A stretch of DNA of 64,000 bases from Phycisphaerales bacterium (GTDB lineage Bacteria; Planctomycetota; Phycisphaerae; Phycisphaerales; UBA1924). The DNA lies in assembly GCA_029260495.1 (NCBI GenBank), contig JAJDDD010000020.1, positions 62,001 through 126,000 on the forward strand, in the 5' to 3' direction. Shown piece by piece: positions 1 through 64,000 of the stretch. Both the position numbers and the translations under genes were made by a program. The stretch's first letter is position 1. Each line of letters opens with the position of its first letter. Below the pieces are notes generated by a model, which was given only the letters and a program-made list of their open reading frames with translations, was not told the origin of the DNA and made no database searches.

Positions 1-65
1 CTTTCCCGGAAACCGCTCCGAACCGAACCGGGCCGGAATAATGATGACCGCGCCCTGCGCCATCC

Positions 66-1580
66 CTACGCCGTCTTCGCTTTGAGCTCAGTCACCAACT
101 GCTTGATCTGATCGCGCTTCGCGCGGATGTCTTTGTATCCGATATCCCGCATCGCGATTCCCGACGCCAGCGCCCCCGCTTCCTGCGCATCTGCGATGTC
201 TCCCGAATCCGCCGCCTTGCGCAGGAGCGCCGTCATCAGCGCATATCGAAGCTCAATCCCCAGATTGTCATCGGGGGAGTCATACGCTTGCAGGGCTCCG
301 CGCAGCGTTTCCACCGCTTCGGTATGCCAGCCGACTGCGTCAAACGCCTGCCCCAGGTACACCTGCGAAACAAACCGTGACTTCGCATCATTCTGCGATT
401 GCTGAAAATACTCGATCGCTTGATCGTAGTTTTCAAGCGTAAAGTGACGCTTCCCGAGCTGAAACTTGAATCCCAGGTCCGTCGGGTACGCATGAACGCA
501 AAGCTCCAGCTCCTTAATCTCCATCTCTATATATTTTGTCTCTGCTTGCTCAAGTGTCTGCTCGGCGTCAGCATCTCCGTTCTTCGCCGCCTCGCGCAGC
601 TGCCGAAGCTTCCGTCGCGCCCGCCGAAGCTGCACGTCTCCAGCCTTCTGCCGAAAACGAAACTCGCTGAGGTCTTTGTGCGCCTTGAGAAGAATCTCCA
701 TCGCCAGCTTCTCGCCCGCAGATGTTCCTCCGTCAATGAGCGCATTGGCGTACTTCAACACCGCCGCTGAATCAGACGGCCTTGCTTCATAGTCCTGCTT
801 CGCAGCCGCAAGCAGCCGCGACTGGGCATCCTCGGTTTTGACAATGCGGTCCCCCTCTTCAAGCAGCCGCTGCTCTTCGTCATCGCGAATGTTCTTCCGG
901 AAACCGCCTGTATCCCCCGTCGCGTCATACCCGCCGCTCGTCATGGTCGCCTGTGCGCTCAGGTTGCGCAGCTGCGCCTCAAGCGCCGTATCCGTCCGAT
1001 CCAGAGACAACGCGTCATTCCCCGCCTGCACCGCCAGGTCATACGCGCCAAGCTCAAGAAAAAGATCCTTAAGCTTCACAAACGTCTCTTTCTTCGGCTT
1101 CTCATCACCGCGGGCCCGGTTCAGCACGCGCTCACCAATCCAATACGCCCCCTCAGCCACACCCAGCTTTGTCCCCGCAGCAATTGCCTTCATCCCCGCT
1201 GGCACATCCGCAGGCCTTGCCCCCCACACCAGGAGCGCCCTCAGGTACCGATCAACCCCATCCTTGCCGTCAAAGTTCTTGAGTTGATCCTTCGTCGCGC
1301 CCGGCTTCTTCGCCCGCGCTGCAAAATCCAGCGCGCTCTTCATGAACAACTCCAGCCCCGTCTGGCTCGCCGGATCCTGTCGCAATCCCTGAAGCCACAA
1401 TGTCATCGCGTACTCATAGTTCCCCGTGTCGTGAACGGACTGAGCATGCTTGTAAAACTTCGCTGCTCGGGCGGAGTCAGAAGGCAGCCCCCCGCTGCCC
1501 GGCGATCCGGCGTCCACAGAGCCTTCGCCGGCGCCGCCAGCCTCATTCGGCTCATCCGATTTTTTCCGAAACAACGCCAA
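66..1580 (-). CDS. TPR-repeat cytoplasmic protein
   Basis: Predicted protein of about 504 residues made almost wholly of helical repeats. The segment near the N-terminus (FYKHAQSVHDTGNYEYAMTL) and a later one (FTLENYDQAIEYFQQSQND) read as tetratricopeptide repeats, which bind protein partners. A charged helical stretch rich in Arg, Glu and Gln lies in the middle. There is no signal peptide. I chose a TTG start at 1580 (protein begins ALFRKKSDEP) because a GGGAG sits 8 nt upstream; the ATG at 1622 adds 14 unlikely residues and has a poor ribosome site. Such TPR proteins occur across Planctomycetes, but I know of no proven function. It lies upstream of smpB's 3' end in the opposite reading context and does not define an operon partner. 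Confidence 0.8.
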   Translation of the reverse strand: MALFRKKSDEPNEAGGAGEGSVDAGSPGSGGLPSDSARAAKFYKHAQSVHDTGNYEYAMTLWLQGLRQDPASQTGLELFMKSALDFAARAKKPGATKDQLKNFDGKDGVDRYLRALLVWGARPADVPAGMKAIAAGTKLGVAEGAYWIGERVLNRARGDEKPKKETFVKLKDLFLELGAYDLAVQAGNDALSLDRTDTALEAQLRNLSAQATMTSGGYDATGDTGGFRKNIRDDEEQRLLEEGDRIVKTEDAQSRLLAAAKQDYEARPSDSAAVLKYANALIDGGTSAGEKLAMEILLKAHKDLSEFRFRQKAGDVQLRRARRKLRQLREAAKNGDADAEQTLEQAETKYIEMEIKELELCVHAYPTDLGFKFQLGKRHFTLENYDQAIEYFQQSQNDAKSRFVSQVYLGQAFDAVGWHTEAVETLRGALQAYDSPDDNLGIELRYALMTALLRKAADSGDIADAQEAGALASGIAMRDIGYKDIRAKRDQIKQLVTELKAKTA

Positions 1581-1711
1581 CTGATGATCTCCCGTATGCC
1601 CTTCCTGACAGGCATGACTCATCCGCCCATGCGCCCGGACATGGATGCTATGACACCCTGCGCCCCACCGCCAATCTGAGCCGAAAAAGAACCTGTTTCG
1701 TATTCATCACC

Positions 1712-2194
1712 CTAAATCCGCTTGGACATCGCCCGCTGGATGTCTCGTTCATCCTCGCGCTTGCGGAGGTCTTCGCGCTTGTCTGAGCGGCGCTTCCCCC
1801 GGGCGACCGCCACCTGCAGCTTAATGCGCCCATCCTTGAAATACATCTTCAGCGGCACCAGCGTCACGCCTTTGCCCGCAGACTCCATCACAAGCTTCTC
1901 CATCTCGCGCTTGTGAGCAAGAAGCCGCCGGGGACGAGTGGGTTTGTGATTGTGGGCGGTCGCGGGGGGATATTCCGCAATGTGAGCGCCGATCAGCGTC
2001 AGACGCAACGGCGACTCCTCCGCCCGAACATACCCCTCCGCCAGCGACGCCTGACCATCACGAACGCTCTTGACCTCAGAGCCAATCAGAATCATCCCCA
2101 CCTCAAGCGTGCGCTCGATGTGATATTCATGCCGAGCTTTCCGATTCAGAATCTCAGGTTCCGGCGTCTTCTTTTTGTGTGATCGACCTGCCAT
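1712..2194 (-). CDS. smpB: SsrA-binding protein SmpB
   Basis: SmpB binds tmRNA and delivers it to ribosomes stalled on broken messages, so that the nascent peptide is tagged and the ribosome released. The 160-residue product has the family pattern: N-terminal NRKARHEYHIERTLEVGMIL, then GSEVKSVRDGQASL, the beta-barrel, and the basic C-terminal tail (KRRSDKREDLRKREDERD) that enters the decoding centre. Length is normal. The open frame continues far upstream, but similarity begins at MAGRSHKKK, so I start at 2194; an ATG three codons upstream (2203) is an alternative. It is divergent from mqnD, with only about 40 bases between them for both promoters. No tmRNA gene was recognised in the window. 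Confidence 0.96.
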   Translation of the reverse strand: MAGRSHKKKTPEPEILNRKARHEYHIERTLEVGMILIGSEVKSVRDGQASLAEGYVRAEESPLRLTLIGAHIAEYPPATAHNHKPTRPRRLLAHKREMEKLVMESAGKGVTLVPLKMYFKDGRIKLQVAVARGKRRSDKREDLRKREDERDIQRAMSKRI

Positions 2195-2233
2195 GGGGAA
2201 CATCCGAGTGTAGCCAGCGCGGCGGGCAGGCGT

Positions 2234-3163
2234 ATGCGTATGATCGGGCTGATGAGCCACGATGAGCCGAACACTGCCCTGCTGACCATCGGCCACTCCC
2301 CCGACGCCGACGACGCATTCATGTGGTGGCCCCTGGGCGACATCGAAACGGGACGCGAGCCTTCGATCGACACCGGCCGCTTCCGCTTCCGCGCCGTCGC
2401 CCGCGATATCGAAGAGTTGAACCAACGGGCTGCAGGCGTCGGCGATTTGGATCTCACCGCCATCTCCGCCCACAACTATGCGCACGTTGAGGATCGCTAC
2501 GCCATCACCAGCAGCGGCGCCAGCATGGGAGATGGGTACGGCCCAAAGGTCGTTGCCCGCCCCGATCGAGCCGCGAGCGGACTGGAAAATCTCATCGAGT
2601 CCGGCGGTGTGATTGCGACACCCGGCGAGCGCACAACCGCATTCCTTGCACTTCAACTGTGCGCGCGCCGTACGGTTGCCCATCGCGCCATGCTCTTTTC
2701 TGAGATCGTCGCAGCGGTGCAGAACGGCGTCGTTGACGCCGGGCTCGTCATCCACGAAGCCCAGCTCACCTTCGCCGACTCGGGGCTTGAGCTTCTCGTC
2801 GATCTCGGCGACTGGTGGAAACGCGAAACAGGGCTGCCCCTGCCTTTGGGGCTGAATGTCATCCGGCGTGATCTTGACGAGCGGTTCGGCGCCGGCGCGT
2901 CGCGGACCGTCGCGGGGCTCCTTCAGACATCCATCAAACATGCCCTTCGCGAGCGCGCCCAGAGCCTCGATGTCGCGATGGAATATTCAGCAGGCGTCGC
3001 CCCAGCGATCGCAGACCGCTTCGTCTCGATGTATGTGAATGCTCTGACGCTGGATGCCGGCCCGGAAGGCGCCAAAGCGATTGAAGAACTCCTGAGTCGA
3101 GGCGCCAACGCTGGCCTGTGCCCGCAACTCGATCGGCCGATTGAGCTGGTCCTGCCGGAATAA
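2234..3163 (+). CDS. mqnD: Menaquinone biosynthesis protein, MqnD type (1,4-dihydroxy-6-naphthoate synthase)
   Basis: MqnD acts in the futalosine route to menaquinone, converting cyclic dehypoxanthine futalosine to 1,4-dihydroxy-6-naphthoate. The fold is that of periplasmic binding proteins, but it works in the cytoplasm. The N-terminal GHSPDADDAFMWW matches the HSP(D/C)PDD motif of this family, followed by the typical DLTAISAHNYAHVEDRYAI and GPKVVARPD segments; MqnA would instead show a YLN-type start. At 309 residues it is slightly longer than usual. Three in-frame ATGs (2234, 2240, 2252) are possible and I took the first. MqnA/MqnD share a superfamily, so the sub-assignment rests on the N-terminal motif. 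No other mqn gene is nearby. Menaquinone synthesis by this route is common in Planctomycetes. Confidence 0.85.
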   Translation: MRMIGLMSHDEPNTALLTIGHSPDADDAFMWWPLGDIETGREPSIDTGRFRFRAVARDIEELNQRAAGVGDLDLTAISAHNYAHVEDRYAITSSGASMGDGYGPKVVARPDRAASGLENLIESGGVIATPGERTTAFLALQLCARRTVAHRAMLFSEIVAAVQNGVVDAGLVIHEAQLTFADSGLELLVDLGDWWKRETGLPLPLGLNVIRRDLDERFGAGASRTVAGLLQTSIKHALRERAQSLDVAMEYSAGVAPAIADRFVSMYVNALTLDAGPEGAKAIEELLSRGANAGLCPQLDRPIELVLPE

Positions 3164-3216
3164 CGGTTCGTGGCTGCGTTCTTAAGCCGGCGTGACGCCG
3201 CCCTCGCAGAATATCG

Positions 3217-3996
3217 TCAAGCTTTCATGCGACGGCGGCGATCACACACCAGGCCGCCAACAATAAATACGCCGATGGTGGACGGCGTTGGAAGTTCAAG
3301 GAGCTCGACACGCCGAATATTTCCGCTCACTGTGCTCCCCGCAAACAAAGCGCCGAACACGGCGCCCTGCACACCGGTCGTTCCATCAAAACGAGGCGAG
3401 ATCGAGCTCTCACCCGAATCAAACGTCACGATCGAACCATCAAAGTAAACCTCCGCGTCGCCAACTCCGTCGGTGTTGAGGATTGTAAGCGTGTGATATG
3501 AGTCTGTAGCCGTCCCGGCAGGGACGACACCGGAGGCGAAGAGCGCGCCCGATGGCCCGGCGCTGGTTTGCGCGCGGATCTGCAACTCGCCCGCTGGGTC
3601 AATATTGAAATATGCGAGATATCGGTTCAGAGAATTGTCCGTGTACCAGAAGCCAAGACCGCTTGATCCGGGCGCGGTGGACGTCATCCGAGCCTCCATC
3701 GTGATTGACCATCCGTTTGAGGACAGGTCATCACGACGCCCGCTCGTCAATGGATCGTTGTACCAAAGCAACTCCGTGAGCGCATCGTCCGTGACACTCC
3801 AAGCATTCAGTCCCTGATCAATCACAGGCCCTCTTGTGACCGTCCCTGCATCCTGAGCAATCTGCCAATCGCCGCCTGCCACAGAAGATGGATCGGGCGC
3901 CGGACTCGCAGCCTGCGCGTCATAGAGCGCGGCGGTGGTCTGACCGACGGAAACTGAGGACGTTCCCAAAAGAAATGCCATAGCAATGACGTGCAT
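3217..3996 (-). CDS. Secreted LamG-like protein with PEP-CTERM-like sorting tail
   Basis: Exported protein of 259 residues. It starts with a short signal peptide (MHVIAMAFLLGTSSVSVGQ) and ends with a proline motif, one hydrophobic helix and a basic cluster (LPTPSTIGVFIVGGLVCDRRRR), the layout of PEP-CTERM/exosortase substrates. The body is beta-rich with Trp/Tyr/Gly segments such as GLGFWYTDNSLNRYLAYF, suggesting a concanavalin-A-like (LamG) jelly roll, but I cannot name a ligand. An AGGAG lies about 11 nt before the ATG. The tail has TPS rather than a strict PEP, so exosortase processing is inference. No exosortase gene is in the window. Confidence 0.8.
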   Translation of the reverse strand: MHVIAMAFLLGTSSVSVGQTTAALYDAQAASPAPDPSSVAGGDWQIAQDAGTVTRGPVIDQGLNAWSVTDDALTELLWYNDPLTSGRRDDLSSNGWSITMEARMTSTAPGSSGLGFWYTDNSLNRYLAYFNIDPAGELQIRAQTSAGPSGALFASGVVPAGTATDSYHTLTILNTDGVGDAEVYFDGSIVTFDSGESSISPRFDGTTGVQGAVFGALFAGSTVSGNIRRVELLELPTPSTIGVFIVGGLVCDRRRRMKA

Positions 3997-4030
3997 TGGT
4001 CGGTTTCTCCTCTTCCAGACTAAATTGTAC

Positions 4031-4042
4031 CGCTATATAGCG
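4031..4042. repeat. 12-bp perfect palindrome in divergent intergenic region
   Basis: CGCTATATAGCG reads identically on both strands. It lies about 35 bases upstream of the secreted protein gene ending at 3217, inside an AT-rich 280-base gap between divergent genes (3997-4278). It could be an operator or part of a promoter; nothing else in the gap was recognised. Confidence 0.25.
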
Positions 4043-4278
4043 CAACTACAAGGGTTTCACCCCATATTGCATTGGCCCTTTTCGCATCCACACTCAGATG
4101 GCAAGAGAGAGAAATGGGGAGAATAAGGAAAAATCCCCGTCCGAAAATCCATGGAAAAGGCTTGTGATATGCCACCAGCGTGGGATAATCGCCCCGGACG
4201 CTTCGTGTGAACTCCTCCAAACGTGATCGCGAAGCGTGGGGCCAATTTTGTTCAATACTGATCCTGGAAGGAATCGGG

Positions 4279-4788
4279 ATGAAAGGTTGCTGGATGAGCC
4301 AAGCTGCGAGTCCGCTCCAGACCGGTCGCGACTTCGCGCCGCCCAGCGTCACGCAATACAGCGTGTTCCTGGATAACAAGGTCGGGAAACTGCTGGACGT
4401 TGTCGAAACGCTGGACACTCATGCTGATGGTCGCATTTGTGCGATTTCGGTGCATGAGGCCTCTGATCACGCCGTTGTGAGAGTCATCACAAACGCCGCC
4501 TGTTCAGCCAAACTGGCGCTTGAAAAAGGCGGGTTCGCGTTCTCTGAAACGGACCTGCTGGTTGTGGAACTGGTGAGCGGGCACACGCTGGAAAGCTTGT
4601 GCCTTTCTCTTTTAACCGCAGAGTTAAACATCCGCTTCGCCTATCCGTTGATGTTGCGTCCCAACGGCACGCCAACCATCGCTTTGGCGGTGGATGATAC
4701 AACGCTGGCGGGGCAAATCTTACGGCGAAAAGGCTTTCGACTGCTCGGCGAGAACGACCTGCCGAAAGGCTATGACTCTCAGAGTTGA
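4279..4788 (+). CDS. ACT-domain regulatory protein (annotated acetolactate synthase-like in planctomycetes)
   Basis: Product of 169 residues. VTQYSVFLDNKVGKLLDVVE is a classic ACT-domain opening, and a second ACT-like half begins around LCLSLLTAELNIRFAYPLML and ends near RRKGFRLLGENDL. ACT domains bind small ligands, often amino acids, and control enzymes. Homologous stand-alone proteins in planctomycetes are commonly labelled acetolactate synthase by transfer, yet this protein has no ThDP-binding or catalytic domain, so it can only be regulatory. Start ATG 4279 has GGAAGG upstream; the ATG at 4207 would add a poorly coding stretch and the ATG at 4294 is a further alternative. It lies about 100 bases before panC, another gene whose pathway shares ketoacid precursors with branched-chain amino acids; the link is suggestive only. 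Confidence 0.8.
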   Translation: MKGCWMSQAASPLQTGRDFAPPSVTQYSVFLDNKVGKLLDVVETLDTHADGRICAISVHEASDHAVVRVITNAACSAKLALEKGGFAFSETDLLVVELVSGHTLESLCLSLLTAELNIRFAYPLMLRPNGTPTIALAVDDTTLAGQILRRKGFRLLGENDLPKGYDSQS

Positions 4789-4884
4789 ATGCAGCCCACT
4801 TCCGCTCTGGCGTCTGAGCTTCAGCTTCGTGATTGTTCACCTCAAGAGGCTGACACGCGAAGGCTCTGTGCTTGAGGCATGCGC

Positions 4885-5715
4885 ATGAAGATTGTGCGCA
4901 CAGACCGTGAACTTGCACCCTATGCCGGCGGCATCTTTGTGCCCACGATGGGCGCGCTGCACGAGGGGCATCTCGCATTGATTCGAAAGGCAGCCCGTCT
5001 GGCTGGCGACGAACTGGCGGTCGTTGTGAGCGTCTTCGTTAATCCCGCACAGTTTAATGAGCCAGCTGACTTTTCCAGCTATCGGCGCGATCTTGATCGG
5101 GATGTTGACCTCGCTGCGGACGCCGGCGCGACATGCGTCTTTGCGCCGGATGTAAGGGAGGTGTATCCCGATGAACTCGACGGCTCCAAGAGAGATCCGG
5201 GACCGATGCCCCGAGTTGCGACGGAGCCGGGTTTGGAAGATCAATTTCGACCCGGTCACTTTGCCGGCGTGGTGATGGTCGTGCGCCGCCTTTTCGATCT
5301 CGTCGGGCCATCGGCAGCAGTTTTTGGCGAAAAAGACTGGCAGCAGCTTCAAGTCGTTCGCGCCCTCTGCACGATGGATAAACGCGCCATAGAAATTGTA
5401 GCCCATGAAACTGTGCGCGAAAGTGACGGGCTGGCGATGAGTTCGCGCAACTCCAGACTCAATCTAGAAGAACGCAAACGGGCAGCCTCCCTCTATCGCG
5501 CCCTTTGCGCGAGCCAACAGGAGTCAACGCCTGAGCGCGCCGAAAAAGCGATGCGTCAGTTACTCGATCGTGAGGGCGTCCAGACGGAATATGCAGTCGT
5601 CCGAGATGCAGAAACTTTGCTCCCGCCGGAGCGTCGGGATGGCCCACTCCGTGCGCTCATCGCGGGCCGATTCGGAGAAGCGCGATTGCTCGACAACATC
5701 GCCTGGCCCGGATGA
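4885..5715 (+). CDS. panC: Pantothenate synthetase (pantoate-beta-alanine ligase)
   Basis: Condenses pantoate with beta-alanine using ATP, the last step to pantothenate (vitamin B5, precursor of CoA). The sequence has the nucleotidyltransferase motif TMGALHEGHL (HxGH type) near the N-terminus, VFVNPAQF, the RPGHFAGVV segment, GEKDWQQL, and the KMSKS-equivalent MSSRNSRL. Length (276 residues) is normal for the family. I start at ATG 4885 because GAGG lies 7 nt upstream; ATG 4879 is only 1 nt from that site. No panB or panD is adjacent. The racemase-like gene follows convergently after about 20 bases. Confidence 0.96.
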   Translation: MKIVRTDRELAPYAGGIFVPTMGALHEGHLALIRKAARLAGDELAVVVSVFVNPAQFNEPADFSSYRRDLDRDVDLAADAGATCVFAPDVREVYPDELDGSKRDPGPMPRVATEPGLEDQFRPGHFAGVVMVVRRLFDLVGPSAAVFGEKDWQQLQVVRALCTMDKRAIEIVAHETVRESDGLAMSSRNSRLNLEERKRAASLYRALCASQQESTPERAEKAMRQLLDREGVQTEYAVVRDAETLLPPERRDGPLRALIAGRFGEARLLDNIAWPG

Positions 5716-5737
5716 AGCAAGCGACATTCTGCAAGCC

Positions 5738-6433
5738 CTACGCTGACTGAATCGACTGTCTAATCGCTTCATCCACGAGCAATCCAACAGGGTCATAGGT
5801 TGGAAGCGACGGGCGCTCGCTGGCAAAGAGCAAGGGAGTTTCAGTTGAGCCAAGAATCACACCCTCGCACCCCTGACTCGCGAGCTTGTCGATCGCGCTG
5901 AGCATGAGCAGCCGCGATTCCTGCAAGACATCACCTTCGACCAGTTCCGAGAAAATGATGTGATCGATCGCCTCTGAATCATCTTCATCCGGAGCATGCA
6001 CGATGACGCCGTGCATGCCGAGCACGGTCTGATAGATGGATCCGCGCATGACGAGTTTGGTGCCGAGTATCCCAACCGTTCGGCGATGCTCGTCGCACAC
6101 TACCTTCGCGACGACATCGATCATGTTGATCCAGGGGATGGGGGAGCCGGCTTCGGCGAACTGGATCGCGTGATGGGCAGCGTTGTCAGGAAGAATGCAA
6201 AAATCTGCGCCGGCGGCGGCCAATGTGTCAGCCGACCAGCACAGCATCTGCCCAACGCTCTCCCAGTCTCCCGCCTGAATTGCTTCAAGATAGTTGGCGA
6301 AGGGAATATTGTGCAACGTGATGAGGGGGCGATCGGCGCGAGCTTTGATGTGCGAAGCTCGCTGGGCAATTTCGCGATAGCAAAGGGCTGAACCCTCAGG
6401 GCTGACCGCCACGATGCCAATATGTTTCGCCAA
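5738..6433 (-). CDS. Aspartate/glutamate racemase-family protein lacking both catalytic cysteines
   Basis: A 231-residue Asp/Glu racemase-superfamily protein: AKHIGIVAVSPEGSALCYRE at the N-terminus, FCILPDNAAH in the first half and GVILGSTETPLL in the second. Active members use two cysteines, typically in PCNT and GCTE motifs, for two-base racemisation. Here the positions hold Asp (about residue 83) and Ser (about residue 196). Some family members lack the first Cys, but loss of both argues against ordinary racemase chemistry. I start at TTG 6433, with GGAG 8 nt upstream, which gives the usual family length; the ATG at 6544 adds 37 residues without family similarity. It is convergent with panC and divergent from hscB. 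It may be a different isomerase or lyase, or a binding protein. Confidence 0.8.
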   Translation of the reverse strand: MAKHIGIVAVSPEGSALCYREIAQRASHIKARADRPLITLHNIPFANYLEAIQAGDWESVGQMLCWSADTLAAAGADFCILPDNAAHHAIQFAEAGSPIPWINMIDVVAKVVCDEHRRTVGILGTKLVMRGSIYQTVLGMHGVIVHAPDEDDSEAIDHIIFSELVEGDVLQESRLLMLSAIDKLASQGCEGVILGSTETPLLFASERPSLPTYDPVGLLVDEAIRQSIQSA

Positions 6434-6585
6434 GAGTCGTGCTCCATGATTGCCGAACCGGGCGGGCGTGACGACGCAGGCGCCCCAGGGTGACGCGCCC
6501 ATGCTCACTGGTGAAAGCCGCTGCGTCAATACGCTGGGACACAAAACGGGAGATACGCCGCAGCAAGGCCGCTATTCTTCAGGTC

Positions 6586-7128
6586 ATGAGCTTCGACCCT
6601 TTCGCTGCGCTCGGCCTTCCTCGCCAGTTTGATCTTGACCGCGATGCGCTTCTGACCGCTTGGCGTCGGACGAGCGCCCAGGCTCATCCCGACCGGGCGG
6701 GGAACGACGCTGAAGCGGCGCGCCGGACGGCGCAGATCAACGACGCCCGCCAGACGCTCGAAGATCCCGAATCCCGGGGCAACGTGCTTCTTGCCCTGCT
6801 CGGCGGACCCACCAAAGAGGAGAACAATGCTCTGCCCGATGGCTACCTGATGGAGATTCTCGAACTGCGTGAAGAGATGGAAGACGCAAAAGCGGCCGGC
6901 GAAAGTCTGGAGGAGTTTGAAAAGTTGGCGCAGGAGCAGCGGGCACAGCACATCGCTGAGGTTGGTGAAATGTTCACCGCCCTCAATGAGACGCCGAACA
7001 AAGAGGCCCTCGCAGCCATTCGTGTCGAGTTGAACGCCTGGCGGTACGTTGAGCGCATGATCGAACAGCTGGATCCGGAATACAACCCACAGCGCGCGGA
7101 CTTCCCTCTGAAGCCAGGCGCGGAGTAA
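6586..7128 (+). CDS. hscB: Fe-S assembly co-chaperone HscB (J-domain protein)
   Basis: HscB recruits the scaffold IscU to the Hsp70 HscA and stimulates its ATPase during iron-sulphur cluster transfer. The 180-residue protein starts with MSFDPFAALGLPRQFDLD, the short J-domain variant of HscB, has the essential HPD at residues 34-36, and then the C-terminal three-helix domain (DGYLMEILELREEMEDA) that contacts IscU. The frame stays open to 6490, but similarity begins at 6586. No iscU, hscA or fdx is adjacent, so it is separated from the usual isc operon. A CNNM transporter gene follows 23 bases later. Confidence 0.9.
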   Translation: MSFDPFAALGLPRQFDLDRDALLTAWRRTSAQAHPDRAGNDAEAARRTAQINDARQTLEDPESRGNVLLALLGGPTKEENNALPDGYLMEILELREEMEDAKAAGESLEEFEKLAQEQRAQHIAEVGEMFTALNETPNKEALAAIRVELNAWRYVERMIEQLDPEYNPQRADFPLKPGAE

Positions 7129-7151
7129 AGTCGCCCGGGCGGGCGCCACAC

Positions 7152-8426
7152 ATGTCCTCTGCTGAACTCCCATTTATTCTGACGCTCCCCGCGCTGCTGG
7201 CGTTGTCTGCCTTCTTCTCCGGTTCGGAGACAGCCCTCTTCGGGCTGACCCAACATGAGCGGTTTCAGTTGCGACAGCGCGGCGGGATCGGCGCCGCTGC
7301 AACCCACGCGCTGCTCATGCGACCTTCGCGGCTGCTCATCACGATCCTGCTGGGAAACATGGTCGTCAACGTTGTGTATTTTCTGATTTCAAGTGTGCTT
7401 ACGCTGCGCGCAGAGGGCGCGCTCGCAGCGACGCTCGTCAGCTTGACCACGCTGCTGGCGCTGATCCTTGTTGGAGAGGTGTTGCCCAAGATGGCCGCGG
7501 GCGCCGCCAGAGCGCGCTGGTGCGGCGTGGGGGCGCCGCTGCTTTTAATTGTTCATCGATCGCTGGGCCCCGCGCCGGCGATGATCGAGCGCTTCATTAT
7601 CGCGCCGCTCTCGCGCGTCGTGCGCCCGACGCGCAGTGGTCATCAGGTGACCTCCGACGAACTCGGCGCCTTGCTCAAACTAAGCCTCGATCAGGGAGTA
7701 ATTGAATCCGCCGAAGCCGGCCTGCTCGACGCGGTGACCGAGCTGAGCGTACTAAAGGCGCGCGATGTCATGACGCCGCGCGTGCAGCTTCCCTGCCTCG
7801 ATTCGGGCGCTGGACGAGATGATCTCATCACATTTCTGCGCGAAACGCCAACCGCACGAGTCCTTTTGTGCCAGGGTTCGATCGACGCCGGCGTCGTCGG
7901 CGTGCTCAACCCGCGGGAGTTTCTCTCTCGCGTTGGGCGGGGCGAAAGGAGCATCCAACTCGGAGCTCATGCCCGGGCGCCGTTATTTGTTCCCGAGCAG
8001 GCGCGACTCGATCAGGCGCTTGATCGCATGCAAAAACGCCGGGAGCGCATCGCGGTGGTTCTTGATGAATATGGCGCCGTCGCGGGCGCGATCACCCTTG
8101 AAAATATCACCGATCGGCTCATCGCAGGGCTCGCAGGCGCCGGCGCGATGTCGGAGACGACTCTCAATATCGAGCGCATCAGCCCGTACACCTGGCGACT
8201 CCCTGGCGCGCTCGCAGCCCATGACTGGGACGAAGCTTTCGGCATGGCTGCGCACGCCGGCGACGCGACCATCGCCGGATTCTTTGTGCGCGAACTCGGA
8301 CGCATTCCCCATCCGGGTGACGAAGTGCGCATTGAAAACGTGCATCTGCGCGTCGAAACAATGGAGAAGACCGCCATTCGCTCACTTATTCTCACGCTGG
8401 ATTCAGAACCGGAGCCAGAGCCATGA
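7152..8426 (+). CDS. CNNM/DUF21 membrane protein with CBS pair and CorC_HlyC domain
   Basis: A 424-residue inner-membrane protein. Residues about 5-190 form the CNNM (DUF21) domain with hydrophobic helices and the signature FFSGSETALFGL; then a CBS pair (KARDVMTPRVQL ... LDEYGAVAGAITLENI) and a C-terminal CorC_HlyC domain (RISPYTWRLPGAL ... GFFVRELGRIPHPGDEV). Family members, including CorC/MpfA and eukaryotic CNNM, are implicated in magnesium and other divalent-cation homeostasis; the older name hemolysin is misleading. The stop codon overlaps the start of the next gene (ATGA), so the two are co-translated and may form a heteromeric transporter. Confidence 0.92.
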   Translation: MSSAELPFILTLPALLALSAFFSGSETALFGLTQHERFQLRQRGGIGAAATHALLMRPSRLLITILLGNMVVNVVYFLISSVLTLRAEGALAATLVSLTTLLALILVGEVLPKMAAGAARARWCGVGAPLLLIVHRSLGPAPAMIERFIIAPLSRVVRPTRSGHQVTSDELGALLKLSLDQGVIESAEAGLLDAVTELSVLKARDVMTPRVQLPCLDSGAGRDDLITFLRETPTARVLLCQGSIDAGVVGVLNPREFLSRVGRGERSIQLGAHARAPLFVPEQARLDQALDRMQKRRERIAVVLDEYGAVAGAITLENITDRLIAGLAGAGAMSETTLNIERISPYTWRLPGALAAHDWDEAFGMAAHAGDATIAGFFVRELGRIPHPGDEVRIENVHLRVETMEKTAIRSLILTLDSEPEPEP

Positions 8427-9421
8427 GCCCTAACGAGATGGCTTTCTGGATTGCCCTGACGGGCCTGGGTGTTCTTGGGTCTGCGATCTTCAGCGGGCTG
8501 GAGACAGGTTGTTATTGCGTGAGCCGTGTGCGTTTGATTGTTCACGCTGAATCGCATGACGGCCACAGCGCAAGCCCCGGCGCAAAGCGCCTCCTGAGCG
8601 AACTGCGCCGCCCGTCAGCGCTGCTGGGCACATTGCTCATCAGCAACAACGTGGCGAATTATATCGGCTCGCTCGGGCTCGCTGCTCTCTTTGCCGGCGC
8701 CGGCCTCAATGACTGGACCCTCATCGGCGTCAATGCGCTTCTTCTAACGCCGGTGCTCTTCATCTTCGGCGAGACACTCCCCAAAGAGCTCTTCCGCGTC
8801 GAGGCTGACGCGCTGACGCCGCGCCTCGCGTGGCTTCTTACGCTGCTGCGCCTCATGCTGACAGTCACATTAATTCTTCCAATCGTGCAGGGGTTCGGCG
8901 CTCTGGTTGGACGGCTGGTGCGCGAAGGCGGTGACGCAGGGCTGCGCGAGCCGCGCGGGCGCGTTGCTGCTCTTCTCAAGGAGGGCGCGCGCCACGGCGT
9001 CTTGAGTGAATCGCAAACCACGCTCATTGACCGCGCCTTTGCGCTGCGCGATGTGACATTGCGCGATCTCATGCTCCCCTGGCGCCGAGCCGCGACGATC
9101 AACTCCAATGCGACGCGACACCAACTCGAAGCGGCGCTGCGCGAGCGGAGCTTCTCGCGCTGGCCTGTTGTTGATCGCCGAGGCAGAGTGATCGGCGTCA
9201 TCAGTTCGCTCGAAGTCTGGCTCAACCCGGAGAAAAATGCGCGTGACCTCATGGAAGCGCCGGTGAAGTTAACACCCAATGCCGGCGTACGTGAGGCGCT
9301 CTCCACATTGCGCGACGCGAACTCGACAATCGCCATCGTTGAAGAGCGTGATCGCCCGGTCGGGATCATCGCGATCAAAAATCTTCTTGGACCGGTGACG
9401 GGTTCTCTCGATGATCTATAG
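8423..9421 (+). CDS. Second CNNM/DUF21 protein with CBS pair, no CorC_HlyC domain
   Basis: A 332-residue paralogue of the preceding gene, starting inside its stop codon (ATGA overlap at 8423). The CNNM domain (GSAIFSGLETGCYCVSRVRL, several hydrophobic helices, FIFGETLPKELFRV) is followed by a CBS pair (RDVTLRDLMLPWRRAATI ... RDRPVGIIAIKNLLG). The chain ends directly after the CBS region, so the CorC_HlyC domain present in the upstream protein is absent. Tandem CNNM genes like this suggest a two-subunit cation transporter or regulator; which ion is moved cannot be read from the sequence. Confidence 0.9.
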   Translation: MSPNEMAFWIALTGLGVLGSAIFSGLETGCYCVSRVRLIVHAESHDGHSASPGAKRLLSELRRPSALLGTLLISNNVANYIGSLGLAALFAGAGLNDWTLIGVNALLLTPVLFIFGETLPKELFRVEADALTPRLAWLLTLLRLMLTVTLILPIVQGFGALVGRLVREGGDAGLREPRGRVAALLKEGARHGVLSESQTTLIDRAFALRDVTLRDLMLPWRRAATINSNATRHQLEAALRERSFSRWPVVDRRGRVIGVISSLEVWLNPEKNARDLMEAPVKLTPNAGVREALSTLRDANSTIAIVEERDRPVGIIAIKNLLGPVTGSLDDL

Positions 9422-9497
9422 CCGGACCAATATCTGCAGCTCGTCTACTTCGAAGAACACCTGCGCCTGACGCTCTTCATCAAGGTATATTTTGTCC

Positions 9498-10214
9498 ATG
9501 AATGCAGCACATAAATCTCCGGTCGCAATTGTCACAGGCGCCGGCGCAGGAGTCGGGCGCGCCACCGCGATCCAGCTTGTTCAACTGGGTTATCGAGTCG
9601 CGCTCGCGTCGCGAACCAAAGAAGATCTCATCGAGACCGCCTCTGCCGCCGGCCCTCGCGCACAAACGCTCATCGTTCCAACCGACGTCGCGATCCCGGA
9701 GCAGGTGCGCCACCTTGTCGAACACACGCACGCAACCTTTGGCAGGATCGACGCGCTCGTCAACAACGCCGGCGTCGCGCCGCTCCTGCCTATCGATCAG
9801 ACCGATCCCGAAACGCTGCACAAGACGTTCGCGATCAATGCGCTTGGGCCGGGATATGCGATTCACGCGCTCTGGCCTATTTTTAAAGCGCAGCGATCAG
9901 GCCGCGTCGTCAATGTTTCGACCCTCGGCACAGCTGACCCCTTCCCCGGTTTTTTCGCATACGCTGCATCTAAAGCGTCGGTGAATCTGTATGCCAAGAG
10001 CATCGCGATTGAAGGCGCCGATATCGGCGTGCGCGCCTTTGCCGTCGCCCCAGGCGCGATCGAAACCAACATGCTCCGCGAGCATTTCGATGAAGCGACA
10101 ATCCCGCAGGAAGCTTGCCTGACGCCGGAAACAGTCGCTGGGGTCATCGTCGAGTGCGTCACGGGCGAGCGCGACGCTGAGAACGGCCAGACGCTTTTTC
10201 TCTCCCAGACGTAA
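9498..10214 (+). CDS. Short-chain dehydrogenase/reductase
   Basis: Classical SDR of 238 residues that oxidises or reduces an unknown alcohol or ketone with NAD(P). Visible elements are the cofactor loop TGAGAGVG (residues about 13-20), the NNAG motif (89-92), catalytic Ser141 in NVSTLG, and Tyr155/Lys159 in AYAASKAS. The ALASRT segment after the second strand hints at NADP preference through its Arg. An in-frame TTG at 9492 with AAGGT 5 nt upstream is an equally good start. It stands alone, about 75 bases after the CNNM pair and 90 bases before the peptidase gene. Confidence 0.9.
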   Translation: MNAAHKSPVAIVTGAGAGVGRATAIQLVQLGYRVALASRTKEDLIETASAAGPRAQTLIVPTDVAIPEQVRHLVEHTHATFGRIDALVNNAGVAPLLPIDQTDPETLHKTFAINALGPGYAIHALWPIFKAQRSGRVVNVSTLGTADPFPGFFAYAASKASVNLYAKSIAIEGADIGVRAFAVAPGAIETNMLREHFDEATIPQEACLTPETVAGVIVECVTGERDAENGQTLFLSQT

Positions 10215-10305
10215 GATATACCGCAGGCAGCCCATACACTGCCGCCTGCACTCAAGAGCATCCCGAATCGGCTCGTTCGCCAAACACAACTCCGGAGAAG
10301 ATGAC

Positions 10306-12249
10306 ATGCTGCACCCCGCCTGCCTTTCATTGACGAAGATCGCGTGCGCCATCTCGGCGGCGAGCGTGCTTCTCGCAGCAAACGCCATTGCCATCGCAGG
10401 CGATGCGCCGACGGGGGCCGCTTCATCGGCGGTTTCGACTTCTTCGCCGAGCATCGAGAAGTTTCTTCAAGTCCGGGCGCCGCGCAGTGTTTCCGTCACA
10501 CCGGGCGGGCGGGTCTATGCCATCGACTGGGCTGAAGGGGTGAATCAACTTTTCAGCAGGCCTGTGTCGCGCGGGCCTGACGGCGAGATGGATCAGCTCA
10601 CCAACTTCGAGGACGGGGTCTCAGGCTACGCCGTTGCGCCGGACGACAACTCCATCATTGTTTCAGCAGCGATCGGCGGCAGCGAGCAAAACGACCTGCA
10701 TTTCCTCGACGCCAAAACCGGCGAACTCCGCACAATTTTCTCTGATCCAAATGTGGTCTATGGATTCCAGGTCTGGCTGCGTGACAGCTCCGGCTTCATT
10801 TACTCCGCCAACGATGAAAGCAAGAGTGACTTTCACCTGTATCTCTACGATCTGGACTCAGAAAACTCGCAAAAACTCCTTGCCAAGTCCGGCTACTGGT
10901 ACGCAGCGGATGCCACCGAAGATGCGTCGCGCATCATTGTCGGCCAGTATCGCTCCGTCGCGGATGCGAGCGTCTATGAGCTTGACGCCACGACCGGCGA
11001 ACTCACGAATCTCAATCTCGGCGCCGGCCCCACCTACAACTCACCCGTTGGCTATCTGCTCGGCGAGCGCGACGTGCTCCTCATCTCCGATGTGGGGGAC
11101 GGCCGACGCAAGCTCTTCGTGCGAACGCTTGCGGATGGCAAAGTGAACCTCGCCGTCCAGGCGCCCGGCGACTGGGACATCGAAAACGCAAGCCTGAGCC
11201 ACGAACGCGACTATCTGGCTGCGGGGTTCAATGAAAACGGCTACCGACCCATGCGCCTCTACAAAACGCCCGGCTTCACTGAAATCAGAACACCAAAACT
11301 AGATCAGGGCATCGCCACGGTCAGCGAAATTCGAGAAGGAATGGCGCTCTATTCACTCTCAAACGCCCGCTCACCCGGCGAAGCTTTCCTCTACGACATC
11401 GAAGATCGCCACGCGCCAACGAAAATCACCACAGCCCAAACCCAGGGCCTTGATCTTTCTTCATTCACACTCCCAACGCTCATAGAGTTCAAGTCCTTCG
11501 ACGGACTCACCATTCCCGCCTTCCTCTATATCCCCGCCAGCTACAAACCCGGCAAGCTGCTCCCATTCATCGTCCACTTTCATGGCGGCCCGGAAGGCCA
11601 ACACCGCCCGAGCTTCAGCGCCACCACGCAATATTTCATAAGCCAGGGCTTCGGCGTTATCCAGCCAAACGTGCGCGGATCGTTGGGGTACGGCAGGGAG
11701 TTCCACCAACTCGACAACTACAAGAAACGCTGGGATTCCGTCCGCGACGGTGTCGCTGCGGCACAGTGGCTTGTTGACAATAACTACGCAGAGCGCGGAA
11801 AAATCGCAGCCTACGGCGGAAGCTACGGCGGGTTCATGTCCGTCGCCTGCGTCGTCGAGGGTGGCGATCTGTTCGGCGCCTGCGTTGATGTCGTCGGCAT
11901 TGTCAACTTCAAGACCTTTCTCGAACAAACTCGCAGCTATCGCAGAAAACTGCGAGAAGCGGAGTACGGCCCGCTCTCAGACCCCGAGTTCCTCGCCTCC
12001 ATCTCCCCAATCAACCGTATTGACGAAATAAAGGCGCCCATGCTCATCGCACACGGCCTCAATGATCCACGCGTCCCCATCGGCGAAGCGATGCAACTCG
12101 CGGTCGGGCTGCAAAAGCAAGGCTACGATCCCGAGCAGGTCTACTTCCCCGACGAAGGACACGGCTTTTCCAAACTCGCCAACCGGCTTGTTTTCTACGA
12201 TCGCGTCGTCGGCTTCCTCAAGGAGCACATCGGCGTTCCCAGTCACTAA
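10306..12249 (+). CDS. Secreted S9-family prolyl oligopeptidase-type serine peptidase
   Basis: A 647-residue alpha/beta-hydrolase peptidase with a signal peptide (hydrophobic run ending ANAIAIAG). Residues about 50-360 form a beta-propeller with repeated strand blocks such as ISDVGDGRRKLFV that screens substrates by size. The C-terminal catalytic domain has GGSYGGFM with nucleophile Ser506, Asp587 in GLNDPRV and His619 in DEGHGF, the normal S9 triad order. HFHGGPEG supplies the oxyanion region. It should cleave short peptides outside the cytoplasm. GGAG lies 8 nt before the ATG. The closest type is dipeptidyl/acylaminoacyl peptidase, but the exact specificity is not readable. Confidence 0.93.
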   Translation: MLHPACLSLTKIACAISAASVLLAANAIAIAGDAPTGAASSAVSTSSPSIEKFLQVRAPRSVSVTPGGRVYAIDWAEGVNQLFSRPVSRGPDGEMDQLTNFEDGVSGYAVAPDDNSIIVSAAIGGSEQNDLHFLDAKTGELRTIFSDPNVVYGFQVWLRDSSGFIYSANDESKSDFHLYLYDLDSENSQKLLAKSGYWYAADATEDASRIIVGQYRSVADASVYELDATTGELTNLNLGAGPTYNSPVGYLLGERDVLLISDVGDGRRKLFVRTLADGKVNLAVQAPGDWDIENASLSHERDYLAAGFNENGYRPMRLYKTPGFTEIRTPKLDQGIATVSEIREGMALYSLSNARSPGEAFLYDIEDRHAPTKITTAQTQGLDLSSFTLPTLIEFKSFDGLTIPAFLYIPASYKPGKLLPFIVHFHGGPEGQHRPSFSATTQYFISQGFGVIQPNVRGSLGYGREFHQLDNYKKRWDSVRDGVAAAQWLVDNNYAERGKIAAYGGSYGGFMSVACVVEGGDLFGACVDVVGIVNFKTFLEQTRSYRRKLREAEYGPLSDPEFLASISPINRIDEIKAPMLIAHGLNDPRVPIGEAMQLAVGLQKQGYDPEQVYFPDEGHGFSKLANRLVFYDRVVGFLKEHIGVPSH

Positions 12250-12300
12250 ACTACGGCGTGCAGACATTTTCTCGCGCCGCCACTCGATAGGAGTTTTTCA

Positions 12301-12768
12301 ATGACTTACAACGACAACAACGAGAAAATTATCGAAGCCCTCATCCGCGCCTACAACAGCGAGATCGAAACCGTCGCCAACTACATCGCCAACTCCGTCA
12401 ATCTCGATGGCGTGCGCGCCAACCACATTAAAGAATCACTTCAAGCAGATATTCAGGAAGAGCTAGACCACGCCCAACTCCTCGCCAAGCGAATAAAAGT
12501 CATCGGCGGACTTGTGCCAGGCTCACAATCCCTCAAAATGTCACAAACCTCACTCCAAACCCGTGATGACACAACAGATGTCGTCTCTGTCATTCGCGGC
12601 GTCATCGACGCGGAAGAAGGCGCAATCAACACATATGAAGAAATCGCCCGCCTGACCGACGGAGTAGATTTTGCAACCCAGGATCTCGCGATTCAACTTC
12701 TCGCCGACGAACAGGAGCACCGCCGCGAGTTCGTCGGATTCCTCAAGGAGTACGAGAACAGCGCGTGA
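12301..12768 (+). CDS. Ferritin-like (bacterioferritin-type) di-iron protein
   Basis: A 155-residue all-helical protein with the two-half ferritin-like pattern of metal ligands: Glu in YNSEIETVANYI and EELDH in the first half, Glu in VIDAEEGAINTYEEI and ADEQEHRREF in the second. It may store iron or handle peroxide. AGGAG lies 6 nt before the ATG. The last codons overlap the next gene (GTGA). I cannot tell true bacterioferritin, which has a haem-binding Met, from the smaller ferritin-like family of demethoxyubiquinone- or rubrerythrin-type proteins; no rubredoxin domain is present. Confidence 0.8.
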   Translation: MTYNDNNEKIIEALIRAYNSEIETVANYIANSVNLDGVRANHIKESLQADIQEELDHAQLLAKRIKVIGGLVPGSQSLKMSQTSLQTRDDTTDVVSVIRGVIDAEEGAINTYEEIARLTDGVDFATQDLAIQLLADEQEHRREFVGFLKEYENSA

Positions 12769-13973
12769 AGTCGGAAACCGCTGTGGGCGTCGGCGTGAAC
12801 ATCCTCATCGCGCCGGACAGCTTCAAAGAGTGCATGACGAGCAGCGTTGCTGCAAGCGCGATCGCCGTTGGCGTGCGCCGCGCCATCAAAGAGTTCATAG
12901 TTGACGCAAATGTAATTCTGTGTCCTGTTTCCGATGGCGGCGACGGCCTGCTCAGTTCGCTCAGTGACGATCCGAACGCCACAACCATCACAACCCCCGC
13001 CCGCTCCGTCGTAGGCGAGCGCCCAATCCCGTGGCGGCTTATCGACGCGCCTCTCGAATCCAGCCGCACCGCCATCATTGAAAGCGCCGCCGTCGTCGGC
13101 CTGCATCTTCTTCCCCCCGACCAACGCAACCCCGAATCACTCTCAACCGCTGGCCTTGCCGATCTCATACGCGTTGCTCTCGATGCGCAGGTCAGCCAAA
13201 TCATCATCGGTCTCGGCGGTTCCGCGACCTGTGACGCCGGCGTCGGGTGCGCCAGCGCCCTCGGCGCGCACTTCTTTGATGAACAAGATCATCCCATCCC
13301 CGCCCCCACCGGCGCCGACCTGCCCCGCATCACCCACATTGATGTAAGAAACATGGATCATCGCCTGTCGCGCGCCACCCTCACCGCCGCATGCGATGTC
13401 AATAATCCACTCTTCGGCCCCAATGGCGCCGCCCGCGTCTTCGCCCCACAAAAAGGCGCCACAGCTGAACAAGTCGATCGCCTCGATGCGAGCCTCGCCA
13501 ATCTCGCACGCCGCTGCGCCGAAGCAGGGCTCGACGCTGATCCAGACGATCTCGGCGCAGGCGCCGCCGGCGGGCTCGGTTTCGGCCTCGCCGCCTTTGC
13601 CGGCGCGAAACTCAGCCCCGGCGCCGAACTTTTCCTCCACTTTTCCGGCTTCGCCGGTCATCTCACGACCGCCGACCTCGTCATCACCGGCGAAGGTCGG
13701 CTCGACGCCACATCACTCGCCGGAAAAGCGACCGGCGCCGTCGCCAAAGCCGCCCGCGACGCCGGCGTCAACATAATCGCACTCGTCGGCCAGCTTGATC
13801 CAGCCGCGCCGGAAGCCAGGCATCATTTCGATCGTGTCGAAATCATCACACCGCCGGACCTCCCCCTCGCTCAAGCAAAAGAACAAGCCCGCGACCGACT
13901 CACCGCCGCAGCAACCCGGGTCACACGCGAGTTTCTCCAGAACCGCCATCGACTCTCGCCCAAATCCAAATGA
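12765..13973 (+). CDS. Glycerate kinase (GarK/GlxK family)
   Basis: Phosphorylates D-glycerate with ATP to 2- or 3-phosphoglycerate, feeding glyoxylate, serine or sugar-acid carbon into glycolysis. Family motifs are NILIAPDSFKECMTSS at the N-terminus, IGLGGSATCDAGVGCA, GAGAAGGLGFGLAAF and VITGEGRLDATSLAGKA. I list the GTG at 12765, which overlaps the previous stop and has AAGGAG 12 nt upstream; the GTG at 12795 would put the start just before the first conserved strand and is a serious alternative. An alanine/serine-glyoxylate-type aminotransferase lies 2 kb away, which fits a serine-to-glycerate route, although the two are not in one operon. The gene has strongly C-ending codons. Confidence 0.93.
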   Translation: MKSETAVGVGVNILIAPDSFKECMTSSVAASAIAVGVRRAIKEFIVDANVILCPVSDGGDGLLSSLSDDPNATTITTPARSVVGERPIPWRLIDAPLESSRTAIIESAAVVGLHLLPPDQRNPESLSTAGLADLIRVALDAQVSQIIIGLGGSATCDAGVGCASALGAHFFDEQDHPIPAPTGADLPRITHIDVRNMDHRLSRATLTAACDVNNPLFGPNGAARVFAPQKGATAEQVDRLDASLANLARRCAEAGLDADPDDLGAGAAGGLGFGLAAFAGAKLSPGAELFLHFSGFAGHLTTADLVITGEGRLDATSLAGKATGAVAKAARDAGVNIIALVGQLDPAAPEARHHFDRVEIITPPDLPLAQAKEQARDRLTAAATRVTREFLQNRHRLSPKSK

Positions 13974-14028
13974 CTCCAATCCACCCGACGCCGGCGCCCG
14001 CGCCCAGCCATCTGGTATCCTCCCAGCC

Positions 14029-14601
14029 ATGCCCATCCGTGATGAGGACATCCTGCTCGTCGATTCCCCGCCGATGAACGCCAACGAGCGCCTCTACATC
14101 TGGCCAATCGTCATTGGCATTGTTGTCACGATGAGGCACTTCTTCACCAGCTTCGGCCAGGGAAGAGTCTTCTCCAAGCTCGGCCTGCCCAACACCAGCA
14201 GAACCATGCAGTACCCCGAAGAGCGACGCGAGAATATGCCCATCGAGGAAGGCGGCTCGCTTAAGGACAACTTCCGCGGCGTCCACCGGCTCAACCGCGA
14301 TGATGACGGCCGCGTCAAGTGCGTCGCCTGCATGATGTGCCCGACGCTCTGCCCCGCCAACTGCATTCACATCGTCGCCGGCGAATCTCCCTGGGACGAT
14401 CGCGAGAAGTACCCGGTGAAGTTTGATATTGACGAGCTTCGCTGCATCTATTGCGGCATGTGCGAAGAAGCCTGCCCCGTCGACGCCATCGAACTCACCA
14501 CCGAGTACGACGTGATCGGCCTCTCGCGCCAGGAAATGATCTTCGACAAGGAAAAGCTGCTCTCGATCTACGATGTGACCATCGACAAGAAGCCGATGTA
14601 G
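14029..14601 (+). CDS. nuoI: NADH-quinone oxidoreductase subunit I (isolated gene)
   Basis: NuoI carries the N6a and N6b [4Fe-4S] clusters of respiratory complex I, passing electrons towards the quinone. The 190-residue product has two full ferredoxin motifs: CVACMMCPTLCP (Cys 98, 101, 104, 108) and CIYCGMCEEACP (Cys 139, 142, 145, 149), an N-terminal amphipathic/hydrophobic segment (IWPIVIGIVVTMRHFF) and the family segment VHRLNRDDDGRVKC. The frame stays open to 13795, but only sequence from ATG 14029 resembles the family. No other nuo gene is nearby, which is unusual because nuoI normally sits in a nuoA-N operon. Confidence 0.93.
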   Translation: MPIRDEDILLVDSPPMNANERLYIWPIVIGIVVTMRHFFTSFGQGRVFSKLGLPNTSRTMQYPEERRENMPIEEGGSLKDNFRGVHRLNRDDDGRVKCVACMMCPTLCPANCIHIVAGESPWDDREKYPVKFDIDELRCIYCGMCEEACPVDAIELTTEYDVIGLSRQEMIFDKEKLLSIYDVTIDKKPM

Positions 14602-14607
14602 CTCAAC

Positions 14608-15624
14608 TTACTCTGGCGCCGCAGCTTCAGGCGCTTTCACTTCAGGCGGCGCAACGAAGTCGTAGATCGGCTGACCGGAGATGAAGTTGGCGACCGTTTC
14701 GTCAAACTGCTCCGGAAAATCCCACATGATGTAGTTCTTGCAGTTAACGAACTTCGCCGTCATCACGCTTGCGTAGCTTCCCATCAGACGCATTGATTGC
14801 TCTCGCTTCTGCTGAGCTTGCCACGCGCGCACGTCCGTGGGTGGGCTGTCCACCGTCATATATGTCGCGAGCATCGGCGCCGCAAGGTCATGAAGGTCCG
14901 TTTCCAAGTCAAAGCGAATCAACTCATTAAGCCACTGAGCCTTAACGCTTGCCTCCGTCTCGCGCATCACGCCTGCGAGCCATTCGACACGGTCTTCATT
15001 GATCGAATACGTTGAAGGAACCTGCAGCGACTGCTCCCACCTGTCGTTATCGAACTGCTTGATCAAAAACACCGTTTCATCCGCTGATGCATTCCGCTCT
15101 TCAATGCTGACTCGCGCACCATCTCCCATTGGCATCCAGGGAAGAAATGCGTCTACCGCAATCACCTGGCTCACATACTTCGGATACTCCAGCGCAAGGC
15201 GAGTCGCGAGCACCCCACCCAGCGTCGTGTGCCCGATGACGACCGGCGAATCAATATCCTCATCACGAACCAGATTCCGAAGCTGGCGCACCGCGTTGTC
15301 CATCCACGGCGTTGTGGATTCATCCGGGTCGCGCGCTCCCTCTTCATCTACCTCAGGCATGGGTGGCGCTTCACTCCCAGACGAACCGGGAAGCGAAATC
15401 GCGTACATCGTGTACTGCGCGCTGTTACGCTCCATGAAGTCTTCCCAGATGCGCCAGTCCGTGCTCAGCCCGTGAATCAGGATCATCGCTTGATCCCCCT
15501 CGCCGCGCTTCTCGACATGCGCAAAGGGCGTACCCTTCGCGATCGCCGTCCCTGCAAAGAGCAAGGTCATCGCCATCGCGACCGCACACACACGGGCGAC
15601 ACTACTTTCAATCACACTCTTCAT
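14608..15624 (-). CDS. Exported alpha/beta-hydrolase-fold protein with degenerate active site
   Basis: A 338-residue protein with a signal sequence (SVIESSVARVCAVAMAMTLL then FAGTAIA). The alpha/beta hydrolase core is clear: MILIHGLSTDWRIWEDF (oxyanion strand), SPVVIGHTTLGGVLATRLAL (nucleophile elbow) and a C-terminal VNCKNYIMWDFPEQFDETV. In active enzymes the elbow is GHSxGG; here it is GHTTLGG, with Thr133/Thr134 and one extra residue. The C-terminal His of the usual (R)HFIMxDxPExF block is Asn297. Both substitutions are plain in the DNA. The protein is probably catalytically dead or uses other chemistry. It is convergent with nuoI, 6 bases apart. The open frame runs to 15783, but the signal peptide fixes the start near 15624. 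Confidence 0.85.
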   Translation of the reverse strand: MKSVIESSVARVCAVAMAMTLLFAGTAIAKGTPFAHVEKRGEGDQAMILIHGLSTDWRIWEDFMERNSAQYTMYAISLPGSSGSEAPPMPEVDEEGARDPDESTTPWMDNAVRQLRNLVRDEDIDSPVVIGHTTLGGVLATRLALEYPKYVSQVIAVDAFLPWMPMGDGARVSIEERNASADETVFLIKQFDNDRWEQSLQVPSTYSINEDRVEWLAGVMRETEASVKAQWLNELIRFDLETDLHDLAAPMLATYMTVDSPPTDVRAWQAQQKREQSMRLMGSYASVMTAKFVNCKNYIMWDFPEQFDETVANFISGQPIYDFVAPPEVKAPEAAAPE

Positions 15625-15692
15625 CGCTGCACTTGCTCCTCTTCCAGCCTGCGCTCGTTGGGTCAAATCCTTGAAAATAATCATCGTCACTT

Positions 15693-16871
15693 CTACCGGC
15701 CGGCTGCGTTTCCGCTGCCTTTCCTGAGCATTTCTCGTATCAGTCGCCGCCCAGCCCCAGGCTGACCGTCCGATAGTCCGCAACGCTCCAGTTCCACGGC
15801 GATCGCATCAATCCCCGCAATCGTATCGGCAGCCGTCACCGCCCCCATGTGCGAGATTCGCAGCACACGCCCCTTCCATTCATCCTGCCCCCCCGCAAAA
15901 AGCACCCGATGCTCCCGTGCGCACGCCTGACGAAGCCCGTCATCGACTCCGTCCGGATATCTCACCGCCGTCACCGAATCGCTCGGCGCCTCCGACGCCA
16001 GCTCCAGACCCATCTCAGTGAGAGCCCGCCGGCTCGCCTCCGCCAGCCCCGCCGTCCGCGCCCAGACCTCCTCAAGCCCCTCCGCTTCAATCATCGCCAA
16101 CGCTTCGACAAGCCCAAAAACAAGCCCGATCGCCGGCGTCTGCGGGCTCAGCCCGGCGCCTTCCTCTTCCGTCAGCCAGCGCCGCAGATCAAGAGAAAGT
16201 GGCGCCAGCGAAACACCTGTCGCTTCTTTCAGCCGCGCGACAGCCCGCGCCCCCATCGCAACCAAACCAACGCCCGGCGGGCACATCAGCGCCTTCTGGC
16301 TCGCGCTGCACGCGACATCAATCCCCCACGCATCCATCTCAAAGGGGATCGCCCCAATGGAGCTGACACCATCAACAATCACGATCGCATCTGACGCTTG
16401 CATGCGCGTTATCTGAGCGAGCGTGCGCACATCATTGACCGTCGCGCTGCTCGTCTCACAATGCGCCATCACGACCGCCCGAGTCTCAGGATGTGCCCCC
16501 AGCGCCTCAGAAAGTTGGTCTGGCGCAATCGCTCGCCCCATCGGAGCCGAGATCGTGACAACGCCCACGTCATACAACGCGCCGGTGCGCGCATAGACCT
16601 CACACCAGCGCCGCCCGAACTTCCCGTTCTCGCACACGATCACCGTGTCACCCGGTCTCAAAAACGACAATTGCGCCGCTTCGACCGCCGTCGTTCCTGT
16701 GCCGGTGAGCATCGCGACCGGGCCGGCGGTCTGGAACACCCGCGCCAGCCCGTCTCCACACGAGCGCCACACCGCTGCAAACTCTTCGGTGCGGTGATGG
16801 ACGATCGGCGCCGCCAGCGCCTGGCGCACTCGATCGGGAACGGGAGTTGGTCCGGGTGTCAGAAGAAGCAT
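15693..16871 (-). CDS. PLP-dependent alanine/serine-glyoxylate aminotransferase family protein
   Basis: A 392-residue class-V aminotransferase. It opens with LLLTPGPTPVPDRVRQAL, the hallmark of the alanine-glyoxylate/serine-pyruvate group, has GTGTTAVEA near the cofactor phosphate, the Asp in VIVDGVSSIGA (Asp167) that contacts the PLP ring nitrogen, and the Schiff-base lysine in ACSASQKALMCPPG (Lys193). Likely reactions are glyoxylate plus alanine or serine, or phosphonoacetaldehyde-type relatives; the sequence does not decide. The start is ATG 16871, where similarity begins; the frame extends to 16907. It is divergent from the DUF971 gene. The codons are G-ending, opposite to the plus-strand genes beside it, which supports a strand-wide skew rather than a gene effect. 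Confidence 0.9.
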   Translation of the reverse strand: MLLLTPGPTPVPDRVRQALAAPIVHHRTEEFAAVWRSCGDGLARVFQTAGPVAMLTGTGTTAVEAAQLSFLRPGDTVIVCENGKFGRRWCEVYARTGALYDVGVVTISAPMGRAIAPDQLSEALGAHPETRAVVMAHCETSSATVNDVRTLAQITRMQASDAIVIVDGVSSIGAIPFEMDAWGIDVACSASQKALMCPPGVGLVAMGARAVARLKEATGVSLAPLSLDLRRWLTEEEGAGLSPQTPAIGLVFGLVEALAMIEAEGLEEVWARTAGLAEASRRALTEMGLELASEAPSDSVTAVRYPDGVDDGLRQACAREHRVLFAGGQDEWKGRVLRISHMGAVTAADTIAGIDAIAVELERCGLSDGQPGAGRRLIREMLRKGSGNAAGR

Positions 16872-16914
16872 CGCACTCCATCCTATCGCCGGCCTCCGGG
16901 CATACACTCAAAGC

Positions 16915-17262
16915 GTGACCGACGCCCCCACGCATATCGATCTCAAAAAGGATCGCGGCTTGACCGTCCAGTGGGTCGATGGCTCCTCGAGCTATTACAC
17001 GATCGCCTACCTCCGCCGAAACTCTCCCTCCGCAGAATCGCGTGAGCTGCGAAAAGAACTGGAAGCCAACCCCCTCGCGGTGCTGCCCAGCTCTGCCGTC
17101 GCGGCTGACACGCTCACCGCGATCGACGCTGAACTCGTTGGCAACTATGCGATCCGGATTCGCTTCTCCGATGGGCACGCCACGGGCATCTACTCCTGGC
17201 GTTACCTCCGCGAGATCGATCCTGCCAACCCCACCCCGCCGAATGAGAGCGAGCCCGCCTGA
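16915..17262 (+). CDS. DUF971 (gamma-butyrobetaine hydroxylase-like N-terminal) domain protein
   Basis: A 115-residue protein consisting of one DUF971 domain: HIDLKKDRGLTVQWVDGSSS at the start and NYAIRIRFSDGHATGIYSWR with the final conserved YLREI. In eukaryotes this fold is the zinc-binding N-terminal region of gamma-butyrobetaine hydroxylase. In bacteria it is usually stand-alone and often linked to iron-sulphur proteins (ApbC/Mrp fusions), but the function is not settled. The start is GTG. It is divergent from the aminotransferase gene with 43 bases between them. Confidence 0.85.
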   Translation: MTDAPTHIDLKKDRGLTVQWVDGSSSYYTIAYLRRNSPSAESRELRKELEANPLAVLPSSAVAADTLTAIDAELVGNYAIRIRFSDGHATGIYSWRYLREIDPANPTPPNESEPA

Positions 17263-17439
17263 CCGAGCCGATGGCCTCCCCCCGCTTGTCTACACTGCCA
17301 ACGATATTCGTCCGCCGGAAAAATCGGGTTGTCCACCCCGCGCACCGCCCGGTGTTTCGCCCGGATCATTCATCGTGAGCCGGATCGGCTGCCTTCGTCG
17401 TTGGACACGCCCACTCCGAGTCGGCGAGAATCATCCCTT

Positions 17440-18723
17440 ATGAATGTGCGCTCAAATACATTGCGTCTGACCATCCTGGCTTTTGTCGGCGCCCTCGGGC
17501 TGCTCGCGGCAGCCTCCACCGCCCCGGCGCAGCGCGACGCCGACCGCACACGGGATGCAGCCAGACCCCAACAGGAGCGCGACGCGGTCGTGGTGCTCGT
17601 GGGCGGGCAGCGGGTTCGCGGCGTCCTCGTCAGCGACACCCCCGAGGAGGTCATCATTCGAGTTGGCGCGATTGAGACAAAGATCAAACGGGCAGAGATC
17701 GAGCGCGTCGTCATCCAGCGCCCTATCCGCGAGCGTTACGCCGCGATGCGCGCTGTCATCGATGATGAAGATGTCGATCGCCTGCTTCAACTTGTCAGCT
17801 GGCTCAGACTGAATGGGCTTTACTCGGACGCCCGCAATGAGCTTGATCATATTCTCGAAGTCGAGCCCAGCAACGGAGAGGCGATCCGCCAGAGCGCCCT
17901 CCTTGATCAGCAAATCGCGCTCCGCGCCAAAGAACAGGACCGCGATCTAAGCACGCGCCAGCCAACCGAAAAAACTTCGCAAGATGTCAATCGCCCCAAG
18001 CCCGGCGACTTCCCGCTGCTGTCTGATGAGCAGGTCAACCTCATCAAGGTGTACGAGATTAATCTTGACGATCCGCCGCGCTTGATCATTAATCGCAAGA
18101 CGGTCGAGCAGATGTTCAAGACGTACGCCGGTGACTCACTCATCCCGTCAACGCGCGAAGGGCGGGCGATGTTCCATCGCCGCGAGCCTGTCGAGATTCT
18201 GGAAACGATGTTCAAGCTGCGGGCCCGCGAGTTGTACCCGGAGGTGCATGTGCTCTCACTGTCTGATTCTCTCAAGAGCTTTCGCGACGAGGTGAACAAG
18301 ACCTGGCTCGTGAACCGCTGCGCGACGACGCGCTGCCACGGAGGTGAGCAAGCAGGCAAACTGTTTCTGTACAACCGTTCGCCCACCGCCGAGCGCAGCG
18401 CTCTGACGAATTTGATCATTCTGGAGAAGTTCTCCCTCGGGCCCGATCGCCCGCTGATTGACTACGCCAATCCGGCACACTCGCCGCTGCTTCAGATGGG
18501 CCTCGCCCGGCATGAATCCGTTATGCCGCACCCGGATGTTAAGGGTTGGCGCCCGGTCTTCCGCAGCGTGGAGGATCGGCGCTATCAGCAGGCGGTCGAG
18601 TGGATCCGCTCCATGCACCGTCCCCGCCCGGAATACCCCATCGAATACGACCCGCCGCAGCCGTCTGCAAGCGGGGCGAAAAACAAGAATACAGAGCCGG
18701 ATCAACCTCGAGGCGATCGCTGA
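17440..18723 (+). CDS. Exported protein with single CX4CH haem-c-like motif
   Basis: A 427-residue protein with a signal peptide (LRLTILAFVGALGLLAAAST). An SH3-like N-terminal part (VVVLVGGQRVRGVLV) is followed by a helical region with TPR character (SWLRLNGLYSDARNELDHIL). Near residue 294 it has CATTRCHGG, a Cys-x4-Cys-His motif resembling the expanded haem-c attachment site, inside a block (SLKSFRDEVNKTWLVNRC ... PAHSPLLQMGLARHE) like cytochrome-type domains of planctomycetal proteins. It may be a periplasmic cytochrome, but covalent haem is inference; a canonical CXXCH is absent. Start ATG 17440 precedes the signal peptide; the frame opens at 17329. The upstream gap (17263-17439) shows nothing recognisable. 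Confidence 0.7.
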   Translation: MNVRSNTLRLTILAFVGALGLLAAASTAPAQRDADRTRDAARPQQERDAVVVLVGGQRVRGVLVSDTPEEVIIRVGAIETKIKRAEIERVVIQRPIRERYAAMRAVIDDEDVDRLLQLVSWLRLNGLYSDARNELDHILEVEPSNGEAIRQSALLDQQIALRAKEQDRDLSTRQPTEKTSQDVNRPKPGDFPLLSDEQVNLIKVYEINLDDPPRLIINRKTVEQMFKTYAGDSLIPSTREGRAMFHRREPVEILETMFKLRARELYPEVHVLSLSDSLKSFRDEVNKTWLVNRCATTRCHGGEQAGKLFLYNRSPTAERSALTNLIILEKFSLGPDRPLIDYANPAHSPLLQMGLARHESVMPHPDVKGWRPVFRSVEDRRYQQAVEWIRSMHRPRPEYPIEYDPPQPSASGAKNKNTEPDQPRGDR

Positions 18724-18835
18724 ACCAGCTTCCAATGCATCCGGTATACGGTCTATGGCCGCCCCGACGCCATTTCTGCCGGTACACTGGCCGGTTCGAC
18801 GGAACCTCCCGGCTCCTCCGAGAGAAAGACAAGGT

Positions 18836-20209
18836 ATGACCATCGCGATCTCCACACGACGCCATCTTTCCCGCCCAGTCCGCACCGGCGCGGAGTTCTT
18901 CCTTTTTGCTGCGATCGCGCTTACCAGCGCCGGTTGTGACGAGCCGGACGCTGACAGCCGCCAGCTTCTTGCCCAGGCAAGTTGGGAGCTTCGGGGCGTG
19001 ACTGCAGCGGACAAGCCGGAACAGCTGCCGGCGGCCTCGCGCGAAGCGGTGTATGAAAAGATCAATCGCACGCTTGGCCCCGTGCGCAGCGCCGATGACG
19101 AAACACTGCAACAGTCAGCGAAGATGATTTCCGCGGCTGCGATGGAAGGACTGGCGAGCGTCCACAGCGCCCGGGCGACCCATTTGCAGGAAACGCTGCT
19201 GACATCGATCAGTCGGGTGCGCACGATTGCGGATCAGGCCCAGGCCCAGTTGAGTCTCGCTGCGGCGCTCGAGAGCTTCGATCCCGATAAAGAACTCAGC
19301 GCTCAGCAAAGTCTCGCGGAAGAAAAAAAAGCAGAGATTGTTCAGGCTCGAAACGGGCGCCATCAGCGTCAGACCAAAATTGACGAACTGCGCGAGGAAA
19401 TGGCGCAGCATCAGACGCAACGCAGCACGCTGCGAACGCAGGAAGCGGAAATCCGCTCGCGGGCGCTCTCGGCGGCGGGCGATGAGCGCGCGGAGATGAT
19501 CAGGCAGGCCACCAAGGTTCAGCGAGCCGCAGACGAGCAGGCGATGAGTGTCGCATTGTTGGAAGCGCAAATTGCCCGCAACGAGCCGGACCTGGCTGCG
19601 TTTGAGCTCGAAATCGGTCGGCTGGAGAGCCAGTTGCGATCGCTGAATGACTCTGTCGATGAAATGCAGGCTCGCCTTGACGCAGCGCGTGAGCAGGCTG
19701 AACTCAGCCGCGCAGATGCTGAGATGGTGGCCGATGCGTACCGCGCGGGCGTGGAGAGCATCGTTGAGTTATTGACCGGCGAGTACGCGGCGGCGAGTGA
19801 CGCGGCAGAGGCTGCCGCTGAGCAAGGCGCGAACTACCTGCGAGGGGTACGTGATCCGGACGCTGCGGTTCGGCGAGCGAAGCTGCTGCAAAAGCTGGGT
19901 GATATTCGCGCATCGCGAGCGAGCGTCGAGGCGGACCTGGAGCGGCTCGTTAAGATGGTCATCGCGCTTGAGCCGGCGCTTCCCGGCGTGGAGGGGCTCA
20001 CCGGATTCCTGGAGCAATCGGGAATCGACGGGCAGGCTCGGCGGGCGGCTGCGATTGAGGCGTACGCCGCCGCGCGGGATCAGTTCGGCAGCGCCGGGCT
20101 CCGAGGTGAAGCGCGCGACCGGGTGGATAAAGTCGCGCAGGAACTCGACCAACTCGTGCAAAGCTTCGGCGGCGAAAGCGCGATGGAGAATGACGAAGCC
20201 GGCGGCTGA
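18836..20209 (+). CDS. Coiled-coil lipoprotein
   Basis: A 457-residue predicted lipoprotein: hydrophobic FFLFAAIALTSAGC ends in a lipobox (TSAGC), so Cys would be lipidated and anchor the protein in a membrane. Most of the chain is heptad-like Ala/Glu/Arg/Gln sequence (SLAEEKKAEIVQARNGRHQR, EIGRLESQLRSLNDSVDE), a long coiled coil. No enzyme motif was seen. The ATG at 18836 follows an AAGGT. I do not recognise a named family. The gene follows the haem-like protein after about 110 bases in the same direction and could be cotranscribed. Confidence 0.75.
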   Translation: MTIAISTRRHLSRPVRTGAEFFLFAAIALTSAGCDEPDADSRQLLAQASWELRGVTAADKPEQLPAASREAVYEKINRTLGPVRSADDETLQQSAKMISAAAMEGLASVHSARATHLQETLLTSISRVRTIADQAQAQLSLAAALESFDPDKELSAQQSLAEEKKAEIVQARNGRHQRQTKIDELREEMAQHQTQRSTLRTQEAEIRSRALSAAGDERAEMIRQATKVQRAADEQAMSVALLEAQIARNEPDLAAFELEIGRLESQLRSLNDSVDEMQARLDAAREQAELSRADAEMVADAYRAGVESIVELLTGEYAAASDAAEAAAEQGANYLRGVRDPDAAVRRAKLLQKLGDIRASRASVEADLERLVKMVIALEPALPGVEGLTGFLEQSGIDGQARRAAAIEAYAAARDQFGSAGLRGEARDRVDKVAQELDQLVQSFGGESAMENDEAGG

Positions 20210-20281
20210 CTAAAAGAGAATTCCTGGCGGGACGATGGCAAATATCGCTCAGGCGCGGCGCGAGCCGATACCGACCTTCTT

Positions 20282-20290
20282 GAAGGAGGT
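20282..20290 (+). promoter_or_regulatory. Strong Shine-Dalgarno site deciding a TTG start
   Basis: GAAGGAGGT is a near-perfect complement of the 16S rRNA 3' end. It lies 5 bases before the TTG at 20296, so it fixes a non-ATG start for the sugar dehydratase gene. Confidence 0.8.
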
Positions 20291-20295
20291 CGCTG

Positions 20296-21873
20296 TTGCC
20301 ATCGAAACCACAACAAGCACGCGCTGAATCGCCCCCCCGGCTGATTGTGATCGCGACGCGGCAGACGATGCACGCTGCGGTGCAGGCGGTCGGCTCCTCG
20401 CCGGCGCCAATCACGCCAATGGGTGTGATTTTGATGGATGAGGCTGACTTTGGTGGCTCAGGTCCGGAAGGCGCCCCCCTGCTGGGGGGAGAGGCTGAAC
20501 TGCGCGCGATCCATGCTCGGCGCCATTTCGATTCGGCTCTGATATCGCTGCCAGCCTCGATGGCCGCTGCGATCGGACGGGTGCAGGGTGTGCTGCGGGA
20601 ACTCGGCGTCGCGGCGCGATTCCTGCCCACAATTACGGATGTCTTGACGGGAGCGACGCCGACGTTTTTTTCGCTGGCCGCCGGCGCGCCGGCGTCGATT
20701 GACCTGCCGTCGCTCCTCGGGCGGACGATTCGGCCGACAGCGACGGCGGCGACACGCCGGCTCATCGAGGGCAAGCGGGTGCTCATCACGGGCGCTGGCG
20801 GGAGCATTGGGTCGGAGCTGGCGCGGCTGGTTGCGGGATGTGAACCGGAGTTGATTGTCCTGATGGAGCGCTCCGACAACGCGCTCTTTGAGATTGATCG
20901 AGAGCTGGGCGAGCGGTATGGGGATGTTGAGCGGCGGGCGCTTCTGCATGATGTAGTGGATCGGGAGGCGACGTTGGCGCAAACACGCGAGGCGGCGCCC
21001 CACATCGTTGTGCATGCTGCGGCGCACAAACATGTGCCCATGATGGAGGATCATCCCGCCCACGCAATTACGAACAATGTCTTTGGGACAGTTTCGATTG
21101 CGGACGCGGCGCGGGAGGCGAACGCTGAGCGATTCGTCATGATTTCGACGGATAAGGCAGTGAATCCTACGTCCGTCATGGGAGCGACGAAACGAGTGGC
21201 GGAGCTTTATATTCGCTCGATGAATGCGCACAAGAAGGAAAGCACGCGATTCGCGCTGGTGCGGTTTGGCAATGTGCTGGGGTCGGCGTGCAGCGTGCTT
21301 CCGATCTGGCAGAGGCAGCTTGGGCAGGGGGCGCCGATCACCGTCACCGATGCGCGCATGACGCGGTACTTCATGACGATTCCGGAGGCGGCGTCGCTCG
21401 TGCTGCAAGCGGCGGCGATCGACCCGCGCGAGGTGAGTGAGGCTGATGTTTTTGTTTTGGATATGGGTCAGCCGGTGAATATTTTGGATCTGGCGAAGCG
21501 CTTTGTGCGTGCGCACGGGTTGACGCCGGCTGTGGTGGAAACAAGTGATTCTGAGCGGAGCGACGACTTCGATGCGCGCGCGGCTGGGCGGGGAGCGATC
21601 CTGATGACGGGTGCGCGGCCGGGTGAGAAGCTTCATGAGGAGTTGGTGCATGCGCGCGAGGAGCTTCTTCCGACGGCGGCGGCGGGAGTGCTGGCATGGG
21701 CGGGAGCGGCGCCGGACGGTGGAGAAGTGGTGAAAATGCTTGCGGATCTCGAGGGAGCGAAGAACTCAGGAGATCCCCGGACCGCGGTTGAGGCGCTCCA
21801 GAGGTGGATATCAGGGTACTCTGCAGGGGGCTTTCAACCCATTTCACCAGAACCGACGGTTTCTGTGGCTTGA
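20296..21873 (+). CDS. CapD/FlaA1-like nucleotide-sugar 4,6-dehydratase
   Basis: A 525-residue enzyme of the polysaccharide-biosynthesis SDR group. Residues about 13-130 resemble the CoA-binding-like domain found in membrane CapD/WbpM proteins, but no membrane helices precede it. The Rossmann core has ITGAGGSIGSELARLV, HAAAHKHVPMMEDHP and STDKAVNPTSVMGATKRVAE, where the usual catalytic Tyr of the YxxxK motif is replaced by Met, as in FlaA1-type C4,6-dehydratases and C5-epimerases. It likely modifies a UDP-HexNAc for surface polysaccharide. Start TTG 20296 is fixed by an excellent Shine-Dalgarno site. The protein resembles the cytosolic half of CapD/WbpM. The codons are markedly G-rich. Confidence 0.9.
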   Translation: MPSKPQQARAESPPRLIVIATRQTMHAAVQAVGSSPAPITPMGVILMDEADFGGSGPEGAPLLGGEAELRAIHARRHFDSALISLPASMAAAIGRVQGVLRELGVAARFLPTITDVLTGATPTFFSLAAGAPASIDLPSLLGRTIRPTATAATRRLIEGKRVLITGAGGSIGSELARLVAGCEPELIVLMERSDNALFEIDRELGERYGDVERRALLHDVVDREATLAQTREAAPHIVVHAAAHKHVPMMEDHPAHAITNNVFGTVSIADAAREANAERFVMISTDKAVNPTSVMGATKRVAELYIRSMNAHKKESTRFALVRFGNVLGSACSVLPIWQRQLGQGAPITVTDARMTRYFMTIPEAASLVLQAAAIDPREVSEADVFVLDMGQPVNILDLAKRFVRAHGLTPAVVETSDSERSDDFDARAAGRGAILMTGARPGEKLHEELVHAREELLPTAAAGVLAWAGAAPDGGEVVKMLADLEGAKNSGDPRTAVEALQRWISGYSAGGFQPISPEPTVSVA

Positions 21874-22021
21874 AACGGCGCGGGGGGTGGAGACAATGGT
21901 GAGCCAACCAAACCGCTCACGCCGACCCGCCTGATAGGCCGATGACGCGGCGGGTCGCCTCTCTCCTCTCCACTGCGTGTGAGCGGCGTCCGAAAACAAG
22001 TTCCACCCAAGGAAAGTGAAC

Positions 22022-22330
22022 ATGGCGATCACAACACGCCAAAGGCTACTGCTCGAAACCAACGCACTGCGTGATAAGGCGGAAGCTCTTCTCAAGGGGC
22101 TCGAGGACGCCAAGCGCATTACGGAGCGTGAGCTTGCCCGGTTTAATCGGGTGGACGCGATGGAGTGTGTGCGTGGACAATCTTCCCTGGATCAGGGCAT
22201 CGTTTCGACGCGGCGCATGATTGAGACATTGAATCAGTCGCTGGCGAGCACCGAGCAGACGTTTGATGATGATGATCTCGCGTTGCTCGAAGAAATTGAG
22301 CGGGTTGATGAACCCAACGCGGTCGTTTGA
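22022..22330 (+). CDS. Small hypothetical helical protein
   Basis: A 102-residue product, mostly charged helix (RQRLLLETNALRDKAEALLK, then ARFNRVDAMECVRGQSSLDQ), ending in an acidic DDDDLALLEEIERVDE. It may form a coiled coil. I do not recognise it. Coding is supported by an AAGGAAAG upstream of the ATG and by sitting 3 bases before dut in the same frame direction, suggesting cotranslation. An in-frame GTG at 22016 is possible. The gap before it (21874-22021) shows nothing recognisable. Confidence 0.7.
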   Translation: MAITTRQRLLLETNALRDKAEALLKGLEDAKRITERELARFNRVDAMECVRGQSSLDQGIVSTRRMIETLNQSLASTEQTFDDDDLALLEEIERVDEPNAVV

Positions 22331-22333
22331 CCA

Positions 22334-22843
22334 ATGACGCATCGACCGCTGTCGGAATCAGACACATCTGTAGAAATTAAACCTGATGCAGGGCAATCAT
22401 CTGCGCGCACGTTGCTGGTGAATCGCCTCGATTCTCGCGCGGCGCTTCCTGCGTATCAGACTGATCTGGCTGCCGGGCTGGACCTGGCTGCTTTTCTGCC
22501 TGATGGGCCCATCGAACTTGAGGCGGGATCGCGGACGCTCGTTCCGACGGGTTTGGCGATTGAGATTCAGGCGGGGTTTGAGGGTCAGGTTCGGCCTCGG
22601 TCCGGGCTTGCGGTCAAGCACGGCGTGACGGTGGTGAATGCGCCGGGAACGATTGACGCGGATTATCGCGGTGAGGTGCGGATCGGGCTGATTAATCTGG
22701 GGCCGGAACGGTTCGAGATTGAGCACGGGATGCGGATTGCACAGCTCGTGATCGCGCCAGTGGCGCGGGTGGAGGTGGTGGAGCGAGGGGCATTGGCCCC
22801 GACGGCGCGGGGCGGGGGCGGATTCGGCTCGACGGGGGTTTGA
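22334..22843 (+). CDS. dut: Deoxyuridine triphosphatase (dUTPase)
   Basis: Hydrolyses dUTP to dUMP and pyrophosphate, keeping uracil out of DNA and supplying dTMP synthesis. The 169-residue protein shows the trimeric dUTPase motifs: AGLDLAAF (motif 1), [11 protein letters not shown] (motif 2), [11 protein letters not shown] with the catalytic Asp (motif 3), RIAQLVI (motif 4) and [10 protein letters not shown] (motif 5, the P-loop-like tail). The first 25 residues are an extra, family-unlike extension. It starts 3 bases after the upstream helical protein and is followed by ftsK. Confidence 0.96.
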
Positions 22844-22900
22844 AGCCGACTGAAAACATGCCCTGAAAGAGGGTCCGTCGCCGATATCCGGTGTGCTGAT

Positions 22901-25900
22901 ATGTCGCGCGCCCCACGCCAATCCGAAGGTCAACGCAAGTCTGCGCAAGAAGATGCGCGGCGGCGCCCGATGTGGCGTCGGCTTGCGTGGGCGGGTCTGT
23001 GCGCGATGTGGATTTTCGTGGCGATCGCGCTGCTGTCGTACGACGCTGCGGATGCTCCGGGGCACTTTGTGGCGCCGCACAATAATCCAGCGCTGAATCT
23101 TGGCGGGCCGGTGGGTGCATTTCTTGCCCACCATTTGTTCATGTTGCTCGGTGGAGGCGTGTGGGCGCTGATGCTGGGTCTTGCGGTGGGGATTGGTTGT
23201 GCATTGGGTCGGCGTCCTCTTGATCAGCCGAAGCTGCGAACGGTGGGGCTCGTACTGGTGGCGAGCGCGGTTGGAGGGATTCTGGCGCTGGCGTGGCCGT
23301 TCGGTTCGGTTCGGCCGGAGGGTGCGGGAGGAATCGTGGGGGTGTTCATGGCTCACGAACTTGGTTCGCGGTTTGGCGAGCTTGGAGCGTGGCTTTGGAT
23401 TGGGTTGCTCTTTGCGGTGGGCGCGGTGCTGGCTTTTGATGAGTTGGTGGATTTTGCCGGAGCGTTGATTGCGCGGAAGACGACGCCGGCACTAGCGCGG
23501 GCTGCGAGTCGGACGCGGGCGAGGCTGCGCGCGACGGACATTGACGATGACGAAGAGCTTGAGCGTGTGGCGCGGAAGAAGACAGCCGTTGAACGTGCAG
23601 CGGAGGTGAAGGAGGGCGTTCCCGCGAGGAAGCGCAAGAGCGAGCCCGACGAGGCGGAGTATGAATACGAGGACGACGAATACGAAGAGGATGAGTACGA
23701 ATACGAAGATGAAGATGAGGACGAAGAAGAGGCCGAGCTGATCGCGGAAGATGACGACGAGGATGATGTTCCGGGGGCGCCGCAGGTCTTTGACGCTGAC
23801 TCTCTTCGGGAGAAGATCGCGAAGCTGCCGGTGCGTTTTTCCAGCGCACAGTCCCGAATCGCGACTGATGACGACATGCGCGATTTGCAGACCTCGGATT
23901 TGGACATGGAGGGGTATCGATTCCCGCCGCTGGATTTGCTGGAAGATCCTGAGGACAACTACTCAGAGAAGATGGATGCATTCGTGCGAGAGCAGGCGTC
24001 GGCGCTGGAGGAGGCGCTGCGTGTTTACAAGATTGAGGCAGAAGTGGTGGGGATTGACTCGGGACCGGTCATCACGCTTTATGAGTTGAAGCTGGCGCCA
24101 GGCACGAAGGTTTCGCAGATTATGGCGCTGTCCTCGGACATAGCGCGGGCGCTTAAGGCGGTGAACATTCGCATTGTTCCCAATACGCAGGGGCGGGACA
24201 CGGTGGGCGTTGAGGCGCCGAACCGGGTGAAGGAGCGGGTGCGGCTGAAGGAGCTCATGAGTCATGGCGAGGGCTCAACGTTTGGGAAAATGAAGCTGCC
24301 GATGTTCCTGGGCAAGGATGCGCACGGGGATCCGCTGATCGAAGATCTGGCGAAGATGCCTCACATGCTGGTGGCGGGGACAACTGGTTCGGGCAAGAGT
24401 GTGTGTTTGAACACGATCATCATGAGTTTCCTGTATGCGAAGAAGCCGAACGAGCTGAAACTGGTTTTGATAGATCCGAAGATGGTTGAGCTGGCGCAGT
24501 TTCGGGATATTCCGCATTTGATGTGCCCAGTGATTACGGAGATGGCGAAGGCGTGCGCGATTCTGGAATGGGCAGTGGGCAAGATGGAGGAGCGGTACGA
24601 GCTTCTGGCGGAAGCTGGTGTGCGCGATATCAGCAGTTACAACGATCTGTCGTGGGAGGAGCTCAAGGAGCGTTTTGAGCCTGCCTCTGAGCAGGAAGAG
24701 GCGAGGATCCCGCGGAAGCTGCCTTACGTTGTGTTCGTCATTGACGAGCTTGCGGACATGATGATGACGCAGAAGGAGGTCGAGCATTCGATCGTGCGCA
24801 TTGCGCAGAAGGCGCGGGCGGTTGGGATTCACCTGGTGCTGGCGACGCAGAGGCCGCAAGCGAATGTTGTGACGGGGTTGATCAAGTCGAACATGCCGGG
24901 GCGGATTAGTTTTAAGGTTGCATCGGGGATGGATTCGCGGATTGTGCTGGATCAGAAGGGCGGGGAGCTGTTGTTGGGTCAGGGGGACATGTTGTTCCTA
25001 TCGCCGCACTCTCATAAGTTGATTCGTTCGCAAGGAACGCTGGTTGAAGATCGTGAAACGCGTCGAGTGGTGCGTTTCCTGAAGGAAGTTGCGTCGCCTT
25101 CGTTTGAACGGCAGTTGATGCAGATTCGATCGGGGGCGCCGGCAGAGGTCGACGATCATGTCGCGCGTTCGCGCGAAGCGGCGGAAGAGGATCCGCTGTT
25201 TGATAAGTCGGTCGAGATTGTTCTTGAAACGAAGCGCGGGTCTGTTTCGCTCTTGCAACGGCGGCTGGCGATTGGGTATACGCGGGCGTCGCGGTTGATT
25301 GATCTGATGGGGATGGCGGGGATTATTGGGGATCACAAGGGGACGGTGGCGCGCGAGGTGATGATTACGCCGGAGGTTTGGGAGGCGATGAAGGAGCAGG
25401 CGGCGAAGGACGCTGCTGAACCACAGGAAGCGCCGGCGGGTGGAGCGCCAGAGCGAGCGGAAGCTCAGGGAGCGGCGAAGGAGGATCAAGAAGAAGCGCT
25501 CTTCGGATCTTCGGTGAAAGCGGAGGCGGACGAGATTGCTGACGCGGACAGCGATGGAGAGTTGTTGAGCGGGGCGGACGATGAAGCAATTGTGGAAGCG
25601 CCGCCGTTTGAGCCGAGCGGGACCGGGCACGAGCTGCCGATTCTTGCAGCGGAGGAAGTTGTTGATATCGAGGATGATGAGGGTGAGGCGCTGACGATGG
25701 GCGCGGAGATGGAGGCGAAGAGGATCAGCAGCGGAGATGGCGGGGCAGTTGCGGAGAGTGAAATGATGCAGGTTGTTGAAGATGGCGTTGAGGCTGACGC
25801 TGATGACGAGGAAAATGAAGGGTATGAGTATGTAGAGGTGGATGACGAAGTCGACGTAGAGGATGAAGAAGAGACGGACGGCGAGTATGAGTATGTCTAC

Positions 25901-26092
25901 GTCGATGAGGATGGGAATGAGGTCGCTGGCGAGCACGCTGAGGATGATGACGAGGAGTGGGAGTACGAGGAAGTGGTGGATGAGGACGCTGGGGAAGAGT
26001 CGGCGTCGGTAGCGGAAGATGATGGCGAAGCTGAGTCGCAAACGGTGAGCACGCCGGAGCGACGTGAACAGGCAGCGAGCGAGTCGGGCTGA
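22901..26092 (+). CDS. ftsK: DNA translocase FtsK/SpoIIIE with very acidic linker and C-terminal tail
   Basis: FtsK couples cell division to chromosome segregation, pumping DNA through the septum. The 1063-residue chain has an N-terminal membrane domain of about four helices, an acidic linker (residues about 250-290, runs of Glu, Asp and Tyr), the motor with Walker A GTTGSGKSV (about residue 495) and Walker B VVFVIDELADM, and a winged-helix gamma domain (VSLLQRRLAIGYTRASRLID) ending near residue 828. Then comes a further 230-residue acidic tail (repeated DEDE and YEYV blocks) beyond the usual end of the protein. Lipid or partner contacts of that tail are unknown. The gene follows dut after about 60 bases. 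Confidence 0.96.
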   Translation: MSRAPRQSEGQRKSAQEDARRRPMWRRLAWAGLCAMWIFVAIALLSYDAADAPGHFVAPHNNPALNLGGPVGAFLAHHLFMLLGGGVWALMLGLAVGIGCALGRRPLDQPKLRTVGLVLVASAVGGILALAWPFGSVRPEGAGGIVGVFMAHELGSRFGELGAWLWIGLLFAVGAVLAFDELVDFAGALIARKTTPALARAASRTRARLRATDIDDDEELERVARKKTAVERAAEVKEGVPARKRKSEPDEAEYEYEDDEYEEDEYEYEDEDEDEEEAELIAEDDDEDDVPGAPQVFDADSLREKIAKLPVRFSSAQSRIATDDDMRDLQTSDLDMEGYRFPPLDLLEDPEDNYSEKMDAFVREQASALEEALRVYKIEAEVVGIDSGPVITLYELKLAPGTKVSQIMALSSDIARALKAVNIRIVPNTQGRDTVGVEAPNRVKERVRLKELMSHGEGSTFGKMKLPMFLGKDAHGDPLIEDLAKMPHMLVAGTTGSGKSVCLNTIIMSFLYAKKPNELKLVLIDPKMVELAQFRDIPHLMCPVITEMAKACAILEWAVGKMEERYELLAEAGVRDISSYNDLSWEELKERFEPASEQEEARIPRKLPYVVFVIDELADMMMTQKEVEHSIVRIAQKARAVGIHLVLATQRPQANVVTGLIKSNMPGRISFKVASGMDSRIVLDQKGGELLLGQGDMLFLSPHSHKLIRSQGTLVEDRETRRVVRFLKEVASPSFERQLMQIRSGAPAEVDDHVARSREAAEEDPLFDKSVEIVLETKRGSVSLLQRRLAIGYTRASRLIDLMGMAGIIGDHKGTVAREVMITPEVWEAMKEQAAKDAAEPQEAPAGGAPERAEAQGAAKEDQEEALFGSSVKAEADEIADADSDGELLSGADDEAIVEAPPFEPSGTGHELPILAAEEVVDIEDDEGEALTMGAEMEAKRISSGDGGAVAESEMMQVVEDGVEADADDEENEGYEYVEVDDEVDVEDEEETDGEYEYVYVDEDGNEVAGEHAEDDDEEWEYEEVVDEDAGEESASVAEDDGEAESQTVSTPERREQAASESG
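23650..23770 (+). repeat. Low-complexity acidic tract in ftsK linker
   Basis: Tandem GAY/GAN-type codons spell a run of Asp, Glu and Tyr between the membrane and motor domains of FtsK. It is a low-complexity repeat in DNA and protein. Confidence 0.7.
25800..25995 (+). repeat. Low-complexity acidic tract in ftsK 3' end
   Basis: Repeated codons for Asp, Glu, Tyr and Val (the protein contains recurring YEYV and DEDE blocks) form a second acidic tract in the C-terminal extension, after the gamma domain. Confidence 0.65.
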
Positions 26093-26202
26093 GTGAGCGG
26101 CGCCTCTTTTCAGTGGCGCACGCACAGCAGTAAAACTTCATTTTCAGAGCATGTTTGAGATGGACGAAGGCGCACGGGCACTTTCGCTACAATCCCCAGG
26201 CT

Positions 26203-27213
26203 ATGCCCTGGCCTGACAGACACATGCCGTTGCTTCGCCGCGCCTTTGGAGGCCGGCGTGTATGCGTGACGGGGGGTGCGGGGTACATCGGGAGGCGACT
26301 GGCCGAGGCGCTGGTTGATCTTGATGCAACCGTTGCCATTATTGATGACCTTTCGAACAGCGACCTGGAAAACGTCGCAGCGCTGGTGGATCGGGCGCCT
26401 GATCGGGCGCCATTCACGCAGGGATCAATTCTTGATCCTGCGGCGCTGGCGGACGCGCTCGAGGATGCGGAGGTTGTTTTTCATCTGGCGGCGGTTTCAT
26501 CGTTGACGGCGGCTTCGGATGATCCGGAGCGCGCGTTTGAGGTGAACTCACTCGGGACGGTTCGCGTGGCGCAGGAGTCCCGGCTGGCCGGGGCGGCGAG
26601 GTTAATCTACGCGAGCACGTCGGCGGTGTACGGTGATGCGGATCCGCCTCATGTTGAGACGTGCGTTCCGGCGCCGCTTTCGCCTTACGCAGCGAGCAAG
26701 TTGTCGGGTGAGTTCGCGGTGACTGCCTGGGCGCGTTCGCGCGGGTTGCCGGGGATGTCATTGCGATTCTTTAATCTCTTTGGTCCGCGCCAGCCGGTCA
26801 AGGGTCCGGACAGCGCTGTGACGCCTGCGTTCATTAAGAAGCTTCGCGCAGGTGAAGCGCCGCTGGTGTATGGCGACGGTGCGCAGACGCGCGATTTTAT
26901 TCACCTTGAAGATGTGACTCTGGCGCTATTGCTGGCGGGGGCGGTTGAGAAGGATCTTGCTGGGGAGGTCGTCAATATCGGATCGGGCAAGCCGATCACT
27001 ATTTTGGATCTTGCCAAGCGTATGGCTCAGATCGGGGGTCGGGGAGATCTGATGCCGCTGCACGAACGAGGCCGGCCGGGCGAGGTGAGACACTCGTGGG
27101 CAGATACGACGCAGGCTCGTGAGTTTTTAGGGTTTGAGCCCGCGCGGTCTTTGGAGGAGGGGCTGGAGGAGCTGGTCGGGGCGCTCCCTGCCGCATCGTC
27201 GAGCCCGGAATGA
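26203..27213 (+). CDS. NAD-dependent sugar epimerase (GalE/UDP-sugar epimerase family)
   Basis: A 336-residue extended SDR. TGGAGYIGRRLAEALVDL is the NAD-binding loop, STSAVYGDADPP carries the catalytic Ser region, and YAASKLSGE has the Tyr-x3-Lys pair. RFFNLFGPRQ and the substrate-binding tail IHLEDVTLALLLAGAVEKDL follow, as in UDP-glucose/UDP-N-acetylglucosamine 4-epimerases. The likely product is a nucleotide sugar for glycan or polysaccharide synthesis, in line with the CapD-like gene 5 kb upstream. The frame opens at 26155; I start at the ATG at 26203, immediately before the Rossmann strand region. It is transcribed toward the BatA cluster, 65 bases away. Confidence 0.88.
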   Translation: MPWPDRHMPLLRRAFGGRRVCVTGGAGYIGRRLAEALVDLDATVAIIDDLSNSDLENVAALVDRAPDRAPFTQGSILDPAALADALEDAEVVFHLAAVSSLTAASDDPERAFEVNSLGTVRVAQESRLAGAARLIYASTSAVYGDADPPHVETCVPAPLSPYAASKLSGEFAVTAWARSRGLPGMSLRFFNLFGPRQPVKGPDSAVTPAFIKKLRAGEAPLVYGDGAQTRDFIHLEDVTLALLLAGAVEKDLAGEVVNIGSGKPITILDLAKRMAQIGGRGDLMPLHERGRPGEVRHSWADTTQAREFLGFEPARSLEEGLEELVGALPAASSSPE

Positions 27214-27278
27214 GCGATGGACTGGGTGACTTCGGGTCACTTTGAACGATTCGGTGATTCGTATGGAACGCTCGGGGC

Positions 27279-29483
27279 GTGGGCGCCCTACAAAAGGGTG
27301 TGAGCACGCTGTTCCTGGCAGTGATTTCGGGTTTTTCAGCCGGCTGGCTTGTGGCTGGGGGGGTGGCTGCGCTGGCGCCAGTGCTTGCGCATTTGCTGGC
27401 GCGGCGACGGGGCCCTGAGATTGTATTTCCGGCGGCGATGTTTGTGCGTCAGGCGCTGGCTACTCACCTGCGGCGACAGCGGCTGCGCGATATCGCGCTT
27501 CTGGTGACGCGCGTTGCGATCGTTATGACGCTGGCGCTGGCGTTTGATCAACTCGTCTGGCGAGCCGACGCGATTGCGACGAGCGACTCTGAGGACGGCG
27601 CCGATGTTGTGCTGGTGATGGATCAGTCCGCCTCGATGACGCGCACGCAACTGGGTGAGCCGTTGTATGACGCAGCACGCCGACGCGCGCTGACTGTGCT
27701 TGACAAGCTTGATCCGGGGCGTGATCGGGCGGCGGTCGTGTTTGCTGCGCGCGAGGCACATTCGGCGCTTCCGCTGCTTAGTGTGAACATTGACGCTTTG
27801 CGTGAACAATTGCGCGCAAGCGAAGCGACGCTTGAGAAAGCTGACGTGGGCGGCGCTTTGAAGATTGCAGCGTTGCTTGAGGGAGCGGGAGATGATGAAG
27901 GTGCGCGATCCCGTCGGCGTCAGGTGGTGCTCTACACAGACTTGCAGGCGACGCAGTTTTCCAGCGATTTTGTCAGTGACTTTTCCTGTGATTCCTGCGA
28001 TCTTCGATTGGATGCCGTTGGGCCGAGCGCTGTGAGTGATAATCTTGCGATCACAAGTGTGATGATTTCGCCGGCGATGCTTCGGGTTGGCGAACAGGCT
28101 GAGGCGATAGTGACGATCGCCAACTTTTCATCGACACTACGATCGCCAACCGTTCAGTTGCGGAGTCCCGGTGGCGGAGCGCTTCGGACGGCGCCGCTGA
28201 TTGGGCCGTTTGCCTCCGCCACCGTCACGTTTTCGATTCACTTCGATAGCCCCGGCGAGCACATTGTGCGGGCTGCGCTTCGGGCGGATGAGTTTCCACA
28301 CGATGATGAAGCGGTCGCGATCGCCACTGTGCGCACAAGGTTGCGCATCGCGCTCCTTACGCGCTCCAGTCTTAATGATTCAGCAGCGGCTGCGCGGTAT
28401 GTCTCACTTGCGTTGGCGCCGGACGATCTGGGTGCGATCACTGTGGAGGCGATGCATCCGGATGATGTTGACGATGCCAATGTGCTGGACGGCTTTGACG
28501 CATGCGTGATTGTTGAAGCGGAGGGCTTGGCGCCTGTTACTATTACAGCGTTGGGAGCGTACGCAGAGACGGAATCGCGCGCCATTCTTTGGATGGCTGA
28601 CTCGCAATCGGCGACTGAATCGTTGGCGGATTTTCTTGCCACGATGGGCCGGGCGCGAGCTTTTATGTCTGCTGATGTAGGTAATGCGAGTTATCCATTT
28701 TATGAAGCACTCGGGGATGATTCGCCGCCACTTCACCTGACGCTGACCGATGAGCTTTCGTTTACGTCTGATGGGACCAGCGCGCTTTCACAGATTTCGT
28801 TTCAGACCCGATCCGGGCTTGCGCCTGTGGCGCTGGGGCGTTCACTTCTTTCGTTTCAATCGGGATCGCCATTTGCGCAGTCCATCCCTGTTGGGGCCAG
28901 CTCACTCGTCGCGGTTCATGCCTCCCTGGCGCCGGGGACGAGTTTACTCACTCGGTCGCCGCTTTTTGTGCAGTTGATTCATGAGCTTCTTCGCGCTGGC
29001 TTTATGCCGTTGCGCACTGCGGCAATGATTCATCCTGGCGAACGAGTGAGCATACGGCTGGCGCCTGACGCTGCGCTGACGCCTCCGGTGCGGGTGCGTA
29101 GTGGAGACCCTGTGGCGATTATCCATACGCGCGACGCCATCGAGCTGCGCCCTGTTCCTCCATCTCAGCCGGGCGTTGTTGAAGTTATTGATTCGGCCGG
29201 GCGTCTTATTGCGCAGCGGGCAGTCACACTCGATCCTGATGAAAGCGATTTTCGGCTGATTGCGTTGGAAGATGTCAGACGAATGACAAGCGTTCACGCC
29301 GAAATCCATCATGACGCTGAAGCTGGCGTGGAGTTTGACACTGCTCTTCGCTCCGATCATTCGACGGATGTGTGGCCGTGGCTGCTCGTTGTGGCGCTGG
29401 CGCTCTTTGGCGTCGAATCTGCGCTGGGGGCGTCGGGTCGCTGGGCGCAACGGGGCCATTGCGACAAGGCTGGTGCGGAATGA
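27279..29483 (+). CDS. BatA-type membrane protein with von Willebrand A domain
   Basis: A 734-residue membrane protein. An N-terminal hydrophobic helix (AGWLVAGGVAALAPVLAHLL) begins the aerotolerance BatA_N-like region, RRGPEIVFPAAMFVRQAL is its conserved continuation, and a second hydrophobic helix follows. A VWA domain starts at ADVVLVMDQSASMTR, with a DxSxS metal-dependent adhesion site. The C-terminal helix is WLLVVALALFGVESAL. VWA proteins of this class often sit with MoxR ATPases and are thought to assemble or inspect complexes at the membrane. The gene overlaps the next by 4 bases. The start is uncertain: GTG 27279 is listed and GTG 27300 is possible. Confidence 0.85.
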   Translation: MGALQKGVSTLFLAVISGFSAGWLVAGGVAALAPVLAHLLARRRGPEIVFPAAMFVRQALATHLRRQRLRDIALLVTRVAIVMTLALAFDQLVWRADAIATSDSEDGADVVLVMDQSASMTRTQLGEPLYDAARRRALTVLDKLDPGRDRAAVVFAAREAHSALPLLSVNIDALREQLRASEATLEKADVGGALKIAALLEGAGDDEGARSRRRQVVLYTDLQATQFSSDFVSDFSCDSCDLRLDAVGPSAVSDNLAITSVMISPAMLRVGEQAEAIVTIANFSSTLRSPTVQLRSPGGGALRTAPLIGPFASATVTFSIHFDSPGEHIVRAALRADEFPHDDEAVAIATVRTRLRIALLTRSSLNDSAAAARYVSLALAPDDLGAITVEAMHPDDVDDANVLDGFDACVIVEAEGLAPVTITALGAYAETESRAILWMADSQSATESLADFLATMGRARAFMSADVGNASYPFYEALGDDSPPLHLTLTDELSFTSDGTSALSQISFQTRSGLAPVALGRSLLSFQSGSPFAQSIPVGASSLVAVHASLAPGTSLLTRSPLFVQLIHELLRAGFMPLRTAAMIHPGERVSIRLAPDAALTPPVRVRSGDPVAIIHTRDAIELRPVPPSQPGVVEVIDSAGRLIAQRAVTLDPDESDFRLIALEDVRRMTSVHAEIHHDAEAGVEFDTALRSDHSTDVWPWLLVVALALFGVESALGASGRWAQRGHCDKAGAE

Positions 29484-31759
29484 ACGATTTAACGCTCAAT
29501 CCACCCTTTGCTCTGGCGCCGACGCTGCTGTTGATTGCCTGCGTTATTGGAATTGTGATGTGGAGCTTTCTTTCGTGGCGCCGGGGACTTGGATTGTTGC
29601 TGTTGCGGGTTGGCGCCATTCTGGCGGTAGGCGGGCTATTACTTGGTCCCTCGCGATTTGTGCTGCGCGATGGCGACATCGACAAACCACGCGTATCAGT
29701 GCTTGTTGATCGTTCGCTTTCAATGTGTCTGGCTGATGCGGGCGTCGATGAGTTGGGCGATCCGCGGCGGCGGATTGACGCGCTGCGCGACGGATGGCTT
29801 TCGCGCGACGCGCTGCTCACACTTGCGGGGAAGGCTGATGTGCGCTTGCATATTTTTGCAGAGGATTCCCAGGTCGCCACGCTGCGCACGATGGCGCAGT
29901 TGCAGCCGGACGGTAATGCGACCCGGATCGCTCATGCACTGCGGACTGCGATTGAAGATATGCAAAGGGCGGAGAACAGCGGTCGATTGAGTCGGGAGAT
30001 TGTGCTTGTTAGTGACGGGGCTGACACATCGCGGGGTGTGGCGCAGGAATTGTCGCATTTGGCTGCTGAAGCGAGGGCGCTGGGCGTGCGCATACACGCG
30101 GTTGTTGCTGGCTCTGACGAATCAGCGCCTGACGCTGCTGTTCGATTAGCACTTGATGATTCCATCTTGTTTGCAGGACAACAGACGACGCTGCGCGTTC
30201 ATGTTGCTACCGCGAATCTGAAGGGCGAAACGTCGGAGCTGATCGTGCGTGAGTTGATTGATGACGAAAGTCGTATCGTGCTTCGTCGTCGGGTTGCGCT
30301 GGATACAGCGAAGGATATTGAACTGAAAGTCTCGCCGGCGGCGCCGCAACATATACAGCATCAAATGGCAATTACTGAATATACGGCAAGCCTTGGTTTT
30401 ATTGAGAGGGAGATTGATCGATCGAATAACGTTGCTCGGGCGATTGCACAGGTGTCCGGAAAGCATATTCGCGTTGCGATCTTTGAGAATCAACCGTCGT
30501 GGGACGCGAAACATTTTATTGCAACAATGCGGGCTGACCCACAGGTTGACATCACTGCGATCATGGGCCTTGGAAGACGGCAGCGCGTCACGCGATTTTT
30601 GAGCACGCCGCTTGGTGTGGAAGAGGTGCGTCTGGAAGAGGCGCCTATTGCAGAAGATGATATATTTGACTTCGACATTGTGGTTCTTGGTCGCGGCGTT
30701 GAACGTTGGTTTGGTGAGCGGTCTGACGTGCTTCGGCGGTTTGTTGTGGATCGTGGAGGATCGATAATCTTTTTGCGCGGCGATGTGGCGAGCGGGAATG
30801 ACGCTGCCTCTCGCGAGTTGGTCCGCGTTCTCAGGCAGCTTTCACCTTTGGTGTGGGAGGAATCGGCTTCAGAGCCGGCGCGCGTGTCGTTAGCGCTGAC
30901 GCCGGGAGGCGGTGAGTTTTTCGAACATGAAACGCTCGGTGATCTTGGGCAGATGTTTGCGCAGCTGCCTGATCATTCAATCACAGCTCGCGCGTCGCGA
31001 GAAAAGGCCCTTGCGTTTGTGGTTGCAAGCGCTGCTGATGGAGGAGATGGATCAGGGGAAGCGGTGATCGCCCATCAACGCGTCGGGGCGGGGGCGACGT
31101 TTGCGGTTGTTGCGGAGGGTATGTGGCGCTGGGCGATGCTTCCTTCTGCGCTGGCGGAGTTTGATTCCGTGTATCGCGTGTTTTGGTCGCGCGTTGTACG
31201 GTTTTTGGCGCTGGGAGGTGATTTTCTTCCCGGTGAAAAAATCACACTTGCGGTGAGTCCTGCGAGCGCGGCGCCAGGGGAGAATATTCAAATAGTTGCG
31301 CAGACGCGATCCTATCAAGAAGAGGATGCGATTGATGCCCAACTCATGGCGCCAGATGGAACGAAACGCAGCATTTTGCTTTCGCGAACCGACAAGGCTG
31401 GGTCGCGTTATATCGCGGTTATTGCGCCGCAGACACCGGGGATGTACACGATTGCAGTGAGCCATGAAAATGGCGATGTATCTGCGCGGACGCCGTTTGT
31501 GATTGAAGAGGACCGCGATGAGCTTCTTGACACAACCGCCCGCCCGGATCTGTTGCGATTGCTCACCGATGGGACGGGCGGGGAGATGCTGCCTTTGGAC
31601 GATCCAAAGTCGCTGTTGCGATTGCTCGAAGTTCGAGAAGAGGCGCATCGTCTGGATGTGGAGCCAAGGTTATTGTGGCCGCATGGATCGGTTTTTGGGT
31701 TGATTGTTGGGCTGCTGGGAGTTGAGTGGTTTTGTCGGCGGCGCGGGGGGATGGCGTGA
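29480..31759 (+). CDS. Large membrane protein with von Willebrand A domain
   Basis: A 759-residue protein starting at an ATG that overlaps the upstream stop (ATGA). Two N-terminal hydrophobic helices (ALAPTLLLIACVIGIVMWSF, LLLLRVGAILAVGGLLL) are followed by a VWA region with DRSLSMCL (a DxSxS-like site) and IVLVSDGADTS, then beta-rich segments, a glutamine-amidotransferase-like middle (DFDIVVLGRG) and a C-terminal helix (FGLIVGLLGVEWFC). It is part of the same membrane cluster as the preceding BatA-like protein and probably its partner. The exact function is not known. It ends one base into the next start (TGATG). Confidence 0.85.
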   Translation: MNDLTLNPPFALAPTLLLIACVIGIVMWSFLSWRRGLGLLLLRVGAILAVGGLLLGPSRFVLRDGDIDKPRVSVLVDRSLSMCLADAGVDELGDPRRRIDALRDGWLSRDALLTLAGKADVRLHIFAEDSQVATLRTMAQLQPDGNATRIAHALRTAIEDMQRAENSGRLSREIVLVSDGADTSRGVAQELSHLAAEARALGVRIHAVVAGSDESAPDAAVRLALDDSILFAGQQTTLRVHVATANLKGETSELIVRELIDDESRIVLRRRVALDTAKDIELKVSPAAPQHIQHQMAITEYTASLGFIEREIDRSNNVARAIAQVSGKHIRVAIFENQPSWDAKHFIATMRADPQVDITAIMGLGRRQRVTRFLSTPLGVEEVRLEEAPIAEDDIFDFDIVVLGRGVERWFGERSDVLRRFVVDRGGSIIFLRGDVASGNDAASRELVRVLRQLSPLVWEESASEPARVSLALTPGGGEFFEHETLGDLGQMFAQLPDHSITARASREKALAFVVASAADGGDGSGEAVIAHQRVGAGATFAVVAEGMWRWAMLPSALAEFDSVYRVFWSRVVRFLALGGDFLPGEKITLAVSPASAAPGENIQIVAQTRSYQEEDAIDAQLMAPDGTKRSILLSRTDKAGSRYIAVIAPQTPGMYTIAVSHENGDVSARTPFVIEEDRDELLDTTARPDLLRLLTDGTGGEMLPLDDPKSLLRLLEVREEAHRLDVEPRLLWPHGSVFGLIVGLLGVEWFCRRRGGMA

Positions 31760-33525
31760 TGGTGCAGCAACTGCATGAGAACAAGCGGGAGAGCGCTGGT
31801 GAGAATGCTCGCTTTATTGAAGCGCGTGTTCGGCGTGCTCGGGCGTCCATGCGGTTTTGGCATTCGGTCGCGCGCGTTGGCGAGAGATTGTGGTTCGTTC
31901 CTCTTCTCGTTACAGCTGTCTTACTCTTTGATGCAGTATCACCGATGCCAGCGATGGTTCGGTTTATGAGTTTGCTGGGTGTTGGCGCTCTTTTTGTTTG
32001 GGCTGTCTTGAGCGCTCTTTTCATTCCCGCGCAAGCCCGGGCTTCGCGGAGTTGGGCGGCGCGGCGGCTGGAGGCGTTGCTTGGCGCGCATGACAATGTT
32101 GTTCTTAACGCGTTGCAGTTGACGCCGCTTGCGAACTCTGGGGGCGCGCTGCAGTTTGAACAGGTCCTGGCGCATCGATCCGTTGATCGCGCGGCGAACG
32201 CACTGAAGGGAGAGCCTTTCCCGCGCGCGGGGAACACGGCTCGCGCTCGGCGGGTGTGGGGACGTGCGCTCGCGTCGCTGCTGGTATTGATGGCAGTTGC
32301 GATCCTGGCGCCGCGCGTTGTGGGGCAGACGGCGCCGCGTTTTGTGGCTCCGTTTGGGGACCACCCGCCGTATTCACAGACGGAATTTTCGATTGACATC
32401 GCGCCGTCGCGGCCGTTGGTTGGCGAGGATGTTGAAGTGAAAATCACGCTGGGAGGAGCAATCCCCGAATATTTACAACTTGTCGTACGCGCAGCAGATG
32501 ATGGAACGATCGCCCGCCATAATCTGAATGCAATGGGGAGCGAGATCAAGAGTGTGCGACTGCGCGCATTGAGGCGACCGGTCGATGTTCAACTGGAAGG
32601 CGATACGGGGTGGAGCCGGTGGACGCGGATTGAACCGGTGGATGAACCGCGAGTGATGAGCGCCGCGCTGACGATTACGGCGCCGGAGCGCGCTGGCGGG
32701 CGGGCCCGGACGTGGATGATTGACACGGACGACACGGCGGATGCACACTCTGCTCTGGCGGGTTCGACGGTTGAAATTCGCGCGGTGTTTTCGACGGATA
32801 TCGCGTATTCGACGATGGGTGAGTCTTCGCACAGCGAGATTGCGGGTGAGTCTGCTTGGCAATCGAGCGCGGCCGGGCGCGAGGCGCGGGGTTGGGGATC
32901 CTTGAACCGCGTGGGCAACTATGAGATTGCGTTTGATGCGTTCTCTCATGCGGGGCTTGGCCTTGAAACTCCGATTGTGGTGCGGCTGGATGTTGTCGAT
33001 GCTGCAACGATCGAGCAGGAGACACGCCGAGGAGACGATGTTGCGGCTACGAGCGCTTCGGGCGCGATGAATGGGAAGGGTGATGTTGCGGAGGTTATGA
33101 GTTCGGGGGTCGCGGTTGGGGGCGAAGAGGCTACCGGCGATGACAGGGGCGAGGACTCCTTGAAGACGGAAGAAAACGGACAAGGCGAGGATCATGGAGG
33201 CGAGGCGATGGCGGAAAGCGCGAGCGAGAACTCGGGCGATGGCAATGCCGCTGGCGCGGGGCCGGGGAGTGATCGGGCCAGCGGACGGCTGGGCGAGGGC
33301 ACGGAAGAGTTGAACCAGCCGGGCAGCAGGAAAATAGAGGCGGACAGGGACGAGTCTTCGTGGGCGCGATTTGTAGCTGGAGCACATGAGTTGACCGGTG
33401 AGGAAGGCGTGCGGCGGGCAGAGACGATGCGAGCGGTGGCGCCTGCCTATCGTGAACTGACCGCGAGGTATTTCTGGCGGCTAGCGCAGGATGATGTTGA
33501 TGGGGAAACGAATGAACAAAAGTAA
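31759..33525 (+). CDS. Membrane protein with large acidic exported region
   Basis: A 588-residue protein starting at an ATG that overlaps the preceding stop. Three hydrophobic helices lie near the N-terminus (VPLLVTAVLLFDAV, SLLGVGALFVWAVLSALF, SLLVLMAVAILAPRVVG), then a beta-rich part (SQTEFSIDIAPSRPLVGEDV) and a low-complexity acidic region (GGEEATGDDRGEDSLKTE) near the C-terminus. It is similar in layout to DUF4175-like proteins from planctomycetal BatA clusters; I do not claim the family. The translational coupling to the VWA gene means it is made with it. Confidence 0.75.
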   Translation: MVQQLHENKRESAGENARFIEARVRRARASMRFWHSVARVGERLWFVPLLVTAVLLFDAVSPMPAMVRFMSLLGVGALFVWAVLSALFIPAQARASRSWAARRLEALLGAHDNVVLNALQLTPLANSGGALQFEQVLAHRSVDRAANALKGEPFPRAGNTARARRVWGRALASLLVLMAVAILAPRVVGQTAPRFVAPFGDHPPYSQTEFSIDIAPSRPLVGEDVEVKITLGGAIPEYLQLVVRAADDGTIARHNLNAMGSEIKSVRLRALRRPVDVQLEGDTGWSRWTRIEPVDEPRVMSAALTITAPERAGGRARTWMIDTDDTADAHSALAGSTVEIRAVFSTDIAYSTMGESSHSEIAGESAWQSSAAGREARGWGSLNRVGNYEIAFDAFSHAGLGLETPIVVRLDVVDAATIEQETRRGDDVAATSASGAMNGKGDVAEVMSSGVAVGGEEATGDDRGEDSLKTEENGQGEDHGGEAMAESASENSGDGNAAGAGPGSDRASGRLGEGTEELNQPGSRKIEADRDESSWARFVAGAHELTGEEGVRRAETMRAVAPAYRELTARYFWRLAQDDVDGETNEQK

Positions 33526-34225
33526 GCAGCGGCATTGGAACAGCAGCGCGAGATTGCGTCATAGCGGCGCCAGTGTGGTCGGCGCTCTGGCGCTGATGTG
33601 CTCATGCGCGCTGGCGTCGGATGCGCCGATTGCTGGTGAGATTGGCCTGGTGCAAGCCGCGATGGCGAGCTACTCGGGAGGGAAGACCAGCCGCTGCTTT
33701 GCGACGGAGTTCCTGCGCGATGTTGCCTTTGAGACTGATATCAATGTGGCGCAGGAGCTGGCGAATGTGGAGATCGGATCAGAAAATCTGTTTTCGTTCC
33801 CGTTTATCATTATGACTGGCGAGGGAGCGTTTTATCTGAGCGAAGCGGAGGTGATGAATCTGCGTTCGTATCTGGAGCGCGGCGGGCTTTTGCTGGCTTC
33901 GGCGGGGTGCTCGAACGCGGATTGGGACGCTTCAATGCGACGGACGATTGAGCGCTTGTTCCCAGCGCAGGCAATGGAAAAGCTGACACTGGATCATGAA
34001 CTCTTTCATACGATCTATGACATTAAATCACTGATGACGAAGAAGCGGACAGAGGGCGAGCTCTTTGGCGTTGAGCTTGATGGCCGGCTTGCGATTGTGT
34101 ATTCGCCTGAGGGGTTGAATGACACATCGGCTGCGGGCGGCGGTTGCTGCTGTTGCGGGGGAAATGAGGTGCGCGAGGCGAAGCGGATTAATGCGAATAT
34201 GCTGGCGTATGCGCTCATGCGGTAG
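33512..34225 (+). CDS. DUF4159 exported protein with a CCCC cluster
   Basis: A 237-residue protein overlapping the previous gene by 14 bases. A signal sequence (SVVGALALMCSCALASD) precedes the DUF4159 core: KTSRCFATEFLRDVAFETD, VEIGSENLFSFPFIIMTGEG, LRSYLERGGLLLASAGCSN and GVELDGRLAIVYSPEGLN. DUF4159 accompanies MoxR, DUF58 and BatA genes in planctomycetes; the fold resembles glutamine-amidotransferase-like domains. Just before the C-terminal helix it has four consecutive Cys flanked by Gly (GGGCCCCGGN), which is not typical and could bind metal. GGGGAA lies before the start. Genomic position closes the four-gene overlapping run. Confidence 0.85.
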   Translation: MNKSKQRHWNSSARLRHSGASVVGALALMCSCALASDAPIAGEIGLVQAAMASYSGGKTSRCFATEFLRDVAFETDINVAQELANVEIGSENLFSFPFIIMTGEGAFYLSEAEVMNLRSYLERGGLLLASAGCSNADWDASMRRTIERLFPAQAMEKLTLDHELFHTIYDIKSLMTKKRTEGELFGVELDGRLAIVYSPEGLNDTSAAGGGCCCCGGNEVREAKRINANMLAYALMR

Positions 34226-34267
34226 GGCGGGCGCTCGCCGCTGGGAAAATAGGAAAAAAGGAAACTC

Positions 34268-35173
34268 ATGATGTTGAACAGACAAGTGCGGCGGATGGTT
34301 GTTGGCGCGATCGCGGTATGTGTGATGGCGGCGGCGGCTCTGGCGCAGCCGGACGGCGCGCGAGGCGTTGTGACAAAGCCGGTTCCGACGCTGACGGTTT
34401 CGGGGCGGGCGGTGCTTGAGGCGCCAGCCGATGAAGTGCGTATTTCGCTCAGCGTGTTGTCTGAGGGCGGGCAGGATGAGTCGGCCAAGACTGTGGTGGA
34501 GGAGAACTCAAAGAAGGTGCGGGATGTGCTGCGCGCATTGAAGAAGATGGGTTTGGGTGATGATGAGCTTGAGACGGCCCGGTTCAATGTGTCGCCGATC
34601 TACGCGGAGGCGAAGCGTGGGAAGGCCCCTCAGATTGTTGGCTATCGCGTTGAGAACATTGTGAACGTGAAGACACAGAAGCTGAAGATCGCGGGCGATA
34701 TTTTGCAGGAGGCGATTGAAGCGGGAGTGAATCGGGTGCACCGGATTTCGTTTGGGCTGGCGGATGAGCGCACGCTGCGGGCGGAGGCGATTCGGCAGGC
34801 GGCGCAGCACGCGCGCGATGATGCGAGCGTGCTGGCGGAGGCTTCGGGCGTGGGACTGGTGCGGACATTAAATGTGGAGCTGGATCAGCCGCAGTTTCGT
34901 TCGCCGCAGGTGTACACTGAGTATTACGATGCGTCTACGTTGCGCGCCGCAGCGTCTCGTACTGCCGACTCGGCGCCGCCGATGGAGGCTGGGGACGTGA
35001 CCGTGACGGCGACGGTGCGGATTGTGTATGAGATTGGCGAGCTTGAGGAGCACTCGCGAGCGGGGGAGGCCGGCGGGCTGATCGAGATTGACGCTGCGGA
35101 GGCGATGAGGCTTTTGGCGATGGATGAGCGGCGGCGGGACGCGCGGGCGGTGGCGATTGAAGAGGAGAAATGA
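34268..35173 (+). CDS. SIMPL (DUF541) domain exported protein
   Basis: A 301-residue protein with a signal peptide (MVVGAIAVCVMAAAALAQ) and a SIMPL domain: TLTVSGRAVLEAPADEVRIS, then GLGDDELETARFNVSPIYAE and YRVENIVNVKTQKLKIAGDI, with the second half at VTVTATVRIVYEIGELE. SIMPL proteins are periplasmic or surface associated and some oligomerise into rings, but their role is poorly known. GGAAACTC precedes the ATG. It follows DUF4159 by about 40 bases and may be in the same transcription unit. Confidence 0.88.
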   Translation: MMLNRQVRRMVVGAIAVCVMAAAALAQPDGARGVVTKPVPTLTVSGRAVLEAPADEVRISLSVLSEGGQDESAKTVVEENSKKVRDVLRALKKMGLGDDELETARFNVSPIYAEAKRGKAPQIVGYRVENIVNVKTQKLKIAGDILQEAIEAGVNRVHRISFGLADERTLRAEAIRQAAQHARDDASVLAEASGVGLVRTLNVELDQPQFRSPQVYTEYYDASTLRAAASRTADSAPPMEAGDVTVTATVRIVYEIGELEEHSRAGEAGGLIEIDAAEAMRLLAMDERRRDARAVAIEEEK

Positions 35174-35387
35174 GGGTTCGCTGACTCTTGATGAAGAGCC
35201 GTAGGGGTGGCCCTGAGTGGCAGGCTCTCCCCCGCGACAGGTGGGGCTCAAATTGCTATTCTGTGCGGCTCCCATAGGGGGGATTCTCAGCCATTTCCGC
35301 GCGCGGGCGAATCGATGATTTGGGCGAATGTCGCCTGGATCCGAGCCTGGCGCTCCACCTTTTCAATAGCAGCCATAGCGACGAATT

Positions 35388-37013
35388 ATGAAGATCAAGA
35401 CCGACGAAATCGCCAGCGTGATCAAGTCCGAAATCCAGAACTATGCCGCCGAACTCGAAGTTTCCGAGGTCGGGCGGGTTGTGCAGATCGGCGACGGGAT
35501 CGCCCAGGTGCATGGCTTGCGCAAGGCGATGGCGGGCGAACTGCTCGAGTTTGAGACTTCGAGCGGGGGCGTCATGGGGCAGGTCTTCAACCTTGAGCTC
35601 GACACAGTTGGCGCTGTGATTTACGGCGACTACCTTGCGGTGAAGGAGGGCGATCAGGTTCGTTCGACGGGGCGTCTCCTGGATGTCCCGGTGGGCGACG
35701 CGCTGCTTGGGCGGGTTGTGGATCCGCTGGGCGAGCCTCTTGATGGGGGCCCGCCGATTCAGACGGATCAACGGGCGAAGGTGGACATCATCGCGCCGGG
35801 CATCGCGGAAAGGCAGCCGGTGACGGAGCCTCTGCAGACGGGCGTGAAAGCGATTGACTCAATGATCCCGATCGGGCGCGGGCAGCGCGAACTGATCATC
35901 GGCGACCGGAAGACGGGGAAGACGGCGATCGCTGTCGACACGATTATCAATCAAAAGAAGTACTGGGGCACGCCGGACGCCGTGGTGTGCATTTATGTTG
36001 CGGTCGGGCAGAAGGCGTCGACGGTTGCAGGCGTGCTTGAGACGCTGAAAGAGCACGGGGCGATGGAGTACACGATCATCGTTTCGGGTTCGTCTTCGAC
36101 GCCGGCGCCGATGCAGTACATCGCGCCGTATACGGGCTGTGCGATGGGCGAATACTTCATGTGGAATGGAGCGAAGGGGAAGACGCCGAAACACGCACTG
36201 TGCATTTATGACGATCTTTCCAAGCAGGCGGTGGCGTATCGTCAGCTTTCGCTCCTGCTTCGGCGTCCGCCGGGACGTGAGGCGTATCCGGGTGATGTGT
36301 TCTACCTGCACTCTCGCTTGCTGGAGCGCGCCACGAAGCTTTCAGATGAAAATGGCGGCGGCTCGCTCACTTCGCTGCCTGTCATTGAAACGCAGGAAGG
36401 CGATGTTTCAGCGTATATCCCGACGAATGTGATTTCGATTACAGACGGGCAGATTTATCTTGAGCCGGACCTTTTCTTCGCTGGCCAGCGGCCTGCGGTG
36501 AATGTGGGTATTTCAGTTTCTCGGGTGGGCGGCAACGCGCAGATCAAGGCGATGAAGCAAATCGCCGGCTCGCTGCGACTTGATCTCGCGTCTTATCGCG
36601 AGCTTGAGGCGTTTGCCCAGCTTGGAACGGATCTGGATAAGGCAACACAGGCGCGACTGGATCGCGGGGCGCGGATGGTTGAGCTCCTTAAGCAGCGGCA
36701 GTATGTGCCGATGGATGTGATCGATCAGGTGATTTCGATCTTCGCAGGCGCGCGCGGGCTTCTGGATGATGTCGAGCTTGACAACGTGGCGGAGTTTGAG
36801 GACGGGTTGCTTGAATACATGAACGGCATTGGCAAGCATGTTCGTGATGAGCTTGCGTCAGCGAAGGCGTTTTCAGATGAGCTTGAGAAGAAGCTGAAGG
36901 AAGCGATCGCTGCGTTCAAGGAACAGTGGCGGGCGAAGAAGAAGGCGGGGACTGGTAACGGCGGTGCTGTCAGTTCCAGCGAGACTCCAGAGCCGGTGGG
37001 AGCGGGGGCGTAG
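35388..37013 (+). CDS. atpA: ATP synthase F1 subunit alpha (isolated gene)
   Basis: The alpha subunit alternates with beta in the F1 hexamer of ATP synthase and binds nucleotide at a non-catalytic site. Its 541 residues include [20 protein letters not shown] at the N-terminus, the P-loop [32 protein letters not shown] and the alpha-subunit marker [20 protein letters not shown]. The C-terminus has a short Gly/Ser/Pro-rich extension beyond the usual length of about 505. It starts at ATG 35388 after a 214-base leader in which I saw no other gene. No atpH, G, D or C gene is near, so it is outside any atp operon. A clear terminator follows. Confidence 0.96.
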
Positions 37014-37072
37014 GAACAGACGACGACCGGCTGCGATTTGCAATAATCCGCGTGAAAGTCAAAAGTGAAAAA

Positions 37073-37107
37073 AGCGCCGGCCATCGCGACCGGCGCTATT
37101 TTTATTT
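37073..37107 (+). terminator. Rho-independent terminator after atpA
   Basis: AGCGCCGG and CCGGCGCT (37073-37080 and 37090-37097) form an 8-bp GC-rich stem around a 9-base loop, followed by ATTTTTATTT. It lies 60 bases after the atpA stop and just before the convergent dockerin gene ends at 37134, so it may act for atpA and, through the A-tract on the other side, for both. Confidence 0.85.
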
Positions 37108-37133
37108 GCAATCAGCTTGGTGTCGTTTACGCC

Positions 37134-38984
37134 TTATGGGCACGGCCCCCACTGTCCGAGCAGGAGCGCGAGGTCAGCGCTGAGGACGAAGCCGTCGCCA
37201 TCGAGGTCGGCTTGTGAACCAGGATTCGGGCCCCAGGAACCCAGCAGGAATGCGAAATCGGAGCTGAGCACAAAGCCGTCGCCATCAAAGTCCGCGGGGC
37301 AGGGCGGCGCGACGCCGGTTTGAATGCTGACATCATCGACGAAGTAATCGTCGAAGTCGCCGATCGAGCCCTGCAAGCGATGGAAGCGGAAACGGAAGTT
37401 GGCGTGGAGTGCATCATCGGGGAGTGTGTCGGAGAAGGCGGTGAAGGCAGTTTCGTCGGCGCCGCCGCCAGCGATGGTGCGCAAAATCTCCCATGTGCTG
37501 ATGTCGCTGAAATACTCGATGAGAAGGTCTTCGCCGCCTTCGGGGGAATCGCCGCCACCGGTGCGCTGTGTTGAATAGTCCAGCGAGACTTCACCGGAGG
37601 CGAAACTTGAAAGGTCGATGACGCGCGAGCGGATTTCGTCTCCGCCGCCCCAGTTGCCGTTGAGATTGAGGGAGCTATCACCGGTGGGCTCATTGAGGCC
37701 GAGGCTGTTAACGACGGGGCCTTGCCACCACTGCCAGTTGGCGTCGTCGGGGCGCGGGCCGGAGTCGAAGGTGTCTGCGAAAGGGAGCGCTGTCGGCGCG
37801 CCAGCGGAAAGGGTTGAGTCGATCGTGCCGAGTCCTTCGGTGGTTGTGTTGAAGTAGGTTTCCCATTCGGTGCGGATGCCATTGAGTTTGTCGAGGTCGG
37901 CTACCGTTGCGGTGGTTCCCTGCGGGATGATGAGCATGAAAGCCATCTTGATGGTCTTGATGGATGTGTCCGTCGCAGGCAGGCGGTCGCCGTGCAGCGC
38001 GATGATGTCGTTCACACTGAGATCGACACGGTTGCCGGTGACTACGACGCCGGTCGCGGGGAATGATGAATCGTCGAAGGCGGGACTTGGATTTGTGATG
38101 AGGAAATAGCCGGGCACGTTGGCAGGCGGGCGCAGGCCCATGACATAATCGTCAAGAGGGCTGAACCCGTTGAAAGACTCAACGGTCGTGAAAGAGCCAT
38201 CGCCGTTGTCGGTCCAGATGTTGCCTTCCATGGGTGAGGCGTTGCCCGAACCGCCGGGATGACTGAGGAAGAAGCTCCAGTGGGCTTCGCCGCGCCCGAG
38301 GATGTCAGCGCCTTGAGCCTGAACGAAGGCAGCCCACGCGTGGAGCGCTTCCTGGCCCATGATTTCAACGCCGGACGCGACGCCGCCGAGGAAGTCTGCG
38401 TTGGGGTCTGCGGGATATTCATCAAGATCATTCATGTTGACAAAGCCGGTGAGGCGGGTGAAACCGTTGGCTTCGTTGCCGTTGCCTTGCCCGCTTCCGA
38501 TGCCAGCGACAAATCCCGCGGCGCCAGAAAAGAAGGCGAAGCCGGCTTCGGGATCAGGATCGCCGGGGAAAGCGCCCGCAACATAGATCGCGACGATGTC
38601 GTATTCATCGCCATGCGTCGCGAAAAAGGCATTAAGGATATTGGTGCTGTTGGTGGTGCCGCCGACAACAAGGGTTCCATCATCCTCGATCACCGCGATC
38701 TCACCGATGTCCATTGTGCCGCCACCGCGAAGCGCCGCGCGAGGCTGAAGACGGAGCGCCTCGCCGGAGAGCATTTTTTCGCGCAGCTCGCGCAGGGATT
38801 CCTCCTGGCCGCTCAGGAGATCATCGAGACTCCACTTGGATTGGTCGATCGGCGCGACGTCGCGGGGGATCACTCGGTTAAGAGATGAAGCCTCTTCGCC
38901 GTTCGCCTCCGATATTGCCAATCCGATGACAGCCGTCATCAGCGCGAGGGCCGCCGTCAGGCACAGTGCGTTCCTGCAACACAT
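37134..38984 (-). CDS. Exported GC-type dockerin-anchored protein
   Basis: A 616-residue exported protein. A signal peptide (RNALCLTAALALMTAVIGLA) is followed by about 500 residues of unrecognised beta-rich sequence with Gly/Asp/Asn content, a jelly-roll-like portion (TLSAGAPTALPFADTFDS ... GDFDDYFVDDVSIQTG), and two GC-type dockerin repeats at the C-terminus: PADFDGDGFVLSSDFAFLLG and ADLDGDGFVLSADLALLLGQ, ending WGPCP. Such tails are a sorting or anchoring signal in Phycisphaerae. An AAGGAA precedes the ATG at 38984. It faces atpA convergently. The gap to the next gene (38985-39211) has nothing recognised. Confidence 0.85.
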   Translation of the reverse strand: MCCRNALCLTAALALMTAVIGLAISEANGEEASSLNRVIPRDVAPIDQSKWSLDDLLSGQEESLRELREKMLSGEALRLQPRAALRGGGTMDIGEIAVIEDDGTLVVGGTTNSTNILNAFFATHGDEYDIVAIYVAGAFPGDPDPEAGFAFFSGAAGFVAGIGSGQGNGNEANGFTRLTGFVNMNDLDEYPADPNADFLGGVASGVEIMGQEALHAWAAFVQAQGADILGRGEAHWSFFLSHPGGSGNASPMEGNIWTDNGDGSFTTVESFNGFSPLDDYVMGLRPPANVPGYFLITNPSPAFDDSSFPATGVVVTGNRVDLSVNDIIALHGDRLPATDTSIKTIKMAFMLIIPQGTTATVADLDKLNGIRTEWETYFNTTTEGLGTIDSTLSAGAPTALPFADTFDSGPRPDDANWQWWQGPVVNSLGLNEPTGDSSLNLNGNWGGGDEIRSRVIDLSSFASGEVSLDYSTQRTGGGDSPEGGEDLLIEYFSDISTWEILRTIAGGGADETAFTAFSDTLPDDALHANFRFRFHRLQGSIGDFDDYFVDDVSIQTGVAPPCPADFDGDGFVLSSDFAFLLGSWGPNPGSQADLDGDGFVLSADLALLLGQWGPCP

Positions 38985-39211
38985 ATGTTCGGTTCCTTTC
39001 GAGAGGCCGGCGGCGCGCAAAGCAACCGGTCGGCCGATTTCCAAGCTCTCTTCTCGATCGCAGGCCGACTCGCCAGAACAGGCCTGAGATCACAGGGATA
39101 GATGTCGTGATCCTACCGCGCGATGGCATGATTCCCGAAGCAATTTTCTAGGCTGGGACGTTCAGAATGCCAGAAGGCGGTTTTTTGTGTCCGTCGGGAG
39201 CGCAGCGTGCG

Positions 39212-40267
39212 TCATTGACCTTGGCGTTCGAGCCAGCGTTGCTTTCTCATTTGATTTTGCAGATCAATTTGCTTGAGTTGCAGTTTTTCCTCTTCGGGCA
39301 GTACATATTTTTTCGCGACCTGGCGAACGATTGCAACATCATCGGCGCCCAACGACTCGGTAAGGTTAAACTCTCTGAAGAACCAGTGCTTGAGCCACGG
39401 GTCTTCCTCGACGATGGACAGACAATAGAGGCGCGTCCACCAGCTTGGGCCTTGCGCGAGGCGCTTGAAGGCTTCGAGCGTCTCGGGGTCAAGATCGCCG
39501 CTGATCATGCGCTGGCGGAAAAGCCACAGGCGCTCCTCGACGACACTGCGATCATCCCATACAGCTTGCGGATTCTCGAACTCCTTGGGGTAAACTTCGA
39601 GCAGAATGTCGATGGCTTGATGGGGATCGCGCAGGAGAATATATTCGATCAACGGCGCGCTCTCTTCAGAACTGTGCGCGTCGAGATAACCTTGGTAAAG
39701 ACGGAAATCAGGAATCTGCCAAAGATATTTGCCCCACCCCACCCAAGTAGAATCGCCTCTTTCATGGTCGTCAAGTATGTGGCTGCGACGCTCACTCCTT
39801 GTCTTCTTTACGACTGACGCTTCATTGAGGAAGACGCCTTCAAGACGTCCACCTTCTGCAGCTTCAGACATCAGGGCTTCGAGAAGAACACTTGAAGAAG
39901 CAGGAGCGATGACAAGTCCCGGTGTCCAGTCCATTTCGCCGAGAGCAGCGCCGGGGCTGAACGCTTGGATAATCAATTCGATGAAGGCGGATTTTGCCTC
40001 CTTGTTCCCCGCAATAAACTCCTGGAACTCAAGGATTTTCAACTCCGAGTAGCTCTTTCCTCCATCACTGAGAGAAGCAAGAACTTCTGAGTACATGCCA
40101 TCTGTGAGTCGATCAACCTCGGCGATGTGCGGCTGGAGAGGGCCATCATCAGTGTGAAACTGCGCCATCGCAATGAGTGCGAACGCCAAGCATGCGAGAC
40201 CCGCAATGAGCATACATCTGCCATACCTGCTGGGCAGCGTTTGAGATTGCGACTTAGCGAGGAACAT
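39212..40267 (-). CDS. Membrane-anchored hypothetical protein
   Basis: A 351-residue protein with one N-terminal hydrophobic helix (CMLIAGLACLAFALIAMAQ) and a hydrophilic helical remainder with many Glu, Leu and Trp (GKYLWQIPDFRLYQGYLDAH). No family was recognised. The start ATG 40267 lies inside the 3' end of the upstream gene (14 bases overlap) and has GAGGTGAT about 7 bases before it, so it is translationally coupled to the hydrolase-like gene. The two may act together at the cell envelope. Confidence 0.75.
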   Translation of the reverse strand: MFLAKSQSQTLPSRYGRCMLIAGLACLAFALIAMAQFHTDDGPLQPHIAEVDRLTDGMYSEVLASLSDGGKSYSELKILEFQEFIAGNKEAKSAFIELIIQAFSPGAALGEMDWTPGLVIAPASSSVLLEALMSEAAEGGRLEGVFLNEASVVKKTRSERRSHILDDHERGDSTWVGWGKYLWQIPDFRLYQGYLDAHSSEESAPLIEYILLRDPHQAIDILLEVYPKEFENPQAVWDDRSVVEERLWLFRQRMISGDLDPETLEAFKRLAQGPSWWTRLYCLSIVEEDPWLKHWFFREFNLTESLGADDVAIVRQVAKKYVLPEEEKLQLKQIDLQNQMRKQRWLERQGQ

Positions 40268-41753
40268 TGGTTATCACCTCAAGCTTGATATCAGCGTGGA
40301 TTGACCCATCATCGTCAATAGTTTTATGAATCAAAGAAAAACCCCACCCGATAGGTGTCGGAGCATTAACATTGATATCAATCACCGAGCCTGGCACTGC
40401 GGCGCCTTGCAAGATCGCATCACCTGTTTGCCAAAGATTGATATGACGCAATGTGCCCGGCGGAAGCCTGATCTCTGGAGCTGTTTCAAGGTCTTTGTCC
40501 GTAGGATTTGGTCCTTGCTTGATAGCGTCTATATACGCCGTTTGGCGTAAGGAAAACGGACTCGCCGGAGGGGCGATTGCTAACCGGTTTGCAAGGTCGT
40601 GCGTGGCGCCGCCGCCATGGCTGTAGCCGATGATAGCGAGGTGCTCGATGCTGCGCCTATCCACATCGCGCTTGATGACATCATAGGCCGTGCCAAGACC
40701 GTTGAATCCTACATCCTCCTCCGCACGAAGGCGCACGTTGTATCCGTCCAGGGCTATTTTCATTGCGAGGTCGGTCGTACCCTGGGCCAGCGCATTCCCT
40801 ATAAACGGGAGGCCGCTTTCGCCAGCAAGAACCATGACGACGCTCTGGAAGGTGTGAAAGACCACTCGATCCTGCGCAACTACTTCATCGGTCTCCGCGT
40901 CGCGATCTTCGAGTGAGATTGCCGACCAACCGCTCTCGACATTCTCCACCCAGAGTTTTCCAGGGGCGACCAAGCACTCCTTTTCAAGCTCTCCAGGCTC
41001 GAACACTTCGCCACCCACCTGCGGCCCCGCCATCATCGTAGCTGTCCACACCTGCAGGCTTTCATCGTCGCGCGTCAAAAACCACTTCACACCCACGGGC
41101 GGCGACAGAAGCCCGCCGAGATCCACCTTGAGCTCCACCATGTCTTCGCTGTCACCGGGTTGCCCCGGCGCCAGAATGGAATCGCGCCGCCGGATGCCGA
41201 CACCGGGAGTTTCTTCAAGATGGTCCGGAACTTCCGCTTGCTCATCAAAGAGAATTTGAATGACAGGATCAAAGCCTGTGAGCGTCCAGTGGCCGGTCAG
41301 ATTCACCGCCATAATCGTGAACTCACACATGTCTTCACACACGTCGTCATCGGGTGTCGTGTATGAAACCGTGACAACGACGGCGCTTGCTTCGGTGAAC
41401 TCCAGTGTGACTTGCGACTCATCCGCGCCATCGACAATGGAAGCCCCATCGCCTGACACTGTCCATTCGTGTGTTCCATCTGCAGGTGAGCCAGCAGCTG
41501 TGAAGGTCATCGTCAACGGCCAATCCGGACCATCCACGACGGGCAGTTGAACGAACGGCGGATCGGGATCAGCCGGTGATGGCGACTGAACATTCTCCGG
41601 CGGGAGGATCGGGCGGTGGATCGTCGGGGCCGGGCGGCGTTGGTCGCGGATCGGGGTTGGGCGGGTTGTCGGGGCCGGGAAGTGGAGAAGGTGGGTCGCC
41701 ACCGCCGCCGCCATCGTCACCACCACTACAGTCGAACCCTTGCAGACAGCCAA
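40254..41753 (-). CDS. Exported alpha/beta-hydrolase-like protein, 5' end uncertain (probable frameshift)
   Basis: The clear part starts about DPDPPFVQLPVVDG and includes a PKD/Ig-like domain (PADGTHEWTVSGDGASIV and AVVVTVSYTTPDDD) and a C-terminal lipase-like domain with AIIGYSHGGGATHDLA, a GxSxG nucleophile motif, preceded by the strand VVFHTFQSVVMVLAGESG. It may be an exported esterase or lipase. The N-terminal 75 residues in this frame (TTRPTPIRDQRRPAPTIHRP) look like frame-shifted sequence, because another frame of the same DNA reads as a Gly/Pro-rich linker. The start at 41753 is therefore doubtful. It overlaps the next gene by 14 bases. Confidence 0.7.
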   Translation of the reverse strand: MAVCKGSTVVVVTMAAAVATHLLHFPAPTTRPTPIRDQRRPAPTIHRPILPPENVQSPSPADPDPPFVQLPVVDGPDWPLTMTFTAAGSPADGTHEWTVSGDGASIVDGADESQVTLEFTEASAVVVTVSYTTPDDDVCEDMCEFTIMAVNLTGHWTLTGFDPVIQILFDEQAEVPDHLEETPGVGIRRRDSILAPGQPGDSEDMVELKVDLGGLLSPPVGVKWFLTRDDESLQVWTATMMAGPQVGGEVFEPGELEKECLVAPGKLWVENVESGWSAISLEDRDAETDEVVAQDRVVFHTFQSVVMVLAGESGLPFIGNALAQGTTDLAMKIALDGYNVRLRAEEDVGFNGLGTAYDVIKRDVDRRSIEHLAIIGYSHGGGATHDLANRLAIAPPASPFSLRQTAYIDAIKQGPNPTDKDLETAPEIRLPPGTLRHINLWQTGDAILQGAAVPGSVIDINVNAPTPIGWGFSLIHKTIDDDGSIHADIKLEVITNVPR

Positions 41754-41778
41754 AGTCGTGGCCTTGGTCGGGTGGCAA
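41569..41778 (-). pseudogene. Gly/Pro-rich linker in alternative frame; likely displaced 5' part of the hydrolase gene
   Basis: On the minus strand a reading frame starting at a TTG directly after the upstream stop encodes QGFDCSGGDDGGGGG, then alternating Pro/Asp/Gly (PPNPDPRPTPPGPDDPPP) and ECSVAITG before a TGA at 41569. This is typical linker composition after a lipobox-like Cys. Its end lies next to DPDPPFVQL in the neighbouring frame. Removing one base near 41575 would fuse CSVAIT to ADPDPPFVQL. Either a real frameshift or a sequencing error explains this. Confidence 0.5.
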
Positions 41779-42870
41779 TCACGGATCGATGTGTGACGGG
41801 AGTGGCGCCAGCGCGGGGCATGGTCCCCAGCTCCCCAGCAGCAAGCTAAGGTCGGCGGCGCCGATTATGCCGTCGTTATTCAGGTCGGCGATTGGATTCG
41901 CCGTCCCCCAGGCGCCGAGAAGGATCGCGACGTCGCCGGCGCCGACATTCCCGTCGCCGTTCAGGTCCGCAATACAAGCGCCAGCGATGTTCATCGCAGC
42001 CGGTCCCGTGATTGTGTTCACAAAATCGGAGCCGGGCGTGAAGCGATCGAACTGCGACGTGATAAAAAAGTAAGTCGTGTTTTCGAGGAGAAGCGCGTCG
42101 ATGCGAGATGTTCCCTGCGGCGTTCCATTGGGCGCGCTGCCGTTGCCAAGACCGTAATCAAGCAGATTCTGCAAAGGCAACGTGGGATCAAAAGCGCCCT
42201 GATAAAGAAATGTAAAATTGTTGTCGCTATTCGGAAGAACGCTGACGAAGGAATAGCCGCCAGCGACGGGAACGGTGAACTCAACCGCGTCATACACAAC
42301 GGGACCGAGCCCTGAGACGCCAGCGATGAAGAATGGGCGATCCCACATGGGGCCGGCGAGGACCGAGCCGTTGATGACTTGCTGAACGTCGGGCGTCTCT
42401 GCGAGCAAGTGGTACTCAACATTGCGCAGGCCAGCGACCCAGGGCGGCCCGACAGAGGTGAAGGTCCATGTGAAATTGCCCTGACCTGAAACATCGGGAA
42501 GCCCGGAAGTGAAATCCTGGAGGGGGTAGTCAGCGAATGTGCGGTCGCCGCCAATCGGACCCCAGGAGATTTGATCGACGCCGTTGGGCGCCGCGATATT
42601 GATGTCAAGGTCGAGCGACCACGGCGCCACGCCATTTTCCTGGTCCGCAACGACGGCGGTCCAGAGCGCAGTAAACCCAACGCCGGAGACAGGCTCGGTC
42701 GTCGTCCCCGTGACCATGCGAATGACAGGACCGGCGCCGACATCGAAATCCGCCCCGGGGATGGTTTCGACCAATCGCTGAGCGGCGCGGGCAGGCGGCG
42801 CGAGAACGCTCGGTGCAACGACCGTAAGCACAGGGGCGGCGAAAATAGTAGACACACGCAGCGCATTCAT
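41779..42870 (-). CDS. Exported GC-type dockerin protein
   Basis: A 363-residue exported protein. The signal peptide is MNALRVSTIFAAPVLTVVAP followed by SVLAPPARA. The body is beta-rich (FNFTWTFT-like strands, VEFTVPVAGGYSFVSVLPNS) with no recognised enzyme motif. The C-terminus has two GC-type dockerin repeats, ADLNGDGNVGAGDVAILLGA and ADLNNDGIIGAADLSLLLGS, ending WGPCPALAP. An AGGAAAG precedes the ATG. It sits directly upstream of the hydrolase-like gene on the same strand. The 268 bases between it and the divergent PilZ gene are AT-richer and probably carry promoters for both. Confidence 0.83.
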   Translation of the reverse strand: MNALRVSTIFAAPVLTVVAPSVLAPPARAAQRLVETIPGADFDVGAGPVIRMVTGTTTEPVSGVGFTALWTAVVADQENGVAPWSLDLDINIAAPNGVDQISWGPIGGDRTFADYPLQDFTSGLPDVSGQGNFTWTFTSVGPPWVAGLRNVEYHLLAETPDVQQVINGSVLAGPMWDRPFFIAGVSGLGPVVYDAVEFTVPVAGGYSFVSVLPNSDNNFTFLYQGAFDPTLPLQNLLDYGLGNGSAPNGTPQGTSRIDALLLENTTYFFITSQFDRFTPGSDFVNTITGPAAMNIAGACIADLNGDGNVGAGDVAILLGAWGTANPIADLNNDGIIGAADLSLLLGSWGPCPALAPLPSHIDP

Positions 42871-43138
42871 ATTCTTCTTTCCTCACAGGCCTGGAATGAT
42901 TGAACATATGGCAGAAGAATGTCAATCACAAGCAATCAATGTCCAATTGAGTATTGAAGCGTGTTCTTTTCTTACTCAGAGACTGGCAGGATGCTTACAG
43001 GTTATTTGTCCCCCTCACCAGGCCGGACGATCCCCAAGTTGGGTGTGATGCAAAGAAATTTCTCGCTTTGAACGCGATTGTGCAGTAGTCCGCTTGCAGG
43101 CGTTGGTCGATACTCCCCTTCCAAAGGAGTGAGAGGCC

Positions 43139-44284
43139 ATGACCGCCCCCAATCCACAGCATTCTGTTCGCCTGAGTTCAACTGACAAACAAGCGCTCTT
43201 ATGCGCGCTCGAGAAGCAAGCGGACGATCGCCGACGGGATAGCCGCCGAACCCATCAGCGATCCCCGTTCCATGGTCGAGACGTACTGTTGACCGTGCAC
43301 AATACAGGCGGAACTGCGCGGCAGTTTGTCACATGCGCCCGCAATATCTCCGCAGGGGGAGCATGTCTGCTTCATGGAGGTTTTGTGCATGAAGGAACCG
43401 GCTGCGATGTAGCGCTGGGAACGCTCTGGGGCGATGCCGAGCACATCAGCGGCGTGATTGTTCGTTGCCGGCACGTCGAAGGGCAGGTGCACGAGCTTGG
43501 TATATCGTTTGAAAAAGAAATTGACCCGCGATGTTTTACGGTAAACGCGACATCGTCAGCGCAGTCAAGCCGCGCGCCAAAGACTACCCACCCGATCAAT
43601 GGCAGGGTTCTCTATCTCGACAAAGATCCAGCCCAGTTGCAGTTGCTATCGATGCACCTGCGCAACACAGATATCAAGCTCACGACTCTTGAATCCGTCG
43701 CCAAAGCATTGCCCGAAGTTGAAAAGAGCGCATACGACCTCTTCATGTGCGAGCTTGATCTTGGAGACATTCGCGGGGAAGCGGTGATTCAAGCGGTGCG
43801 GTCAGCGGGATTGACACTGCCAATTGTCGTGATCACCGATGAAGTTTCTCCAGAGCGGTTGCGATCTGTTCGCCTGACCGGCGCGATCGCGGTGTTGCTC
43901 AAACCTGTGAATCCCGAGCAGCTCATCAAGACACTGAGCCGGCATCTGCCGCAACAGAGCGCTGGCCCGGAAGCCGAGGCGCCAATCGTAAGCCTGATCA
44001 CTGATGACGACTCCGCCAACGGCTTGATTGAATCGTACATCGCTGAAGTGCATCGCATCGTTGAAAAACTCAAGCGAGCTGTAGAAACCGAGAGCGAGAG
44101 CGACGCCAAACGGTTGCTGCAGCAGCTCATCAACACCGCTGATGGATATGGATTTCCAGCCCTCGGTGAAACAGCCAAGTCATGCGCACAGGCGATGAAC
44201 TCTGGGCCGCCAAACAACGCACGGATGTTGGAGCCGCTTCTTTCGATCGCCAGCCGAATGACGCAGCAACGGTCGGCGCCGTAA
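43139..44284 (+). CDS. PilZ - receiver - Hpt-like protein without phosphotransfer residues
   Basis: A 381-residue three-domain protein. Residues about 30-135 form a PilZ domain with RRDSRR and NISAGG, the two parts of the c-di-GMP site. Residues about 155-270 are a receiver domain: acidic Asp161/Asp163 in LYLDKDP, Thr233, Lys255 in LLKPVNPE, but the phosphoacceptor position, 44 residues after Asp161, is Glu205 (LFMCELDL). Residues about 290-375 resemble an Hpt domain, aligning RLLQQLINTADGYGFPAL with the usual RLAHTLKG...GAPAL, but the phospho-His is Gln328. AAAGGAGTGAGAGG precedes the ATG. It is probably a c-di-GMP-responsive scaffold that does not carry phosphate. Confidence 0.85.
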   Translation: MTAPNPQHSVRLSSTDKQALLCALEKQADDRRRDSRRTHQRSPFHGRDVLLTVHNTGGTARQFVTCARNISAGGACLLHGGFVHEGTGCDVALGTLWGDAEHISGVIVRCRHVEGQVHELGISFEKEIDPRCFTVNATSSAQSSRAPKTTHPINGRVLYLDKDPAQLQLLSMHLRNTDIKLTTLESVAKALPEVEKSAYDLFMCELDLGDIRGEAVIQAVRSAGLTLPIVVITDEVSPERLRSVRLTGAIAVLLKPVNPEQLIKTLSRHLPQQSAGPEAEAPIVSLITDDDSANGLIESYIAEVHRIVEKLKRAVETESESDAKRLLQQLINTADGYGFPALGETAKSCAQAMNSGPPNNARMLEPLLSIASRMTQQRSAP

Positions 44285-44354
44285 ATAATCGCAGTGGGAT
44301 TCTTCGTCCAAAGTTCGCACGCCCGGACGCCAACGAGGTATCCTTGCCTCCCGT

Positions 44355-46295
44355 ATGGCAGAACTCATCCCCTATCCATTCGGCCGGCTCGTCACGCGGA
44401 TGCTGCGCGAACTTGACAACGGGAAATCCTGTTTCGACCTCCCCTCATCAAAGTTTTTCACCGGCGCCGACGAGCTCGATTTCTCCGTCTCGTTCCACGG
44501 TGTCCGCGCTTCAACGCCCTTAGGCCCCGCGGCCGGCCCGCACTCGCAGATGGCGCAGAACATTGCGCTCGCATGGCTGGGCGGCTCGCGGATTATCGAA
44601 CTCAAAACGGTCCAGGTTCTCGATGAGCTCACCCTCCCAAGACCATGCATCGACATGCGCACAGTCGGCTACAACGTTGAATGGTCGCAGGAGTTGAAAC
44701 TCCAGCAATCGCTGGAAGAGTACGTCAAGGGGATGATGCTCATCACGATCCTCAAACACTCCGGCTATCTTGATCTGCAACCCGGCGCCGAGGACACCAT
44801 CTATGACATGAGCGTCGGGTACGACCTAGCTGGCATCCAATCGCCAACAGTTCGCGCATTCCTCGACGGCATGCGTGACTCTTCGCCAATGATCGATCAC
44901 TTGCGCGGGCAGATCCCCGAGGAGTTCGCCTGGGCCCGCGATCTGAAGTTCCCCACAACAATCTCGAACACACTCACCCTCAGCACCTTCCACGGTTGCC
45001 CGCCTGATGAGATTGAGCGCATCATCGATTACCTGCTGCGCGAGCATCGTCTGCACTGCATCATCAAGCTCAACCCAACCCTGCTTGGCAAGCCGCGCGT
45101 CGATGAGCTTCTTCATGATCGGATGGGATACTCGCACGTCAACGCGCCAATTGAAGCCTTTGAGAAAGATACGAAGTGGGACCAGATGGTCGGCTTCGTC
45201 ACACGCCTCAAACAAACCGCAGACTCCCTGGGGCTCGGCCTCGGAGTAAAGTTCACCAACACGCTGCTCGTCGAGCACGATGGTGATTATCTGCCGGCGA
45301 CTGAAAAGGAAAAGTACCTCTCCGGCCACGCGCTGCACCCCATCTCAATGACTCTTGTCGGCGAGTTCCGACGGGAGTTTGGCGCCGACATTCCAGTCTC
45401 CTTCTCCGCTGGAATCGACCGCAGCAACTTCGCCGACGCTGTCTCTTTGGGACTCACGCCAATCACCACCTGCTCTGATCTGCTCCGCCAGGGCGGATAC
45501 GCCCGGCAAGCTGGGTATTTCCAGGCGCTGCGCAAACGAATGACCGACCTTGGCGCAAGCACGATTGACGACTTCATCATTAAATCCGCCAGCGCGGGGA
45601 CAACAACGCCCACGCGCGAACAGGCGATTCTGCTCAACACTGAGTTGTATACGCAGACCGTCGCTGACAACCCGCGCTACGGCGCTGAAGCGAACAGCAA
45701 AGCCCCAAAGAAAATCGGCTCGAAGCTGGAACTCTTCAACTGCATCACCTGCGACAAGTGCATTCCCGTCTGTCCCAACGATGCAAACTTCACGCTCTCG
45801 ATGCCGCCGGAAGCAATCCCGGTTGAGATACTTCACCAGAATGAAGGTGTCTGGGTAAGCGAGCCGTGTGAATCGGTCGTGCTCAACAAGAAGCACCAAA
45901 TCGCCAACTTCGCCGACTTCTGCAATGAGTGTGGCAACTGCGATGTGTTCTGTCCCGAGGATGGCGGTCCGTACATCCTCAAGCCGAGATTCTTTGGTTC
46001 GGAAGCGAGCTTCGACGAGTTCGCTGAGCACGACGGGTTCTTCATCGAGCGCTCAAACACTTCAACGCGATTCCTTGCTCGCTTTGACGGAGCCCGCTTT
46101 GAAGTGATCTTCGCGAGTGATGATGTTTCATTTGCCGGCGATGGATTTCATGTCAGGCTCAACCTGAACGATCCAACCGGCACAATCAACGGAGAGGCGT
46201 CAGGCCCGGTGGACCTGACATACCTGCGCATTATTGACGCGCTGCGGACCGCGATTTTTCACGATGATGCCCCGGTCAGTTATGTGAACGTGTAA
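44355..46295 (+). CDS. ygfK: YgfK-like putative flavin/iron-sulphur reductase, N-terminal half only
   Basis: Resembles the N-terminal part of YgfK, long annotated as putative selenate reductase subunit and found in purine-catabolic clusters. The opening (MAELIPYPFGRLVTRMLREL), GPAAGPHSQMAQNIALAWLG, ELKTVQVLDELTLPRPCID and MSVGYDLAGIQSPTVRAFLD match the dihydroorotate-dehydrogenase-like fold. Two [4Fe-4S] motifs follow, CITCDKCIPVCP (about residue 462) and CNECGNCDVFCP (about 521). Enterobacterial YgfK is about 1030 residues and carries a GltD-like NAD(P)H/FAD half; this protein stops at 646 with no such half. It ends at 46295, directly against the convergent nitrilase gene. The codons are C-ending. 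Confidence 0.85.
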   Translation: MAELIPYPFGRLVTRMLRELDNGKSCFDLPSSKFFTGADELDFSVSFHGVRASTPLGPAAGPHSQMAQNIALAWLGGSRIIELKTVQVLDELTLPRPCIDMRTVGYNVEWSQELKLQQSLEEYVKGMMLITILKHSGYLDLQPGAEDTIYDMSVGYDLAGIQSPTVRAFLDGMRDSSPMIDHLRGQIPEEFAWARDLKFPTTISNTLTLSTFHGCPPDEIERIIDYLLREHRLHCIIKLNPTLLGKPRVDELLHDRMGYSHVNAPIEAFEKDTKWDQMVGFVTRLKQTADSLGLGLGVKFTNTLLVEHDGDYLPATEKEKYLSGHALHPISMTLVGEFRREFGADIPVSFSAGIDRSNFADAVSLGLTPITTCSDLLRQGGYARQAGYFQALRKRMTDLGASTIDDFIIKSASAGTTTPTREQAILLNTELYTQTVADNPRYGAEANSKAPKKIGSKLELFNCITCDKCIPVCPNDANFTLSMPPEAIPVEILHQNEGVWVSEPCESVVLNKKHQIANFADFCNECGNCDVFCPEDGGPYILKPRFFGSEASFDEFAEHDGFFIERSNTSTRFLARFDGARFEVIFASDDVSFAGDGFHVRLNLNDPTGTINGEASGPVDLTYLRIIDALRTAIFHDDAPVSYVNV

Positions 46296-47228
46296 TCAGG
46301 AATCGATGTGCGGATTTCGATCACGCGCAAGATTCCACCCTGATGGATCGGATTCTTCGAGAGACTCGAAATCAATATCAGCGATCACCAGATTGTCGTG
46401 CTTGCTGATATTGTCGCACCGCCCGTTGGGACCGACAAAGTGGGAGTCGCCGAAATAGTCCTGATTCCAGGGCGATTCAACTCCCCGGCGGTTGGACCCA
46501 CCGATGAAGACGTTGTTCCGGGCTGCGTCGCACTCGAACTCAATGTTCCACATACGCCGGGATTTTTCACCAAACGTCACCGCCGGCGAAAAAATCAACT
46601 GCGCTCCAGCCCGCGCTAAACCCTCAGCCATGCGCGAAAAATGACGGTCATAGCAGATGCTCACGCCGACGCGCCCGACAGATGTCGAGAAAACAGGCAG
46701 CAGTGGATTGTCGCCAAGAATCTTCGGCGACGCATCATTGTAAGGAACTACTGCGGGCCCGTAGTAAAATGATTCATCAAAAGCACCCTGCTCGTTGGCG
46801 CCGTGCGGAATATGCGCTTTGCGGAACTTGCCAAGGTTGGCGCCATTGCGATCAATGACAACCGCGGTGTTGAACCGATCGCCAGTTTGTGCGCACAACT
46901 CATGGATCGGCGCAATGATGACGACGCCGTGTCTGGACGCCTCTGCTTGCATACGGGTGACGCTGGGGCCGCCCGCTGCATCCTCTGCCATATCGAGCCA
47001 CATCGGATCGCGAGCGAGCGCGAAGTAAGGCGCGGGGAAAAGCTCACCCAGCCCGATGATATGCGCGCCTGCGCTCGCCGCTTGCGCGATGAGTTCAGAG
47101 TGGTGATCGAGGTTCGCCTTGCGGATTTCGTCCAGCTTGCCGGCTAGAGTGGAAAGTCCATCGACGCGCGCAGGCATGCCCCGATATGCGCTCACCGTCT
47201 GCGTCATCGCGGCGTGCACTGTGCTCAT
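46296..47228 (-). CDS. Carbon-nitrogen hydrolase, beta-ureidopropionase-like nitrilase family
   Basis: A 310-residue cytosolic amidase of the nitrilase superfamily. The catalytic triad is Glu62 (LGELFPAPYF), Lys137 (KFRKAHIPHG) and Cys192 (SICYDRHF). The length and the RRGVESPWNQDYFGDSHFVG region resemble beta-ureidopropionase/N-carbamoylputrescine amidohydrolase, which remove a carbamoyl group to release CO2 and ammonia. Substrate is inferred from context: last in the run of purine-catabolic-type genes. It starts with ATG overlapping the stop of the M20 gene (ATGA), so it is co-translated. The frame extends upstream to 47288 without similarity. Confidence 0.9.
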   Translation of the reverse strand: MSTVHAAMTQTVSAYRGMPARVDGLSTLAGKLDEIRKANLDHHSELIAQAASAGAHIIGLGELFPAPYFALARDPMWLDMAEDAAGGPSVTRMQAEASRHGVVIIAPIHELCAQTGDRFNTAVVIDRNGANLGKFRKAHIPHGANEQGAFDESFYYGPAVVPYNDASPKILGDNPLLPVFSTSVGRVGVSICYDRHFSRMAEGLARAGAQLIFSPAVTFGEKSRRMWNIEFECDAARNNVFIGGSNRRGVESPWNQDYFGDSHFVGPNGRCDNISKHDNLVIADIDFESLEESDPSGWNLARDRNPHIDS

Positions 47229-48502
47229 CCGTCTTCGTCGCTGAGTGAAAGGATCACAGACAGCAGCGTGTTGATCCCGTCGGCGCACTGTTTGGGTGTG
47301 GAGAGTTCGCGCGGGTTATGGCTGATGCCGTCGTTCAATCCGGGCGTGAAAATCATCGCCGTCTTGCACACCGCAGACCATTCCTGTGCATCGTGCCCAG
47401 CGCCGGCGAGAATCCGCCGATGTGATAACCCCTGCCCGTCAGCAGCAGCTTCAATAGCCCGCTGCACCGATTCGTCAAAAACCACCGCTGGCGTGCGCGC
47501 CGTTTGGACGGATTCAATCGTCACGCCCAACTCTTGCGCAATGTGCTGCTGATACGCATCGAGGTTCGTCTCGGCCCGACGCATCGCATCATCATCCGGG
47601 TTGCGCAGGTCCACCGTCGCGATGACGCGACCTGGAATTACATTTATCATCCCCGGCTCGGGATGGATCACACCCATCGTGGCGCGCATCTCGGCGCCGT
47701 ACTCGCCGCCTGCGCACATCTCATGCAAACGACAATTTATCCGCGCCGCCGCCAGCCCCGCGTCTTTGCGAAAGCTCATCGGCGTGGCGCCAGCGTGCGC
47801 ACTGGCGCCGGTGATCGTCAGTCTTCGCCAGGAAATCCCCTGCACGCCCGTGACAACGCCCAAGTCTATCTCCTCATGAATCAGTGTGGGGCCCTGCTCA
47901 ACGTGGCACTCGACAAAGGCGTGAGGCGTGCGCATGCCGACCGCTTCTGCGCCGAGAAAACCAATCGATTTGAGTTCTTGTTGTACGGATTTGCCATCAT
48001 CGTCGGTGAGGGAATACGCCTGCTCCAGCGGAATGCGCCCAACGGCGACGGCGCTGCCCAGCATGTCCGTCCCGAATCGGCAACCTTCCTCATCGGTAAA
48101 GAAGGCGATCGTAAGCGGACGACGGGTGGTAACGCCGTGATCGTTCAGCGTGCGCACAACTTCCAACGCCCCGAGCACGCCCAGCGCGCCATCGAAGCGA
48201 CCGCCAGTCGGAACGGAATCCACATGAGAACCGGACATCACCGGCGCCTGGGCGGGCTCGAGCCCCGCTCGGTCAGCGTAGGTGTTGCCGATCGCGTCGA
48301 CGCTGACTGTGAGCCCCGCTTCCTCGAACCAGCCCTTGACCAGCCGGCGCCCCCGAGCGTCCTCTGGCGACAGGGCCAGCCGGCGCACGCCTGTGACGCT
48401 CACCTCTTCGTCGTGATAGGCGCCGACCGCGCCGAGTTCGTCGAGCGACGCCATCAGTCGGTCGGTGTTGATCTTCAGTTGTGCGCGCGCGTCGGTCGTC
48501 AC
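47225..48502 (-). CDS. M20-family N-carbamoyl-L-amino-acid hydrolase / allantoate amidohydrolase
   Basis: A 425-residue zinc amidohydrolase. Metal-binding motifs of the family are GSHVDSVPTGGRFDGALGV (His and Asp), FFTDEEGCRFG (catalytic Glu pair), and ECHVEQGP; a C-terminal GAGHDAQEW and the dimer domain (GASAHAGATPMSFRKDA) complete the HyuC/AllC pattern. It hydrolyses ureido or carbamoyl groups from allantoate-like or N-carbamoyl amino acids. YgeY in purine clusters belongs to the same large family, but this protein reads as HyuC/AllC. Start GTG 48502 overlaps the SsnA stop (GTGA); the frame extends to 48538. It forms part of an overlapping operon. Confidence 0.9.
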   Translation of the reverse strand: MTTDARAQLKINTDRLMASLDELGAVGAYHDEEVSVTGVRRLALSPEDARGRRLVKGWFEEAGLTVSVDAIGNTYADRAGLEPAQAPVMSGSHVDSVPTGGRFDGALGVLGALEVVRTLNDHGVTTRRPLTIAFFTDEEGCRFGTDMLGSAVAVGRIPLEQAYSLTDDDGKSVQQELKSIGFLGAEAVGMRTPHAFVECHVEQGPTLIHEEIDLGVVTGVQGISWRRLTITGASAHAGATPMSFRKDAGLAAARINCRLHEMCAGGEYGAEMRATMGVIHPEPGMINVIPGRVIATVDLRNPDDDAMRRAETNLDAYQQHIAQELGVTIESVQTARTPAVVFDESVQRAIEAAADGQGLSHRRILAGAGHDAQEWSAVCKTAMIFTPGLNDGISHNPRELSTPKQCADGINTLLSVILSLSDEDG

Positions 48503-49758
48503 AGCTTCTCCCAGAGTCGCATAGCCTCCCGCTGACAACCCGCGAGCAGCTTGTCCTCATCCACCAGCGCACAGCGCCCGTGATCGAGGACGAGCTTGCC
48601 CCGCGCGATCACGGATTCGACATGAGCCCGACTGAGCCCGTACATCATGTGCGCAGGCCAGTTGTCGGTCGTGATGGGTGTCGGCGGGTTATAGTTGAGA
48701 ACGACGAGGTCGTTGTCCGATGCGCCCGCAAACTGATTTGTTTTCAGATAGCGATGCACCGAACGAAGGCGGTTATGAGCTTCCTGCGGTGACATCCCCC
48801 CTTCTTCGCGCTGAGCCATCATGTACGCAGTCCGGGCGGCGCCCAGCGCATCGGAGTGCATCCCATCCGTCCCGATCATCACCTTGTCAGGGAAAGCGCG
48901 AGCATCGAGGGCGCCGACCGCGTTGTTTTGATTGGATTCGGACTGTTGCGACAGCCAGGCGCTTGAGCCGGCGATGATCTCTCGCTCATTGTTGTCCAGA
49001 TGAATGCAGTGGGCGAGAATTGTTTTGGATGATTCTAAAGCGCCGGCGGCGCGCAGTCGCTCGATGACACGACAGTCATAGTTTTCAAGGCAGTGGTCCT
49101 GATCCGCTTGATCCTCCGCGACGTGAATGTGCAAGCCCGTGTCGTGCGTGTGCGCAAGATCAATGGCGCTTTTGAGCAGCGAATCAGAGACGGTGAACGA
49201 TGCGTGTAATCCGACGAGCCCCTGATGGTTTGTCAGGTAGTTGTCGGTCTCCTGAAGACCTGCATCGCGGCTACTTTCGCCATCGCGATCGCTGAGTTCG
49301 TAGCAGAGGAGATGCCCCACGCCGACCTCGTCGAGAGCGCCGGCGATGGTGTGCAGGGAACCCTGAGCGGCGTTCGGGGAGGCGTGGTGGTCGATGATAA
49401 CCGACACACCGCTTTTGAGCGCATCAATCGCGACAGCGTGCGCACAGGCGCGGACCATGTCGAGGTCGAGCGCCTTGTCCAGGCGCCACCAGATGAGTTC
49501 GAGAATTTCAACGAAGTTTTTCGGGGCTATTGGAGGCGCGGGCATGCCGCGCGCCAGGGCGGAGTAGATGTGGTGGTGGGCGATGGCGAAGGCGGGGGTG
49601 ACGATCCTGCCTGCGCAGTCGATGACCTTGGCGCCCTTGGGCGCACGATCGACGAACTCGAGATCGCCTGCGGGATCCTCACGAACAACGATGGTTCCCG
49701 TGCGCATGGATGCGCCGTCACGGCTGATGAACGTCGCGTTGGTCAGGGCGATGGGCAT
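48499..49758 (-). CDS. ssnA: SsnA-like amidohydrolase (putative aminohydrolase of purine-catabolic clusters)
   Basis: A 419-residue metal-dependent amidohydrolase. The N-terminal HxH is at residues 61-63 (AHHHIYSALARGM). Later motifs are LHIHVAEDQ, ILAHCIHLDNNE and MIGTDGMHSDA with the catalytic Asp. The ALARGM and SDRDG segments are typical of SsnA, the guanine-deaminase/atrazine-chlorohydrolase relative present in E. coli beside ygfK and xdhD. It may deaminate or hydrolyse a heterocycle or its product. It lies directly after the xanthine-dehydrogenase-like gene (one base apart) in the same transcript. Confidence 0.88.
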   Translation of the reverse strand: MPIALTNATFISRDGASMRTGTIVVREDPAGDLEFVDRAPKGAKVIDCAGRIVTPAFAIAHHHIYSALARGMPAPPIAPKNFVEILELIWWRLDKALDLDMVRACAHAVAIDALKSGVSVIIDHHASPNAAQGSLHTIAGALDEVGVGHLLCYELSDRDGESSRDAGLQETDNYLTNHQGLVGLHASFTVSDSLLKSAIDLAHTHDTGLHIHVAEDQADQDHCLENYDCRVIERLRAAGALESSKTILAHCIHLDNNEREIIAGSSAWLSQQSESNQNNAVGALDARAFPDKVMIGTDGMHSDALGAARTAYMMAQREEGGMSPQEAHNRLRSVHRYLKTNQFAGASDNDLVVLNYNPPTPITTDNWPAHMMYGLSRAHVESVIARGKLVLDHGRCALVDEDKLLAGCQREAMRLWEKL

Positions 49759-52350
49759 CTATGAAAAATCGATCGTAGCCTGTGCGACGGAATCAGTCAT
49801 GGGGAGTGTGCGCCGGCGGACGCCATCGTAGAGAGCGAGCGCGTTGGCGACGGCTGGGGCGGTGGGGACGAGCCCGATCTCACCGACCCCCTTGGCGCCG
49901 TAAGGACCGAACTCGTCTGGGGCTTCGACGCCGCGGACGACGATGGCGGGGGTTTGGCGAGCGCGCAAAACGCCGCACTTGCGCAGGCGCGTTGACTTAA
50001 GCTCGCTGTTTTCCTGCGGCAGATCTTCGGTGAGGGCGTAGCCGAGGCCCATGTGAATGGAGCCCTCGATTTGACCCTCGAAGAGGGTTGGGTTCATGAC
50101 TCTTCCGGCGTCGTGGGCCGCGATGACGCGCTCAATCTTGCCGTCATCGTCGAGAATGACGACCTGTGTAGCGTAGCTGTAGGAATAGTGAGTGCAGATA
50201 GGCTTGCCGTTTTCTTTGCCAGGCTTGTTGGTCCAGTCGCACACCCACTCGCCGAAAAACTCTTTCCCCACGAGATCGGCGAGACCGGAGCCGTTCATGG
50301 CAGCTTTCAGAGGTTTGCAGGCCTCGATGATGGCGTTACCGACCAAACTGGTGGCGCGCGAGGCGGTGGTCATTCCGCAGGGTGTTTCGTGATGCGTCTG
50401 GACATGGACGGTGCAGATTTCCGGCGGGAGGCCGGTCTCTTCACAGAACGTTTGGATCGCCATGGTGTGGACACCCTGACCCATTTCGGTCCAGCCGTGA
50501 TGGATTTCGACATGATCTGGGGCTTTGACGATGAGGCGGGCGGTTCCGGAATCGGGCATGCCGTTGCCGATGCCGGTGTTCTTGAGACCGCAGGCGATGC
50601 CGGCGTGTTTTGCGCTTCTGAAGTCGTCTTTGACCGCTTCGAGCGTGGCGCGAATGCCGACGCCTGAAGCAAGCACCTGCCCGGTGGCGGTTGACGATCC
50701 TTCAGTGAGGGCGTTGTCGTAGCGGAACTGCCAGCGGTCGAACCCGCCGAGCTCGCAGAGTTCATCGATGGCGCATTCGATGGCGAAGGTCGCCTGGTTG
50801 GCGCCGAAACCGCGCATCGCGCCGCAGGGCAGGTTGTTGGTGTAGACGCAGGTGGAGATGACATCGACATTGGGCACGGTGTAGGCGCCGGTGGAATGAC
50901 CAGTGGCGCGCTCGAGCACCTTGGCGCCGACGGAGGCGTAGGCGCCAGTGTCGCCGGTGATGCGGGCGCGGACAGCGAGGAGCTTTCCGTTGGCGTCGCA
51001 ACCAACCTTGTAGGCCATGTGGAGCGGATGGCGCTTGGGATGAACGCGGATGGACTCGTCGCGGGTGAGTTCGATCTTGACCGGCCGGTGAAGAAGATGC
51101 GCCATCAGGGCGGCGTGACCCTGAACGGAGAGATCTTCTTTCCCGCCGAATCCGCCGCCGTTGGGGACGAGTTCGATTTCGACGTTCTTTTCTTCAAGGC
51201 CTAACAACAAGGCGACTTGCCGGCGATCTTCGTAGACGCCCTGACTCTGGGAGTAGAGCTTAACGCCGCCATCGATGGGCTCTGCGATGCAGGCTTCGGG
51301 CTCCATGAATGCATGCTCGATGCGCTGGGTGGTGTACTCGCGCTCGACGATGTGGGCGCAGTCAGCGAAGGTTTTTTCTGCGTCTCCCTTGAGTGCTTTG
51401 GAGACGGAGAGAACGTTGCCGGATTCATGAATCTGTGGCGCGTCAGGCTTGAGGGCATCGAACATATCGGAGACGGGTTGGAGGACTTCGTATTCGATCT
51501 CGATGGCGTCCGCTGCTTCGCGGGCCGCCTGTCTGGTTTCGGCGGCGACGCAAGCGATACAGTCACCGATGTAGCGGGTCGTCTCACCTACTGCGACCAT
51601 CAGGGGCCAATCGGGAACGATGAGTCCGACGCTGCGCTGTCCGGGGACATCGTTGGCGAGGAAGACACGCTCAACACCCGGGATTGCTTGTGCTTTGGCA
51701 ATATTGATTTTTTTGACGATGGCGCGGGGATGGTCGCTAAGCCGAAGGGCGCCGAAGAGTTGCCCTTTGATGGTCATGTCTGCGACGAAGGGACGTTTGC
51801 CGAGGACGAGCGGGCGGACGTTGTGCTTGACGAGGCGCGATCCGACGGCGCCGGTCTGCTCTGTGGCGTTAATGGGCTCGCTGGTGCGAATAGATTCGCC
51901 GGCGCGCTGGATGGATTCAATAATCTTGGTGTACCCGGTGCATCGGCACAAGTGCTGATTGAGCGCAGTCCGGATGTCTTTTTCGCTGGGGTCGGGGTTG
52001 GATTCAAGGAGGTTGGCGGCGCGGGTGACGATCCCGGGGATGCAGAAACCGCACTGCGCCCCGCCGCTGACAGCGAATGCGTCGGCGAGTGTATTCATGA
52101 CGCTCGGGTCGGCGCCCTCGATGGTGCGCACGGCGCCGCCGGCGACCTTCTTCATCTGGATGACGCAGGAGAGGACGATCTTGCCATTAAGATCGACGGC
52201 GCAGCATCCGCAGGCTGCCTGTGGGGCGCACCCATCCTTGACGGAGGTGATGCCGGCCTCCTCGCGGAGGTAGGTCATGAGCGACGTGGTCGGATCGCCG
52301 GCGAAGGTGGCGTCGGCGCCATTGAGATTGAAGCTGATCGATTCGCTCAT
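49759..52350 (-). CDS. Molybdenum hydroxylase, selenium-dependent xanthine dehydrogenase type (no FAD domain)
   Basis: A 863-residue fused 2Fe-2S/molybdopterin hydroxylase. Residues 1-150 hold two [2Fe-2S] sites: Cys 41, 47, 50 and 62 (spacing C-x5-C-x2-C) and Cys 100, 103, 135, 137. The Mo domain has GGGFGGKED, GAMRGFGANQ, TEMGQGVHTM and GAKGVGE, the last with the catalytic Glu. There is no FAD domain and no neighbouring FAD-subunit gene, so electrons must leave by another partner. The form matches the TIGR03311-type Se-dependent xanthine dehydrogenases, whose cofactor has a labile selenium; that assignment is inference. The gene starts 12 bases after the PLP-lyase stop. Confidence 0.88.
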   Translation of the reverse strand: MSESISFNLNGADATFAGDPTTSLMTYLREEAGITSVKDGCAPQAACGCCAVDLNGKIVLSCVIQMKKVAGGAVRTIEGADPSVMNTLADAFAVSGGAQCGFCIPGIVTRAANLLESNPDPSEKDIRTALNQHLCRCTGYTKIIESIQRAGESIRTSEPINATEQTGAVGSRLVKHNVRPLVLGKRPFVADMTIKGQLFGALRLSDHPRAIVKKINIAKAQAIPGVERVFLANDVPGQRSVGLIVPDWPLMVAVGETTRYIGDCIACVAAETRQAAREAADAIEIEYEVLQPVSDMFDALKPDAPQIHESGNVLSVSKALKGDAEKTFADCAHIVEREYTTQRIEHAFMEPEACIAEPIDGGVKLYSQSQGVYEDRRQVALLLGLEEKNVEIELVPNGGGFGGKEDLSVQGHAALMAHLLHRPVKIELTRDESIRVHPKRHPLHMAYKVGCDANGKLLAVRARITGDTGAYASVGAKVLERATGHSTGAYTVPNVDVISTCVYTNNLPCGAMRGFGANQATFAIECAIDELCELGGFDRWQFRYDNALTEGSSTATGQVLASGVGIRATLEAVKDDFRSAKHAGIACGLKNTGIGNGMPDSGTARLIVKAPDHVEIHHGWTEMGQGVHTMAIQTFCEETGLPPEICTVHVQTHHETPCGMTTASRATSLVGNAIIEACKPLKAAMNGSGLADLVGKEFFGEWVCDWTNKPGKENGKPICTHYSYSYATQVVILDDDGKIERVIAAHDAGRVMNPTLFEGQIEGSIHMGLGYALTEDLPQENSELKSTRLRKCGVLRARQTPAIVVRGVEAPDEFGPYGAKGVGEIGLVPTAPAVANALALYDGVRRRTLPMTDSVAQATIDFS

Positions 52351-52362
52351 GTCGTCCTCGGA

Positions 52363-53820
52363 TTATGCGCTCGCGACGCGCGCGTTGAACTCGTTGATCC
52401 TCTGATCCCATTCGTCTGCCTGCGCGTATGTTTTCGTCCAGAACTCGGGCTCCCACAGACGGCGGAGGTCGTCGATGTCGCGCTGCTGCTGTTCGACCCA
52501 GGTGAAGTACTTGAGGTTGTGGATCGCTTTGCGGTCGGCGTAGGTGAGCTCTTTGTAATGGTCGGTCGTGCATCCTTCGAGCCAGCGCCCGTAGTGGCGG
52601 GCAGCGGTGGTTGGATCGTACTCGCCGTACGCGGTTCGCTCTTCTTCAACTCTGCTGGCGTAGAGCTCCATCGAATCGGTGATGGGGAAGGCGATGATGT
52701 CGTTCTGTGTGAGTTCGAACATTTTCGCGGTCTTGATCGCGGCGACCATGTTGCCGATCGAGGAAATGCCCAGAAGCGGCAAGGAGTTCATCGTTTTTTG
52801 ATCGACACCCATCGACTTAAGCAGAGCGTTGCCGGCTGGCTCGTTGAAGCATCGCATCAGGTCGATGCACTGTTGATCGTCGATGGCGCAGACGGCGTCG
52901 GTGTTGCGGACGTTGTGAACCCAGGGGACGTGTTTGTCGCCGATGCCTTCGATTCGGTGCTCGCCGAAACCATTTGTGAGCAGTGTCGGACACTGGAGCG
53001 CTTCGACCGCGACGATGCGCATGTGCGGGGCGAGTGTCTTGAGGTAATCCCCGGCGGCGATGGTTCCAGCGGAGCCAGTTGCGGAGACGAAGGCGGCGAG
53101 GCGGTCATTAGGATTGGAGATTGTGTTGACAGCGTCTTCGAAGGCGGGACCGGTGACGTTGTAGTGCCAGATTGGGTTGCCGAACTCTTCGAACTGATTG
53201 AAGACGATGCACTCGGGCCTGTTGCGTTTGATCTCCCAGCAGGCGTCGTAGATTTCCTTGACGTTTGATTCGGAGCCGGGCGTGGCGATGATCTCGGCGC
53301 CAATGTCGCGCAGCCAGTCGAATCTTTCGCGGCTCATGCCCTCGGGGAGTATGGCGACGGCGTCGCAACCAAGCAGGGCGCAGTCGAAGGCGCCGCCGCG
53401 GCAGAAGTTGCCGGTTGAGGGCCAGACGGCCTTGTTGGTGAGCGGGTCGAACTCGCCGGTGATGAGCCGGGGGATGAGGCAGCCGAAACCGGCGCCGACT
53501 TTGTGCGCACCGGTGGGGAACCACTTGCCGACAAGTCCGACGATCCGGGCATCGACGCCGGTGAGTGAGGCTGGGAACTCGACCCAGTTGCCATTGTTGA
53601 AACCGCCGCCGGTTTCGACAGGCTCATTTTTCCAGGTGATGCGGAAGAGGTTGAGCGGATCGACGTCCCACAGGCCGACCTGTTTCAGACGATTGCGGAA
53701 GTCAGCGGGGATGAGGGCGGGGTTGCGCATTTGCGCGAAGGTGGGGATGACGATGCCGCGTTCTTTGCAGCGGGAGACAGCGTTCTCAAGTGCGGTGGCG
53801 GTTGTTGTGGTTGTGGTCAT
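52363..53820 (-). CDS. Fold-type II PLP-dependent lyase
   Basis: A 485-residue pyridoxal-phosphate enzyme of the beta family. The Schiff-base lysine is Lys107 in FPTGAHKVGAG, the phosphate/substrate loop is PSTGNFCRGGAF (residues about 133-144), and SATGSAGTIAAGDYLK supplies the glycine loop. It resembles cysteine-synthase/tryptophan-synthase-beta relatives, but is longer than diaminopropionate ammonia-lyase (about 400 residues), the PLP enzyme of the E. coli cluster. In this cluster a role in amino-acid beta-elimination is plausible. The start is ATG 53820; the frame opens at 53829. The gene precedes the molybdenum hydroxylase and follows the threonine-synthase-like gene after 80 bases. Confidence 0.82.
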   Translation of the reverse strand: MTTTTTTATALENAVSRCKERGIVIPTFAQMRNPALIPADFRNRLKQVGLWDVDPLNLFRITWKNEPVETGGGFNNGNWVEFPASLTGVDARIVGLVGKWFPTGAHKVGAGFGCLIPRLITGEFDPLTNKAVWPSTGNFCRGGAFDCALLGCDAVAILPEGMSRERFDWLRDIGAEIIATPGSESNVKEIYDACWEIKRNRPECIVFNQFEEFGNPIWHYNVTGPAFEDAVNTISNPNDRLAAFVSATGSAGTIAAGDYLKTLAPHMRIVAVEALQCPTLLTNGFGEHRIEGIGDKHVPWVHNVRNTDAVCAIDDQQCIDLMRCFNEPAGNALLKSMGVDQKTMNSLPLLGISSIGNMVAAIKTAKMFELTQNDIIAFPITDSMELYASRVEEERTAYGEYDPTTAARHYGRWLEGCTTDHYKELTYADRKAIHNLKYFTWVEQQQRDIDDLRRLWEPEFWTKTYAQADEWDQRINEFNARVASA

Positions 53821-53900
53821 TCGTCTCACGCGATTTCATCATTCAGGAGAAACCGTGATTGTAGCGGGTCCACAGGCGAACCCGGCCATTGAATCGGGGA

Positions 53901-55100
53901 TTACGGCTCAACATCCGTCGGTTCACCGGCGATGGCGATGGCGGAATCGACATCCTTGAGGCCGCTGCCGGTGATGACGGCGAGCACGTCGGCGCCGGGG
54001 TCGATGACGCCCTCCTCGATGGCGCGTTTGACGCCGGCAACCGAGGCAGCCGCTGCGGGCTCTGCGAAGACGCCGGCCCGGGCGCCTGCCGCTTTCATTG
54101 CTTCAGAAATTTCATCATCGTTGACGCGGACGAAGGCGCCGTCGCAAGCGCGGACGCGGTGCACTGCTTTACGCCAGTTGCGCGGGACGGGGACGTCGAT
54201 GCTGTCGGCGACGGTTTGGCCGGCGCGATCCGACGGGAGGGCGCCCGTCTCGAAAGCGATGGCGATGGGATCGACACCTTCCGCTTGCACGCCGAGCACG
54301 CGCGGAACCCGGTTGATGAATCCGAGCTCGCGCATATGCATCAGGCCTTTGGCGACGCCGGCGATGGTGCAGCCGTCGCCCACTGAAACGACGACCCAGT
54401 CGGGGAGGTCCGTTGCGGTTTGTTCGGCGATTTCGAGGCCGCAGGTTTTCTTCCCTTCGACGAGATAGGGGTTGATGGCGCAGTTGCGGTTGTGCCAGCC
54501 GTGCGATTCGCACTCAGCGCTGCAGAGGTCGTAGGCTTGAGCGTAGGTACCGTTTACACGGCGGACATCGGCGCCGAAGATGAGCAGCTGCGCGACCTTT
54601 GGTTTTGGGGCGCGCTTGGGGACGAAGATGGTCGCGTTGATTCCTGCCATCGCGGCGAAGCCTGCGCAGCTGGAGGCGGCGTTGCCGGTCGAGGCGCAGG
54701 CGATCCGGGTGTCGCCCATCTGCATGGCGCGCAGGACGCCGACGGACGAGGCGCGATCTTTAAAACTGCCCGTGGGGTTGCGGCCCTCGTCTTTGAGCCG
54801 GATTCGTTTCGCGCCGGCCCAGGCGGCGAGGCGGGGTGAATCAAGGATGGGCGTCCATCCGACGGGCCAGGTGAAGGCGCGCTCGTCGGGTTCGATCGGG
54901 AGCAGCTCGGCATATCGCCAGTGATTGACTGGGCGACTTGCGAGCGTTTTCGGCGTCATTAACGCGCGAACGCGATCCAGATCGAAGTTGATTTCAAGAA
55001 CCGCGGTGGGATCGTCGCAGGAAGGGCAGACCCCGGCGGAGCGCGGGAATGGGGCGGATTGACCGCAAACAACGCAGACGCAGTTGGTGGCGCAGGACAT
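53901..55100 (-). CDS. Threonine-synthase-like PLP enzyme with zinc-ribbon N-terminus
   Basis: A 399-residue fold-type II PLP enzyme. Cys 9, 12, 25 and 28 form two CxxC pairs of an N-terminal zinc-ribbon-like domain. NPTGSFKDRAS carries the Schiff-base Lys114, CASTGNAASSCAGFAAMAGI the phosphate loop, and VSVGDGCTIAGVAKGL the glycine-rich loop. Plain threonine synthase (thrC) is one reading; another is an ammonia-lyase related to threonine synthase, recruited into the catabolic cluster. The sequence alone does not decide. It is the first gene of the minus-strand run; the 143 bases before it (55101-55243) are AT-richer and probably carry its promoter. Confidence 0.85.
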   Translation of the reverse strand: MSCATNCVCVVCGQSAPFPRSAGVCPSCDDPTAVLEINFDLDRVRALMTPKTLASRPVNHWRYAELLPIEPDERAFTWPVGWTPILDSPRLAAWAGAKRIRLKDEGRNPTGSFKDRASSVGVLRAMQMGDTRIACASTGNAASSCAGFAAMAGINATIFVPKRAPKPKVAQLLIFGADVRRVNGTYAQAYDLCSAECESHGWHNRNCAINPYLVEGKKTCGLEIAEQTATDLPDWVVVSVGDGCTIAGVAKGLMHMRELGFINRVPRVLGVQAEGVDPIAIAFETGALPSDRAGQTVADSIDVPVPRNWRKAVHRVRACDGAFVRVNDDEISEAMKAAGARAGVFAEPAAAASVAGVKRAIEEGVIDPGADVLAVITGSGLKDVDSAIAIAGEPTDVEP

Positions 55101-55243
55101 GGGATAAGAATACCGGGATTGTCCCTGTGCGTACGGCGAAGTGTTTCTAGCGCAGGCAAATTGGGAGATACAACAAGAATTGTACGGCCCAGCAACGATT
55201 TTTGTTTCGACGCGTGAAGTTCGCCCATCTCTGGTGTGAAACT

Positions 55244-55939
55244 CTAGTTAATCTTCTTCAAGACGGCGGCATAGAAGGGGCGGCCTTCGCGGGCGTATTT
55301 GCGTTCGAAGTTGGTGCCGACAAGTTCGCCGGCCTGGGCGCCCTGGGCGCGATCGTCTGGTGTGAAGGGTCGGCGTTCGAATCGCGGGCCTTTGCGGGCT
55401 GGATCACACCAGCCCGTGAAGAGATTTTCCATCCACTGCCAGTACTCTTTGTGGTCAGTGACGATGCGCAGCTCTCCTTCTGGCGCGAGCGCGCGGTGGG
55501 CGTCTGTCAAAAAGGCATCCTGGACGACGCGGCGTTTGTGATGTCGCTTTTTCGGCCAGGGGTCGGAGAAGTAGAGGTGGATGGCGTGCGCGGCGCCCGG
55601 GGGGAAGCGAAAGCGCAGGAACTGAGTTGCATCGGTGTGAAGAATGCGCACATTTGTGAGCGCGTGGCGACGACAACGGTCGGCGGCGCACATGTAGAAC
55701 TCGCGGGCCCATTCGATGCCGAGAAAGTTGACATTGGGGCGGCGGGCTGCCTCCTCGACGATGAAAGTGCCTTTGCCGGAGCCGATTTCGATCTCCAATG
55801 GGGCGTCTGGACGTGCAAACCAGGCGCGTGGGTCGATGATCGCCTGGGAAAGATCATCAGGCAGGGGCGGGAGGTCAGCTTCGGTGACGCCGACGCCGGA
55901 AGCATCGAGCTTTCTGCTGTTTTTGATTCCTGCGCTCAT
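55244..55939 (-). CDS. trmB: tRNA (guanine-N7-)-methyltransferase
   Basis: TrmB puts the 7-methyl group on G46 of tRNA variable loops with S-adenosylmethionine. The 231-residue product has the AdoMet motif LEIEIGSGKGTFIVEEA, the NFLGIEWA continuation and the diagnostic HLYFSDPWPKKRHHKRR. The C-terminal GTNFERKYAREGRPFY is also typical. The N-terminal 40 residues are a family-variable extension. It lies upstream of a 367-base divergent gap with prkA and is convergent with no gene; it is transcribed toward the thrC-like gene. Confidence 0.95.
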   Translation of the reverse strand: MSAGIKNSRKLDASGVGVTEADLPPLPDDLSQAIIDPRAWFARPDAPLEIEIGSGKGTFIVEEAARRPNVNFLGIEWAREFYMCAADRCRRHALTNVRILHTDATQFLRFRFPPGAAHAIHLYFSDPWPKKRHHKRRVVQDAFLTDAHRALAPEGELRIVTDHKEYWQWMENLFTGWCDPARKGPRFERRPFTPDDRAQGAQAGELVGTNFERKYAREGRPFYAAVLKKIN

Positions 55940-56306
55940 GATGGTCCTAGAATCTGTTGGTTTGCACGAAGCCCCGGGGGATGTCCGGCATATGAAGCGG
56001 ACGAACGCCGGTCGCTTTCATAGCAACCTCCGGGGTGATTCGCCCGAATCACCATAAGGATAAAGCTATCGGGCGGCTTGCAGCGGGCCGATAGCAATCT
56101 GGTTGAGCCGCTGACGGGCGGACCCGCACGGGTTCTGACGTGAGCAGCGATTGACGGGCGTCGTGGAGATAAGCCCGATTGGCGATGGCGCGCTGCGGCG
56201 TCCTGTCGGCGTTCTTCATTTGGCTTTGTTCATTGATTGAGATGGTGGCGAGCGGTTTGCGCGTGAGTAGTGGGCGCTGCGCTACTCGTTGCGAAAGGAT
56301 GACGCG
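55940..56306. other. Intergenic region between trmB and prkA (367 bases)
   Basis: No coding sequence was recognised. The region probably holds both divergent promoters and the long prkA leader. It contains two hairpins (see next entry), and an AAAGGATG at 56294-56301 is the ribosome site before prkA. Confidence 0.6.
56034..56095. promoter_or_regulatory. Two tandem hairpins upstream of prkA
   Basis: Hairpin 1: GGTGATTC (56034-56041) and GAATCACC (56046-56053) around a 4-base loop. Hairpin 2: GCTATCGG (56065-56072) and CCGATAGC (56088-56095) around a 15-base loop. They are 11 bases apart, and neither is followed by a T-run, so they are not ordinary terminators. They lie about 210 bases before the prkA start. 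They may be operators or an RNA leader. Confidence 0.5.
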
Positions 56307-58412
56307 ATGTTGGAGCACACAGGAAACGACGCTGGCAATCCCACCCGGGACAAACTTCTGTCGGCGATTGATCGCAAGATTGATCGGCATCGCTTTCAGG
56401 AGCACCACTGGGATGGCTCGTTCTGGGAATATCTCGACATTGTGCAAGAGAAGCCGGGCGTGGTGCGCAATGCGTTCCAGCGTATCTACGACATGATTCT
56501 GTCGTACGGGTGGGAGAAGTATCGCCGGTTCCGCAATGATGTGTATCGGTATCACTTTTTCTCTGATCCGATTGACGGGGGCGCCGACGCGATTTTCGGG
56601 CTCGATCAGCCGTTGATGGAACTGGTTGATGTGTTCCGTTCAGCGGCGGAGGGGTATGGCACGGAGAAGCGGATTCTGCTACTGCACGGGCCTGTTGGCT
56701 CTTCGAAATCGACGATTGCGCGGCTGATCAAGAAGGGGCTTGAGGCGTATTCGCGCACCGACGATGGCGCTTTGTACACATTCTCGTGGCTTCTTGATGA
56801 GAATGCGGGACCGACGAACAAAACGATTGAACACCCTTGTCCGATGCATGAGGAGCCCATGCGCCTGATCCCGGTCGAGGCTCGCGGCGACATTCTGGTG
56901 ACGGTGAACGAGCACTACCGCCCGGCGCATGGGAACATGCGCATTCGTGTTGAGGGGGATCTATGTCCCTTCTGCAGGAAAGTGATGCACGATCTGATGG
57001 TGCATTATGAAGGCGACTGGAAGCGTGTGATGGATCATGTGAAGATTCGCCGGGCGATTCTAAGTGAGAAGGATCGCGTGGGAATCGGGACGTTTCAGCC
57101 GAAGGACGAGAAAAACCAGGACTCCACCGAACTCACCGGGGATATCAACTACCGGAAAATCGCGTTGTACGGCTCAGACTCTGACCCGCGGGCTTTCAAC
57201 TTCGATGGTGAGCTGAACATCGCCAATCGCGGATTGTGTGAGTTCATTGAAGTTCTCAAGCTGGATGTCGCGTTTCTTTATGATCTGCTGGGCGCAAGCC
57301 AGGAGCACATGATCAAGCCGAAGAAGTTCGCACAGACGCATATTGACGAGGTGATCCTCGGGCACACGAATGAGCCTGAATACAAGCGGCTGCAGAACAA
57401 TGAGCTGATGGAGGCGTTCCGTGATCGCACGATCAAGATTGATGTGCCTTACAACACACGGCTTGATGACGAGGTGCGCATTTACGAGAAGGATTTCGGC
57501 TCCGAGCGTGTTGCAAACCTGCACATTGCGCCGCATACGCTGGAGGTCGCTGCGATGTGGGTGGTGCTGACGCGACTGGCGGAGCCGAAGAAAGCCGGGC
57601 TGACGCTGGTGCAGAAGATGAAGCTCTACAACGGCAAGGCGATCCCCGGGTTTACCGAGGACTCCGTGCGTGAGCTCATGGAGGAAGAGGCGTGCGAAGG
57701 AATGACGGGCATCAGCCCGCGCTATGTGCAGGACAAGATCTCCAACGCGCTGGTGAGCCACCAAGCGATTGAAGAAGGCGGCATTAACCCCTTTATGGTG
57801 ATGAACGAGCTTGAAGACGGGCTGACGCACCACTCGCTGCTCACGGATGATGAGCAGAAGAAGCGGTACAAAGAGCTGCTCACTGTCGTTAAGGATGAGT
57901 ACGAGGACATCATTAAGGGTGAAGTGCAGCGGGCGATCAGCGCTGATGAGGATGCGATCAAACGCCTGTGCGCGAACTACATCGAGAGTGTGCGCGCCTA
58001 TACGCAGAAGGAAAAAGTGGTGAATCGGTACACCGGCAAGGAAGAGGAGCCGGACGATCGCCTGATGCGCTCGATTGAAGAGAAGATTGATATCCCCGAG
58101 GCGCGCAAGGATGATTTCCGCCAGGAGATCATGAACTATATTGGCGCGCTCTCGCTGGACGACAAGAAGTTTGAGTACAACACGAACGCACGGCTCTACA
58201 AGGCGCTTGAGCTGAAACTCTTCGAGGATTCGCGCGATACGATTAAGTTGAAGAATTTGGTTTCGAGCGTTGTGGATGACGAAACGCAGCAGAAGATCGA
58301 CGTTGTCAAACAACGGATGATCAAGAACTTCGGCTACAACGATCGGTCAGCGACGGATGTGCTGAACTACGTCGCGAGCATCTTCGCGCGAGGGGATGCA
58401 AAGAGCGATTAA
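56307..58412 (+). CDS. prkA: PrkA/YeaG-type serine protein kinase
   Basis: PrkA is an AAA+ ATPase-domain protein with a C-terminal kinase-like domain linked to stress and stationary-phase control. The 701-residue product has a P-loop at [18 protein letters not shown], the AAA motif region [20 protein letters not shown] containing a CxxC, and the PrkA C-terminal region ([18 protein letters not shown] type). The start is ATG 56307, with AAAGGATG upstream; a TTG at 56289 is possible. In Proteobacteria it often accompanies YeaH (DUF444) and SpoVR, which are absent here. It lies after a long leader with two hairpins. Confidence 0.93.
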
Positions 58413-58466
58413 GTCTATTTTTTTAGTGCGATGGGTGTCACGCTGCAGGCCCGCGATAGCCAATGG

Positions 58467-59570
58467 TCAGGCCGACTCTCTATTCAGGGACGCGGCGAGC
58501 AGCCTGTGGAAGTGATGCACCGCCTGCTCGCGAGCGGGAGAGTATCTGCCGCGATTGTATAGACGAGATCGCACGCCCATTTGAACGCTCTCGACAACTT
58601 CCTCATCCTCTCGCTCGACGCGATCGAGCGCGGCGCCGGCGCCTTGATCGAGGCGGGACGCATCCCACACGAATGAACGAAACTGCACGCGCGTCAGCGC
58701 CGGATTGATCGGCTTGACGATGTTGAGCGACAAGCCCCAAGGGTAGAAGTTCAACATGGTGGCGGGATAGAGAAAGAAGTAGTAGCCCGCGATATGCCTG
58801 CCGTGATCGGGGTGGGCCGTGGGAAGATCGAAGGTATCCTGCGCGTCTTTGGCGACGCCGACCTGCAGGCTGGACAGATCGAAAAGTTCAGTGTCGTAGG
58901 CGCCGTAATCAAGTGTGTCGGCGAGCCCCTCATGCACGAAGGGAATGTGAAACCCTTCAAGATAATTATCGCAGTAGAGGGCCCAGTTGGCGCGGACGAG
59001 ATAGTCGCGTGAGTGATTTGGATCGAGTTGGAATGACTCGAGCGGCATCCAGCCAATGCGCTCGTGCACTGGCGCCAGAAGGTCCGCATAGCTGTGTGCG
59101 GGATTGAGCGAAGTGAAGAGCAGCGGGCCGAACTGTTCGAGAGGCAACCGGGTGAGGTTGTCTGCTTCGGTCGGGAAGTTTTCGACATCCTCAAACTCGG
59201 GCATGGAGGCGAAGGCGCCATCAAGTTTGAACCGACGGCCGTGATATCTGCACCGCAGGTGCGCACAGGAGTTCTCAGTGTTTTCGCAGACGAGGGCGCC
59301 GCGATGGGTGCACACATTGGAGAGGCAGCGGAGTTGATCGGAATCATCGCGCGTGAGCAGCAGGGGCTCATCCAGGCAGCTTTCAAGGAGCATGGCGGGG
59401 TGGGCGCTGCGTGGTGTGCGCGCCATGGAGGTGTCGCCAATCACATTCCAAGAGCGAGAAAAGACGAGATCGCGCGCGAGATCGAACCAGTGCTGATCGG
59501 AATAGACCGCCGCGGGGAGCGTGCGCGCGCGGCGAATGTCGGGGTTGATCTCGATGGTGTCGCGGCTCAT
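58467..59570 (-). CDS. Rieske non-haem iron oxygenase, alpha subunit type
   Basis: A 367-residue Rieske oxygenase. The 2Fe-2S ligands are Cys87/His89 (VCTHRGA) and Cys107/His110 (RCRYHGR). The mononuclear iron site is NYLEGFHIPFVHEG, with two His, and an Asp/Glu later. Its length and motifs resemble the choline-monooxygenase or carnitine-oxygenase part of the family; the substrate is unknown. A partner reductase is not adjacent. It is convergent with prkA and is separated by about 55 bases, including a T-run after the prkA stop. The following adaptor gene is on the same strand. Confidence 0.88.
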   Translation of the reverse strand: MSRDTIEINPDIRRARTLPAAVYSDQHWFDLARDLVFSRSWNVIGDTSMARTPRSAHPAMLLESCLDEPLLLTRDDSDQLRCLSNVCTHRGALVCENTENSCAHLRCRYHGRRFKLDGAFASMPEFEDVENFPTEADNLTRLPLEQFGPLLFTSLNPAHSYADLLAPVHERIGWMPLESFQLDPNHSRDYLVRANWALYCDNYLEGFHIPFVHEGLADTLDYGAYDTELFDLSSLQVGVAKDAQDTFDLPTAHPDHGRHIAGYYFFLYPATMLNFYPWGLSLNIVKPINPALTRVQFRSFVWDASRLDQGAGAALDRVEREDEEVVESVQMGVRSRLYNRGRYSPAREQAVHHFHRLLAASLNRESA

Positions 59571-59597
59571 CGAAACAAGTGTAGTGGCGGGCGCGGA

Positions 59598-61553
59598 TCA
59601 GGACGTGTCTGACGCCGGTGCGTCGGCGGTGGGTGTTTCCGCGCTTGGAGTCTCGGGCGCTACTTTTTCGTCCGTAGAGCTTTCTTTGGTGAGGTTCGCA
59701 GCGTTGAGTTTCATTTTCTTCAGGGCGGCGGTGTCAATCTTCATGGTCTGCGTTTCGCCATCACTGTTGGTGAAGGTGAAGGAGCCGTCCTTGTCCAGGC
59801 TGTCCTTGTCGAGTGTGATCACCTTGGCGACGCTTGTGTCGGCGTCGCCATCGGTGGCGAGCGTCATTTTGGCGTCGCCGGCGCCATTGGTGGCATGAAC
59901 AGCGCCTGCGGGGGCTCCGCCGCGTTTTCCTGCAAACTGCCGGTTTCCGAACCCGCGTTCGCCGGGCTTGGGCATGAGTGATGCAATGGTCTCTTCATCA
60001 AACTCACCACTCAGCACTTCGCCGGGCTTGGGCTCGCGAACAAGAACACTGACACCTTCTTCAAGGCCTGCGGCTATTTCAGCGTACACACTGGATCGCC
60101 GCCCCAGGCGGACGGGTGTGCGCTCAAATCGCGAGCCGGCCGGCGTATAGACAAACGAGACAGCGCCATCACGATGCACCGCTTGCACCGGAACCGCGAG
60201 CCCGCCTTCAACCTTGCCGAGAGTGACTTCCGCTTCGCAGCGCATGGAAGGCTTGAGCTCTCCAGTGTCGTTTGCAGCGGTGAGATCGATTTTGACGGTG
60301 TATTCGCGAAGGTTGGGGTCGCGCCAGCTTTCTGATTCGGCAAGCACGCCAATGCTTGAGACGACGCCGTCGTATACCTGATTCTGCTTGGCGTCGATCT
60401 TGACCGACACAGGCTGCCCCGGTCGGATGCGCCCGGCGACGCTCTCATGCACGCGGACGGATGCGACCATGTTCTCAACAGCGGGAAGAACAATGATGAG
60501 CTCATTGGGGCTCACGGAGCGCCCGACCTGAATCGGCCCGCTGCCGCCAAAGAAAACCCTGCCTCGTCCACTGGACATGCTGGATGCATACACGACGAGC
60601 CCAGCGGTGGGGGCTGTGATTGTGGTTGCGGTGAGCTGCTCAGTGAGCTTGCCGAGCTTCTCTTCACGAATAACAAGCTGGCGCTGCTTGTTGGTGAGGT
60701 CTGCCTGTTTGCTGGCGAGGCGGTTGGCGTTCTCACTCTTGACCCGACTGAGTTCCGCCTCGGCCTCATTGACATCGGAGGTGAGTTTCTTTTCCTGCTT
60801 GTTGAACTCATAGGTCTCGAAAATCCACTTATCGAGTTCAGTCTGCTTGATGTTCGCCTGAGCCTCTATGAATGCGAGCTCGTCGCTCTGAAGATCATTC
60901 TTGGAAGCGAAGTCTCGATCGAAGAGATTCTTCGTTTTCTCAAACTGCTCTTTCCTGAGTTCGAGCGTTCGATTTGCGCGATCAATTGCGAGTTCGTGCT
61001 CCTGGCGGGTCTTGACGACGTCGCCCTCGATCCACTTCCTGTATTCGATGCGGGCAAGTTCGAGCTTCAGCTCAGCCTTGCGCCGATTGGCTTCGTTTTC
61101 ACTCTCTTGGATATCCAATGAGTTCTTGGCGGAGACCAGCTCATTTCGGGATGTCTCGACGCGGAGCATCTCTTCATCAATCTGAGACTCAATGACATCG
61201 GACGAGAACTTGACCAGCAGTTCACCCTCCTGGACCTGCGAGCCCTCACTGATGACTTCGATGATGGTGGCCTGGGTTTCAAGCTCGTTGCGGATCTCTG
61301 TCTGCTTTTTTGCTTCAAGTTCGCCGCTCGCGGTGATGGAGATGTCGAAGGTGGTTTCGCTCACTTTGTAGAGCTCGAGCGTCGTGGCGCTCGCGTTGGC
61401 GCCCGCGTCGCTCATCATCACCATCGCACCGACGCTGACCAGGCCGGCGAGAATGAGCGCGACGAGCAGAACCAGACGCACACCTCCAGCCCGACTGCTT
61501 GGACCGGCGGAGCGAGACTGGACAACGAGCGTTCGCGTGATGGTCTTCGGCAT
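59598..61553 (-). CDS. HlyD/RND-type periplasmic adaptor protein
   Basis: A 651-residue efflux or secretion adaptor. One N-terminal helix (VRLVLLVALILAGLVSVGAM) is followed by a lipoyl/barrel-sandwich half (TASGELEAKKQTEIRNELET), a long hairpin coiled coil (about residues 120-330, with ANRRKAELKLELARIEYRKW) and the second barrel half (SPNELIIVLPAVENM). The C-terminal 110 residues are a low-complexity hydrophilic Ser/Thr/Asp/Ala region not usual for the family. It joins a TolC outer-membrane channel gene 200 bases upstream on the same strand; the inner-membrane pump is not in the window. Confidence 0.9.
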   Translation of the reverse strand: MPKTITRTLVVQSRSAGPSSRAGGVRLVLLVALILAGLVSVGAMVMMSDAGANASATTLELYKVSETTFDISITASGELEAKKQTEIRNELETQATIIEVISEGSQVQEGELLVKFSSDVIESQIDEEMLRVETSRNELVSAKNSLDIQESENEANRRKAELKLELARIEYRKWIEGDVVKTRQEHELAIDRANRTLELRKEQFEKTKNLFDRDFASKNDLQSDELAFIEAQANIKQTELDKWIFETYEFNKQEKKLTSDVNEAEAELSRVKSENANRLASKQADLTNKQRQLVIREEKLGKLTEQLTATTITAPTAGLVVYASSMSSGRGRVFFGGSGPIQVGRSVSPNELIIVLPAVENMVASVRVHESVAGRIRPGQPVSVKIDAKQNQVYDGVVSSIGVLAESESWRDPNLREYTVKIDLTAANDTGELKPSMRCEAEVTLGKVEGGLAVPVQAVHRDGAVSFVYTPAGSRFERTPVRLGRRSSVYAEIAAGLEEGVSVLVREPKPGEVLSGEFDEETIASLMPKPGERGFGNRQFAGKRGGAPAGAVHATNGAGDAKMTLATDGDADTSVAKVITLDKDSLDKDGSFTFTNSDGETQTMKIDTAALKKMKLNAANLTKESSTDEKVAPETPSAETPTADAPASDTS

Positions 61554-61764
61554 GGTGGCTCGCTCCGGAACTGGGGTTGACGTGCGGATGAATCGGGCAT
61601 TCGCGCGTGGAAATCGCGCAGGTCGAAATCGGAACCCTCCACCCCATCAAACCGATGGCGAGGGCGGAGGTTTCGGCTCTGGCGCCACGATCATAGCCCA
61701 TGAAGGGCTGGAAACTGGAGCGCTCATTCCAAATCCACGCATGCGAAACTCAATAAAGCCAGCT

Positions 61765-63618
61765 TTACGACCCATCGTCTGCGGGGGAATCTTCGACCAT
61801 CTCCTCGACAGCTTCCTGGGCCGCTTCGATGGATTCCTCGATCGCCTCGGTTTCCGGACCCTCGGGGTCGCGCATCTCCTCATAGCTCCCCATCCCCGGG
61901 AGCGGCTGGAGAGAGCCGTCATGGCGAACACGCAGCTGCCCCGTCGCGAGCAGGTAATCGAGGATGGCGTTGCGAAGATCGCGCATGGCGCTGTCGCGGG
62001 CGTCCTCGGCCTGAATGAGATCATCCTGCGAATCGGAGATGAGGTTGGCTTCCTCCTCCTTGATGATGAGCTCTTCAAGTTCCAGGCGGGTGGATTCGAC
62101 GCGCTCTTCAGCGAGGATCAGGGTCAGACGCCGCTGATCAATCTCCCGACGCTGAGCGCGGGCGTCGAGGATGACATTATCGCGGAACTGGTCGTAGTTT
62201 CGGATCTGGCGCTGCAGACCGATGATCGCCGAGCGCACGTTGAGATGCTCAATCTCTCGATCAAGGGGAAGGCTGAGCGTCAGGCCGAGCGCGTATCGGG
62301 CGTCATCAAGGTCAAAACTCAACAACCCGCCAACACGATCCGTAGGATCGGTGTCAAAGTTAACCGAGCCGTCGAAATCGAGATCAGGCAAAAGTTGGTT
62401 GTAGCTGTTGGCGACATCACGGCGGGCGTCATTGATCCGATCGCGCGAGTTTTGCAGATCAAGGCGATAGCGGAGGGCAAGCAGCGCGCTTTGGGCAGGC
62501 GCAATCTCGGGCTCAGGTAGTTCCAGAGAGGTGGGATCGATGATGACCGGTGTTTCGACGGGCATGCCGAGACGGATCTTGAAGCGATCGAGCGCGACAA
62601 GGTACGCCTCGCGGCGGTCGATCAGGGCGCTGCGGGCAGCGAGGACATCAGACTCAAGCCGGCGGGCCCGACTGGCGCTGACCTTCCCGGCTTCAAAGCG
62701 GGCCTGCATACGGTCGAACTCATTGCGCCGGCTATCAAGCGAGCGCCTCTGGTTTTCGATCGAAGAAAGCTGGGCGACGAGGCCGAAGTAGTCCTGCGCG
62801 ATATCGACGAGAAACTCCCGACGGAACCGCTCAAAATCGCGGGCAGCGTAGACGAGATCACGCTCAGCCTGAATGAGATCCTCGCGGGCGATCAGCCCCG
62901 CGTCGCGCAGGAGCGGGATGTTGGCGCTGAGAACGAGCGAGGAGGACTGGGTGTAATCATCGGTGACGCTGGTGCGTAGCTGCTCGGTGGCGCGCCAGAT
63001 GAGGCGGGCTTCGACATCACCTCCATAGGGGAGCCTCTGGGTGACGCGCAAATCGTTGACGAGATTCAGCGCGGTTTCGGCGCCGCCCTCGAAGTCGCCA
63101 GCAATGTTGGCTGAAAGATCGTCGAAAAAGCGCGGACTCCAGCGATGGCGTTCGATCAGCAGCCGGATGGCCGCGAGAAGATAATCCTCCTCAGCGTTGC
63201 GGTACTCCCGGCTCGTCTCCTGAGCAATGCGGAATGAAGTTGTGAGATTAACGTGCATCGCGTCCGCAGGAATCTCCGCGTACTCATCGAGCTTGACAGC
63301 GACATCGCGATCTTCCGCCGCCATCGGGTAGGGCAGCTCATAGGCTGAGGGGTTGACTGTCTCGGGGTGGAGGTCCGCCTGACCTGGCGCTTGCCAGCGA
63401 CCCTGTTCTTCACTATCCACGCGCGGCGGGCGGGCGCCGGCGTTGAGAGAATCAGATCGATGTTGAACAAGAAGGTCAATTTTCTTATCAACATCGCGGA
63501 GGGAGGAGCAGGCCGGCGTCAGAGACGCTGCGGCAATGAGCAGGCCGGCGGCGAGCGCACGCCGCGAGTGCCCCTGGGGAATCGGAATCGACGGGGTGTG
63601 GGTGCGTGCGAGGAACAT
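61765..63618 (-). CDS. TolC-family outer-membrane efflux protein (lipoprotein)
   Basis: A 617-residue TolC/OEP protein. A lipoprotein signal (LAAGLLIAAASLTPAC, with ACSS) anchors the N-terminus. Two repeated long helical halves, with strand segments (RYLDLQNSRDRINDAR type, VDIAQDYFGLVAQLSSIENQ), make the channel. The C-terminal end is acidic (EAIEESIEAAQEAVEEMVED). The start is ATG 63618; the frame opens to 63771 without similarity. With the adjacent HlyD adaptor, it makes a partial efflux or secretion system. It is divergent from the GH35 gene. Confidence 0.9.
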   Translation of the reverse strand: MFLARTHTPSIPIPQGHSRRALAAGLLIAAASLTPACSSLRDVDKKIDLLVQHRSDSLNAGARPPRVDSEEQGRWQAPGQADLHPETVNPSAYELPYPMAAEDRDVAVKLDEYAEIPADAMHVNLTTSFRIAQETSREYRNAEEDYLLAAIRLLIERHRWSPRFFDDLSANIAGDFEGGAETALNLVNDLRVTQRLPYGGDVEARLIWRATEQLRTSVTDDYTQSSSLVLSANIPLLRDAGLIAREDLIQAERDLVYAARDFERFRREFLVDIAQDYFGLVAQLSSIENQRRSLDSRRNEFDRMQARFEAGKVSASRARRLESDVLAARSALIDRREAYLVALDRFKIRLGMPVETPVIIDPTSLELPEPEIAPAQSALLALRYRLDLQNSRDRINDARRDVANSYNQLLPDLDFDGSVNFDTDPTDRVGGLLSFDLDDARYALGLTLSLPLDREIEHLNVRSAIIGLQRQIRNYDQFRDNVILDARAQRREIDQRRLTLILAEERVESTRLELEELIIKEEEANLISDSQDDLIQAEDARDSAMRDLRNAILDYLLATGQLRVRHDGSLQPLPGMGSYEEMRDPEGPETEAIEESIEAAQEAVEEMVEDSPADDGS

Positions 63619-63777
63619 GAACTCGGGAGTGTACCGAAGGGCGGTGGACGTCGTTGCAGGTTGGGAGCGGGTTCGTTGCGTGCCGTCGCGCCGGCATTTA
63701 TGGTTTGACCCCCCACTCATCTGACGAACGCCCGCAAGCCAGGCGGACGGGCAGTCATTTTCCGGACACACCTCTTC

Positions 63778-64000
63778 ATGGCTTCAATCACCTACGACGG
63801 ACAGAGCATCAGCATTGATGGTCGCCGGCGCTGGCTCGTCGCTGGGACGATCGACTACACCCGGATTCCGCCCGGGCAGTGGGCTGACCGCCTCGCGGAC
63901 GCCAAACAGCTCGGACTCAACACGATTTGTGCGCCCTTACGCTGGAGCGCCCATGAGCGGACGCCGGGCAAGTTCGACTTTGAAGGTGAGGACGGCGAGC
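63778..64000 (+). CDS. GH35-type beta-galactosidase, 5' part only
   Basis: The window ends inside this gene after 74 codons. The translation reads as the start of a glycoside-hydrolase family 35 domain: SITYDGQSISIDGRRRWLVA, then GTIDYTRIPPGQWADRLADA and NTICAPLRWSAHERTPGKFD, matching the family's early segment in which SGxxHYxRIPxxxWxDRL and WxxHEPxPGxFxF are conserved. A beta-galactosidase acting on plant or algal polysaccharide is likely. The catalytic Glu residues lie beyond the window. It is divergent from the TolC gene with a 159-base gap. Confidence 0.75.
   Translation, partial: MASITYDGQSISIDGRRRWLVAGTIDYTRIPPGQWADRLADAKQLGLNTICAPLRWSAHERTPGKFDFEGEDGE

Follow-up and report, generated by a model that had tools for sequence, protein, structure and literature searches.

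Seven genes clustered at positions 44355-55100 of the window, that is, the whole 64,000-nt stretch of Phycisphaerales bacterium DNA analyzed, encode a YgfK-like reductase, a nitrilase-fold amidase, an M20 carbamoylase, SsnA, a Se-type xanthine dehydrogenase, and two PLP enzymes:

44355..46295, plus strand: YgfK-like reductase of 646 aa, with a DHODH/DPD-like FMN domain and two 4Fe-4S motifs, the GltD-like FAD/NAD(P)H domain of the E. coli protein being absent
46296..47228, minus strand: nitrilase-superfamily N-carbamoyl amidase (Nit), beta-ureidopropionase-like (CN_hydrolase, PDB match, ATGA overlap, triad)
47225..48502, minus strand: M20 hydantoinase/carbamoylase-family amidohydrolase of the N-carbamoyl-L-amino acid/beta-alanine/allantoate type (TIGR01879)
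48499..49758, minus strand: SsnA-like amidohydrolase (PRK07203, similarity to E. coli SsnA, tree)
49759..52350, minus strand: selenium-type xanthine dehydrogenase (XDH) with fused Fe-S and Mo domains (TIGR03311), in a cluster without FAD subunit
52363..53820, minus strand: PLP_A, CysK/CBS-fold PLP enzyme of ~485 aa, with N- and C-terminal extensions and the Schiff-base Lys in PTGAHK
53901..55100, minus strand: PLP_B, PLP enzyme resembling threonine synthase, with zinc-ribbon cysteines at the N terminus; its paralogue ThrC on contig C6 scores higher

All seven are open reading frames at these coordinates, and the families assigned to them in the preliminary description hold. The six minus-strand genes, described there as one overlapping run, are indeed tightly packed, but true overlap is confined to two junctions. 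Because 4-bp stop-start overlaps then result at SsnA/M20 (GTGA) and M20/Nit (ATGA), M20 likely starts at the GTG at 48502 and Nit very likely at 47228, the upstream start at 47288 being unlikely. XDH and SsnA abut, whereas gaps of 12 bp and ~80 bp separate PLP_A from XDH and PLP_B from PLP_A, respectively. YgfK is encoded on the opposite strand, and its gene and that of the nitrilase meet end to end (46295/46296). Neither a urate/purine transporter nor a carbamate kinase or a dedicated regulator was identified within the cluster, and the flanking genes (a response regulator, a TrmB-like methyltransferase, and PrkA) look unrelated to it. Antisense ORFs overlapping the cluster were set aside as codon-bias by-products.

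To place the locus in its lineage, we turned to the family of the window genome (3.2 Mb, 96.8% complete), where PLP_A occurs in eight of 100 sampled genomes, the window's own included. The seven others share the order PLP_B-PLP_A-XDH-SsnA-M20-Nit, and their proteins are 52-87% identical to those of the window; on one short contig (L084), PLP_B was not found. Between the window and its nearest relative, dN is 0.08-0.17 for every gene. This shared order and the low dN throughout put the arrangement far beyond chance, and bear out the earlier proposal of a neighborhood conserved in planctomycete relatives, here of the same family. YgfK adjoins Nit in four of the seven cluster-bearing relatives, and is present in 7/8 cluster genomes (the exception being G231) as compared to 0/40 family members without the cluster. 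The window-type nitrilase is similarly restricted, as it was found in seven of 251 genomes of the order, all within this family.

The cluster had been taken for a variant of the ygfK-ssnA-xdh purine/urate type, and its three core enzymes were assessed individually. XDH scored 938 bits against the Se_dep_XDH model TIGR03311 (cut-off 830), the next NCBIfam model reaching 458. Its catalytic Glu lies in GVGEIGL, and comparison with xanthine-type hydroxylases revealed a Glu and an Arg at the xanthine-orienting positions; in XDH, these Glu, Arg, and Glu positions orient and hydroxylate xanthine. The protein is only 26% identical to E. coli XdhD, and the E606 position proposed for the latter was uninformative, since it falls in an insertion that window XDH does not have. 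In YgfK, the N-terminal domain is clear, with a TIGR03315 match covering residues 5-398 of the 1012-position model; without the C-terminal NAD(P)H domain, however, the protein at 412 bits falls short of the 835 set for the full-length model. The two 4Fe-4S motifs of this protein read C463-x2-C-x2-C-x3-C and C523-x2-C-x2-C-x3-C. As a PDB sequence search with YgfK yielded no match, an AlphaFold2 model (pLDDT 79) was searched by fold, which retrieved dihydropyrimidine dehydrogenase, a uracil reductase, as the best match (E 7e-10) along with DHODH, both with modest TM-scores. SsnA scored 351 bits with PRK07203 (cut-off 444) and 315 bits with TIGR03314 (cut-off 455), by far its best family, and is 30% identical to its E. 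coli counterpart. In the SsnA tree, the window's family groups with Bacteroidota proteins of similar clusters (100/99) and away from other Phycisphaerae, so that the history of the cluster seems mosaic. In some Phycisphaerae, a stand-alone GltD/YgfT-like NAD(P)H oxidoreductase adjoins Se-XDH (L032:8795-10123, L107, L113) and is possibly a separated electron-donor subunit for the short YgfK. YqeB/XdhC-like genes adjoin XDH in some relatives (L025, L034, L035).

The Mo domain of XDH scored higher with nicotinate dehydrogenase 3hrd (285 bits) and aldehyde oxidoreductase 1sij (317 bits) than with bovine XDH (240 bits), which, along with the divergent SsnA and a cluster in which no transporter was identified, would suit the degradation of another N-heterocycle (nicotinate-like, hydantoin, or another purine) by an oxidative hydroxylase route with repurposed YgfK and SsnA. 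We regard this as quite unlikely, given that XDH passes TIGR03311 by >100 bits with the next model far behind, that it carries the xanthine-type Glu/Arg/Glu positions, that XdhABC adjoins the cluster in two relatives, and that co-occurrence of the cluster with YgfK is near absolute. TIGR03315 and TIGR03314 also bear selenium names, and the genome holds complete selenocysteine machinery in G000:C9:555001-567000 (L062), namely SelA, SelB, tRNA-Sec, and a SelD with an in-frame UGA at its active site (CAG-U-AGK context). Nonetheless, a selenium/molybdenum reductase cluster unrelated to purines, in the sense of the old "selenate reductase" annotation, is highly improbable: such a cluster would have no use for M20, nitrilase, and PLP genes, and the homologous E. 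coli genes were shown to degrade urate (PMC12507026). The assignment to the purine/urate type is instead upheld by the XDH-YgfK-SsnA trio, the conserved neighborhood, the XdhABC genes of the two relatives, and a genome in which no PF01014-type uricase was found. Contig C10 further encodes adenine deaminase together with XdhABC and XdhC, as well as guanine deaminase.

We next considered the two putative ureido-cleaving enzymes. M20 is of the hydantoinase/carbamoylase type (TIGR01879, 383 bits; cut-off 204), matches N-carbamoyl amidohydrolases with E down to 1e-94, retains the metal-ligand motifs, and gave no BLAST match to E. coli YgeY. The best PDB match of Nit is beta-ureidopropionase 8pt4 (E 5e-28), and its Glu-Lys-Cys triad and CYDRHF motif are conserved, also in a 37% identical paralogue encoded in the pyrimidine locus of the same genome (contig C16). 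Among the seven proteins there is no homologue of YgeW, YqeA, or YgeY, and no Amidohydro_3 protein (UacY type). By similarity, Nit would suit the 3-ureido and M20 the 2-ureido group of a diureido intermediate, but the converse assignment may also hold, given that YgeY too belongs to M20 and that D-carbamoylases are of the nitrilase type.

In the published pathway, a hydantoinase is needed to open ureidomethyl-hydantoin or 5-ureido-dihydrouracil (PMC12507026). The lack of hydantoinase, YgeW, and diaminopropionate ammonia-lyase (YgeX) in the preliminary description is accurate for the locus, where no HyuA was found, but a hydantoinase does exist elsewhere: the only hydantoinase/dihydropyrimidinase of the genome over the TIGR02033 cut-off is encoded on C16. 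The respective locus (L061, G000:C16:130001-150000, 9118-16486) comprises PreA, this dihydropyrimidinase, an aminotransferase, a BtpA/SgcQ-family protein, an NCS2 permease, and the paralogous nitrilase, a gene content that resembles reductive pyrimidine degradation. Relatives retain most parts of it, whether or not they carry the urate-type cluster. A hydantoinase match was scored in 8/8 cluster genomes (one truncated) as opposed to 13/40 others at comparable score (Fisher p = 5e-4), and at the strict cut-off in 7/8 and 12/40, respectively (p = 0.004), although the genomes are related and both tests overstate independence. It also occurs in 5/5 Phycisphaerae of other families with related clusters. 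The C16 hydantoinase, albeit unlinked and also present in about a third of the genomes without the cluster, is thus probably used by the urate-type pathway.

Both remaining enzymes are PALP proteins. PLP_A has an invariant Lys (K110), and its AlphaFold2 model (pLDDT 86.5, pTM 0.90) has O-acetylserine sulfhydrylase as nearest PDB structure (target TM 0.8-0.87). PLP_B reached 296 bits with PRK08197 (cut-off 303) and carries SFKDR and STGN motifs; ThrC on C6, with 550 bits, is a much better threonine synthase. YgeX showed only weak fold-family similarity to PLP_A and PLP_B among the seven proteins. Both have STGN and neither has the Asp that YgeX carries in its Asn-loop.

A scan of genome contigs with PLP_A recovered 80 loci, some of them on contigs of family genomes (e.g., L099, L101, L124), and YgeX was absent from all 80. 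At 29 of these loci, at least two of SsnA, Se-XDH, and YgfK were present, which defined them as urate-type. PLP_B accompanied PLP_A at 27 of the 29, YgeW was found at 15, YgeY at 13, YgeX at none, and M20 plus Nit at three. The latter three all belong to the window's family and have neither YgeW nor YgeY, so that the two solutions are mutually exclusive across the 29 loci. Hence, the M20 plus nitrilase swap was found in the window's family only. The PLP pair in the absence of YgeX, by contrast, is a hallmark of YgfK/SsnA/Se-XDH clusters from Bacteroidota (gene order YgfK-PLP_A-PLP_B-XDH-SsnA, in some cases with a hydantoinase next in line), other Phycisphaerae, and Woeseiaceae; the pair is a widespread replacement for YgeX. 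PLP_A (CysK-like, ~485 aa, 60-70% identical across phyla) was also observed with no urate genes nearby (L100, L104, L105, L110, L112, L115, L129, L138, L140, and others), and its role may therefore be broader. These other contexts revealed no recurrent partner beyond lineage-specific neighbors, and NCBIfam at E 1e-60 returned no family match for a close PLP_A homologue (L099).

Two PLP enzymes where canonical clusters have one, a CysK/CBS fold typical of a family working through aminoacrylate intermediates, and the shared lack of the YgeX Asp would also fit a form of the reductive urate pathway in which the pair does not act on diaminopropionate. PLP_A would then eliminate urea or carbamate from a mono-ureido intermediate (e.g., albizziin), and PLP_B would process the amino acid so formed or the opposite stereoisomer. 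However, the clusters still encode two ureido-cleaving enzymes, either M20 and Nit or YgeW and YgeY, so that the final intermediate would be free diaminopropionate, and this alternative is unlikely.

From the observed gene content, conserved order, co-occurrence, folds, and active-site motifs, we infer a substrate, a set of reactions, and their order, and read the seven genes, with a probability of roughly 70%, as the reductive uric-acid degradation pathway with some of its parts exchanged. This pathway has been reconstituted in vitro with the E. coli and C. difficile enzymes XdhD, YgfK/UacX, SsnA, HyuA, YgeW/UacY, YgeY, and YgeX (PMC12507026). The route would lead from urate through yanthine, ring opening, 2,3-diureidopropionate, and diaminopropionate to pyruvate. 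Se-type XDH would reduce urate to yanthine (2,8-dioxopurine), which the short YgfK is predicted to dearomatize reductively via FMN and 4Fe-4S; since both reductases of the cluster are without an NAD(P)H-FAD module, its electrons probably come from ferredoxin or another carrier. SsnA would open the pyrimidine ring to yield ureidomethyl-hydantoin and/or 5-ureido-dihydrouracil, and the D-hydantoinase/dihydropyrimidinase of the pyrimidine locus the second ring to give 2,3-diureidopropionate. M20 and the beta-ureidopropionase-like Nit would each hydrolyze one ureido group in replacement of YgeW/YqeA and YgeY, both carbamoyl groups thus being hydrolyzed with no gain of carbamoyl-phosphate or ATP. 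Finally, the PLP pair, in place of YgeX, would convert 2,3-diaminopropionate to pyruvate and ammonia. A different route for an N-heterocycle, as suggested in the preliminary description, is not called for, because the substituted enzymes and the pyrimidine-locus hydantoinase can handle the same intermediates.

Some findings count against the reductive urate pathway, namely the scores of YgfK and SsnA below curated family cut-offs, the failure to identify a transporter, carbamate kinase, or dedicated regulator in the cluster, the unlinked hydantoinase that some genomes without the cluster also have, the occurrence of PLP_A alone in unrelated contexts, and the cluster without YgfK in G231. Another is a cytochrome c oxidase subunit I gene in the genome (666 bits; cut-off 671), which makes oxygen respiration probable in this organism, while published work confines the pathway to obligate or facultative anaerobes and considers it possibly a recent gut adaptation (PMC12990295). 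We tentatively go one step further and propose, with somewhat less than even confidence, that environmental planctomycetes which respire oxygen run a reductive urate pathway without uricase. In this scheme, pyrimidine catabolism would have supplied the hydrolases that take off every carbamoyl group, and a module of two PLP enzymes, the usual substitute for YgeX outside gut bacteria, would catalyze the final step.

The window cluster shares with the E. coli genes ygeW-ygeX-ygeY-hyuA-yqeA/ygfK-ssnA-ygfM-xdhD the XDH, the YgfK flavin/Fe-S reductase, SsnA, and the expected intermediates. It differs in having no YgfM FAD subunit, no FAD/NAD(P)H half of YgfK, and no YgeW, YqeA, YgeY, YgeX, or linked HyuA, but an M20 carbamoylase, a nitrilase, and two other PLP enzymes. 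The C. difficile uricolytic cluster (XdhD without YgfM, UacX, UacY) is alike in its XDH without FAD subunit and its reductase without FAD domain, a ferredoxin-type logic, and, in the proposed scheme, in removing a ureido group by hydrolysis rather than phosphorolysis (PMC12507026). It differs from the window in its PydA-like UacX, the counterpart of the short YgfK, in its UacY, an amidohydrolase of the D-aminoacylase type where the window has nitrilase and M20 carbamoylase, and in its YgeX, which the PLP pair replaces in the window. Clusters of Bacteroidota and other Phycisphaerae have Se-XDH, SsnA (that of the window's family being nearest the Bacteroidota form), YgfK, and PLP_A/PLP_B, with no YgeX, but mostly keep YgeW/YgeY (some Bacteroidota with a linked hydantoinase), and M20 plus nitrilase was seen in none. 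The reductive pyrimidine (Pyd) pathway (PreA/PydA, dihydropyrimidinase, beta-ureidopropionase) follows the same chemical logic on pyrimidine substrates, from a separate locus.

The pathway type is known. None of the literature compared, which did not include the key work of Liu et al. and Kasahara et al., describes this combination of replacements; likewise, nothing was found joining ssnA, nitrilase, and uric acid, or Phycisphaerae and urate degradation. Elucidation of the reductive urate pathway dates only from 2025, and the published SsnA-network distribution names neither Planctomycetota nor Bacteroidota (PMC12507026). Core-gene clusters in environmental Planctomycetota, Bacteroidota, and Woeseiaceae widen this distribution and bear on the origin of the pathway. 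The enzyme swaps offer an independent line of material on two questions that have been named as open, namely in which order the ureido groups are removed and the stereochemistry, and the variants are candidate parts for urate-degrading probiotics. Moreover, the published YgeX criterion, "PF00291 near SsnA", lumps at least two non-orthologous solutions. Among Gammaproteobacteria, the Woeseiaceae MAG loci L162, L169, and L174 have YgfK-SsnA-XDH-PLP_A-YgeY clusters, with YgeW, YqeA, and PLP_B in L162 and L169.
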